NCBI RefSeq assembly: GCF_024713945.1
Contig: NC_134677.1
Span: 1,429,001-1,493,000, forward strand
Source of the DNA: Dermatophagoides farinae
Lineage: Eukaryota > Arthropoda > Arachnida > Sarcoptiformes > Pyroglyphidae
DNA: 64,000 nt
Reading direction: 5' to 3'
Shown: one piece after another, positions 1-64,000 of the stretch
How positions within the stretch are numbered: the first letter of the stretch is position 1
Layout: the number at the start of each line of letters is the position of its first letter
The notes under the pieces: generated by a model
Told to the model about the DNA's origin: nothing
The model's database searches: none
The model's input: the letters and a program-made list of their open reading frames with translations, nothing else
Position numbers and translations under genes: made by a program

Positions 1-1282
1 CCAAATACTATTATCATCAAAACTCATTAACAAAAGCTTATCGTATTTCAATTTTTTTTTGTTGGCTTGAAACAAAAATATGACAGACATTTTATTATTT
101 TTTTTTGGTGGTTTGTTTGTTCATTTGTAGTGCCTAACGGTTTATCTGGGTTTTGATAAAACCATATGGTTTTTATTTGCTGGTGTTGTTGTTACTGTTG
201 TCTCATTCTCATTTGGACTTTATGTTCAAAGATCATTATGAACTTTTTTTTCTTATTCAGCAAGAAAAAAAAATACGAATAATAATAATAGATTATTGAT
301 AATTTTGGATTTACATTGTATGAATGCAATTCAATTCGACCTTCATCCGCCGTTGACGCCACAGAAAAACCAATATAATTCTACACACACACACACACAC
401 TCACAAATACTGTCAAATAAACTGCAACAACAAGTCCCAAAATAATAGAAATACACAAATACAGTAAGAGAGACCCCCCTAACAGGTGTCCATAACAATA
501 AAGTGAACCTTACCCTAAGGTCATTGATTAGTCATAAAAAAAAGTTGAAAAAACGAAAATGTTACGTTTTTTTACTCTCACTTGATTCTTTGTTTACGGC
601 ATTGTCCTTGGACCTTGGCGGTTTCTCTTCATTTCAATAATCATGATGATCGATTCAATGATGATTTTGTTTTTCAAAGAAAAAAAAATGGTCTTTTTTT
701 TCCTTTACACAAATGCAACGTTTGTAAATACACACACACACACACACACACACTTGTTGAGATTCATTCTATTTTTCCTGCTTGGGTTCATTTTATGTTC
801 TTTTTTGTGTGTGTGTGTGTCTATTTGTGTTTAGTGATCATCATCATCATCATCATCATTCATGGTCAAATCTATGATCGTTTCTAATCTTGGTCTTAGA
901 TCTTTATTCTTTTGGTGATCGTCTTTATCGTTGTTGTTGTTGTTTGAATTCAGTAGTCATTTGATATGATTTGGTGAATAAACCTGTTACACTGATCACT
1001 ATGTGTATTGCATTTGATTTTTTATATTTTTTTCCTGATAATAATAAATTGAATGAAATCGATAAAATTGAAAAGAATATATTTTAGTGAACGAAAAAGT
1101 CGTTAATTGAAGTGTGGTATGTTTTTTTTGTTATCCTTGTTGTTGGTTGTATAAAAGCTATAATCGTTTGTTTTTTGTTGTTGTTGTTTGATTCTAATTG
1201 GTTTTTTTTTCATTTTTTTTTTCATTGTCAATACTAATAACATAGACCATTATTGATAATTAATGTACGTTGAATTTTAAAA
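1..1282. other. upstream noncoding region of the BH3-like gene
   Basis: No coding exon is visible. The stretch holds poly-T/poly-A runs, (CA)n near 383-400 and 729-753, a (GT)n run near 808-821, (ATC)n at 838-862 and a (GTT)n run near 931-942. It probably contains the promoter and 5' UTR of the gene starting at 1283. An in-frame TGA at 1271-1273 closes the frame just ahead of that start codon. No convincing TATA box or other core element could be singled out. Confidence 0.6.
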
Positions 1283-4200
1283 ATGAATACTAATACGAAT
1301 GCAAATGAAATTGTTGATTCTTGCTCTAATTGTGAAGATTCGAATAAATTATCCGATACGGTATCGATTCAATCGATTGATTCGATTATGATTTCAACGA
1401 CAACAGGAATGGCCAACACTACATCAACATCGACACCTATTCGTCCTCGTCCAATACTTGCATCGGCATTCAGTTTTGATAGTGGTTATGAAATATCACC
1501 ATTTTCAAATTATTCATTTCAATTTGGCACTGAATCCGTACCAAATACAATATTGACAAATAACAACAACAATAGTATTATGGCTACAAATAGATTATTG
1601 AATCCGATTGTACAAGAAGATTATGAAGGTATTGATGATGAATTAATTTCTATTGATCAACATTTTACACCGATTCATTCACCTGCCACTGTTGAAAATA
1701 TGGCCAATGGACAGATTGATTCATCATCATCATTAATGAATCATTTTTCACAACGTCAACAAGCATTCAATCTTGCCATACAACGACGAGAAAATCGTTT
1801 AATTCAAAATGAAATGGAAATTAATAACAATGATCCGAATTATCCGAATGCTGAGAATCAATATTTTTCTTTTGATGATTTTGGTGATGATGAAGTTTTT
1901 CTTGATAATGAAAATGATGATTCACAACCGGAACGGATAATGGCACGAGAATGGCATCAACCGATACGACCAAGCTGTTCAATGGGAATAATGTACGATA
2001 ATAATGAAATTCAAGATAACAATAATGTTGATGATGAAAATCAAGTACAAATTGATCACAGTTATCGTGAGCCAAATTTAAGCACAACAAGTTCAAGTAC
2101 AAGTCGTTGTTCAAGTGAACCGATTCCAATTCCTGGTGCCCGTAATCGTTATCGTTCATCACCATTATTGGATAATAATGATGATTTGAGTGATTTTTTT
2201 GATGGTACAAGTGCAAGCCATTTTATGGCCGAACAAAATGAACAAGAATTCAGTCTTCCGGATAGCCGTCGAATGCCTTATTTTCATCGAATGGCTCCAC
2301 GATTGCTCAATGATAATAATGATTATCAACGACATCGATTTGGTTCACGATTTCAACTTTCTCTATCAATGATTCAAGATTATCGTGATCATTCTGAATG
2401 TCATTGTTCAACACCATCAACATTGAGAATGCCATCAGGATTCTCATTTCGTTTTGGACATCAATCACCGAATCAAATATTGTATGAATCTCGACGTTTG
2501 TTAACACCATTACCAGAGATGGATGAGGAAAATGATGAAAGTAAGTGCAACATTTTTTTTCATGTTTTATCATTATCTCTCCGTATATACCTGACTACCT
2601 TTGTGGGCCAAATTTTCATTCAAAATTCAGTTATATTTACTATTTGAAAAAGCATAGCGTAAAAAAACGTACTGATAACGTCTACTCTCTTTTCGCGTGC
2701 TACATAACACGCTGACCATGTACACATACACATACACATAATAACTTGTTTACAGTAAGGACCCTTTTTTAGCATACATCGGTCAACATCGTTATTTCAT
2801 TCATTTTTGTTGTTATGATGATTATTTGTAAAGCCTATTGTGTTAATAGAAGGGCCAAAAATTGGGATATTGACCATTTCTATATGGATACCAGAATATA
2901 TTGTATTGTGTTGTGTTGACCACCTGTTAAGGTCAACATTGGTTATCACCGGACACACTTTCTCACGCTTTTTTTCAGATATACTTTTTTTTGTTCACCC
3001 TACATATTAATAGAGTAGCTATAGCCATGTATTGATTTTTTCTTTCAATATTTTTGTTATTGTTGATTGACAATTGTCCACTATTGTTGATCTGCTTTTA
3101 AATTTGAATACACACTCGGTACGTACTGATATGATAACTAGTGATAGAAATAAAAAAAATCCTGGACAGCAACTAAAATTTTACCATAATCGTAATACAG
3201 TTGGTAGGTAGGTAGGTAGGTAGGTAGGTAGGTAGGTAGGTAGATAGTAGGTGTCATATTGGCCAGATATATTGAACAAGCGATGCTACTAGCACTAGAA
3301 AAAAAAAGAATGGAGCTGTCAAATATAATGCTATGTAATAAACTAGGTCAATTTGATATGTACCCATATTAACTATCTAAATATTGATAGATAAGAATGA
3401 TGACCATTATTTTTTAGCTAAACTCTTCTTTTTTTTTATTTTGAATCCTTGAAGATTTGATCAATATAAAAAAAACCGTTGTTGTTGACCTTTATTTCAC
3501 AATCTCATAATAGTTATATTATCTGTCCATCTATTTTTTTTTTTTTTTTTGATTTAATGGTTTTGAGGAAATCTTTCTCAATCACACACACACACACATA
3601 TGTAATGATGAATCGAACGTGTTATTTATTTATTTTTTCGATTATAGAAAATCTAAAATCAAATAAAAGAGCAATGGCTCCTTCCTATGTTTTTTTTTTG
3701 ATGAAAATGTATATTAGTATTTATTTCCCTTCAACGGTTATCTTATATACAATTTTATGTCATTGATTAGTTGGTTGGTTGGTTGGTTGGTTGTTAGGTC
3801 GTTCGGTTGATTGGTGTTGGTAAGCTCGGGTTTTCTTTAACACTGACCTTGAGATGAAAAAAAATATCCAGGCTCAAAAAAATACATATCACATCGACAA
3901 ATATACTATTTGATGATGATGATGATGATTATGGTGATAGTATAAGAGAGAAGGGAGAACTAAAATGAAAAAAAACTGTAATATGTAAGCAACATGTGTG
4001 TGTGTGTGTATGTATGTTTAACATGTCAAAGGTCATTTAATACGGAGAGTAGCAATAGAGAAAAAAAAAGTTTCCCGGGATCAATATTTTTTTTTTTCAT
4101 TGGCTACCATTGACCATCAATGAAAGAGAACAGTGATGATGATGATGATGATGATGATGGTGTAATCACACAAGAAAAAGAGAGAGAGCCCTAAAGGGCA

Positions 4201-4516
4201 ATTGTTCGTGATTTTGGTGTTCAATATATTACACACACTGACAAACTTGAATGAAATTACTGACAGTTATTCAATGAGAGAGAGACCGGGCTTGAAAATA
4301 AAATGGAAAAAAAAACAAAAAAATAATACAAGATGAACGGTATACACACAGTGTTTAATCATCACATAAATATATTCAATAAACGACGTATAGATACAAA
4401 GATGTTAAATAATTTTTTTTTCTTCTAAAATTATACTGGAAGATGAATGGTGAAAAAAAAGTTTCCTGGGCGCCATTATAATAATTATAAATAATTATCT
4501 ATTGATTGATTATTTG

Positions 4517-4547
<31 letters not shown>

Positions 4548-7500
4548 CCGATCACATCTGATTGGTTATTGATGATGATGATGATGATGATGATAGTGTT
4601 TGTGATAATTATATTATATCGATCTGTATACATCATCATCAAAACATTAGTGTTTATAATAATAATCATCATCATAATAACCAACCTTGAGGCAAATCTA
4701 ATTTCTTTCATTTAGTTTAGTTTTGGGTGCACACATACAAACACACACACACATTAATTTAGCTAAATAAAAAAAAAGGTAAACAAGTAGTATTCTGCAT
4801 GGATGATGATGATGATGATGATAATTGCCACTTTTAATTTAGTTAATTTGGTACCGTTTATGGTTGTTGTGGATTTTTTTTTGTTGTTGAAAAAAAAGAT
4901 GTTTCCATGTGAGAAAAATTTACACAAACAAAAAATATTTGATAATTATAAATTACATTTAATAATAATAATGTCTTTGTCTGGGCTTGATGATGATGAT
5001 AATGAAATTGAATATATATGAAACCTAAATATTGAAATCCGATATGAATGATGACATTATTTTTTTTTCTGTCGACCACATTATCATGATGACTAAATTG
5101 TTGTTGTTTTTTTTAACTTGTAAAAATTTTTTTTCCTATTCATTGCATCAATATTACATCATTCAACAAGAAATTCTCTCATTTTTTTGGGAGCCATTTT
5201 TTCTGCTATTTTTAGAATTTATCTGGACCTTTTTTTTCTTTTTGTTCTTTAGCTAGGAGAAAAAAAATCACTTTTTAAAATCCAGCTTATCATGCATCAC
5301 CATCAATGATGTTTCTCTGTGTGTGTGTGTGCGGCCAATGAATTTTCTTATTGAATTTGTGTTTTTGTTTTTTTTTCTATTTGTAAACTTTTATTTTGAA
5401 AGAAAAAACATTCTATGTGTTGATGATGATGATGATCATGAAATTTCAAAATGTTTATGCTTGTTTGCATACAATTGTCTCAAAACACATCATCTAGACT
5501 ACAAACAAACAAAAACAAAAATAAAAATGGATGCGTTTAGTTTTGAATTTTTTCTCTTCATCATTTTTTTTCGGTTCGTTTCGGATGACGCAAACAAGTA
5601 AGAAAATAAATAAATAAATAAATTTAAAAAAATGAAAGAAAACATTGGAAAAAATTCAACTACTGTCTTTCCAATGATGATTTTCGGTTTTGGGTGTGTG
5701 TGTGTGTGTGTGTGGTTATTGCTCTCTCTCTCTCTTTCTCTATCTCTCTCAAAAAAATAATGTCCATATGTTTAAAAAAAAAAACAGAAACGAAATGGTC
5801 ATTTCAGTTTTTTTTTCTGCCATTCATTCGTTCATTCGTTCATCTTTATCGACAAATGTGATGATGAGCTGAGTTGAGAAAGAAAAAAAAACCAAACACT
5901 ATCAAATTTCATAAATTTTAATGATAGTAATCATCAAAGAAACGAAACGAAACGAAAAAAAAAATACATGAAATATGACAATCCTTATTGTGTTGGTATA
6001 TATATATATATATGGAATAAAGCTTGTGATGCAGAAAAAAGGAGAAAATTTTTTTTTTGTACGATGCTTATCTTCCTAGATGATGATGATGATGAATTTT
6101 AAATGATGATTTCATTTTAATAATAGGGTTTTTTTATGATTCATTGAATTCATTGGATTCATTATAGGAAATGTTGTTGCTATTTTTGTCATCATTGTAG
6201 TCAATTCCAATGAATTTCAAATCATTCATTTAATATATTATTTTGTATTTTTTTTTCTGATTAATCGATTGTTTGCGTGTGTTTACACGATGCATATATA
6301 TGTATCGGTTGTTGTTGATCAGATCAATTGAAATGATTAGATTTCAACAACAACAACAACAACGAAAAAGGTGTTGATTCTTTCTGAATCTCTTAGAAAG
6401 ATATATGACCATCATCATGTAGGTGTTTTGATATGACCGAAAAAAAAAGAAAAAATAATGTGTGATAATAATGTTTATCATCTCTTTTTGGGTATTTTGT
6501 CACGATTTTTTCTTCCATTCATTTACCATTATTGAACATTATGATTATTATTTGTTTGAATTTTTTATTCTTTGAATTTTTCATTCTGTGATTGAAGAAT
6601 ATTTCTTATTTTTTTTATGATTTTTAGGATTTTTATTTTTAAATTTGGTCGATTCGATTCACATCCTATTTTGTATATATATTGTGTTTATGTGTATTGA
6701 CATGATGATGATGATGATGATGACTCGTGACCAGACACATACACATACAAATACAAAATTTGATTATCGATGAATGTTGAAATGACTCGTGTCTTACACG
6801 AGACATTGAAAGAAAGATATATATTTTTTTTTCTTACATCGACATTATCAATAAAACACCCGAAACAAAACAAAAAAAGATAGAGAGAGAGAGAGAGAGA
6901 GAGAGCGAAAATTTACCCATAATGTTCACATGAATACTAATGGTTTTTGATCGTTTATTTTTTTTCGTTGATGGTTTTTTTTCTGTTTGTTTGTTATTTA
7001 CACAAAATTTCATTCACAGGTCGCCAAAGGTCGATTCCATTGGTTAGTAAATTTTTTTTTTCTTTTACACTTGTACAAATCATATAGCCAAGAAGAAGAA
7101 GAAGAAGAAAACGAAAAACTAAAATTTTGTTATATTTAAACAACATGATGATGATGAAAAGCCTATTAGATTTGTCTTTTTTTTTGTCAGGTCATGTTGT
7201 GTGTGTGTGTGTGTGTGTTGACATTCGATTTATATCGATTGATGATGATGATGATGCTTTGAGTGTTTTCCTGACTTTTTTTCTGTACCTTCATCATTAT
7301 TACATAATAATCGTTTCGTCAAATCAAACGATGATGTTTGTGTGTGTGTGTGTGTGTGTGTGAGTGAGTGTGTCTAGTGAAACGAATCGTAATTTTGTTT
7401 TTTTTTCCACCAATCATCATCATCATTGAATGAAGAGAAAACTGATTGCTGATGCTAAAGATGATGATGATGATGATGATGATTGGATGTTATCAGAAAT

Positions 7501-10500
7501 ACGGATAGTTAACGATGAAGACTAATTGACAAATAATTAATTTTAACAAAAATGATGATGATGATGATTATTTGAAGCACATTGATTTAACTTGCTTAGT
7601 AATGTATGTTATATGTCAGTGCTGAATATTTATCAATATTTTTTTTGTTGTTTTTTTTAGAAATAAAAAAAAACCTAACAGATCAATCTCTTGTGGTGGT
7701 GGTGGTGTCGTCGCTGTTGTTTAATTTGATTTGATTTGATCACATCGCTTATCGCGTATGATGATTTTAGATGTGAGAATCGTTTTTTTTTTCTTTTGCT
7801 TCAAAATCAGAAGAAAAAAAAACATAAACTCTAGACGGTCAATAACCCATTTGACATTGGACAATGATGACACACGCAACACACACACACATACAATTGA
7901 TTTTTTTTAATCCAACAAAAAAAAACAACGATACCTTTTTTTCTCTTGAATATATATGATTTAATGTCTTAATTGCATTAATTTTTGAATTTTTCATATT
8001 CACAATGATGATGATGTACGGCTTTGTAAAGTGTGAATGATGTGCAATTAAATTTTTTTTTTTTACTTAAAAAGATATCCTCATCCACTGCATCATCATC
8101 ATCATCATCATCATTGCTATTAAGATATTAGAATCCATATTTTTTTTATTATATAATGTGTTTAGCTTTTACACTTTTTTTCTGGGCTATAATCTTGGTT
8201 TTTTTTCTTTGGCTTCAATTTAATTTGTCAATTTTCTTTCTCTCTCTCTCTCTCCCTTTCACCACTGGCAGCCATAGAAGAGAAAAAAAAAGACAAACGA
8301 TGGTCATTATTCCATCATCATTATTATTTACGAGATATTATTTTCTTTTCCATAGTAATCGCGTATAGCATCATCGATATCGTGTATTCTTACTCATACA
8401 CTGACATAAACGTATATTAAAATCTTTTTTTTTCAGGTGTCCTACCATCATCATCATCTTTATCTGTGTGTTCAATATTGATGATGATGATGATGATGAT
8501 GGGTACACATAGCCAGTTGAAGTTGAGTTTTTTTTCTTGTTCTTTTCTCTACTACTAAATGAAAAAAAAAATCTAGAAAGATTGAAAGATTGTTTGATGA
8601 TGATTTTCATCAGAATAGAATTAGGAAAATAAGAAGGAAATGTTTTTGACATGAAGGGCAAGAATCAAAAAAAAAAAAAAAAAAACAAAATCCAGTTTTT
8701 CAGATATGATTATGTGTGTGTGTTTGTGTGTGTGTAAACCAACTGAAAATTGAATTAGTTTTTTTTTGCATCATATAAATGATGAGATATTGACCGTTTG
8801 TTTCTTTACTACATCAAACTCAATTTTATTCAAAGTTTGAGCAAAAAAAAAAAAAAATCAAACAAACAAAAAGAAGAAAAAAAAGACTATGATCGCATGA
8901 CACATTATCGTCAAAAAAAAAAAAAAAAAAAATTGTAAACTTTTTTCCCTTTTTTTCCAGTACAGAAAACAACGACAACAACCTAAACAACGTAAACGTA
9001 AACGATAATTGCTTGACATTTTCATCGGTCATTTGACCGACCTGTCGTATATGTATAATTTTTTTTTTGTTTATCATCAAAATATATAAATTTTCACTGT
9101 ATTTTTTTTTTACTTCTCCTTCCTATCTTTCTTCAAATACACACACACACACACACAGCAGCAGCAGCAACAGCAGCGAAAAAAAAAGAACAAACAACAG
9201 AAAAATGATGATGACGATGATGGAGAATTGGAAAACGAAAAAAAAAGTTGTCATGAGGTTGTCGTTTGTGTGTGTGTATAGCCTATTCTAATTCTGTATT
9301 CATATGAAACGCTACTATTTCATCCCATTCATCATTTAGTTTTTTTTTGTTTTTTTTTCTGGTCCCTGATCAAATCATAAAAGTGTGCTATATAAGTAGT
9401 GATGTGTTGTGTAAATGATGATTGACCACCACCATCACCAGCAAAAAAAGGTCGTCGATTTTTTTTTCATTTCTTTTTTTTAAACAACAACAACAACAAC
9501 ATTTGATAGGCAACCAAATAAAAAAAAGAGATAGAGAGGGCCAAAGGTCATCACATCATCGTTACATCATTATATTCATAAAGTGAAATGAAATAAATAA
9601 AAAAATATGATAATAATAATATCTAGTAACCAGTAGTAGTGTATGTGTGTGTGTGTGTATAGCGTAAATGCAATAATAACAACAACAACAACAACAAAAA
9701 AATTATTGTTTCGAACATCTAACATATCCAAATATATCGTGTCTGTGTGTGTGTGTGTTTGTATCGTTTATAATGATGATGATGATGATGATCACTATGG
9801 CCATCATCACGATGATCAAATCTTGATGATGATGATGATCATCGTCATCCAAAATCATCCTACACTTTTGTTCAATTCGATTTATTTTTTTTTCTATTAC
9901 TTTTATCTTTTTGTAATATCGATTGTCATTATAATCATCATCATCATCAAATGACAGGTTTCTTTTTTTTTCTTTCTCGTTCTCCATTTAACTGATGATG
10001 TTTTTTCAGTTTTGTGATTCTTTATTCACTATTTTTTTTAATAATTGGCCATCAAATCATTATTATGAATGTGTTTCATTATTTCGTTATCTCGTGTGTA
10101 TGTGAAAAAAAGTCCAAGAATGAAAAGTGTGAATATATCGATTATGGTTGGTGTGTTTTCTGTTCGTGTGACCACCAGACAATGTGTATTTATCATGAAT
10201 CACACGATGATGACATCGAAATCATTCGACCGAAACAAAACAAAAAAACATATTCTTATGGTGCTAATTTTAATGTGAATTTTTTTTCATTTTTTTAAAT
10301 TTAAAATAAATTTCTATTTTTATTTTTTTTTCTGGAAGCCACACTCACATGATACATATGATCATTGGTCAGAATGACCAATGGCGCCATAAGTAAAAGG
10401 TGGAGCCATTTGATTCATTAGTTGAAAAATAACAAAAGAAAAAAAAACATAGCTGTACATATGAATGACCAACGTCCATTCAAGCACACACACTCACTAA

Positions 10501-13500
10501 CACATGCTAACATTCCAACCCAATCCATGAATGATTGAAGTAGCCGGAAAAAATTGTTTCTTCCCTCTAAAATACTGATTTTTATATATTACAAAGAGTA
10601 TATATATACATCACAAACGACGCCTTCGTTTATGAATGTATGTGCGCGAATACATTCCATTACGATGATGATGATGATGATGATGATGATGGTTAGTAGA
10701 TAGAAGAAGAAAAAAAAACGCCAACCAACTGCATTTTTTTCCATTCACTTTGGAATGTCTGGAATGAATAAAATGAACTGGCTGGCTGGCTGGCTGCTTG
10801 CCTGCCTATTTGTGTCCAACCTGAATGTATGTATATGGTATTTATGTTTTTCTACGCAACATAACATGTGTCCATTATAGCGCTACCGCTATTTTTATAT
10901 ATCTATAGATAGTTTTATCATCATCATCATCATCAGATTAGGCGTCATATATATATGTAGCCAGAAAAGAACCAGCCTTTTTTTGTCTATTTTTTTCATC
11001 TATGATGATATATAGTGTGTTGATAATTATTTTCTGTTTTTGATAATTAACTTTTTTTTCCGGTTTTTTTTCCGAATTAGATTTAATATTTCCAATGAGT
11101 CTTGATGAACATCATGTTGATGATCATGAAGAACAAACATTTCGAATAATGGAACCAATTATGGAACAATCAATGAATACAAATGAATTTAATGAACAAA
11201 TTATTGTTAATGATTCATCTTCATCATTAAATAATGATGATAATTGTCCATCATCAATGGATGTTGATCTTGTACCATTAATGGATCGTCGTACAAATTC
11301 TTGTGGCCAATGTCTTGATTATCATCATCGTCAACATAATAATAATGATAATGATAATGATGTTGTTGTAAACACAAAAAAAACAATTACTCCATTGCCG
11401 GATGTTGTTTTGACACCAAGATTAGCTGCTAATCGTTCAAACAATGAACATCATCAACGCAATACATTACTCTCTTTCCATGAAGTGCCTTATCATCATG
11501 AAAATGGTGGAAACGATTCTTTTAGTCATAATCATCATCATCATTCAAATGAACGACGAACAATGTCCGTTTCATTACCAATTGATCAGGAAACAATCAC
11601 AGAAATTGGTCGAGAATTACGGCAAATTTCATATGAATTTCATATGTTACAGGTTAGTGATGGTGAAAAAAAAACAAAATTATTTTATTATTCAATTTTT
11701 GTAAAGAAAATTTAAAAAAAAACGATTATTGTTTCGGGCGTGTGTGTGTGTGTGTGTGTGGATGTGGATAAACACATCCTAAACTCCTACGCCTAAAACA
11801 TTAAGAAATTATTCTCAATTTTTTTTTCGACAATTCGACAGCTAAAATGAATTCATTTTAGCCAACGATAAATTTACACCAGACATACGTACACACACAC
11901 ACACATTGAATATTATGATGGATTATGGCTGATGGTAATCTACCGTATCTTACATCAATCCATTTACCATTATATCTAGCTGTCAAAAAAAAAAAATTTT
12001 TTTTATTTACAATTTTCATATGCTGCCAACACATCTCGGTTTTCATGATCATCATCATGATCATGAAGATGTGATAATTTCATTGGCCATTTTCATTCGA
12101 TGTTATGATTAATGTCAGCTTTAGCTGAAAAAAAAAATTCTATAAAGATTTTCAACAACAACAACAACAACAATAAAAAAAAATCTAACCGTAAAATCTG
12201 ATTGAATATAATGACTGAAAAAAAGCTACATACACACAAATCTTGTACACTTGAATAGCCTCCATCATTATTGAATCATCGTAGCTTGTGTTGTTTGAGG
12301 TTTTTTTTCCTTCAAAATTTTTTTTTTATCAGAATAAATATCATCATCATCATGATGGTGATCATGATCATCACTACTCATCCATCATGTATTTTTTTTC
12401 GTGGATGTGTCGTCCTCTCTCTTTCTCTCTCTTGATTAACGCTACTGTGATTGTCCCATAAAGCTTTTTTTTCTGCTTCCATCATTTTTTTTTTGATTTC
12501 AGGCAAAAAAAAAAAATCTTCACGCTGGCAAAAACACCATTTTTCCATCTTCTATCAAGAGTTATATAAGTTCTTTTTCTATTCTAATAGAAAGATGATG
12601 ATGATGATGATGATGATCTTGATTGGATTTCAATTTGTTAGCCTCGTTCTTGTGTCTCGAAAGATTTGTTGATGGTTGGTTGGTTTATGGTTTTTTTTCT
12701 TGTCTTTGTGTGTGTGTGATATCAATATTTGTATTCGTTTTCTCTCTCTTTCTTCATCATTTCATCAACAACAACAACAACAACAACATTGAAAATTTTA
12801 GCCAAATCCAAATGTATGTACATGGTAGTTTCCAAAAAAAAAGACAAATATTTTCTATTTACCCAATATATATTTTTATATACCAGAAAATACAATCTTT
12901 TTATGTTTACATTTTTTTTGTTTGTTTGTTTGTTATGATATTTGTTGTCCATTTATGTTACCGATATGCTTTTGTATGTGTCATTTTGTGTGTTTTGAAT
13001 GATAATTTTGTTTTTATCTTTCTTTTTTTTCTGTTCAGTCAAATAAATATATAGATGGCCCATATATTTAACAGCGGTTTTTTTTGCCACCAACAACATC
13101 ATCAAAAAACCTGGATCGAATAAAAAAAAAAAAAAAAAAATACAATAGACATGACCTTTTTTTTGATTTTGAATGTGTATGCGTGCGTATACAATCGGTA
13201 GTTGATTATTTGGGCTAAGATCCGGGAAAAAATAAAGAGAGAGAGAGAGAAAGGAAAATTATTTTACACGTGCAGACTTTATAATAAAAACATCTTTTCA
13301 CCGGGAATTTTTACATTCCAATGGATGCTTATAATAATAACGGTGATGATGATGATGATGTTTATTTGATGAAAATATTTTACCAAACATACCGTTATAT
13401 TTTTGTCCGGGATTTTATTTTTTTTTAACCCTCATCATCAATGAAAATCTGGGTGAAGGGCACATTTTTTTCTCTCTTTATTTATAATGGCATTTTTCCC

Positions 13501-16500
13501 ATTATTATAACTTAACCTTTCATCTTTATATATTGGAATAGATCATGAAACATTTAATACTAGTTAGATCTAGATGTGTTTGTTTCGTCATCATCATCAT
13601 CATCATATTTTTTTCTGGTAATAAAAAAAAAATACTAGCTGATGGTGATGCTTATGAAAACTTTCCAATATTGCTATCGATGTTGAATGATGGGTCTCTT
13701 GTAATCTGCGCCTGACCTGTAGGTCAAGATAATATTCAGAAAAAAAATTGTCCTTATAAACAGCGGTGTATAAAAATACGGTTCATTTCTATCATGATAA
13801 CAAACATACATACATACAATACATAGATGACAACTGTGACCCAAAACTATTAGTGAAATCAACAATACCAATATATACAGTATTTGATATACATCACAAT
13901 AACAACAGCCAACAACAACAATAGCCATATGCTCTCGTGCAATCATTTTTATATTCAATTCATTTTCATAGCTATGAACTTTCGCTCTCGTTTTTTTTTT
14001 CCAAATTTCAATTTCAAATGAAAATCTTTTAGCTATTATTACTTTAGTAAAATGTGTTTGTTTGTCACATCTCCAACAATACATATAAAAGATCAAAAGA
14101 AGGGGAAAAAATCAAAGATTGGACTGGGAAAGAGCGAGAGTGGAAAAAATCCGTTACAAACGATTGATTTTATTTTCTGCTTTACTTTTTTTTGGATCGT
14201 TGAATTTTTTCGAATGCTAAACTTTTAATATTGCGTGGGAATGTTTTTCTTGTGCTTTTTATTTGGCATCGATTGATCGTTTGATTTTGTTTGGTCGATA
14301 TGTAGAGGTTGACTATAGGTAGGAAGGAGAAAAAAATCATTATTTAGCAATCAGCTGGTCTCTGTCATGAAATTTTCTTTTTTTTTCGGGTCCCGAATAA
14401 AAGTATCGAAGGAAGGTAGTTGATATTAAGCGAAACAAATTTCGTTTCCATTTTTTTCTTCTTTTTCGCCTCTTTACTCGTGTATGTGTGTGTGTGTTTG
14501 TTTGTTGAATCATACTGGTCACAAATTATGTGCTAAATTTAATAGAATTAGAAGCCGGATTTCTTCAACAACGTGCATGCAACGAAGAAAAAACTTGCAT
14601 CTTGTGTCATAGGTCACAAAAAAAACTACAACATGAACATTATGGTTGATTGATGATGATGATCAGAAGCATCTTAAAAAGATGCTAACTGAATTAGTGT
14701 TTTTTTTAATTAGTTTTATCATTTGAAAAATCATCATCATCATCATCATGTACAAAATTATTGATGCTACACGAAAAAAATATCATGTTTTTGTATAACA
14801 ACAACAACAACAACAACACCCTCACAATTAACCCCGGCATTAAGAAAAAAAATCAATATCAGAAGCGATCTGTGGTTGTTGTTTGTTGTTGTTGTTGTTG
14901 TTTTTTTTTATTTTCACATTACCATTATTATCATCATCATGAGAATAGAGAATTCATAGATTACAATTGAATGAAGGTAAAATCTACATCAACAATAATT
15001 TATTTTCAACAACAACAAATATAACAAATGATCATCATCATCAATAATGGATCAGAATTATTATTATTTAAAGAATAAATAAGAAAAAAGAAAATCATCA
15101 TTTGTTCAAGTTGCCTAAAATGATGACTAGTTGTTTGTGTGTGTGTGTGTATTTGAAAATTATCTTCAAATAATAATAATGATGATGATGATCTTGATAT
15201 CTATATGCTTCGTATCTTCACGATGATGATGATGATGATGATGAGATGTGAGAGTGAGAGAGGGGACATACCCTTTTGACCTTTTGTGTATAGTGTATGT
15301 GTGTTTATATTTTGTAACCAATATTCACAATTTGCCTCACACACACACACAGACACATCATCTATACAGCTAACACTTGAATGATGATTATCACATAACC
15401 ATTGGCGTTGATGATGATGATGATTATCATACCCATCCATGTTATTATATTATCATCAGAATGATGATGATGGCGTCTATGGTGCCTATTTTTTTTAATA
15501 ACATTGAACAGATCAAATTCGATTTGATTTGATTCGATCTGATTTTTTATTTTTTATTTTTGATACCAGTTTTTGTTGATGATCAAGATCATCATCATGT
15601 TGTTTTGTTATATCGTAATATTTACCTTTTTTTTGCTGTTAGTTGTTAGGTGGATAACACAAATTATCCATTGTCTCTATTATGTGTTTGCAAATCCAAA
15701 TACATGGCCACTATCATCATGATGGTTGATCATCATCATGATCATATGATTTTGGTTGTATAGTAAAGTCTTTTAGGTCAACACATTATCTCTTTTTTTT
15801 TGCTTATCATTCGAATTTGAATTGATGTTTAGAACATTTTCTATGAACAACACAGTAAACAGTTATAGCCCTCTCTCTCTCTCTCTCTCGATCATCATAA
15901 TCATCATTGGAATATAATTATTATTCGTTTTAGGGTATTAAACAAAAAAAAAATCAATGCTTGTGTGTGTGTATATTGGGCTTCTGGGTGAATATAATGC
16001 ATATGATTTGATTCCTGATGCTGTTTAGTTTGTGTATGAGTGAATGAATGAAAGATGCTGAGTGATGATTGTGTCCATTTTTCGTTTATTCGTTAGTTTT
16101 TTTTTTCGTCCATTCGATTTGTCCGGGATTTTTTTTCCTTCATTTTTTTTCTTTTTTTTTATATTCATCTTCTTCAATCTTTGTAGTTTTAATTTTTTTT
16201 TATTTTTTTTTGTTGTTGTTGTTGTTGCTTGCCTTTTCTGGTCCCGGGAATAGTAATAACATTGCTTACAACATACAACCAACCAACTAAGTCAGGCTGC
16301 TGCTTTTGAATGAAATCAGAATGAACTGAATAATATGATTGACTGAGAGTGAGTGAGTGAGTGAATGAATGACTTGATTGAGAATCGAAACGATTGTCGA
16401 TTGTGCATCATTTTGAATGATGATGAATGTCAATGATTTTTTTTTCTATTTATTTCATTCTTCTCTACTTATTACTCCCTCATCTTTTTTTTTTTTGCTA

Positions 16501-17880
16501 TTTATTGATGGTCAGTCAATGAAAAAAAGAGAGGATGAAAAAAAAATTGTGAAAGATTTTCAGTTCATTTTTAGTGTGTGTGTGTGTGACCTCTGTGTCC
16601 ACTGTTTCTTTTTTTTTTGTTTCTTTTTATCATTTTTTTTATTTTTATTCTCTTTATGATTCGTACATTGTGAGCATAGAGAATGGTAAATTGAAAATTC
16701 AATAAAAATAAACAATCAGTTTGTTTTGTTTTGTTTTTTTTTTGATCAAATGATCATTCATCGATATGCATACGGATGTTTAATGTGTTTTTTTTTGTTG
16801 TTGTTGAAAAGCAAATTCTGATTGATCACACACACACACACACACAAAAACACGCAACTAGAAAAAAAAGAAACTTTTTTTTTGTAGCAATAATAATTTA
16901 ATCGATTGATCGATTTATATTTCAATTTAAATTGTTCAATTCAGGCAAACAAACAAAACAAAAAAAAATACAGAGATTTTATCATTTGAACTTTGACCGA
17001 AAAGAAAAATACAAAAATTATGTTCTAGACATTTTTTCTTTTTTTTTGGCCAATTTTTCATCATCATCATCAGTATTTTGTCACCAGAAAAAAAAATAGT
17101 TGCAATTTTTTTTTCTTGGTTACAAATAATGAAATTCGATATGACCACTACCACTTGTTTAGATCAATAATGATCATCTGGTTTTTCTATCTCTTTTCTA
17201 CTCAAATGTTGATGATATAAAGCTTATCTTCTTTTTTTTTGTTAGAATAAATCGAAATTCGTGCACGTGGTCCATACATACACAAATACAAGTCTGGCAC
17301 ACTTTACTTGTTTTTTTTTTTTGGTTCGTTTGTTTATTTGTTTGTTTTGTTCAAACAGACCACAGATAGTATTCATTCTATAGTGAGAGACCAGAATTAC
17401 TCAAAATAATCTTTGCATATATATATATTTTATTGATCATTTTGTCATTTGATCCATTTTAAATTATGCGTTTTGCATCATGATTTTGAACTTTGTTCCA
17501 GACTAATTTTTCTTCTTTTTTTTGCATTTTTTTCTATCCACACACACACATAGATTCAACGATCAATAAATTTGGCCCAGATGACTCGTAGCCAAACAGA
17601 TGGATCAGTCAATAATCAACAACAGCAGCCAAATAATATTGCCATCAATATTATTCGTTTAATGTTGGAATTATTGACATTTACATCATCATCATCATCA
17701 TCATCGTCATCTGCAGAAAATTCCACCAATCAAATTGATCCAACGTCATCGATTTTTACAATAAATAATTCCATTTTTTATACCGGATCATCATTGAATC
17801 AATCACCATCATCATCATCAACACAAAATTCTGCCACCACATTGAATGATGATGGAAATGATGAAATGAAATTTTGCTGA
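1283..17880 (+). CDS. BIM-like BH3-only candidate protein, three exons
   Basis: Exons are 1283-2540, 11081-11652 and 17554-17880. Splicing is phase 1 then phase 0 with donors GTAAGT and GTTAGT, and the spliced frame gives 718 residues. The ATG is the first after an in-frame stop at 1271. Most of the protein is disordered and rich in Ser, Asn, Asp and His. At about residues 592-610, at the end of exon 2, lies ITEIGRELRQISYEFHMLQ. Its core IGRELRQISYEF lines up with the BH3 helix of vertebrate BIM (IAQELRRIGDEF): the four hydrophobic positions I, L, I, F and the Glu before F are kept, Gly is Ser and the usual Asp is Tyr. Exon 3 adds RSQTD, resembling a dynein light chain (LC8) motif, and a hydrophobic stretch INIIRLMLELLTF (about 641-653), placed like the C-terminal membrane segment of BIM. 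By family, such proteins bind BCL-2 relatives at mitochondria to start apoptosis; that role is inference. Similarity outside the motif was not recognised. Confidence 0.7.
3203..3243. repeat. (GGTA)n microsatellite
   Basis: About ten uninterrupted copies of the tetranucleotide GGTA/TAGG, inside intron 1 of the BH3-like gene. The motif differs from the CA and GAT types that dominate the window. Confidence 0.95.
4521..4547. repeat. (TGAT)n microsatellite
   Basis: A tetranucleotide tract of nearly seven copies inside intron 1 of the BH3-like gene. It is followed at once by a (GAT)n block near 4570-4593. Confidence 0.9.
11653..17553 (+). other. intron 2 of the BH3-like gene (5.9 kb)
   Basis: The second long intron has donor GTTAGT and an acceptor TAG after a (CA)n run. 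It is filled with (GT)n, (GAT)n, (CAA)n and poly-A/T tracts, and a (CT)n run near 15872-15889. An antisense open frame of about 136-140 codons (13674-14096) with several Cys and one hydrophobic stretch lies inside it; see the findings. Confidence 0.75.
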
Positions 17881-20800
17881 TATTAAATTCCTTTAGCAAA
17901 ACAACAACAACAACAACAAAAAAATTCTGGCAAAAGAGTTGAAATTTTTCACTCTACAAATTTCATTTAGTTTATTATTCTAATCATCATTATCATCAAT
18001 AATATAGTTCTATAATAATTTTTTGGTTGATATAAATTTTTTTTTCTCTCTATCTTTTTCATTCATTATCATATCATCATTATTATGCAATCATCATCAA
18101 CTTATATAATAAGTGACCTTATAACCTTTAAGACACACACAAACACAAACAATAAAAAATCATCGATAAAAAACAACACGAACACCATTTTGCTCAAATT
18201 CATTTTGTTAATTTCAAATACAAATTTAATTTTTGGTTATATTATATATATAGTAAATACATTATCAACACATATGATAATAATCAATAATAGTTGTAAG
18301 TTTAGATTTAGCTTCATTTTTTTTTTGCTCATTTTCATCAAGGTTTTTTTTCAGTTTTTTTTTCTTTATTTATTCCATATATAATCATTCATTTTTGCTT
18401 TCCATAACGCTTAAACCCGGCTTTCGCTACCGTTTACACATTGTATTTCAAATGATTTATTAATTTTTTTTTAAATATCAATTGCTCATCATAATAATCG
18501 ATCTCTTCTTTTTTTTTTTTTTTGGTTTATATATTGATACTTAATTATAATAATATAATTATGTAATTCACACCCACCCACACACACACACAAACAGCCA
18601 CCAGTTATTGCCACCGAACACAAAAGAAAAAAAAACTGAAACCGAAACAAACACACACACTCAATGAACGAATATTCACAGCATTTCACAGAAATGATCT
18701 CACATATCTAATCTAATTTTTTTCGCTGTTCACAAAATTACTTCCAAAAAAAACAAAAAATTAAAATTCACTAAGGACATCACACATTTTGTATTACAAA
18801 TGTTCACTACGACGGTCTTTCAAAAAAAAAATTTGCAACAAATATGATCATTTTCCCCTTTACCAACCAAAATTTATTTTTCCATTTTCTCGTTTAAATT
18901 CAAAAAAAAAAAATTTTTTTTGTTTGTTTTATTGAATAAATAATAAGTAAAAATAATTCATAAACATACGTCATTTGTGAATTTTTAATGGCATCATATC
19001 TTGACCACCACCTGTTCATAAGATGGTATCCGGAAAAAAAAATTTTTCAAATTCTTCACATTCCTTGTCGGTTTTTTTGTTTGTTTGTGTGCGCACCAGG
19101 AATTTAAACTATTTCAATCATCTGAAGAATGTGTGCATCAATTGAATAATTGTTCAATTTATTGCATACAAAACAAAACAAAACAAACAAATAAACATCT
19201 GAACAACAAAAACTTTATGGCCACGTTCATAATTTATCTACATAGATCATCTTATGAATGAAAACAAATGATGATTATTAGCAGCAAAAAAAAACAAACG
19301 AAGAAAATAATTATCCATTTCCGTTCAATGTTTTCAAATAGGAAGTTTTTTTCATGTTGACTATTATCGTGCATGAATGGTTCAAAACCAACAGATTCGA
19401 TAATGATCAGTTCAGTAATAGAAACGATATGTATTGAAAAGCGGACAACAACAACAACAACGAAAAAAAAACCACTGATCATTAATTATTAAAAACAATA
19501 CTCATCATCAACAATCAACAATAATAATCATTATTATTATCCATTTCATGTGATTTATAGAACAAAATGTACAATGTAGTATGTGGAAAATATTCTGTTT
19601 ACTCAACCGAAACAAAAAAAAAAAAAATCATCCACATTCCATGCAAAGAAAAAAAAAGTTACATATATATAAATATATCACCATAATCATTTCATTTTAA
19701 TTTTGGTGAAAAAACCAAAAAAAAAAAAAGAAAATGTTTCTATCTGCATTTTTATAAAAAACAAAAACAAAAAAAAATTTGAAAAAAGAAGTGTGAAATA
19801 TGAAATTAATTTGACGTCTAATGATTCATCGTTTCTTTCATTTTTCACTCGAGGTTCGTCGACATTGTCATATGATAATCATCATCATCATTGGATGATT
19901 ATTCATTCATTCAACCTAAACTCAGAAAAGAAAAAAAACTAAACTAAACTAAATCATGACCACATAACTTGTCGAAATTGATTTTCATTCAAGTTAAGTT
20001 TAGTTTAGTTTAGTTTTATTTTTGTTTTTTCCTGAAAATAAAATAAAATGAAAAAAAAACAGTTCGTTTGTTAAATTTAATTACCCATAAATTCAACTTT
20101 TACCATCTACCATCTATCTACTGTTTGTAAAATTTACTGTGTGGAGAGAGAGAAAAAACTTTTAGCCATTCATTTGATTCATCAACATTCAAGACAACAT
20201 ATAATAATCAATTTTTGTTTTTGTTTCGCAACCAAAAAAAAAAGTTGTACCTACGTTGTTTTTTTCATTCTTCTTTTTTTTGACGATTTAATTACTTTTA
20301 CCTGAAAACCGAACATGAAATCCAGATTGTTGAGTGGGAGTTTGATGTTTCAAATTTTGCACGATGATTATGTCATCCATACACACACAAACTGAGAGAA
20401 AAAATTATTTGAATATTAAGCGAATTGATTTCTTTTCTACTAACCAAAAACAAAAATCAAACCATGAAACACATGAACCAAAACGAATTAGGCGTCATGA
20501 AATCCATAATCATAATCATATATGGCTCTATTCGTAATCAAAAACATTTTTTTTTTCCCTGCCAAAAAATCATCATTTTTATTTGATGGTTTTGTTTTGT
20601 TCACTGAACCGGATGTTTTGATTTTCTTTCTTTCTCACTCACTCACTCACTCTGATTTGATTCTAAAACATTTAAATAATAATCACATTTGCATATATAT
20701 ACCAAACACCACCACCACTTTTGATGATGGATCAACTAATTCATTCGAAATGAGAATAATCATCATTTGATATCCATATTTTGATGATTTTGTTCAGAAT

Positions 20801-21089
20801 ATTTTGATTCTTGAATGTTTTTTTTTCTCATTTCTCTGACAATTAGTATGAGAAATGGTCAAGGTGTGCGTAATCTGTCTGTATTTGTGTAATGAATTCA
20901 AATCACGTTTGTTTTTTTTCCGAAATGAAAAACAAACAGAAAAATCAGATCACTGATGATGATTGATTAGTAGTGGTCATTGAATTTCATTTGATTTTTT
21001 TTTATTGCTACTTGATTATTCAAAAAAAAAAGTTATTTTTGACTATAATTATTGTCATCATTCATTCAGACTTTTTCCAGTTGTTGTTG
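17881..21089. other. 3' intergenic region between convergent genes
   Basis: This region holds the 3' UTR of the BH3-like gene and that of the opposite-strand gene ending at 21090. It contains poly-A/T tracts and a perfect 19-bp inverted repeat at 19935-20017. No coding exon could be supported. Confidence 0.6.
19935..20017. repeat. inverted repeat of CTAAA units (hairpin)
   Basis: The left arm at 19935-19953 is AAAACTAAACTAAACTAAA. The right arm at 19999-20017 is its exact reverse complement. The arms are 45 bases apart. Inside the loop, ACTTG and CAAGT could add a short inner stem. The element lies between two convergent genes, so it could fold in either 3' transcript. Confidence 0.85.
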
Positions 21090-22322
21090 TCAATTTTTGT
21101 TTATCATTTTTTTTCTTGACTTTCGATATGGATAAAGATTCTCTATCTTTTTCAGATTATATCTCATTGCTTCAGCCACTACATTACCAACTTGTGTTGC
21201 TATTCCTTGTTCGGATGTTATCTTTACTTTTAATGATGATGATGGTGATAATGATGGTGATGATGGTTGTTTTTGTTGTAGTTGTTGTTGTTGTTGGTGT
21301 TTACTAGGATCATATGGCACAAAATTTATAATTATTTTCTGCCTTTTTGACAATGGCTGTGGTTGCCAAAATTGTGGCTGTTGTTGTTGTTGTTGTTGTT
21401 GTTTATCTGGTGAATGAAATTCTTTTTGAAGCACATTCAAAGTATCTTGTTCACCTTTATAATTTAAATTTGGTGTTTGATAATCACCAAAAATTTTTTT
21501 TGTCATTCTAGTTAATGATCCTTTTTGTTGTTGTTGTTGTTTTGTTACAAATTCCTCAAACATTTTCATCATTAATTCAACACTTTTATCTATAGTGGGT
21601 GATTTAGATTTTTTCTTCTTTTCCTTTGGCGTTTCTTCTTCATCCGATTCTGTACTTTCAGTTTTTTCCACTGTAGTATCACCATCAGTATCATCACCAT
21701 CATCATCATCTTCTTCCAATGGTGTATTCGAAATATGATCAATAAAATGTTCAATCCATGTTTTGGATGGTTCACCTGTAGTTGTTGATGTTGTTTCAGG
21801 AAGATCTTGTTTCTGCAAAACTTTTTCACCATAATATAATCGACGAAAATCTGTCAATGCTTTTTTTAATTTTTTCCGTTTTTTCTTCACCTTCATTTTT
21901 TTTGCTTTCTTTTTACGTTTTAATTTTTGTTTTTTTTCACGCCGTTTTTTTCGTTTCGTACGTTTACGTTCTTTTCGACGTAATTCTTGTTCATTATAAT
22001 TTTCCATTTCCATCATATTAGTGACAAATGGTTGTTGATCATCGAATCCTGCTTGTTGATTATCATCATAACCTTGATTTTGTTCATTATCAAAAAAATC
22101 TGCCATTATTGTATATACGGTTAACGAATAAATCATAACGAAAATCAATATGACACTGATAAATATGAATAATCGATAATCTAATGATGAAAAATTTTTC
22201 CAAAATTTTAAATCTTTAATCCTGACCATTAATGACATTGATGATGATGATGATAATGATGACGATTCATTTCTGGTTGAATTTTGAACATGATTTTTTT
22301 GATATGGAAAAATAATTTTCAT
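21090..22322 (-). CDS. unrecognised single-pass membrane protein, Lys/Gln-rich
   Basis: This is a single exon of 410 residues. I chose the ATG at 22322 because the eleven codons upstream of it contain no ATG. A Ser-rich N-terminus with basic residues (about 17-47) precedes one strong membrane segment at about residues 51-72. It is followed by an acidic, Gln/Asn-rich stretch, a long Lys/Arg-rich block with many KKRKK-type clusters, an Asp/Glu-rich stretch, several Gln runs and a basic end. The charge layout fits a type II membrane protein with the basic region outside or in the lumen, but topology is inference. I recognise no domain. It is convergent with the BH3-like gene. The long uninterrupted frame and its mixed composition argue that it is real; a Gln/Lys-rich tail is common in proteins of this genome. 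Confidence 0.6.
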   Translation of the reverse strand: MKIIFPYQKNHVQNSTRNESSSLSSSSSMSLMVRIKDLKFWKNFSSLDYRLFIFISVILIFVMIYSLTVYTIMADFFDNEQNQGYDDNQQAGFDDQQPFVTNMMEMENYNEQELRRKERKRTKRKKRREKKQKLKRKKKAKKMKVKKKRKKLKKALTDFRRLYYGEKVLQKQDLPETTSTTTGEPSKTWIEHFIDHISNTPLEEDDDDGDDTDGDTTVEKTESTESDEEETPKEKKKKSKSPTIDKSVELMMKMFEEFVTKQQQQQKGSLTRMTKKIFGDYQTPNLNYKGEQDTLNVLQKEFHSPDKQQQQQQQQPQFWQPQPLSKRQKIIINFVPYDPSKHQQQQQLQQKQPSSPSLSPSSSLKVKITSEQGIATQVGNVVAEAMRYNLKKIENLYPYRKSRKKMINKN

Positions 22323-23713
22323 TATTATTTCAAGTAAAAAGTCATCGACCACCACAACATTATTTTGTTTGTATCAATACTTTTGTTTTGGTTTGAAAAT
22401 GAACATCGAATAGAATCAAATGTTCGTTTTTTTCTCAATTATATACATGTTAACATTCACGAAAAAAAAATTTTTTTTTTTTTTTTTTTTTGATAAATTT
22501 AATTACAAATTGTTTTCGAATCATTGTATGGTGTTTGTATAACCAAATAACAAATGTCAATGTCAATGTTTGATTGATTGAACATTGTCACATTTGAAGC
22601 GTAACGTAACCAGTGAAAATGAAAAAAAAGTTGCAATTTTGATTGATATCTTTGAATTTGATCATCATCATCATCATCATCATGTTGTTTTATTCGAATT
22701 GATTGATTTATATTCATATTGTTGTTATTTTTGCATTATTTGCAACTAGTAAAATTGTACCAGAAAATTTGTCTTTCTCTGTGTTTGTATGCGTGTGTAT
22801 GCGTAATGATTCATAAAAAAAACCGATTTAAAGTTGTCCATGTTGCATGGACCATTTAACATCTTCAACAATCGTTTTTTTGGTTATCATTGTCACTAAA
22901 AAATAATTATGTTTAATGGTTTCCGCTTGACAAAATTGTCGGAGATAGATCACGAAAATTAATGATGATGATGATGATCATCATTATCATATATACCTAA
23001 TATATTGCCATTACAATGGATATAATTAACCTTTAAAATGTAAATAAATAGTACAAATAAACTTGATTCATGAACTTCAATTTTTTTTTTATGGAACAAA
23101 ACAGAAGAAAATCGCGAATATTTCTATTCCTAGCTAAAAGATGGCGATCTTAACGCCAGTAAACAAAAAAAACAAATTGATTTGAATTTTAAGAAGTGCG
23201 GCCATCTTTTAACATAGAAAAGAACTATGATTTTGATGATAATTTCACCTTTTTTTGTGAAAAAGATTTTTTATTATTATTCTGATAATTATTATTATTA
23301 ATATTATGGTTTATAATATCATCAGTAATCATATTAATTAGAAGCAAAATAAAAACCAAGGAATGGGGAGAATAACTGTTGTAAATAATAATAATTGTTT
23401 TACATATTATTATGAAATAATGGATGATGATGGAAATAAATCCGAAAAAGAATTAGAAGAAAATGATGATGATAATGGTGAATGATGAAATACTGAGAGA
23501 ATTACATAATTTTGTTTTTATGATTAAAATTTTTCCAAGATCGATATTTTGCTCTGCTGCCTCCAAAGAATATATTCCCAATTTGTTATTCGGAATAAAA
23601 ATGACAATGATTTACTAAGGCTTTGCTGTGATCATGATCATCATTGTTGTTATGAATATTCAATGCTTGATGAAACAAACAATCAATTTGTCTATCATTT
23701 AAAATTTGTTTTT
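22323..23713. other. intergenic region with paired YY1/Pho-like sites
   Basis: This lies upstream of the minus-strand gene ending at 21090 and downstream of the FSTL-like gene. It holds a poly-A/poly-T stretch near 22461-22490, (ATC)n near 22660-22682, (GAT)n near 22963-22977, and an inverted pair of AAAAGATGGC motifs at 23121-23220. A Cys-rich plus-strand open frame (23540-23761) overlaps the 3' end of the FSTL-like gene and is treated as doubtful. Confidence 0.55.
23121..23220. promoter_or_regulatory. inverted pair of YY1/Pho-like motifs
   Basis: TAAAAGATGGC at 23135-23145 and its exact reverse complement at 23201-23211 are flanked by TTTCTAT (23121-23127) and ATAGAAA (23214-23220). AAGATGGC is the core bound by YY1/Pleiohomeotic. 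The pair sits about 0.8 kb upstream of the start at 22322. Regulatory use is inference. Confidence 0.4.
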
Positions 23714-26700
23714 TCAATTTGTCCAGATCATTGTTTTAGGTTTTTGAAAATGTTTGTTTGATTCACATAGGATACGATTAGTAACAAGATCTACAGTATA
23801 TACCGATTCAGTGGCAGTGATTGATAGGATCCGATTTTTTTCCGATAATGCCATTCCACGATGATAACTAAATATAGAAAAAAAATCAATATGAATCGAT
23901 TTTATGATTACGCATTTTGAATCGACTTACCCTTCAGTTGGTCTTCCTATTCCTGAGATTAATTCCACATGGCCATCAATCAATGACAAATAAAGTAGAT
24001 CTTCACGATTCGGTGTTGCCGATGCTAATATCAGATCATAGTTACCATTTTTCCATACAAACAAACAATTTACAATATCCAATGATGTACGAACATCATA
24101 CATAAATTCAATTCCATTATCATTAATCTTCTGTACAATAATTGTACTTGTATTTGTTGCCATTGTATTAGTATTTGTGGTTCTTGTTGTTTTTCTCGAT
24201 GATGATGAAGATGATCGATACTGTGATGGACATAATGTTGTTGTTCCAGTTTCATCATGTTGACATTGTGTTGAATTAGCAAAATCATGATATATACTAA
24301 CCAGATAACGATGATCCGGTGATAGATAACTTTTATGTGCATTCAAATGTGAATTATGCAATAATATTGCATCAGTAACTTGATCTAAAATTAATTGCCC
24401 ATTCAATTGATGTGTGATCGGTGTCTGGCATTGTACGGCCAATAATCCACCAGCTTTCCTGGTAATTATTGATGCAGCAATCGGTTGACAATCATTCAAT
24501 CGTATCGAATGTATATATTCCAATTGATTGATTGAAATTTTTATCAATGACCGTTCTTCCCAATGCGTTGCATATGCATATGGTGAATCATGCATGACCT
24601 TTTTCATACGTTTATTATATTCATTTTTGAATATCGATTCATAATGTTCAGGAATGAAAAAATCATATACCAAATCAAAATGACCATCAACCGGTTGTAA
24701 ATGTATGACATCAATATGATGATGCATTAAAGATTGAACCTGTGGTGATTGTTGTTGCTGCGATGATGATTGTTTTCCCGGTGATGAGGATAATGGTGAA
24801 CTACCTGCATCATGCATTAATCGAATAACTTGAATAGTTTTACGATTTTTTCGATATTTTTCGTTCAGATAATCAAATTTACTGCCAACCGATGAGGATG
24901 AGGAAACAGAATAATCACCCAAATCTTTCCATTCAGATTCAATCAAATCTTTTGGTATATTCGATGATCGTTGTTCATCATTATTATAATAATTATAATC
25001 ATTATTATTATTATTGCCATCACAAAGAACCCATATCTGTGGATCTTTTCCCATTTCGGATGATTCTACAATACGAAGGCGTCTTGGTTGAGGATCGGTG
25101 GCAATCACCTGAACAATAGATAATTGTAATTCATGTAAAACAAGTATACGATTTAGATTTGGTTGAGCAATATAGATTAAACCATTTAATTGTACAATAT
25201 CTTCACTCCAATCACATTGTATCATTGTTGTTGATGATGATGAGGATGATTGATCATTATTATTATAACCATTACCACAAAGTGTTAAACTATTTTGATA
25301 GATTATATCTCTTGCATCAATTTCATGAATAGTTTGACCACAGATACCTTTTATATTAGATAGAGATCAAAGACATTAATTCAACCGGAAAATAAATCAA
25401 TAAATCAATCGATTTACCTTCATAAATGGTCAATCCATTGGCATGAAAAATCCATAAACGTTGTGGATGTGAATCATAAATATCTGCTGATGATTCTACC
25501 GATTCATCTTGCACTAATAATGATGCAACACTTTGTCCAAATGCACCATTTTTATGTGTTATACGACATGTATATGCACCCGTATCGAATTTGTTCTAAT
25601 GCAGCCACTTGTAATAATGTACCATTATTTATAATGGTCACTTTTGGTCCATCAATCAATTGTTCATCATTTTTAAACCAATGGACCGTAAAATCATCTT
25701 CAAATGTCTCGAAACGACATTCAAAACTTGCTACGCCACCAATAGGTGTCCATTGAAATCTTGGTGATACTTCAACAATTGGATCGACTATAATTTTTGT
25801 AATTTGAATCATAAAAAATGAATAAATAAATCTAAATATTTGATAAACATACCGATTACATCAACAATATGTGTCTGTTTGACCGTTGGATTATTAACCG
25901 CTTGACAGGAATAATTACCAGAAAACGATAATTTCAAATCCGTTAGATAAAGTGATCCATCATTGAAAACCTTAATATATGGTAAATTTAATGTGGCCAA
26001 ATCGACACCATGACGATACCATTTAATGGCCGGTTTCTGTGGTTCACCATTTATATCGCAACGAATTTCAACATTATCACCTAGATGTGCTTCAATCTTA
26101 TTGATGGCTAAACTTTCATCCAATGTAACCATTGATACGCCTATGGTTTTTTTTTTATATAAAAAGATTTAATATCAGCAATTGATGAAAAAAGAGATTA
26201 CTTACTAAACAATTTATTGAATGCAGCTTGAAATTCTGTATAATCAAGTTTATCATCATCATCAACATCTTCATGTTGCATTAGATCTGTGAGAAGACAT
26301 ACAGAATCTGGTGACTAAAATTCGAAAGAAAAACGATTAACAATTCTTTGTTCATGGCAATTTTAATATTATATTATCATTATATACCTTATAAATCATT
26401 GAATGTTTCCATAATTCATTCAATGTAATCTGGCCATCAGAATTTTCATCCAATCTTGTAAATAATAATGATACATCATTTACTATTTATCGAAAAAAGA
26501 TGAAAAAGATAATACACCACCAACAACAAAAAAAAACAACATCAGTCGAAATAGGCAAGAAAATTATTATTATTAGCGAAAAAAAAAATCAAAATCATTG
26601 AAGTGAGAAAAAATGAATTTTTTTTTGTTTGTTTGTTTGTTTGTTCGATACATACTTTTTTCCAATATTTTTTCCTTCATTAGATCATATTGTTTAGGTC

Positions 26701-27691
26701 GACATTCAACTTCATCATCATCATCAACATCATCATCACCATTATCATCATTGTTATCGTTATCGTCATCATCATCTCCATTTTCATCATTGTTGTTATC
26801 AGCATTCTTTTGATGATGATTATGATGATGATGATGCTGCTGCTTCTGATGATCATATCGTTTAATTGAATTTATCGATGAATCATCAATGATGTTATTT
26901 GTGCTTTGGCTGCTACTACTAGCCGCTGTAGCATATGATGATGATGATGATAAAGAATCAATTTCCACATCTAAATCATTATTATCATCATTATTATTAT
27001 TATGGCTTCTGATATTATTATCATCATTATTATTTAAGTGAAAAATTTTACTATTTTCATTATTATCGTTATCATCATTATTATTATTATTATTATCGTT
27101 TTCTTCATCTCTTAAACATTGATCAGGATGAGCCGGTCGAATCAATGTGTTTGTATCACACGCAGCACGCCTGTGTGTTTGTTGAAAAAAAAACGATTAA
27201 ATATAGAAAATAGAAATAGTGATGATGATGAATAACAACAACAAACCTCAAATGACAACGTGATGGATATAATTTTCCATCCGATCCACAGATTTTATGT
27301 TTATGTATTGGACATCTTTCGGTTTGTTGTGCTGAACAACTGAATCTTCGATGATGCGTCTATTGTGTGATCATATGTTTTGTAGTTTTTTGTTTTGTTT
27401 TGTGATATTTATAAAATAGAAAACAACAACAAATATAATTGAATATGTGAATGAAAAAATTCTGATTGTATCGTTCTGACCAATAAAAAAAGAAGATGAT
27501 AATCAATTGAAAAGAAAAATACTGACCTTTGATTCGGTTAATCCTATTAATAATAATAAAGTGAATGATATTAATAGTAGATGAATGAAGAAATTAAATA
27601 ATGAAATGGTTGTTGTTGTCGTTATTTTTGAATGATGATGATGCTTTGTATGATGATGATGATGATGATGATGAATGGTGGTTTGTTTCAT
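23714..27691 (-). CDS. FSTL5: follistatin-related protein FSTL4/5-like, nine exons
   Basis: Exons run 27691-27527, 27359-27247, 27170-26656, 26482-26388, 26314-26206, 26140-25853, 25787-25418, 25347-23931 and 23867-23714. The product is about 1074 residues if one base is ignored. A His-rich start precedes a signal segment (about 34-50). A Kazal domain has six Cys (63, 71, 79, 90, 97, 111). A long Asn/Asp/Ser-rich insert follows, then two EF-hands (loops DENSDGQITLNE and DVDDDDKLDYTE), two Ig domains and a beta-propeller-like C-terminal half. This is the order of vertebrate FSTL4/FSTL5, secreted calcium-binding glycoproteins. Near 25587, in Ig domain 2, the frame breaks: one surplus base separates LEQI from DTGAYTCR, although both sides are family-like. 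Sequencing error, polymorphism or a true lesion are all possible. FSTL4 and FSTL5 cannot be told apart here. Confidence 0.88.
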
Positions 27692-29821
27692 TTTTGAAAA
27701 TGTGATGATGATGATGATAATGATGGTGGTGGTTATTTGATGGCACTAATAACACACGAAATCTGACTGACCAACATAGAAAAACAAATCAATTGGTTTG
27801 AATTGAACAACAACAAAGAAAAACTTTTGAAATTGTTCAAGTTCATATCAAAGAAAAATGAAATATAAAAAGTTTCTATGGTAACCGAACAACAAAAAAA
27901 AACCCGTTATATAATAATAATAATTAAGGCTAATGTATGAAATTGATCCAAATGATCCAAATTGAAAACAAAAATATGTAACACAGCAACAACAACAACA
28001 ACAAATGAATGATTCACTCTTTATATATATAGCTAGAATCTAATCTAATCAATTATGTTACAAAGAAAAAAAAAATTTCTTTTTGAAAGATGTCGATTCT
28101 GGATAAATAGAATTCTTACCCAAAACAATTGTTGTCGTCGCTTGATCCACGCACACACACACACACACACACAAGACAGAGAGAGAATAATGACAGATAA
28201 GATGACAGAATCTTTCTCTTTTGTATTGTATAAAAGAAATCAATTTTGATCAAGAATAATTAATTATTATTATTATGGTCGACAATATTCTCATACACAC
28301 AGAAAAAACAGAGAATGAAAAAAAAGAACTGCAAAAAAAATAAGAATTTCAAATGACGACAACAATGGTAACACAATCTACTATGATGATGATGATGATT
28401 ATGTCATTCGGTTCGTTGATTTTTTATTTTATTTCATTTTTTTTTTTTTGGAACACAATCCAAAAAAAAACAATCATCATCATATAATAATAAATGATTG
28501 TGAAATATGACGAGTTTTATTATTGACAATAATAAAGTCATCAGTTGTTGATTTTTTGTTTAAAAAAAACAAAAACAGAATCTTTTGTCACAATGGAGAA
28601 CAAAAAATGAAAAATTATTTTTTATTCAAATTTTGTTTGATATGAATTTTTGCACTCAACAACAACAACAACCGACCAATTCTCATTGATGATGATGATC
28701 CAAGAAATACCAATACTGGATTCGATATGTGATACTTAACTATGATACTTTTCTTTTCTTTTTATTTTTATTTTGGAACGTTTGTTTTGGGAGCCATCGA
28801 TTTCTAGCTACTATGACAAAAACAGTGGTGGTGGTGGTACCATGATTCCAACGGAATCGAAATGGATTTTTTTTCCCAAAAAGTTCCAACAGGGTAGTAG
28901 CATTAGTTTTTCCATGCAAAACAACCACTACACAAGCAATCTGGATTTTATTCGCCATCAAACAGTGAAAAGACTTGATGAGAAAAAAATAGGCGTCCAA
29001 TTCTTGGATTCAATTTATTTTTCTCCTCGGTTCATTTCTATATAATGAGAACATTGGACATGATGATCTTCATCAAATTCAATCGAATTTTTGTTTTTTT
29101 TTCTGTTTTGTTTTGTTTTGGATAAAAGTTCCAAGACTTTATTATATAGTGGATCATTTTTTTCTTTGCATAGTTCAAACATGCTATATATGAGCGTGTG
29201 TGTGTTCGTTTTGAATCCATTTTCCTCTTTTCTTAATGAAATTTATCAAATTCTCTCGCCTCCATCATTCTGGAAATAAAAAATAAAATTATAGCACTAG
29301 ATAGTGAATGATCAATAGTCGAAACGATTGGCTGACTTGGTTATTATTGGGTCCATCGTAATAATAAGTGGATGGCGGTGGGTATTGAAAACTGATCGAT
29401 TGAATGAATGAATGAATGATGAGTGACTACGACGGCGAATTTTTCAAAAAAAAAAAAAAATTCCCAAAACCAAATTAGGTTTCAATTGGTAAGCAATAAA
29501 AAAAAAAATTCTAGTCAGTAGAAAGAAGCAAAAAAAAAAAAAAACAGGAAATCCAGAAGAAATAGCAAAAAAAAAAAAGAAAATTGTTAACGGATGTCAT
29601 TATTTCTATCATCATTATTATTATTATTATTGAATGGTTGAAACAGGGCATTCATTTAATAAGCATTTAGTTTAGTAGATGTTTTCTGTTGTTGTTGTTG
29701 GCTCACTTTTTACAGAATATAGAATCATCATATTGGTGTGTGTGTGTGTGTTATTAGTCAGAATTTATTTTTCCAGTTTTTTTTTTGAATGAAAAACGGA
29801 TGGATCGATTTGGCCTCTTGG

Positions 29822-29852
<31 letters not shown>

Positions 29853-32367
29853 TTTTCAATAACAGAATCGGGGTACAGCCTTTTTTCAGTTTTGCCAGAA
29901 ATAAAATAATAAAAAAAAATTTTATTTTTTCCGTTATTCAACATTGAATGTAAAAGTTTTCTTTCTCTCAGAATTTTTCCACCCCTACTCAATATGAAAG
30001 ATGATGATGACGATGATGATGATGATGTATTTGTAAAACGGAAAAAATAGATTCTAGTTTGTTTGAATTTGAAAAAAAAAGATTCAATGATGGAATATTC
30101 TTTGCATGGTTTTATTCTGGCCATCAGAAAAAAAAGAAAAAAAAATGATTACATTTCTTTCAGGCAGCTCTCTCTCTCTCTCTCCCACACACACACACAC
30201 ACACATTTACAAATAGACAAATCTCTATCTTGTTTGCTGTTGTTTTATGTTTGTTTACTGTGTGTATGTTAGGAAAACAAATACAAAAAAAAATAGACAA
30301 TAGACAAAATCATTCTGGTTTTTGTTTTCTGTTTTCATTTCATCTTCAATTCTATTTCAACTTTATGTGTTTTCCTTTTTGATAAGATGATTTTATTTTA
30401 TTTTTTTTTTTCATCATCGAGCCAGAAAAAAAACGAAATCATTGAATCTAGCCAATATCAGATACTTTTTTTTTCAGGAACACTTCAATTTTAATTTCAA
30501 ACAAACGTTGTTCGTCTTTTTATAGTTTCGTTCTTTTGTTTCAGATCAGCACGAATCATTCAATGGATTTTAACAATGTTTGGTTTGGTTTTCACTTTGG
30601 TGGTAAAACAATAGATGTCAAATTGGGATGTGTAGTGTGTGTGTGTTTATGTTGTATAGTGCAAGAATGTCTTGAAAACTTGGTTATTTCTCAACAATCG
30701 AAAAAAAGCAAAAAAAAAACTCATGTCCAGAATCCTTGTATATTTTATGGTGTCAAATATATATTTTTTTTCTGTTCTTCAAAGTGAACGAAAAAAAAAA
30801 TTGAAAGAAAATTCGTGTTGATGATGACGATAGGAGACGAATGAAATGAACAAAGAAAAAACCATAACTCAAGAATGAGGAAAAAAGAATAAAACAATTC
30901 TGACAGGCCTATGAACGAGGCAGAAAGAAAGAAAAATTCCAAAAATAAAAAAAAAACAAAGAATAACGAACGATTCCGTATACAGTTTTTATTGAACGAT
31001 GAGATGAGGATTGAAAACGAAAGAAAACGATTTTTTTTTTTGGTAAACTTTTTTTTTTGGACAATTTTCCCATTATTATAAAAGAAAGATTAAGCCGAAG
31101 CTATTCTGTAGATTGTTTTTTACGAGATGGAAAATTTTCATCGATTTAAAGATAATGGATGACCATCATAATCATCATCATCATCATCATAATCATAATA
31201 ACCGTAATGTGTATAAATAGCCAGAGAATAATAATTGTTAATGCAATGTGCGGCTATTATTATCCATCCAATACACATTACAATTTTTTGTCCAGAATTC
31301 TTCTGAATCCACAAATAATCGATATATTTCGATCTGTTTAAGAATCAGGATTTTGAAGAAAAAAAAATTCTTTTTTGTCGAGTAATTTTCATTTTTTTTT
31401 TTTTTCAAAAGCAAAATTTACAAAAGAAAAAAAAATGTTTTCCATAAAAGGTAAAAATTATCAAGATTCACTTTATATACAAAAGAAGAAAATGCAATCT
31501 ATTTAACAAGCAAAAGTGAATATACACAACAACAAAGTGACAAATGAAAATTTCACTTTGTTTTTTTTATCTATTGCTAACAACATGTAATTTCATGTCA
31601 TCATTTTTTCCTGATGATTGGGAAAAAAAAGAATCTTTTTTTTTCTCTTGTTGATTTAAAGAATTTTTCTTTCCAACAAAAAAAAAGAAGAGAAATGTAT
31701 GTGTTTATTCAACCGGATCGTCAAGAATGATAGTGAAATCGTTTCGTCGATTGATGATGATGATAATGATTAAGTAAGTCTTTTACATTTTGCCATTTAT
31801 ATCCATTGATGATAATGATTTTTGACTACTTGCTTGTCATCACACATTGGGCATATCTTTACGATATATTGCAGCTAAATCATGTTTGACTTTTTTCAAC
31901 AAAAGAAACAAAAAAAATTTTCAGACTAGAGATGATGATTATATAATGATGATGACATGACATGACATGACATCGTGATCGTTGTGATGAATAAAGCTTT
32001 CAACAAAAAAAAACAGAATAGAACACATTTGTCATGTGTAAATCAAAGGGAAAAAAATGTATAAAAAAAACTTTTTTCAAGTATAAGTACTATGTACATG
32101 GTGATGATGATGATGATGATGATGCATCAAACATCATCGACAGCCGCCAAACAATAAATATATTCGGTCAGCAAAATGACCAAAAACCTATTTAAGATGA
32201 AAAAAAAGGTGAAAATGATGATTGACCAATTGTGATGAGTGTGTGTGTGTGTGTGTGTGTGTGATAATAATAACATACGTGTGTGATGATGTGAGCAATG
32301 AATGAATAAAAATTTGCAATTCATTGAACAAAAAAAAAGATGATGATGATGATGATTATTATTATTA
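27692..32367. other. intergenic region between FSTL-like and GALNT genes
   Basis: This is 4.7 kb without a supported gene. It holds upstream sequence of the FSTL-like gene (a candidate donor GGGTAAGA near 28118 on the minus strand could end a 5' UTR exon) and the 3' side of the GALNT gene. Repeats include (CA)n near 28147-28170, (GT)n near 29819-29845 and (GT)n at 32239-32263. Short open frames near 28773-29045 on both strands look like chance. Confidence 0.55.
32239..32263. repeat. (GT)n microsatellite
   Basis: About twelve GT units just downstream of the GALNT stop codon on the minus strand, likely within its 3' UTR. Confidence 0.95.
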
Positions 32368-35300
32368 TTATGAAGGTTGATCAAATCGCCATTGTTGTGT
32401 TGAACTACCAGCATTACATTGATCAACAATAATACCCGTTTGTCGTACAAAACGTGAATCTAAACAAAGATTATGTGATAATAATTTTATATGACGATCA
32501 AATGCCCAGACCCATTTCTAGAAAAAAGGAAAAAAAAAGATAAAAAGAGTCAGAATATATTTCAATGTGATTATTATGAAAATTTTTCTCTTGAATTTTC
32601 AATGAAAGATTTATGCAATTTTTCACAGTAAATCTTGTTAGCACACACACACATACACACAAAAGTATGAGGAAGACGGCCAAAAACTTACCTGAGTATC
32701 ATCACCAATACATTCAGAAAGTATTATCGATCTTGATGGTTCAAATCCGGTAACAGTAATACAAAGATGATTATCATGTTTTATTAGATGATCAATAGTG
32801 AATGACCAATCTTGATTTGCACCTTGTCCATGACATTGATATAATGATAAATGATCAAAATTCTTCGTTTCACCCATTGTATCTAGACATTGATCAATTT
32901 GTCTTAGGGCACCATGTTTATCCAATGATAATGTATTATCGTCGTCTGGTCCATTCATTATATTCATTCCGCCATCGGGCATTTTTAATTCTGGATAAAC
33001 ATTTTTCATATACCAATCAAATGATTTACAATGCAATTTTTGTCTTAAAGCTTTTCGTTCACTAATATCACCAAATGATACATATTGTGCTGGTGGATTT
33101 GCATTATAATAAAATTTTTTATATTCATCCATCCAAACTTCAGCTGCTCGACGTGTATTATGTACGAATACAACACCACTACCACCGGGAAAATCATATG
33201 GATGTCTATGTTTCAATGTATTGTGGTGTATATAAAAGTGGATGGAATAATTTACAATCAATTTTTTTTCCTGGAACACAACTTACTGTTTACGAAAAAC
33301 ATGACCAACATGGCTACAGGGTATGATTTCAAGACCATCGGCACATAACCACATTCGAAAGGATATCTCTAGATTTTCACCACCCTTTATCAAACGATGA
33401 GGGGAAGAGAGAAATTCAAATTGATCGTTATGAATAATTTAAACATTTTTTCAATTCAAAATGTATACAAAACTTCATGTAAGTGTGTGTGTGACTATGA
33501 ATATTAATTTGGAATAAATTTAAAAATTTTTTCTTCAAGTTTTTCTCAAAAAGAAAATTGTTTTTATTTAATGAATGAATTTCTCTTCAATTTTGTCTCA
33601 AAAATTCATTCGTCAAATTGATTCACACAAGAATGAATTCATTTAAATTAACAAAAAAAAAAAAATTTAACCCTTCCGGAAAATCATCATAATCATCATG
33701 TTTTCTTTTTCGAAATTAACAAAAAAAAAATCATTCATCCATTCAAAAATCTACATGTTTGATTCGTTTATTACAATTACATGTAATAATATTCCAATTT
33801 AAACGACAAAAGACAATATAACAATGGCAATAAAATGACAATAATGATAAAAAACATGCATGCAAGATAAATATGATGACATATATAAAATTTATTATAC
33901 TTACCCAAATATTCATTTGTGGATCATATTTTCCATAATATTCAAATGTAGTTTTATTTATGGAAAATAGGCCGCCGGCAATCATTGGTGTTCTTGTAAT
34001 GGACGATATAAATGAATGAACAAACAGAAAATGAAAATTCATGATGCCAAAGAGAATAAAAAGAATAGCAATTAATCAAACACAAAGGAATTTTGTTTTT
34101 TTCTTTTGGACAACAAATATACATGACATGGCAACAATTCATTCATTTTTGAATAAACTCACTTTATTGGTGCTGTTTGATCCAGTAAACGTTTCTGATG
34201 AATAGCTGGAGGTAATATTTCCCATTTAAATACTAGATTCCAATCGAAACCACCACGAAGATCCATTGATGCAGCAATATAACGAAAATCATCTAATGCT
34301 ATCACATCTATCACAGGCGATACGACTAGTAATGGATTCTGCGAACGTATGTTATGTAATTAATAAGAATTTGAATTTGAAAAAAAATCAAAACAAAAGA
34401 AAATCACCTGTTTAACACGTTCCAACAATGGTTCTAACCATTGTTGATTACATTCACAATGACTATCTAAAAATGTTAATATCGGTCCACGAGCAGCATC
34501 GGCACCACGTATTCTGGATCGTACTAAACCTTCACGTTTTTCATTACGTATCAAACGTACTTTCGGTATTTTCTCCAATTCACGGCCATCACATGGATCA
34601 TCACTATGATCATCGACTAATATAATTTCCGTTATTAATCTTGATGGTGAACGATTAAATACGGAAACAATTGTGCGTAATAATGTTGATCTTGCTTCAT
34701 TATGATAGGTAATTATAATCGATGTCGGTGGTAATTCATCAATATTATAATGTTTACTTTGACAATGATAATGTCTTGTATCGATTATTGAACGATCCGG
34801 TGATAATGAATCACTTGCTTTTTGATTGAATTTATTTTTTAAATATGGATCCATATTAGCTTTGATTGCATTTTTCATCAGATAATCAACAAGATCAAAT
34901 TCAGAGCCAAGATTTTGATATGTTTTAGCTTGTTGTGGTAGAAATTCTGATTTTGATATCTGAAAATTTAGGTTGGTCATCGTTGTTGTTGTTGTTGCCG
35001 TTGTTAAGCTATCATTCATTTGTTGTTGATGAACACTGTAATCCTTTTCATGAAAATAAAAATGAAAAAAAACAAATTAAATCATTCAATTATCAAAAAA
35101 AAAAAAAAAAAAAAAAAAAAATAAAATAAACAACGTGGGCAGCAATGAATGACGAACTAGAAAAAAGGTCAAAAAAGGCAATAAACGAGAGACAAAAAAC
35201 GGTAAACCCAAAAAAAGGTTTTCAACCTGTTTTTTTCCTTTCAATTCGGGATTTTTTTTCCATCATCCAGATTAAGTCCTAGACATTTATTGTTATGATT

Positions 35301-37547
35301 ATGATGATGATTATGAAGAAGAAAAAAAATTGTCTGACATTTCTATCAAAGTACAGATAAATCTGGGTTAAAATAGTAACTGAAAACAAATTATAATTTC
35401 AAAAAATGAATTGATTTAATCATTTTGGGAAGAATCAAAATAGAAAAAAAAATTATTCAACAAAACAACGAAACAAAAAAAAACTAAAATCCCGTTTTTC
35501 CATGATTCCTTGTCACGAATGTGTGTTCATATTCAAATCACAAGTAAACAACATTTCCATACAGAGGATGATGACCAAAGAAAAAAAAACGATGATGCTA
35601 AATTGGATGAACGAGAGAAGAAAAAAAAAGATTTGACGCTCCCAACTCTTATCAAGAACAGAACAGAACAACAACAAAAAAAAATAGTCAATTGAACAAA
35701 GATGTAATCTTCTGAAAACAGTTGGTTTGAACATACACCTTGAAAATTTTTTAAGGGATCGAATGGAAAAAAAATTAATGGATGGTTTTTTTTGGTTGAT
35801 TCGACTGTCTGAATCGAGAAAAAAACTACTGCTTCAAGTCATTTGAGTTTCTTGATCTATCAGAATAAAACTTAAACAATAAAAAAAAATCATTTATTAT
35901 AAATGAATCACATTTTTTCCCGCCACCATCATTCGGGGTTAAATATCTTTTTCTACTTGTTCCACACACACATACAGGTCACAATTAAAGTATTGAACAC
36001 AAACCATTATCGGTATACCATCAATATGAATATTTCATACACAACAAAAAAATGGTCTGAATGAACAGTTTAGTGTGATTAGATCTTTCAATCAAATGAT
36101 AATAATGACCATTTATATATATATATTCTCATCATTGGTGATATTCGTGATGGGGCTACACAACACAACACAATAAATGTTTGATACAATGATCGGCTTT
36201 ATTATATGTGCACCGGGGAAAAAAAATGATTCTTATAAGAAGCTTTAAAAAGAAAAAATGAAATAATGATAACGGCTATGGAAATGGAAATGGAAATGAA
36301 ATTAATTGGAAAAAATGATAAATCATTTTTCGTTTGTTCTATTGTTTTTTTTATCTCATTCTTTTTATTGAACTGCAGCAGTATTTTTTTTATTTTTTTT
36401 TTTTGGGACCACCAAGTGAAATTCTTCTGGGAAATCTGACACACACACACACATGCACACACAAAAAACCAATATCACTATCAAACTTGATTGAAATATG
36501 AACATAGCAACCAAGAATAATAATCATCAAAAAGAAAAACGATTCGAGCCAAAACAAAAACCCAGGAAACGATAGCCAAACGAAGCGAAAAAGGAAAAAA
36601 ATTTCCATAAATAAGAAACACACACACACACATACATTCATTCGTGAAATAAATAAAGAAATGATCAGTAAAAAAAGACAATTATACAACAAAACATCAG
36701 GCCAGAAAAAAAATGAATGAAGAAAAAAATTGATGACCACAACATTTTCATTTTTTTCGTTTCATTCATCGATGATAACGTTAATTCATGATGATGATGA
36801 TGATGATGATGGTGAAAAAAAACAGTATTTTTTATTATTATAAAAAGAATAAAGGAAAACTTTTCATCACTGATGATGATGATGATGATGATCATCATCA
36901 TAATGATTAACCAAAACCAAAACGAATCGATCGATCATTTCTGCTATACTATTCAAGCATGAAAGGGGGTAAACTCAAAAACACAAAAGTCAATGAAACA
37001 TAAAGAGATAGATATATAGGCTAATAATGTACATTGGCCTCCACATACACACACACACACAACTAATTGATTGATTTCGATTGATTTGTTATGGATTGCT
37101 TGTTTTTTTTTGTTGGTGTCCATTTTTTTCTCATTTCTTTTTTCTCTCATTCACTTTATAACAGATGACGATGGGTGCTATGTCTGAATTTGTTGTATTT
37201 TTTTCTCGTTATAAAGAATTCTGAATTTTAAAATTAAATTCTAATGAAAATTTTCAACAAAAACAAAAACAAAAAAACAAAATTCCATCACTTACTTTGA
37301 ACGCATATTGTTGTTGTTGTTGTTCGTTGTGGATCGTATTCCAAGATCCAGAAAATTCATTGATACGAGAAAATTTTGATCGTAATAATTGCTGTGATGA
37401 TGATGATGATAAATGTTTTGATCCATTATTATTATTATCGTCATCATTATTATTTTGGTTATTAATTTTATAAATTAATGAAAATATTGTTAACCAAATT
37501 AATGATGCAATCAATAATAATTTAAAACGATTCAACATTTTCAACAT
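32368..37547 (-). CDS. GALNT: polypeptide N-acetylgalactosaminyltransferase (GT27), seven exons
   Basis: Exons are 37547-37296, 35043-34408, 34338-34163, 33992-33905, 33384-33287, 33205-32692 and 32517-32368. They join in frame to give 637 residues. The protein starts mucin-type O-glycosylation in the Golgi by moving GalNAc from UDP-GalNAc to Ser/Thr. Visible parts are a type II membrane anchor (about 9-27), a low-complexity stem, and a GT-A catalytic domain with [13 protein letters not shown], the metal-binding D-S-H (277-279), [11 protein letters not shown], the [13 protein letters not shown] signature spanning an exon junction at Trp384, and HVGHVFRK (409-416). A C-terminal ricin-type lectin domain runs from about residue 500 to the end, with QCLD, CHGQG and a final QQWRF. 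The intermediate region ([17 protein letters not shown]...VYPELKMP) is closest in my memory to the GALNT1/13 group; exact orthology is not settled. Intron 1 (2.25 kb) is far longer than the rest. Confidence 0.95.
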
Positions 37548-40500
37548 TTTCGATGGTAATGAAAATTAAATTTGATTAATGAGACGGGCAAACCCACAGC
37601 AGCAAGTAAATTTCTTTCTTTTTTTTCTTCGTTTTGATTAGACAAACAACCGTACAAAAAAAATTGAGCTTTGAAAAAAAGTGGAAATTTTTTTCTATTT
37701 TTTTTTTGGCACTATAATTTCTTCTTGATGTTTCTCGATGGTCCAAGATTAGAATCGGTTTTCAACCTTTTTTTCGTTTTGTCATTATTATTTCATGATG
37801 ATGACAATGAAGTTTTTTGTTGTTTTTTTTGGCAAACCAGGACTGTCATTATTCAAATAATGATGATGATGATGATGATTAAGTTTTTTTTTGGTTAAAA
37901 TGTCATCATCAATTGTTCAGTTGACAAACAAATGAATGAATAACGGTGAATCAAAAAAATGTTAAAATGGATCATATGATGGTGAAGATGATGATAAAGT
38001 TGATAATGATTTAGGCGCACAGAACAATTAAATCATCATCATAGTCCTCATCGTTGTATTCTTAACTATGAAAAAAAATTGCTTCGTTCTTCACTGATGA
38101 TGATAATGATGATGGATCCGTTTTTGACTAAAAAAAACAACAACAACAACAAAAAAATAATGTCAATTAAAATGTCAAAAAAAAAAAAAAAAAATTTCGT
38201 TTGCAAATTTGTATATTTTGTTGTCATTTAAATTATTGTCATCATCAATAACTATAACTATAGTTATTACCATGCTTGACTTGACTTTTTTTACTTCTTC
38301 TTCTTTTGAAAATCAAAAATCAAATTCACCTTATAATTATCGATATTTTGTTGTTATTAACAATATTAATTAGCATAATATATATGTTATGTTATTATTA
38401 TTGTTTGGGGTGTATCTAGCACATCACATCAAAAATCATCACATGTGTTTTATTTAGTTATCAAACCAAATGGTAGGGCAGGAAACGGCAAATGATAACC
38501 AAAATCGAAATGGTAACAAATAAAAAATGATAAAAAACATTATCGAGGTAACCATAAATCGTCATATACACAAAGAAAGTCAAACAAACAAATTTACTGT
38601 GTGTGTGTTAAATACTAAAATTGATTGATTGAATCCAGAAAAAAAAAGAAAAGAAAACTAAGCCATATTTTTTTTGCTGCAAAAATAATTTAGAGCATAT
38701 ATCATATATATAGATAGATGATGATGATTGTTTTCATTTTGTCTTTTTTTTATCAAAGAGAGAGAGATATTATACATACTGAAATCCAAGCAACCAAAAA
38801 ATGATCAATTGATTATTATTAGGAATTTTTTTCTTCTTTTTTTTTACAGGAAAAATCTCAACCATGAAACAAACAAATCCTCGTTATTATCCACGTTGAT
38901 TGCTATACATTAGTTTTTCTATTCTTCAGTTTTGTTTTTATTTTGCAGAGGCACATTGGATGTAATTTTCTTCTTTTTTTTCTTGTTCGTTTGTTGTAGA
39001 AAAAAAAGCAAAGCAAAGCACAATTATTATTATTATTGGCTTCACTATGTGATTATTATATGGTGATTATCATTATGGAACGTTTTCATCCATTCATTGA
39101 ATTATTACAGCTATTAGTTTAAGATGATAATGATGAGCATTTTTCTTTGTTTTATCTTTACTTGAGATATATAAATACTAAATACAGGAAATACGGTTGA
39201 AAGCTTGAATGAAGCTTGAAAGAATCAAAAAAAAAAAAAAAAAAAAAATTTCGAAACAATAAGTTTAAAATTTTTAGTAGAAAAAATTGGGTTGCTGTTG
39301 TTCATGGATTTTTTTTTTTTGGTCAAATAAATCCAATTTCGATAATTTAGTCATTCAAACACACACACACACGAACAAAATTGATTAAAATTGATGAATC
39401 AATCGGTGAATAGGCATTATTTAAAAATTTACTTTGATATATTTGTTAGCATTTGCATATATATTCAAGTTGGTTAAAACTATCGATAGATTGATCAAAC
39501 GTTCGAATTGAATTGAATTGAATTGTTCATTGGTGAACAAACAATGTGTTTAAAATTGATTCTTGAATTTAATGATGAAGATGATGATGATGATGAGCAA
39601 ATGATGGTCAATTGATGACCAGTTTTCTTCAATAGTTGTTGCTATTGTTATTGTTTTGGCTTCGTTCTAGATCGATCATCATTATTATCATCAAAATTCA
39701 ATGTTTATCAATGTTTTAGATCGACCATCATAAACACACACACACACACATATATCTTTTTGTTTTGTTTTTGGTTTTGACTTTATCAGATTTCTTTTTT
39801 TTTTCTTCAATCGTCTTTGATATAATCATAGAACAATGGATGATGATGATGATGATGATGATGGCCACAACTACCACAATAATAATAAGGTTAAACTTTT
39901 TTTTATAGATAATCAAAGATCGATGATTATTATCAATTGAAATCAGAGGTTTGAAAAAAAATAACAATAAAAAATGTTTGATCAATTTTTTTCAATAATT
40001 TTTTTCTGGTTTTGTTTTGATGTTGTTGCTGTTGTTGTTGTTGATGATGATGATGATGTGCATTGCAGAATCAAAACAAAATAGTGGCAGCAGTATGGAA
40101 TTCAATTGGATACCACTTCCATTTTGGTAGACACTATGGGCTCCATTTTTTTCTCATAGTTTCTGGAACATTATTTGGCGCCCATAGAAACTAAGAATGT
40201 ATATATAGAGAAATCGTTTTTGGTAATCTGGCAACACTTATTAAGCTGTCGAATGATTATTTGAATTTGAATTTATTTTTTGTTGAAAAACTTGAGATTT
40301 CTGGAATAAATTACCATTTGGTACAATCGGATTTAAAATCCAGAAAAAAATAACATTGATACACAGACACACACACACACACGGAGTGATCATCAATATT
40401 TTCTGTCTGTTCTAGATGGAATCCATTGCCTATTTTGGTCAAAAAAAAAAGAAAAGGTGCATGAATAAATAAAGAAAAAATGAGATAAGGACTTGAACAT

Positions 40501-42863
40501 ACAGCATTTAACTTACTTGAAGATATACAGAATGGTGATAGCAAAATAATAAAAAATAAACTTGATAACCGGAGTACCGGGTATCAGTCAATGAGAGAAA
40601 GATAGAGAGAGAGAGAAAAAGAGTGAGGTAGGTATGTATGTATTCTCCACAACGATTCAATGGCAACGACATTGAACGCTTAACATATATCGGTATAACC
40701 CTTGAAAAATTCACCATCAACACTTGGTGTTCATCTTTTTAGTAAAAAAACGTTCATGCCAAATGATGATAAAAAAAGCCAGTTAGGAAAAGAGAAAATT
40801 TTTCTTCTTCTGTAAATGAAAAATAAAAAAAAAACCCGAACAATTATAAAGAGAAGAAAAACGGCAATGATCGTTTCAACAAAATACCCCTGCTGCTGAT
40901 GTTGCTGCTGTGGCCAAATCACCCTCTGGATGGATAATTTTCAGGTTTTTGCCTTTAAATGTTTAGTGGTCATCATCATCATCATGGTCGTCCAACTTAA
41001 AAGGGAGTGAAAAAAAGTTGACCAAATCAAAGAGCAGCAGTGGCAGTCATCAAACAATAACCGAAAAATAAGGAAAAAACATTAATGTCCGAATCGGTTC
41101 AATTTGTTTCACACCACGGGAAAAAAACTTACGTTCGATCGCTCGACGTGAATGATGTAAATGGCGCCATTTTTTTTTTAGTTCCCCAATCATAGACAAT
41201 CGAATGTATCAATTGAATTGATCCTCTTTTTTTTGGCTTTCGCATTAATTTTCTTTCAAAAGTAAATAATGGAAAAAAACTTTTTTCGAAACCAGACGAA
41301 GCACAGCATTCTTTCAATATATTCAAAGGTCAAATAGCCTCGTAGTCGTCGAGACAATATGAATTTTTCACCCACATAATATGAGAGATTATCATTACCA
41401 TAATAATAATAATAACCGTCATCATCACCCATTTTTTCGCTGGTGTTTATGATTGTCACTTGTGATTTTTTTGTTATAATTCTTTTAAAAAAAACTGATA
41501 ATTATAATGACATATATTACGTTGCGTCTGTATCAAAAAAAAATACACATTGTGAATAATTATATTTCGCGTATATATATGAATAGGTCATGAATTGTTC
41601 ATCATCATCATCATCATCATCACCATATGATTATTATTTATGCAACAAACAAACAAGTTTCAACGTTCATCATCTCGAAGATGTATTTAAATAATAACTA
41701 TAAAATGATGATGATGATGATGATGATGAAAACTTGTGAGGGATAAATAAAGGAATTTTTTTCTTTATAAAATTCGAATTGTCATTTTAACAAAAGGGGC
41801 TGTTCAAAGATGAAGATAACTTATTAGTTTGGTTGTATATGAAAAAAAAAACAATGCCAAATTTTAAAACAATTTTTATCATTCGTGAGGTGAAATCAAA
41901 TTCAAATTCAATAATAATAATAACAACAATAACAATCAAAATCATTATCGGATTCCATAAATCTTGAATGTTGTTGTTGTTGTCATCGTTGTTGTTGTTG
42001 TTGTTTTTGTTGTTGTCACACTTGAGAAATTTATCATTGTATTATTTCATTTATATTTTTTTATGATGATGATGATGATGAAACCAGACGACCGAATTTT
42101 TTCATTCTATAATGCAAAATAATCTCATGTGAATAGAAATGTTATTTTTGGGTGCCTAAAATGAACCAAAAAAAATATATAATAGAAAACAATGATGACG
42201 GTATTACCCATTCTTTTTTGATTTGATTTTATTTATTTCTAAAGATAAAATTCTTTTCTATTTTTCTCTCACACCAGATCATGATGATGATGATGATGAT
42301 GATGGACATGGCAACACATCGCACACACTTGTGAATAATTTTCATGATACATTCATCATCATCATCGTTAAATGATTTACAATGATGATGATGGCAATGG
42401 CAATGGCAATGAAATATTCATCATCATCAACATCATCGTGTGACATATATTTCATGAAATTCGAAACTTGGAAATTGTCGACAACAACAGCAATATAATA
42501 ATAATAAGATTAAGACAAGAAAAAAAATAATTCGATAAGAATACGCGGAAAACAATTGTATGGGAAAATTTATTTAAAAAACATTGAACGGTAAACTTTT
42601 AACGATTCTTGTTTTGGTTATTTTTTTTTTGTTTGAGTGAAAAAATTAAATTTTTTTTTGTTCGTTTTATTTCTCTAGTCGCCTTTTTTTCCTATTCCTG
42701 TCCACATATATACAAAAAAACTTGCTGTTCAACCTTGTGTGTGTGTGCTCATCGTTTCGTTTCGTTTCCCAGCAATCAACAATCATCGGGAAAATACAAA
42801 AGATAATTTTAACAAAAAAATTTTCAATTTGAAAAAGAAAACAAAAACAAAAAAAAAATTATT
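37548..42863. other. intergenic region between divergent GALNT and Lys-rich genes
   Basis: This is 5.3 kb with no convincing full gene. It contains (GAT)n and (CA)n tracts, a perfect DRE-like TATCGATA at 39481-39488, the palindrome ATGGCGCCAT at 41161-41170, and a minus-strand GTAAGT donor at 41132 that would end a short possible first exon (MAPFTSFTSSDR). Minus-strand frames between 40311 and 40922 are probably chance. A long (CAA)/(GTT) tract lies near 41969-42020. Confidence 0.5.
39481..39488. promoter_or_regulatory. DRE-like TATCGATA site
   Basis: A perfect 8-bp TATCGATA palindrome, the core of the arthropod DNA replication-related element. It lies about 1.9 kb upstream of the GALNT start and could be accidental in AT-rich DNA. 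Confidence 0.25.
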
Positions 42864-44905
42864 ATGAATAATAAGAATTCAACAAAAAACAAAATGGCTA
42901 GAAATACAAAAAATGTTGCCGATAAAAGTTTGAAGAAAAAAACACAACCAACAGCAACAACTACTGTAGCGGCAGCAACAAAACCGGATATGAGTAAAAA
43001 ACAAAGCACAAAAAACTCGAAACAAGATAATGATAAATATAAAACAATTAAACAACAACAACAGCAGCAACAGCAACAGCATCAACAAAATTTTTCGACA
43101 AAAAAATCCAAAGATAGTGCTTCTATCAAGAATCGAAAAGATAAAAGTTATAAGAAATCAAAAACAGAAAGTATAAAAAAGAAAAAACCGGATAAACCAA
43201 AACCTAAAATGGTATCAACAAAACAACAGGATACTGTGGAAAAATCATCAGGATCAGCTAAACCTATTGAAACAACAACGGTTAAACAAAAATCTGAAGG
43301 AAAACCAGCACCACCACCAACACCACCACAAGAAATTACAAATAAAAGTGGTAAAAGTAGTAAAAAAGATAAATCAACAAAAGTACCGAAAGATCAATCG
43401 GCACAAACTAAACAACAACAGCAGCAACAGCAACAACCGCCGAAATCATCTGAAGAATCATCCGGTATTGAACAACCATCTTCTGATTATGATGATGCAA
43501 AAGAAATGTCAACATCAACAGCAACGCCACCAACACCTCCGAAAACGACAGAAGAAACAATCGCAACAGCGACAACAACAACAACAAAACAAGAATCCAC
43601 ACCACCAACACCGCCGACACCACCACCACCACCACCCACACCGGTTACGGAAAAAGTTGAAGAAAAATCAAAAAAATCTGATAAGAAAAAGAAACAGGAC
43701 GAAGAAAATGATGATGATGAAGCGAGTAAAAATGATGATGAAAAACATGGCAATGAATCTGAACAAGAAAATGAATCACAAACAACACAAGCTAATGAAT
43801 CCAATGGTAATGATAATGACGATGATGATGATGATGATGCATCATCATCAACAGAAGATGTTGGTTCAGATCAATCACAAAATGATTCTGATGATGATAA
43901 TGATGTTTCTACAAGTAAAAAGAAAGAAAAAAGCAACAATACAACAACAACAACAACAATAAAAGTGAAAACAGCCGAATCTGAACAATTGGAATCAACT
44001 AAACCAACTATTAATCAACAATTGAAACCGAAAAAAGGCTGTAGCCCTACCATTGGTACTAGTGAAAGGATTACAAAAGTTGAATTTGAATCATTAAATG
44101 ATGAGGTGAAAAAAAAACAAACAAACAAACACACGTTTTTTCTCATTCTAATTATCATTTTTTTTTGTTTTCGTTTTTAATTATTTCAATAGATAAATGA
44201 ACTAAATTCTGGTGTAAATACATTAAAACATTCATATGGTAGTATAATTAAATCGTTGATTGCAATGCAAAATAAACGATTATTGAAGAAAAAAATTGCC
44301 AAACAACAACAACAACAACAACATCATCATCAACAAATGACAACAACATTAGGTGATGTGAAAAAGATTAATTTTTTGACAACATTATCAACAATGGATC
44401 CAAAACAAAAAGAAGAGATGTCAGAATCATCATCATCAAATAATGATAAATTTAATATTGAAAATTTTCTTAATCCAATTACACGTGAGAATACATTCCA
44501 GATGTTATTTAATGAGGTTTGTTTGTTTGTTTATTTTCATGAATGAATTAATGAAGATTTCACATTAAATTAATTATCATATAAATAACTAATTTGTATT
44601 TTTTTTTCTGTAGGTTGAAGATTTGAATAAACGTACTGAACATTTACGTACAAATTTCTATGATCGTCGTGGAAATTTTCTTCGTGCTAAATATGATCAA
44701 TCTGATTATCATTTGGATAGAAAAAAATTTAATCATTTAAAATTATGGGTAAGTTGTGTGTTGGAGTTGATTATATTATATTCTAATATGTTTCTCATTT
44801 CTCAATCCGAAAAAAAAAATTTAGACTAAAAATCTATTGTCAATTGTCAATGAATTAGCTCGTAATTATAATGATGATTTACTCAACATGTTTCGTTTGG
44901 TTTAA
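42864..44905 (+). CDS. unrecognised Lys/Pro/Gln-rich protein with conserved-looking C-terminus
   Basis: Exons are 42864-44105, 44193-44516, 44614-44748 and 44825-44905. All junctions are phase 0, with donors GTGAAA, GTTTGT and GTAAGT, giving 593 residues. The first 400 residues are low-complexity: Lys/Ser/Thr-rich blocks, Gln runs (near 62-70 and 185-192), a Pro-rich TPPTPPTPPPPPPTP stretch (about 245-260) and acidic Asp/Glu runs. From about residue 400 the composition changes to ordinary, with a likely coiled coil (INELNSGVNTLKHSYGSI) and helical segments FNIENFLNPITRENTFQMLF, VEDLNKRTEHLRTNF and KNLLSIVNELARNYNDDLL. The intron-rich, less repetitive C-terminus suggests that this part carries the function. 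The many Lys clusters would suit a nuclear or chromatin protein. I recognise no family. Confidence 0.75.
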
Positions 44906-47644
44906 ATGTGGTGGTAGTGGTGCTGGTGGTGGTACTTTACTTTGCTGGTCCGAAATTCTTTTATTTTTTTTTAATGAATGACACACACACACACATATAT
45001 GGATCAGACGACTAAAGACATGGACGGAAGGAAATCAAAAATTCCTGAATGAATATATATACTACCCACCACCACCCCAATCACCAACAACAAAATATAT
45101 CAACAATCATCATTAATGTGTTGTGTGCTTGTATTATGTGTTATAATTCTGTTGTTGTTGTTATTTTTTTTTATTTTGATGATGAAAATAAAAAAAAGAA
45201 TTGAAAAAAATTTTTTTGAAATAGAGGTCAAATGCGCGCGTTGTTTATACAAAAAAAAACATTCATTCATTTCAATGATGATGATGATGATTGTTCCATT
45301 TGAGTAAATAATAATAAAAAAAAATGATCGTTTCCTAGTTTTTTTTCTCCCGTTGATTAAATTGTTGTTTTTCTTTGATAGTTCCAAACACACACACACA
45401 CACACACACACAACTACCCATTATCGACACAAATTCTTCGTTTTGACCCTTAATTAAAAATACTGGGCACATCTGAGAATTTTTTTTTGTTGCTTAACGA
45501 AAACAAAAGAATGGTGGCCATTATATGGTGGTCACACATTTAAGAATTGTTGGTTGCTTTTCTATTTAATGACCACACATATATATAACACACACACACA
45601 CACAATGCACAAATATCGAAACAAAAGCTAATTAAAAACACAAACACATCAGAAATAAAACTAAAAAAAAGCTGACCGACAAAATAAAAAAAAAAAAATA
45701 AAGAACAAAGAAATTAATTCAAGACACACAACCACCACCAACACAATAGTCAATAATAAAGTTGTTTAAATGATGATTATATTGACGGTAGATGATAGGT
45801 AGTGGGTAGATGGATGAACGGATTGATGGCAATGATAATTTGCCATTACGTGTATTGAAACTAAAGAAAAAAAAACGATGAAATCTTTTTTTCTTCTTTT
45901 TCTTACCATGATGACAATAAAAAACAAAATTGGAAATGAAATCTTTTTTTTCTGTTCATTTAATTTTTTCGCTTTGTTTTTCTAAATGGCAATTAAAGTG
46001 ATAAAAAAACGAAAGAAATAAAACGAAAGAAAATATTCGAATAAACACACAACATTTGTGGATCGACCAATCTGCACAGAAACAAACCAAACATTTCGAT
46101 TGCCATTCTCATGAGAATTTAAAGCATCATCATCATCATCATCAATGACCATCGAATGTAATGAAAAAAAAGATCAATGACAACGATCCATCCATAAATC
46201 AAATCATATCCTCAATTATTCTACAACTACAACAACCATAAGATATTATTATTATTATTGGCCCCCAAGAATAAGTGGACACTTCAAATTATTGGGAAAA
46301 AAGAACGAACAGGAAAAAAAAGTTTTTTTTCCCATTTTCAAGATTTTTAGTTATGGCCAAAAATGAAGAAAAAAAATGACTCTCCAATATCGATTCTGAT
46401 GAATTAGCATTTCTATTTTTTTTTTTTCGTTCCACTCGTTCTCCAGTTTGATTGGTCGACCAATGAAAAAAAAAATATAATTCAATTAGAATGATTGTGT
46501 CGTGGTCGATTCTTGCCAATCTTGAATGAATGAATGAAAAACCCGAAGAAAATGTCAATGAGAAAAGACTTGAAAAGTTTGTAGCTTTATTTTTATATTC
46601 TGTTTAGATTTGTGTGTGTGTGTATGTGTCGTTGTCTTACATTTCGGACAATAGCAAATAGATAGTGAAATGAATGAATGAATGAATGAATAAATTGAAA
46701 GCCTAGACTATATAATTTTAAGTAACGAAAAAAAAACAAAAAATAAAAAAAAAATAAATAAAATAACAAGCCAAAAATAACACTGGATAAAAGTTTTCAT
46801 CAATGAATCATTGACACATTTTTTTTCCTCGTAGAAAAAAAATAAGAAAAAGTTACAAGGTGACACACACAAACACACATACAAACATCGAGAAAGACAG
46901 AAAAAAAATAAATCAAATCAACAACAAATTCAATCAGGTCAAAAATATGTTCCGTAGAGATAGAATAGAGATTTTTGTGTTATTTGTTTTGTGTGTGTGT
47001 GTGTGTGTGTGTGTATGGTGAGTGCTATGGGCAATCACAAAATCAATGATAAGACAGATATACGACGAATAATAAATAAATATAATAAAGGTAAATCGTT
47101 GCTGAATACAGAATTCAGATTCAAAAAAAATAAAAAATTCAACGGAATCAGCAAAAAAAAAATCGATTGAATGAATCGAGAATTAAAGTGTGTTGAAATC
47201 AAATGAAAATAAAAAAAGTTTTAAAAGGAGGATTTTTTTTGTTTTAGTTTTTTTTCTATTTTGCTGATCAAAGTAGATATTTATGACGATGATTGTTTGT
47301 TTTGCTTGAAATGATGAATTGTTTTCTCAGAAGAAAAATTGTGAATATTTCAAATTCTTCGTGTCTTGTTGTTGCTGTTGCTGTTGTAACGAAATGTTTT
47401 TTTCTTGGAATTGAAAATGAAAATGAAAATGAAATGTTAAAGAAATAAAATTTGTTTGTTAAACATTAATAACATGGAAATATAAATGTTCTTTTTTTTC
47501 TCATTGCTTGTCTGTATGTCTGTGTGTGTGTGTGTGTTTGTGCGTGACAAATGCTTGACAGATTAACAAATTAAATTCTATTGACGGTAATCCAACAATG
47601 ATTGATGATTGATTTTGTTTTTGTTTATAAAAATCATCATATCA
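44906..47644. other. convergent intergenic region
   Basis: This lies between the stop codons of the Lys-rich gene (+) and CABLES (-), so it should hold both 3' UTRs. It contains (CA)n near 45388-45412, (GT)n at 46991-47014, an (ATGA)n stretch near 46671-46691 and AT-rich filler. No coding exon is supported. Confidence 0.6.
46991..47014. repeat. (GT)n microsatellite
   Basis: Twelve uninterrupted GT units between the convergent Lys-rich and CABLES genes. Confidence 0.95.
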
Positions 47645-50352
47645 TCAAGATTCATACATTAATCGTTGATAATGTGGTTGAATTTGCCATGTTGGTAATA
47701 GTAAACAAAATTCCAAAGCAACCAAAACACCAAATTCTGTATTCAGCAATTCTTTACGATTCAATCGAAAACCAGATTCAATTTTCTAAATTGCATATTA
47801 ATAAGAACAAAAAACAATTTTTGACATCAAAATGAATGATATTAAACACACAACAAAAAAAACTAACCTCGATCAAAAGTTTTAAATCGGCTCCTTTGAC
47901 ATCATTCAATTTGGCCGACAACACTAAACAAGCTCCGGCACATAATTTACGATTCTGTTTGGTGATCAGCAATTTTAGGATTAATTTCTCAAAATAAACA
48001 TATGCCTGTGCGATTGTTAGAAAATCTAATCCACACTATGAATTGATAACAAGAAAGAAAAAGTTATGAGAAAAAAAAATTCAAAAAAATAACATTTCGC
48101 CAAATACCTCATTTCGGGCAATTTTACACATCTCCTTTTTGATTGATCTTAATTTGCTCAATGTTAATTGTATATGCGGAAATCGTTCACGAAATTTATC
48201 ATTCAATTCTTTTTTCAGATCTTGTGGTTTCACATAATCAATGATTGAAGTCTAAAGAATAAAAATTATTATATCAACACAAATGAACATCCGGGAATGG
48301 AATAAAAAAAAACATACCACAAACGATGGAAATGCCAATAATGTGGAATGCTTTCCAGCAATCAATTCCGGATCATCCAACAAATTAGGATGATAGACTA
48401 ATTCTTTCAAACATTGTGGTGAAGCTGTTGCAAAATAAGGCCAATTTACGGTTGAATAATCAATTTTCAAAGGAAATTCCGGCGTATTTGGCAAGCTTGA
48501 TCCCTGATCATTATTATTATTATTGTGATTATTGATGCAATTATTTGAATTAATTGGACTTGTTCCCAATATCATTGGACTTGTCATTCCATTGGTCGTC
48601 AGTGTAGTCGTTGTACCAAATGAATCGTAATGATGATTGTTTCTTGATGATGTAGATGTTGATGATGCTGCTAAACAACGATTCATTACAATCGAATTGT
48701 TAAAAGCAATCGCTTCAGATATGTTATTCGGTTTGAATTTCTTATTATTCGGTCCGAGTAAAGGACTGAATGAAATTTCTTCTTCAATAGTATCTAAACC
48801 CAATTGTTCATCAATAACACCCATTAATAAATTACATGATTCACCATCAGTAATTGTTGATAATTGACGACTACCTGAAATATGTCTTGTACTACGTTTA
48901 CTACTTGAATTAAAACTATGATGTTCTTTTGTCGTAGATATTGAATCCGTTCGCGATGAATGATAATGATGAGAATTACGTTTATTATTAATCGGTATAG
49001 ATGAAAATACCGATACTGGTTGTCTTGTTTTCGTTGTAATAAATACATAATTTCTACCAGTAGAAAGATCGTGTGGATTTTTTTTATTCACACAACATGT
49101 CGCATCATGATATGGCCGATTACAAAGACGATGATGAGATGTTGAACTAATGGATTTATGTGAACCAAATGATGTTGTACGTATACGATTTAGGTTACCA
49201 GTAAATTTCATTCCTATATGTTGAGGAAAAACATTTTTATGAGAAAAAAAAAATTTTTTTAAAAATTAATTCATTCAAACATTACCTAAATTTTCCATGC
49301 TACCATAATTAATTTTACAATGTTTGCCGCCACCATTTGTGTTATTCATTTCATTATTCTCATTCTCTGATGAATCATTTAAACTACTTTTTGTGCTTCC
49401 CGTACTAGCTGTACTCAATTCTGTTGTTTTAATTAAACGACGTTGATTGTGTTGATGTGATGCTGATGATGTTTCTTCAATCGAACGAGATAACATTGTT
49501 GAACAATGAATTCGATTGTTGTTGGTTGTCGCCACTGTTGTTATACATCGTGTACAACCAAAACAGATTTGTTCGTTGCCACCATTTTTATTCGATGATG
49601 ATGATAATGATGAACATGGTAATACTATATCAGCTGAATGTGGTTCAACATGATTATGGTTAGATAATTGATTATTAATATTAACATTAACATTATTATT
49701 ATTATTATTGTTAACATTAATTCCAGGTGATGAATTATCCGATGAAAATGAAGATGCAACGGAATTTATTGAATACGAATACTTTTGATTACCAAAATTG
49801 CGTATAGAATCGGTTTCATCAATACTTAATGAACGATTATTATTTTTATACAAATTATGATGTTGATGTTGATGTTGATGATGATCATTATCAACATTCA
49901 TTATTTGTGTGGCCGTTGAATCAATTGATGATGATACATTCCAGTTGATATTTTCTTTTTCCGATACATCGATTGTATTGGATTTGGATGCAAATATTCT
50001 GTCACCACCGCCATCACTAAAGACTTTATTATTGTCATCATTACCTAGGTATGATTTTGAAGAAAAAAAATTATTTTTATTAAAAAAACTGAAATAAATT
50101 AAAATTTTTGATATTGATATTACAAAAATTACTGGATTGTTGATGTTGGTGTTGTTGTAATTGTCCATTTGTTTCATTTGCTGATGAATATTCATCATGA
50201 TGATTATGATGATGATGATGATGATGCAGATTCAAATTGAATATAACACCAAGATTAGTATCACGATGTGAACCATCCAATGAAATATTCGATAAAAATG
50301 TTATTGCGGCAAGACGTCGTCTCGATTGTTGACGTTTAATAGCAGCCGCCAT
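47645..50352 (-). CDS. CABLES1: CABLES (CDK5 and ABL1 enzyme substrate) family protein, six exons
   Basis: Exons are 50352-50133, 50044-49286, 49213-48318, 48251-48108, 48035-47868 and 47785-47645, joining in frame to 775 residues. Near the N-terminus [17 protein letters not shown] (residues 11-27) matches the conserved CABLES motif. The middle is Ser/Asn/His-rich with islands such as [19 protein letters not shown] and [15 protein letters not shown]. The C-terminal 150 residues (626-775) are the cyclin-box-like domain: [57 protein letters not shown] and a final HYQRLM. In vertebrates CABLES1/2 link CDK5/CDK2 to tyrosine kinases and influence cell-cycle control and p53-family signalling. Whether this is CABLES1 or CABLES2 cannot be decided. 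A 5' UTR intron (50766-50359) with donor GTAAGT and acceptor ACAG is likely, placing AATCAA directly before the ATG. The start itself lies in AAATGGCGGC, a YY1-type sequence. Confidence 0.93.
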
Positions 50353-51170
50353 TTGATTCTGTTTTTCGTTGTTTTTTTTATATTTGTTGTTTGTTGATAG
50401 TTTTATATATTCGAATTTAATATGAATTCACAATCAAATTTTATGGAAAATAAATTATTTTTTTTTCTTTATTTTCAATGGTAAATTCTTTATTTTTATT
50501 TTGTTTTTGAGAAAAAAAAATTTTGAGAAACCAATCTGAGATGACTCAATATCAGTTATTATAATTATGATGATGATTATGATGACGACGATGGTAAAGA
50601 AAAACCAGGCCAAGATCAGAAGATTAAAACCTATTAGTAATCGATAGAAAATACACAACAAAAAAAAACAACAACAACAGAAAAAAAGTACAAGATAAAT
50701 TTCGATGATGAAATACTATAAAAAAGCAAATGTAAATACCATACACACACACACACACACACTTACTCTGGACGTGTGAAATATCTTGAAACCAGATATT
50801 CAAAACACCAAATGATAATATTATAACGACGTTATATGGTCAAAGTGATTGATAAATAATCAAATTTTTTTTCCTTTGATGACGATTAAATGCAGAAAAA
50901 AAACGAATAATGATGATGATGATAAATATTTGATTTCAAAATCAATTTAGCCGCCAAGATTGCAAAAAAATATAAAAATTATTCTATAAAACACAAACAA
51001 ACAACAACAACAAAAAAAAACAAAGAAAACGGAAGAGCACTTTTTTTTATACTTGCTTCGTGTGTGACACACACACAGACAACACAACACTGTTATTACA
51101 AAAAAAAAATAAACATCACACTTTTGTAGTTTTGTTGTTGTTGTTGTTATTATTGTTGTTGTTGTTGCTG
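50353..51170. other. probable 5' leader and intron of CABLES
   Basis: On the minus strand a donor at 50766 (CCAGA|GTAAGT) pairs with an acceptor at 50359 (AAAACAG|AATCAA) six bases before the CABLES ATG. The remainder is (CA)n at 50742-50762, poly-A and (GTT)n near 51129-51167. Confidence 0.5.
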
Positions 51171-51422
51171 TTATAATAAAGGTTTATGTTTAGTCACTAA
51201 TAACAGAATAAGCATCAAATTTATACACCCATGATAAAGAAATGTTAATGTTTTTGCGCCATATTTTGATATTGGATCAACAATTTGTGATGAACAAAAT
51301 TTTTGATTATTAATCATAATGATGATTCCATGATGATGATGATTATTATAACTTTTAAATTTATCATCAATATATTGTTGTTGTTGTCGATATTGAAATT
51401 TCAATGAAGATGATGAAACCAT
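51171..51422 (-). CDS. small ORF with hydrophobic C-terminus, spliced leader
   Basis: This is an 83-residue frame from an ATG at 51422, which has A at -3 and G at +4. The first half is Ser/Gln/Asn/His-rich. The second half (SQIVDPISKYGAKTLTFLY and on) is ordinary in composition and ends in a hydrophobic LMLILLLV followed by KHKPLL, as in a tail-anchored or short membrane protein. Upstream on the same strand, a 59-bp intron (51698-51640, GAG|GTATGT ... TTTCAG) has the typical size and signals of introns in this window, so the locus is probably transcribed. It may be its own gene. It may instead be an upstream ORF in the CABLES leader, because a donor at 50766 and an acceptor at 50359 lie just downstream. 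No family was recognised. Confidence 0.4.
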   Translation of the reverse strand: MVSSSSLKFQYRQQQQYIDDKFKSYNNHHHHGIIIMINNQKFCSSQIVDPISKYGAKTLTFLYHGCINLMLILLLVTKHKPLL

Positions 51423-54399
51423 GATTACCACTTGTGTTTTATTTTTGTTTTCAAGCTATAGATAGTCTCACTGTAGATGAATAGAAATGAATACTCTGTA
51501 TTGAAGAATGTCTATGGTGGTCGAATGAATGAATTTTAAATTTTCAATGAGAAAATTTAGTCTAAAAACCAAATTCAATTATCCAGATTTTTTTTAAATG
51601 TCAAACAAAACACACGAATATATATGCCAACTGTTTAACCTGAAACAAATGAATTAAAATGAAAAATTTGTTTTTGAAATAATCAAAATTTTACATACCT
51701 CGCTTTTGTTCTGGTCATTTATTCAAATACCACCACAAAGATGAACCAAAAAATGTAATTTTTTTTTTGAATTAAAATTATCATTTGGCAAAATAGGCCC
51801 CAACTATTTTGACATAGTATAGGCCAGAAATTAATCAGAAAAACATTCGATTAGTTTACATTTTGAACCGATTTTCAATATATATTTATTATGTGATGAA
51901 ATTTTATGTGTTTGTTGTTGGATTTTACTTTTTGAAATTTTCACTAAACAAAAAAAAACTATTATCGGTTTATAAACACAAAATATAGATGGGCGGACGA
52001 ATTAAAAAAAATGTAAAAATCCGAGGGCGTTTAATAAATATATTAATAATTTAATCGTTTCTAGTTGACACTAAACACGGTTTACGGTTGATTGATAAAT
52101 CTGTAAATGAAAAAAAAAGAAAACATCAATAAAAAAAAAATCATAATAATCAATGAATCGAAACACACACAAAAAAAATCAAAATGATAATAATCATAAT
52201 GATGATTATGACCTCAGTATCATTGTATCACCATGCAATGTGACCAGTGAACAATAAAAAAAAACCGACAAACCGACAAAAAAACGGAATAGATCAATGA
52301 CACTGAAAACAAAAAAAATAATCAAACCTTTTAATACATCGAGTGTTGTGGTGGTGAGTTTTTGGAAAACCATGGGTAAAAAAAAAACCTATGAAAATCA
52401 ATTCGATTGATTGATTTTTGATTTGCATATTCGTTATTATTATTACTCATTACACGATTCGATATGTTTATGAATCATTGAATCAATTGATCGGAAAACA
52501 TCAATCGAATGAAAAAAAAACAAAAGACAAAAACAAACAAACTATAATAATATATGACTATAACAACTTTTTAATGCCGGTTCATTCGAATCGAATGTAA
52601 TGAGAGATAGAATAGAAAAATCGATGTATTGTGTTTATATATATACACACAAATCGCAATTGTTATAAAAAAATGCCATAAAAATAACAATAACACTAGC
52701 AACATCAACAAAAAAAAAAAATGCAAACAGCAGAGTTTACGAATACATCATCATCATCACGAAGCAACTAATTATGGTAACAACTACTACTACTACTACT
52801 AAATCATTGGATACAAGCATCATCATCATCATTTAGTTTCTATTCTTAGATAAATGATGATGTTGCAACAAGAGGAAAGGTTAAATGATAAAATTTAAAT
52901 ATAAAAAAAAATGTACGTTTTATATGTGTCTGGTATGTGGTTTGTGTGTGTTTGTATTGAATGAATGAATCAATGACGATGACGATGGCGATGATGATGA
53001 ACATATGATAGGAATGTTTAGCCATGAAATTCGAATATATTCAGGGATATTCAGTATTGAAAACAAATAAACAAATGTGTTCATTAATCAAGCTTAATGT
53101 AGATTTGTTATGAGAAAATAAAAATGGCCAATTCAAGTTGAAGTTTTATTATGAATTTTGTAACCAACGTAAAACGCTAGGTCCATAGACAAAACATTTT
53201 TTTGTTTGTTTGATACTTTGTTAAAGTTTTGGCATTTTTTTTGCACAAATCCGGAAACTAATGAAAAAAAAATTTTTTGAAAATATATTATTTCGATGCC
53301 AAATTGGCAAACAGACAAAATAAACACATATACAATATTGTAATGCACAACAAATGAAAGTGGATGTGTGTGTGTGTGTTTGAATTATTTTCATTTTCAA
53401 AGAACCGGTATCATCAAACTTACCTAAAGAAAAAAAAAAGAATTATAGCCAGCGATTATTGATAAAATTAAAGGACAAAATAAAAATTGACAAGTTTTGA
53501 TAATAAGTTGATGATAAAAATAAATTAAATCCTTGTCATTGAATACGATAATTTTCTGCAATAATAACAATGATGATGATGATGATGATGATGACGTTGA
53601 TAATGGAATGAATAATTTTTTTTTGTTGTTGGTTAATTAAAATAATAATAAACCAACAAATAATAATACCGGTTGGCTGGATAATCGTCGTGATGATAAA
53701 AAAAATACGTCAAAAAAAAATGTTGTTTATTGCATGTTGTTAATGTAAATCAAATCAATTCACTTACAAAATTTAATATACTTTGAATTCCTTGATGCTT
53801 TTGTTCGTTTCGAAAAAAAACCGAATCCTAGAAAATACTGGACAAGGACAAATCTATATAGTATGCAAACAAAAAGAAAGAAAAACACTTTCAATAGCAA
53901 CAACAACAACACACACACATAATGAAAATTCCAAATCGAGCCAAATATATTGGAGAAAAATTCATTGAAAATAAAAAAAATTTTTTTTGCAAGATGAAAA
54001 CATAAACAACACACGAACAACTTAATTTAGTGTGTGTATAAACTCATCGAACGCGCGCGCAATAATGATGACCATTTCCACTTTTTATATATATAAATAG
54101 CGATTTATCAAATTTGAATTAAAAAATTGACCAAAAACAAATTAATTGGCCGGCTTGTTGATATTCAATACAAGGTCATGGTCCCGCTTTTTTTTACTTG
54201 TGTGTTTGTGTGTGGTTAAAAGTTCAAAGGTAAAAACATTGAATTTTTTCTTTTTTTTTTGGTTATTTCATCATTGTGTTACGTACTCTATGAATTATAT
54301 CACTCACGATTATTAAATGATTTTGGTGTTTTATTTTTTTTTTTTTTTTTGAAAAAAAGTTTGAATTTAGTTTTTGTCTGGAAAAAAAAATTCTGAATA
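51423..54399. other. intergenic region, probable minus-strand leader exons
   Basis: This holds the 59-bp intron 51698-51640, a second minus-strand donor near 53765 (TTTT|GTAAGT) and a GC-rich spot GCGCGCGC near 54052-54060 that may mark a promoter facing both ways, toward CCDC12 and toward the minus-strand leader. The rest is AT-rich filler with (GAT)n near 53571-53593 and (TAC)n near 52785-52799. No further coding exon is supported. Confidence 0.45.
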
Positions 54400-55302
54400 A
54401 TGTCTGATACAGAAGAATCAATGATTGGATCGATGGAAGAGGAAGCATTGAAACGTAAACAACGTCTTGATGAACTACGAAATAAACGTAAAAATTCCGA
54501 AACAAATCAATCAGAATCGAATGCAAAAAATTCGATACAATTGCCCAAGTAAATTTTTTTTTTTATTGTTTTTGAAAAATTTTTCACCCTGTTAATCATT
54601 GTTAATTTTCTACATTGTCAAAATAGACCAAAATTTCGTAATTATAATCCATCTGATGAAAGTTTAAAGGAAAATTCATTGCCAAAAGCAAGACCTGAAA
54701 ATGGTATGATTATTGATCTAGATTCTAGAAAACATTGATTGATTGAATTTTTCTTTCCATTTGGTAAAAATAAATAGTCAAAGATCAATTAACAGATGAA
54801 TTGGAAATTGCCAAATCAAATGATGCACTTGTTGATGACATTGTAAGTTTATCATTTAATACAATTGATTTCAAACTTTTTTTTTTACCTGTCATTGTTG
54901 TTTATCTTTTCTGTTTTTTTGAAACAAACAAACAACAATAGGATTTGACAAAGTTGGCACCGAAAAAAATTGATTGGGATCTAAAAAGGAATATAGCGAA
55001 AAAATTGGATAAACTGGAAAGAAAAACACAGATTGCCATTGCTGAATTAATCAGTATGTTTTTTGTTGTTGTTGTTGTTGTTGATGGCGGTCACAAAAAT
55101 CATAAGACTTTTTTTTGCCATCCATAAATTTTAGCTTGTCATTGTTATTGATTTGTTTTTGTTTTTTTTTATTTCATTTGTCAAAAAAAAACTAGGAATC
55201 CGATTAAAATCGAGTAAAATTGAAGATCTTGATCAAGCAACTGAAGATCTGGAATCAGCTAATCGAAATATAGATTTAGCCGATGATGATATTGACGATT
55301 GA
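54400..55302 (+). CDS. CCDC12: CCDC12 spliceosome-associated protein, five exons
   Basis: Exons are 54400-54548, 54627-54703, 54778-54842, 54942-55053 and 55196-55302, giving 169 residues. CCDC12 is the animal counterpart of fission yeast Cwf18, a small component of the activated spliceosome. Matching segments are MEEEALKRKQRLDELRNKR at the N-terminus, KFRNYNPSDESLKENSLPKA in the middle, and the hallmark DLTKLAPKKIDWDLKRNIAK followed by LERKTQIAIAELIR. The last part is acidic (DLADDDIDD). Length is close to the human protein (about 166). Introns are 64-142 bp. The next gene on the same strand, NDUFB4, starts 296 bp after the stop. A polyadenylation-like AATAAA lies near 55363. Confidence 0.93.
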
Positions 55303-55452
55303 TGGGTAAAACCATTGAATTTTTTCCTATTCATATTCATTTTCGATGTATATAAATTAAAAAAATAAATTCATTTGAATTCCCTGAAAATAAAAAGAAA
55401 AATTCAATGACAAATCAAATTTTTTTTCAATTCCATTCGAATTTTTTTTTTT

Positions 55453-55462
55453 GGGGGGGGGG
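55453..55462 (+). repeat. ten-G homopolymer after a T tract
   Basis: A run of ten G follows twelve or so T between CCDC12 and NDUFB4. G homopolymers of this size are otherwise absent from this AT-rich window. Just downstream is ATCGATAG (near 55467), a DRE-like half-match close to the likely NDUFB4 start. Confidence 0.8.
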
Positions 55463-55598
55463 CATAATCGATAGTTTCGCTCGTCACCTGATTGTGTCAT
55501 TGAATTGTGTTTTGGATGATCGGCTGAAGATCTGATTTTTGTATAAGAATTTTTTTTTGTATATTATAATTTTCTTTTTGCAAACAAACAAAGAAAAA

Positions 55599-56100
55599 AT
55601 GGCCGACGGAAAAAAACAATATTGGGAAAGTCCCGAAGAAATTGAAAAAATTATGAAACGTCGAGAGATTCGTCATCGACTTCAACAGGAATTTAATCGA
55701 ATCAATTACAATCCATATCGTATGCAACAACATATTGAATTGGTAAATTTTTATTTTGTCATTCACATTAATTTCTTATCATTTCTAATTTAAACAAAAA
55801 AAAAATTGATCCGATAACCATTGATAGCTCGATCCTGCCATTAGTCGATATTCGGCTATGCGTGCATCAATTTATGAACATTGGAAACCAAATTGGAGAG
55901 GATTCTGGAAATGGAGTTTTGTTTCATACATACCAATTGTTTTAATGGCTTATCGTTTAACTGGTTACATGGTTAGTGTAAAACAAATTTATATGGATTA
56001 TTCTAAATTCTATTTATTTTTTTTCTTGTAGCAAGAAGTTAATGCTGATTGCCGTACTGGTGCAATTCCATATGAAAGACGAGAATTTCGAAGAATTTAA
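55599..56100 (+). CDS. NDUFB4: NADH dehydrogenase (complex I) subunit B15, NDUFB4
   Basis: Exons are 55599-55742, 55828-55971 and 56032-56100, all phase 0, 118 residues. This is an accessory subunit of the membrane arm of mitochondrial complex I. The family pattern is visible: SPEEIEKIMKRREIRHRLQQEF, then NPYRMQQHIELLDPAISRY, then EHWKPNWRGFWKW and one membrane segment (about residues 79-93, SFVSYIPIVLMAYRL). The tail is basic and ends GAIPYERREFRRI. Length is a little under the human 129 residues. There is no cleavable presequence, as usual for the family. Polyadenylation-like AATAAA elements follow directly at 56100 and near 56122. Confidence 0.9.
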
Positions 56101-56482
56101 ATAAAATTTAAAAAAAATACATAATAAAACAATTTAGCCTATTTTCTTGCCATGTTTAGCCATTAAATAATGATGTATCATATGTTGGTGTGATCAATTA
56201 TAAATTGATTAAATCAAACTTTTTTTCTTTCTCACTAATTTCTTGAATAAGTTTTTATTTTTGTTTTTTTTTTCAAAAATAAAATTTTTTAAATATATAG
56301 AAATAGAAATCATTGAATAAATGCAATATTTATGTATAACAGAGCAACAAGGACAAGGAAAACAAATGATCAAAAAAAAAAAAAAAATTAAAAAAATAAA
56401 AATAAAAATAAAATTATTCCGAGAAACAATTAATGACTTAGCAATGAATGTGTGTGTGTGTGTGTGTGTATAGGTGTGTGAT
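56101..56482. other. convergent 3' region of NDUFB4 and NHE
   Basis: This is 380 bp between the two stop codons. It is AT-rich with a poly-A stretch near 56374-56390 and (GT)n near 56449-56469. It must contain both 3' UTR ends; nothing else is visible. Confidence 0.6.
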
Positions 56483-59400
56483 TTATTTTCGAAGATGTTT
56501 CAATAATGGTTCTGGATTCAATACAACACTTGTTGCCGTTGTCGTTGTTGTGACCAAAGAACTGGTCATTTCCATTGTCGACATAATAACATTATCCTAT
56601 GTGGGAATAAATTTTTATTCAATTTGAATTTTTTTTTCTTGCAAATCTTGATATATATAAAATATTGAAACAACCAATCAATCAAGCAAGCAAGCAAGCA
56701 GAAGAAGGAACAAATAAACAAACAAACAAACAAACAAACAAATTGATAAAAATATCACCAATTTTCTATTATTAATAAATATAATATATATGATATAATA
56801 ACATCGTCTATGTATAATTCGTCTACGAAATGAAATCATTATCATCGTCAAATAAAAATTTTCGTGACTAAAAAAAAACAAAATGAAAATTAAATATTGA
56901 TATAAATTGAATGAGGATAAGGAATTGAATTTTTTTTTTTGATGCAAAAATATAATAATAATTTAACTATGTGAAATTATATACGCACCGAAGAATCTGT
57001 GAATGAAATTCGATTCGTTGAATTTATGGGAGATTTATTTCGATTTTTATTCATTGTTGTTGCTGATGATGATGACGACGATGGTGATTGTTTTTGTTGA
57101 ACATTCAATGTTTTTGGAATGATTTCAGCTACCGTCGTAGTAGTTGGTATAGAATTATTATTAGTAAAAAGATTATTGTTGTTACCGTTACTCGTATTAT
57201 TATTATTATTATTGTTGTTACTTTGTAATTGATTATAATCAAAATAATTTCTTCGTTGTGAATATGGATCTAATTTTGTTTCCTCATGATTCTGATGTAA
57301 TTCATTATTCAAAAACATTATATCCATCTAAACATATTTGAATGAAAAAACAATAAATTCAATTGATACCAGTATGAAATGTTTAAATAAGGAATTAAAT
57401 TAAACCTTTTGATTATCTGAATGAGTGGTTTCAGTTCCTAGAAATTCATCTTTATCATTTAATTGTTGTGTCGATGTTAATAAACGAGATATTGGTAAAC
57501 AAAATTGCGGCATCGTTTCCATCAATGATGGCCGTGAATGTGTTAATAATGGTTTCATGAAATTTACATCGAAATTATACCATTTACGTACTAGCCATGC
57601 TTTTTCATATGCATTTTGATGATCCATATGATTTCGATTATTTGTTATTTGATTATGATTAGAAATTGATATATCATCAGTCGGTGTAATCAATTCACTA
57701 GAAAATGATCCAGATCTTTGACGAAGACCATTAAAACCTTGTGATGATGGTTGTTGTTGTTGACTATTAGATGTTCCTTGAACATCATCATTAGGATGAG
57801 ATTCATCAACATTGGTTGATATTTGAAAATAATGCAATAATGGTTGTATGGTACAGCCACAGAATATAATTGAAATTATTGAAATCATCGATGTTGCCGT
57901 CAACATTAAACGACGTGGTGCTGTCAATGTATTTCGAATGGCCAATGCGAATGCCATTGCACCTGTGGGAAAAGTAATGGATCATTACATTAATTTTCAG
58001 AAAAAAAATAAAAAAAAATGAGAAAAATCAAACACCAACCTCGTAGGCCAGAAAAGAATAGAATATGTTGAAATTCGGTAGGAATTTTGTTCGTACGGCC
58101 TAAATTCAATAGATAGCTCAATGGATATATATTGAGAGCACGTCCTATTATTATAGCAACAAATGTGGTCAATATGAATCCTGTGTTCCATAAATGTTGT
58201 GGAAATGTAAACATTGAAACACCAATATAAGCAAATATAAAATTTTCGGCAATAAAATTAGCCATAGCAAATAATGATTTTGTTCGTATTCTTGATTCTT
58301 GACTTAAATTATTATACGTATAATGTGCTTGACATATTCCACAGAATAATACGGAAACAATACCAGATAATTCAAGAACTTCAGCAAGAAGAAAACTTGC
58401 ATAAGACATCAATAAGAATAGTGAACTTTCCAATAATGGATGATCATAAAGACGTGTATGTTTCGTAAGCAATGCTGTAATGCAACCAAAAAATGCACCT
58501 TGTATCAATGAAAAGAAGAATATGTTTAAGAAATATGTTGCAGCATTTGATATTGCAAAGAAAAATCCGGATGAAATATGTTCCTTGAATTTTTCAATCA
58601 AACTGGCCAATACAATAGAAACAACATCATTAAAAATTGATTCACCAAAAACTAATGCATTCAATTTGACATCAACACGTAGATCGGTAAATATAGCCAA
58701 AACGGTTACAGGATCAGTAGCTGAAATGATAGCACCAAAATAAAGACAATCAGTAAAATTGAATTCTTTCATAGTGATTGGCATCAAATATTTGACCATA
58801 TAAAGAACTAGACCGACAACAAAACATGAGATTGTCGTTCCAATAAATGCATATACAATAATGGCGCCTAAATTTCGAAAGAAAGATTTCTTCTTCAACG
58901 AATATCCGGCATTGAATACAATAACCGGTAATATAAGATTGAAAAATATTTCCGGATCAAATGTTGCTTTTTCAGAGAAATGTTGATTCTGTGGCATTGT
59001 TGAATCGGTTTTTGGATTGAATAATTCTCCTTTAAATACATATGCATATGATCGTTGTTCAGTCGAGCTGGTTTCATTACTCATGGTTATTTTATAATGA
59101 AGTGGTAAATTCCATACAAATTTCGGCACATCAAATGTTATCCATAACATATCGGGTGGTGCATCCGAAGTTAAATTCACTGTTTCATCTTTTGGACTGA
59201 CTCTGTTTTTTTTAGGAAAAAAAATAGATTCAAGCGATCATGAGTTTGTTAAAAATTTTTTTTTATATCTAACCTTAATTGTGAAACTTTTGTATCCGAA
59301 CCACTATAACGAATTATTGCACCAACAATTAATCCATAAATAATGGCCAGACCAGTTTCATGAAAGAAATCATGCAAAAATCGAACACGTTTATGTTTGA

Positions 59401-59632
59401 ATAACCATACGGTACAAACAATAATGATCATAATGGTTACATATGATAATAAATTCAATGAATCTAAACGATGTATTTCACGTGCTTTTTGATCTTGTCG
59501 TATGACTAAAAATTCTGATGTTTGTACACCAATAATAAAACCAATGATTAGAATGAATAAATGATGAACATATCGTAGCCATGATCTTGTTGTTGTTATT
59601 GATCTTGAAAATGGCATAATGTTGAATTTCAT
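56483..59632 (-). CDS. SLC9A6: endosomal Na+/H+ exchanger, NHE6/7/9 type, five exons
   Basis: Exons are 59632-59274, 59202-58040, 57962-57406, 57327-56989 and 56596-56483, joining in frame to 843 residues. The protein exchanges H+ for Na+ or K+ across endosome or trans-Golgi membranes. It opens with a signal-like hydrophobic segment (25-38). Then come SLNLLSYVTIMIIIVCTVWLFKH and ETGLAIIYGLIVG, typical of organellar NHEs, then about ten more membrane segments. The transport core shows SATDPVTVLAIF (about 280-291) and FGESIFNDVVS with the Asn-Asp pair near 311-312, followed by the SGLRGAMAFALAIR signature across an exon junction. The cytosolic tail (from about residue 560) is Asn/Ser/Thr-rich and longer in low complexity than in vertebrates, but keeps YEKAWLVRKWYNFDVNFMKPLLT. 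It could be the single arthropod equivalent of SLC9A6/7/9. Confidence 0.94.
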
Positions 59633-60673
59633 TTTTTTGTTTTGTTTTGTTGTTTTTGTTTAAAGATGATCACGAATAAATTATACATTCGACACATTCA
59701 AATATATCACTTTCGAATAGTTTTATTATGACAAATTTGTAACATTTTTTATTTACGACGTTTGTTGATGAGTTAGTTAGTGATAGAGATAGAGAGAAAA
59801 AGAGATGAAATACCACAAAATAAATTGAAATAACTATTTAGAAATGGCGAGAAAAAAAACGAATCGAACGGGAAAATAAACATATTGTCAAAAAAAAAAA
59901 AAAAAAAACAAATTGATAACTTACCAATAATAATAACAAGAAATATTTTTATTATCACAATAAACAATCAGCGTATTTGATTATGATGATGATAATTATA
60001 TAATAATCTATCTATATTTCGTACTATAATCAATCAATCAATGAATCATCAAAGTGTTGAAATTTACATTATTTACATCAGATGACAATGACAATATGTA
60101 TTGGTGTTTGCCAAACGATGACGCGACTACAATTTTTTTTATATTGTGAATCAAAAAGGGGGAACGAAATAAAAAAAAAAAAAAATTTTTCTTGTTGTTG
60201 ACGACGACAATAAAAAAAAACGGTGCCTTGTTGTTGTTGAAGAAAATTATAGAAAAAAAATGGTGAAGCATACACACATGAACAACAACAACAACAACAA
60301 CAAAAACAAGATCAAAGCCGTATGCACCAAAAACCAATTTAATATTGTGCTTTTGGATCATGAGATATTTTTGCCGAAAAAAAATATGAGATATATAGAA
60401 ACAAAAACAACGACGACGACGACGACGACGACGACAACGAAATAATTCATGAGAAAAAAAAAATATGTTTACTTCTAATTTGTTACAATAGATGGCGATA
60501 AGTAATCGATTTGTTAAAATAGTTTTATAAATGGGTTGAAATAGTGAGCAAACATGCTCACACACACACGCAAAGCTAAACTTCCGTCTTTCTTTCGCTG
60601 TGTTTGTTGTGACTCGTGTGTGTGAATTCGAATTTGTTTTTTTCCCTTTTTTGTTTCAAATTTTGATATCAAA
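59633..60673. promoter_or_regulatory. divergent promoter region NHE / FAU
   Basis: This is a 1.04-kb head-to-head spacer. It holds AGATGGCGATA at 60490-60500 (YY1/Pho-like) next to AATCGAT (60504-60510, DRE-like), a (CGA)n tract at 60411-60435 and (CAA)n near 60281-60302. On the plus side, CTTCCGTCTTTCTTTCG (60581-60597) looks like the FAU start with a TOP tract. Antisense open frames here are low complexity. Confidence 0.5.
60411..60435. repeat. (CGA)n trinucleotide tract
   Basis: Eight CGA units, a GC-richer repeat that stands out in the AT-rich spacer between NHE and FAU. Confidence 0.9.
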
Positions 60674-61075
60674 ATGCAAATTTTCATCCGCCATCAAGGT
60701 ACCCATGTGGTCGAATGTTCCAATGATGATTTTGTTTATGGATTGAAACAAAAAATTGAACAACTTCATCAGATTCCAGCTGAAGAACAAATCCTCTATC
60801 ATAATGGACATGCATTGGATGATGATGAACGTATTGTCGATTGTTTGACAAATGGTACGAATATTGAATTAAATCTACGATTATTGGGTGGTAAAGTTCA
60901 TGGTTCATTGGCTCGTGCCGGTAAAGTACGTGCACAAACACCTAAAGTTGATAAACAAGAAAAGAAAAAGAAACCTACTGGTCGTGCTAAACGTCGTTTA
61001 CAATATAATCGACGATTTGTCAATGCTGTACGTGTTCCAGGACGTAAACGTGGACCTAATGCTAATGCCTAATTA
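60674..61075 (+). CDS. FAU: FAU: ubiquitin-like FUBI fused to ribosomal protein eS30
   Basis: A single coding exon encodes 132 residues ending at a TAA. Residues 1-73 form the ubiquitin-like FUBI domain (MQIFIRHQ ... NLRLLGG), and residues 74-132 are ribosomal protein S30/eS30 ([19 protein letters not shown] ... [17 protein letters not shown]). The precursor is cut after Gly-Gly to free eS30, a small 40S subunit protein. The eS30 part has the usual 59 residues and a Lys/Arg-rich core. The FUBI part is more divergent, as is common in the family. A pyrimidine-rich start (60581-60597) suggests TOP-type translational control. Any intron must lie in the 5' UTR. A polyadenylation signal AATAAA is at 61117-61122. 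The gene is head-to-head with NHE. Confidence 0.98.
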
Positions 61076-61389
61076 AAAATGATTGTCATTTTCTTTTTTT
61101 CTTCAAAAATTGATTGAATAAAAAAATTTTTTAATCAAAAAAAAACAAAAACGTATTATGATTGTGTTTTAATATTTAATGAAATTTGAGAACAAAAATG
61201 AAATTTTTTTTTGTAAATTTTACAGCATTTTGAATACATACACATCGAATGTGATTTGCATAAGAAAAAAAGGTTGAAAGATAGACAAATTTTTTTTCAA
61301 GTGATGGAATCATTGCCATTCAAAATGCAATTCATCCATTTTGAATTTTTTGTTTCCCCCACTTGTTAACGAAGTAGTAGTAGAAGAAA
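61076..61389. other. convergent 3' region of FAU and TFIIA-gamma
   Basis: About 310 bp, AT-rich, with the FAU polyadenylation signal at 61117-61122. No gene is visible. The TFIIA-gamma 3' UTR enters from the right. Confidence 0.6.
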
Positions 61390-61854
61390 TTAATCTTCTT
61401 TTGATTGTTGTTGTTGTGTATTTTTACCATCACAAGCGACAATTTTAACCTTATCGATTTTAATCAATTCTGTTGTTTCACGAAATTCAGCATCTTTCAA
61501 TACAATTGTCCATACATTATCACAATAACGATATGTTTTTAAATGTCCTGCCTGATTTTTTTTTCAAAAAATTTTTTAAATTTAATGAGAATGGGAGAAA
61601 AAAAATCGAAACAACTTACCTTAAATGTTAATCGAGATCTAACACGAGTAGAAAATGCAGCATTAATGGCTTTATCAAAATGTAATAAAACCTTTTGGGC
61701 CAATTGAGGGCTAACCTGTCCAGACTGAATTAGTATGAAAATTAGCAAAAAAAAATTAGAATCAATTCAACAATCCAATTACCTGAACAAATTCATCCAA
61801 TGTTTCTTGTAATGTATTACCAATCGTGGTATTTCGATATAATTGATAACTCAT
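61390..61854 (-). CDS. GTF2A2: transcription factor IIA gamma subunit (TFIIA-S)
   Basis: Exons are 61854-61783, 61724-61620 and 61551-61390, all phase 0, 112 residues. TFIIA-gamma pairs with TFIIA-alpha/beta to stabilise TBP on the promoter. The sequence follows the very conserved family closely: [20 protein letters not shown] at the start, [40 protein letters not shown] and [16 protein letters not shown] at the end. The N-terminal part is the four-helix bundle and the C-terminal part the beta-barrel. Introns are 58 and 68 bp. The start is 418 bp from that of MRPS12 on the opposite strand, so a shared promoter is likely. The last residues (QQQQSKED) are a short local extension. Confidence 0.97.
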
Positions 61855-62272
61855 TTTTGAATCGTTAAAACAAAATTGATTTGAATATAGAAATTATAAT
61901 TATTTTCTATAGAAAATTTGTTTTAAAAATTTCAGAACTAATTTTACAGTAATATCTATTGCATTGTTTGTTTTCGTTTTGATAATGAGAAGCGAAAAAA
62001 AATTCAACAATTTGCTGTTGATTTATTTTGTCACATATAAAAAAAAAACAAAACAAAACAAACGAAATGATGATCGCAATGAAATGCATAAAAACAATGA
62101 AAAAAAAATCCACGATACGTTCATAAAAAACGTTATATCAAATTTTTACATGTGATTTTTTTTTCACTTTAATTCGAGATTCTTTGCATCAATTTTTTTT
62201 TCAACTGGAAAAAATTATCCATCGATTGTTGGGATATTACTCACATAAATATTGAATTCAAATTATAACATC
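61855..62272. promoter_or_regulatory. bidirectional promoter region TFIIA-gamma / MRPS12
   Basis: This is a 418-bp AT-rich head-to-head spacer between two housekeeping starts. No CpG-rich stretch or clear motif is visible apart from poly-A/T runs. Confidence 0.45.
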
Positions 62273-62926
62273 ATGTTTCGATCATTATGGAATGGTTTTA
62301 GTGTGATTGGCTCGAAATTTTTTCTTCCAAAATGTTCAAGTTTGAATCATTTTCCAGAATCGAATCTAAATTGTATGTATCTTTGATTTTGTCATTTTAA
62401 ATGATGCAACCATTTTAAATAAACACATTTTACAGTAATAACAAACAGGTTTGAACTTATAAAACGTTCATTAATGATCGAATCTTTTCATGGTCAGAAA
62501 ACAACGTCCGTAAACACAGCATCGAATCAGGGACAGCAAAAATTTGTTGAAATTCATTCGCATCCATTTGTTGGTACACGAGAAGATTGGGAAGAAGAAC
62601 GATTTCTATTACGTATTCATAAAGCTGGACCTAAAGAAAGACATGTACGACGACATCCATTAGATAATCGACAACAGATGCGTGGTGTAGTGTTGAAAAC
62701 ATTGATTCGTAAGCCAAAAAAACCAAATTCAGCTAATCGTAAATGTGTACTATTACGATTATCAAATGGCAAAGAGGTTACAGCATTTGTACCAGGTGAA
62801 GGACATAATCTACAAGAACATAGTGTTGTTTTAGTACAAAAGAAACGGGTACGTGATGTTCCCGGTTTGAAGATTCGTGTCATTCGTGGTGCATATGATT
62901 GTGCTCATGTTACTAAAAATAAATAG
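62273..62926 (+). CDS. MRPS12: mitochondrial small-subunit ribosomal protein uS12m
   Basis: Exons are 62273-62372 and 62436-62926 (phase 1 junction, 63-bp intron), giving 196 residues. I chose the upstream ATG because exon 1 supplies a basic, hydrophobic leader ([20 protein letters not shown]) of mitochondrial type and splices in frame. The second-exon ATG at 62474 would lack it. The S12 core is unmistakable: [20 protein letters not shown], then [40 protein letters not shown] and a final [13 protein letters not shown]. The PNSANRK and GEGHNLQEH segments lie at the decoding centre in the family. A linker of about 80 residues before the core is longer than in the human protein. Polyadenylation-like AATAAA is near 63013. 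Confidence 0.96.
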
Positions 62927-63328
62927 ATCATCATCTACAAAAAAATAATGTTGATGTTTATATTTATTATTGTTAGCAATCAATAGATGAATTGTTTAAT
63001 GTTTATTTTGTAAATAAAAAAAAATCATTTAATTTGAAAATTGCAAATTTTTTTTGTTTTTTAATTCAACTATATACACATTGTTTATGAATGGTTTTCT
63101 AGTTGCCAACAATACTTCCGCGAGTACACGTTTTTTCTTTCGTTCTTTTTCTTTATATTTCTAAACGTGTGCTGGCATTGTATTTGTTTTTTCATTATTT
63201 TGTTTCTTGAAATTATTCCAAATTTTTGAAACCAAAGTAAGTAAATTTTTTTCCCAATAATTCTGTTAATGCTATGATCAAGTTATTCTATACATTTTTA
63301 TAGTCACAAAACAAACAATTTAAATTGA
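62927..63328 (+). promoter_or_regulatory. RPS28 promoter, TOP tract and 5' UTR intron
   Basis: This spacer holds the MRPS12 3' UTR and the RPS28 start region. CTTCCG at 63116-63121 is followed by a pyrimidine tract at 63131-63153 (TTTTTTCTTTCGTTCTTTTT), a plausible TOP start. A 5' UTR intron fits 63237-63303 (AAA|GTAAGT ... TATAG). CTTCCG plus CTTTCTTTCG-like pyrimidines also occur before FAU. Confidence 0.5.
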
Positions 63329-63529
63329 ATGAACATGGATAAAATTCGTTTGGCTAAAGTATCAAAAGTTTTGGGTCGTACTGGCTCACAAGGACAATGT
63401 ACACAAGTTCGTGTAGAATTTTTGGATGAATCATATCGTTCAATCATACGAAATGTTAAAGGACCAGTTCGTGAGGGTGATATTCTTACCCTATTGGAAT
63501 CGGAACGTGAAGCCAGAAGATTACGTTAG
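63329..63529 (+). CDS. RPS28: ribosomal protein eS28
   Basis: A single coding exon of 66 residues. From residue 10 on it is nearly identical to the universal eS28: [20 protein letters not shown], then [20 protein letters not shown] and the terminal [11 protein letters not shown]. It is a small OB-fold protein of the 40S head near the mRNA exit. Two possible start codons exist, at 63329 and 63335 ([11 protein letters not shown]). The first is listed; either gives a protein slightly shorter than the human 69 residues. A 5' UTR intron and TOP-like promoter precede it. Polyadenylation-like AATAAA is near 63597. Confidence 0.97.
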
Positions 63530-63804
63530 GCATTTTTTTTTTTGATAGGAATATTTTTATCATTATAAAAACGAAAATAATGATCAAATAATTTGAAAAT
63601 AAATGGAATAATTTTTTTTCCTATTCACACATCGAGTTTACCTAGTCTTTTCTTTTTTTTTTTTTTTTTTGGTTTTTAAAAGCCCAAATATCTTGTGATC
63701 AATGAAATCATTGATTTGATAAAAATCACGATTTCTATTGTCACAGTCGCTGTGTACATATGTCTGTGTTTCGAGATCATCGATGTGATTGATATATTTA
63801 TAAA

Positions 63805-64000
63805 ATGATGACGCCTTTTCGTACATCATTGAAATATGTGACCAAAGAATCTTTGATTCTTCATCGGTCATTATCATCATCATCATCAGCATCATTATCA
63901 TCATTAACGAAACAAAAACCAAAAACAAACAATGATGCTAATTTTCAACCATTATTGGATACATTTGGACGTCGTCATGATTATCTTCGAATTTCATTAA
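63805..64000 (+). CDS. MOCS1: MOCS1/MoaA molybdenum cofactor enzyme, 5' end only
   Basis: The first 65 codons are present and the window edge cuts the gene. Two adjacent ATG codons start the frame at 63805. The leader (about 50 residues, basic and Ser-rich, MMTPFRTSLKYVTKESLILH) looks like a mitochondrial targeting peptide. It is followed by PLLDTFGRRHDYLRISL, the conserved opening of the radical SAM enzyme MoaA/MOCS1A just before its CxxxCxxC cluster motif, which would lie beyond the edge. In the family this enzyme, with MoaC activity, converts GTP to cyclic pyranopterin monophosphate. The call rests on this one segment. It starts 275 bp after RPS28 on the same strand. Confidence 0.85.
   Translation, partial: MMTPFRTSLKYVTKESLILHRSLSSSSSASLSSLTKQKPKTNNDANFQPLLDTFGRRHDYLRISL

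Follow-up and report, generated by a model that had tools for sequence, protein, structure and literature searches.

The 64,000-nt window of Dermatophagoides farinae contig NC_134677.1 analysed here contains a predicted gene that raises the question of whether mites possess a BH3-only protein. To our knowledge arthropods have yielded few BH3-only triggers so far, and none of the titles among the literature matches listed concerned a chelicerate BH3-only protein. A sequence-only reading of the window had proposed that the gene encodes a BIM-like BH3-only protein. Position numbers refer to the window unless G000 or an L-numbered locus is named, and scans of the mite's own genome covered the 62.4 Mb assembly (22 contigs).

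Table 1. Positions of the candidate gene, its predicted features and the BCL-2 family matches in the mite genome.
Feature	Position	Strand	Details
Exon 1	1283..2540	+	Residues 1-419 and first base of codon 420; Ser/Asn/Asp-rich; codon log-odds 0.355
Exon 2	11081..11652	+	Residues 420-610; mostly low-confidence; BH3-like helix at its end; codon log-odds 0.321
Amphipathic helix QETITEIGRELRQISYEFHML	11587..11649	+	Residues 589-609; AlphaFold2, mid-helix block pLDDT 94
BH3-like core IGRELRQISYEF	11605..11640	+	Residues 595-606; Tyr604 at usual Asp position
Exon 3	17554..17880	+	Residues 611-718, then stop TGA; phase 0; codon log-odds 0.282
RSQTD, loose dynein-light-chain-like match	17587..17601	+	Between motif and tail; weak
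Hydrophobic tail helix NIAINIIRLMLELLTF	17635..17682	+	Residues 638-653; AlphaFold2 helix 638-654, block pLDDT 82
L001, BCL-XL-like	G000:C2:7554344-7554637	-	Closest to BCL-XL, E 2.8e-19
L002, BAX-like	G000:C6:1751905-1752189	-	Closest to BAX, E 4.4e-11; BH3 IGRDLKAISEEF

Three exons on the forward strand are predicted to encode 718 residues (Table 1), with splice phases that agree across both junctions (1 and 0). Both donors are near consensus (AAA/GTAAGT after position 2540 and CAG/GTTAGT after 11652), and the acceptors read GAATTAG/A before 11081 and CACATAG/A before 17554. Codon log-odds were scored in frame 0 (reference median 0.21 from 36 training ORFs), and all three exons were coding-like in the joined frame, whereas reading through the exon 2 donor into a retained intron gave -0.07. 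Against short non-coding frames, the opening 35 codons of exon 3 outscored 99.3% of 2,618 and the closing 30 codons of exon 2 outscored 97.2% of 3,463. The spliced frame described in the sequence-only reading was reproduced in this way, and the three-exon coding model stands up as an in silico prediction. Exon 1 matched no Pfam family, with just two weak matches far under the cut-off, and a search for paralogues in the mite's own genome returned only two exons of the gene itself. The forward-strand introns (2541-11080, 8.5 kb; 11653-17553, 5.9 kb) are rich in simple repeats in this 62 Mb genome, no supported gene from the ORF list lies inside either, and a CA-rich stretch stands immediately upstream of the exon 3 acceptor.

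The BH3-like core at the end of exon 2 retains the four hydrophobic contacts HP1-HP4 (I595, L599, I602 and F606, with Leu at HP2) as well as a small residue, Ser603, ahead of the acid position. Our recount agrees with the earlier claim that seven of the twelve BIM core positions are kept together with these four contacts. That account had not included the residue at AC1 (position 3f), where the core has Tyr604 and neither Asp nor another acid. The BH3 Asp is described as absolutely conserved (PMC7022251) and the Asp at 3f as strictly conserved (PMC4072508), while Asn or Gln is reported to be tolerated there, with Tyr not among the residues named in that report (PMC9171138). A canonical BH3 pattern with D or E had no match across the 718 residues, and a relaxed pattern had one, at the site of residues 595-606. 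Because Tyr604 takes the place of the acid, we did not file the core as a canonical BH3; the candidate probably works like a BH3 without the canonical motif. Arg600 corresponds to a BIM Arg with reported extra BAX contacts (PMC9171138), a match in sequence that at most hints at an activator as opposed to a sensitiser role.

AlphaFold2 was run without an alignment and on exons 2 and 3 separately, so that its models report helix propensity and not fold. The motif helix was the sole helix in the exon 2 model, in which 121 of 190 residues had pLDDT < 50, and residues 589-606 had the highest hydrophobic moment among all 18-mers of the protein. Besides its one long helix, the exon 3 model had two short strands and a helical turn of three residues (55 of 108 residues with pLDDT < 50). 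No 15-mer of the protein is more hydrophobic than the one in this long helix (Kyte-Doolittle 1.83, compared with 1.53 for the BIM tail); the helix begins 31 residues past the core, where a hydrophobic segment had been placed some 30-40 residues on, and is followed by 65 further residues. The disorder previously ascribed to the flanks was also recovered, with a chain that is mostly of low, disorder-like confidence (pLDDT < 50) outside the two helices. Together with the lack of any BCL-2 match in the pieces scanned, this gives the protein a BH3-only-like layout. A classic membrane span was rejected for the tail, whose hydrophobic stretch runs to just ~15-16 residues and contains Arg and Glu, which makes an amphipathic anchor likelier. 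A loose dynein light chain pattern had two matches in the 718 residues, NQVQID at 253 and TRSQTD at 621, to which no statistical weight attaches.

To judge the strength of the likeness, the core was compared with 13 reference BH3s, with per-reference values left raw and chance expectations calculated for an assumed proteome of 5.5 million residues; 12,530 predicted proteins are given for a dust mite (PMC6493757). The best of the 13 was the BH3 of the mite's own L002 (8 of 12 identical, BLOSUM 39, 0.05 chance matches expected per proteome), and human BAD was also matched at 8 of 12 positions (BLOSUM 38, 0.15 expected). Human BIM was matched at 7 of 12 (BLOSUM 32, P ~4e-7 per site), for which 2.3 matches would be expected per proteome, and on these figures the BIM match alone does not exceed chance. 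The remaining ten BH3s had 2 to 5 residues in common with the core. Two candidate models were set aside, the human BAX BH3 (3 of 12 only) and the BH3 of L001 (BLOSUM 14, equalled by 68 background sites). In a profile of 12 BH3s from which the mite BH3 was left out, the core scored 20.4 bits (0.3 expected per proteome) despite a cost of 3.1 bits for Tyr604, and the genuine BH3 of L002 scored lower at 18.9 bits. In a real background of six-frame ORFs (60 residues or longer), none of the 109,392 sites reached 20.4 bits. The best background site, at 19.6 bits, lay in an unrelated cysteine-rich ORF (FGRNCRRIGDDF; L012:4528-4842, reverse strand), and for this reason we take the chance figures from the independence model as optimistic. 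This ORF, Kazal-like by appearance only, is a strong chance match and a useful false positive.

The core was found through its likeness to BIM, and conditional on that likeness the match to L002 had a P value of 6e-4, or 4.7e-5 over the eight positions outside the hydrophobic contacts. Over a 20-residue span the L002 match was ordinary (some 9 expected in a proteome) and the match to BMF improved to 0.13 expected; the flank C-terminal to the core was closest to BMF (P 1.3e-4, best of 13). A 35-residue query with the L002 BH3 against the mite's own genome retrieved L002 alone and not the candidate, which indicates that the likeness between the two is too short to show in a whole-genome search.

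L001 and L002 were the two BCL-2 matches above the Pfam cut-off in the mite genome, and L002 also has a C-terminal hydrophobic tail exon ending QTVFYWLGSAAIVMFMYKKIFNY. Aligned to BCL-XL, the BH1 region of L001 reads QWNH where BCL-XL has NWGR, replacing with His the Arg that is described as the partner of the BH3 Asp (PMC12811263, PMC7022251). The BH3 of L001 itself has Lys in place of Asp, and L002 retains the Arg (TRER) and has Glu at the Asp position of its BH3. With Lys, Glu and Tyr in L001, L002 and the candidate, respectively, none of the three mite segments carries the Asp, which softens the objection raised by Tyr604 and does not remove it. The genome also has five caspase matches, two of which share a reading frame, and a single NB-ARC match. 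Tick Bcl-2 and Bax homologues are reported to bind one another through BH3 (PMC8336254), which supports a functional groove in chelicerates.

Comparison with known BH3 proteins placed the candidate close to several of them in different parts. The BH3 of L002 resembles the candidate in its core and in having no Asp; it differs in lying within a BCL-2-fold protein, and its flank is unlike that of the candidate (P 0.75). The human BAD BH3 (YGRELRRMSDEF, confirmed in PDB chain 1g5j_B) is similar in its core, but Asp is kept in BAD and the flank is again unlike (P 0.97). BIM resembles the candidate in carrying a hydrophobic amphipathic helix after its BH3, and the alignment of the BIM tail to that of the mite outdid 99.2% of shuffles; BIM differs in keeping the Asp and in a flank that is ordinary against the candidate (P 0.06). 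BIM is also far shorter, with its tail helix as its C terminus, and BAD is not known to have a tail helix of this kind. BMF has the flank most similar to that of the candidate (HRLHVQQ against HMLQIQR, C-terminal to the core), but its core matches at 5 of 12 positions and its tail does not align with that of the mite (P 0.25). The BIM and BMF segments aligned with the mite segment better than 99.95% and 99.85% of shuffles, respectively. The core of Caenorhabditis elegans EGL-1, a short protein, also matches at 5 of 12 positions (I-G, L and E-F in common), although EGL-1 keeps the Asp. A BH3-only protein is already known from an insect, Drosophila sayonara (CG14044), which is reported to act via BCL-2 homologues and which belongs to the coiled-coil family PTHR21974, is limited to one fly group and, unlike the candidate, keeps L-X3-G-D (PMC10107002).

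In sequence terms no vertebrate family leads throughout, as the core is closest to L002 and BAD, the flank to BMF and the tail to BIM. Of the BIM-like BH3-only protein originally proposed, the BH3-only-like architecture and its partner genes were retained, but the identification with BIM was not: we rejected BIM as the best label since the L002 BH3 and BAD match the core better, Tyr stands in for Asp, and the Pfam Bim BH3 model, put forward as a check, gave nothing. No BH3 family, including Bclx_interact (PF08945), had a match at E <= 10 in any of the three exons or in the spliced segment. The PF08945 search across the mite genome was also empty, but it picked up no control and is thus uninformative. 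A phmmer search of the PDB with the segment found no match at E <= 10, and none of the pattern matches in bacterial genomes (77) or viral contigs (3) was confirmed by tblastn, as expected for an animal gene.

Several explanations can be set against these observations. The helix may be an ordinary amphipathic one in a disordered protein with another function, such as docking or dimerising, whose BH3 likeness arose by chance and was found by looking; this is the main rival, and we regard it as possible, if on the unlikely side. BH3 motifs are short and degenerate, about two BIM-like sites of this quality would be expected per proteome, the unrelated cysteine-rich ORF comes within reach of the candidate's score, and the hallmark Asp is absent; consensus patterns for BH3 are moreover reported to have little or no predictive value (PMC9171138). 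A coincidence of this kind would nevertheless have to extend to the L002 likeness, which is rare per proteome and remains so given the BIM likeness, and to a motif that forms the only predicted helix of exon 2 and is then followed by a hydrophobic helix.

Descent from a common ancestor with vertebrate BIM, BMF or BAD, the mite protein having been lengthened by low-complexity insertion, appears improbable. The BAD core, the BMF flank and the alignments of the BIM tail and of the BIM and BMF segments all speak for it, and the candidate BH3-only proteins reported from echinoderms are long (350 and 373 residues) and disordered (PMC8998228). Against this, no one family fits core, flank and tail together, with the BMF tail failing to align, and Pfam finds nothing in the pieces scanned at E <= 10. 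Most BH3-only proteins are held to be unrelated by descent, and descent is no likelier than convergence here because sayonara shows a BH3 newly arisen in a fly protein (PMC10107002). A wrong gene model, in which exon 2 or 3 is part of a different transcript and the motif and tail never occur in one protein, is very improbable; it could draw on the length of the introns and the CA-rich stretch at the last acceptor, but has to contend with the matching phases, the near-consensus donors and codon usage that is coding-like in all three joined exons and not in the retained intron.

On the gene structure, motif, predicted helices and partner genes, each of them observed in silico, we incline to the reading that the gene product works as a BH3-only protein, long, mostly disordered and BH3-only-like. 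We infer that the gene is expressed and that its product binds a groove, is anchored at a membrane and promotes killing. Helix 589-609 would fold on contact with its partner and occupy the hydrophobic groove of the BCL-XL-like L001, freeing the BAX-like effector L002; alternatively, it may make direct contact with L002. Membrane attachment, presumably at the mitochondrial outer membrane, would fall to the hydrophobic helix 638-653. With Tyr in the motif helix and His in the L001 groove, the usual Asp-Arg salt bridge would go unused. A more far-reaching and doubtful suggestion is that the BH3-groove code was rewired on both sides in the mite lineage, with groove Arg changed to His and BH3 Asp to Lys, Glu or Tyr, and that the 718-residue disordered Tyr protein sets off a complete BCL-XL/BAX pathway as its chelicerate BH3-only trigger.

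Gene loss is described as having reduced the BCL-2 systems of fly and worm (PMC8998228, PMC7022251). The candidate may be the trigger so far missing from the cell-death pathway of the mite, and the presence of BCL-XL-like and BAX-like proteins alongside a candidate BH3-only protein in one mite genome would point to survival of the three-part pathway in chelicerates. Were a BH3 to function without its Asp, the rule behind most searches would need revising, and this could explain why genes of this kind are overlooked.

Other features were observed in the window and genome. A 455-residue low-complexity ORF rich in Lys, Thr, Pro and acids (42813-44180, forward strand), with a second frame partly open (261 residues), had no Pfam match. 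Immunoglobulin domain matches were observed in two ORFs (25555-26168, reverse strand), one under the curated cut-off. Glycosyl transferase family 2 and ricin-type lectin exons (32641-35076, reverse strand) probably form a GalNAc-transferase gene, and a Sodium/hydrogen exchanger exon was observed at 57993-59237 on the reverse strand (E 5.3e-64). A relative of the group-2 mite allergens, which matched a Der p 2 chain at E 1.6e-30, points to a mite and probably an astigmatid one, and the Der p 2/Der f 2 lipid-binding family had seven matches in the mite genome, at L005-L008 and three other places.
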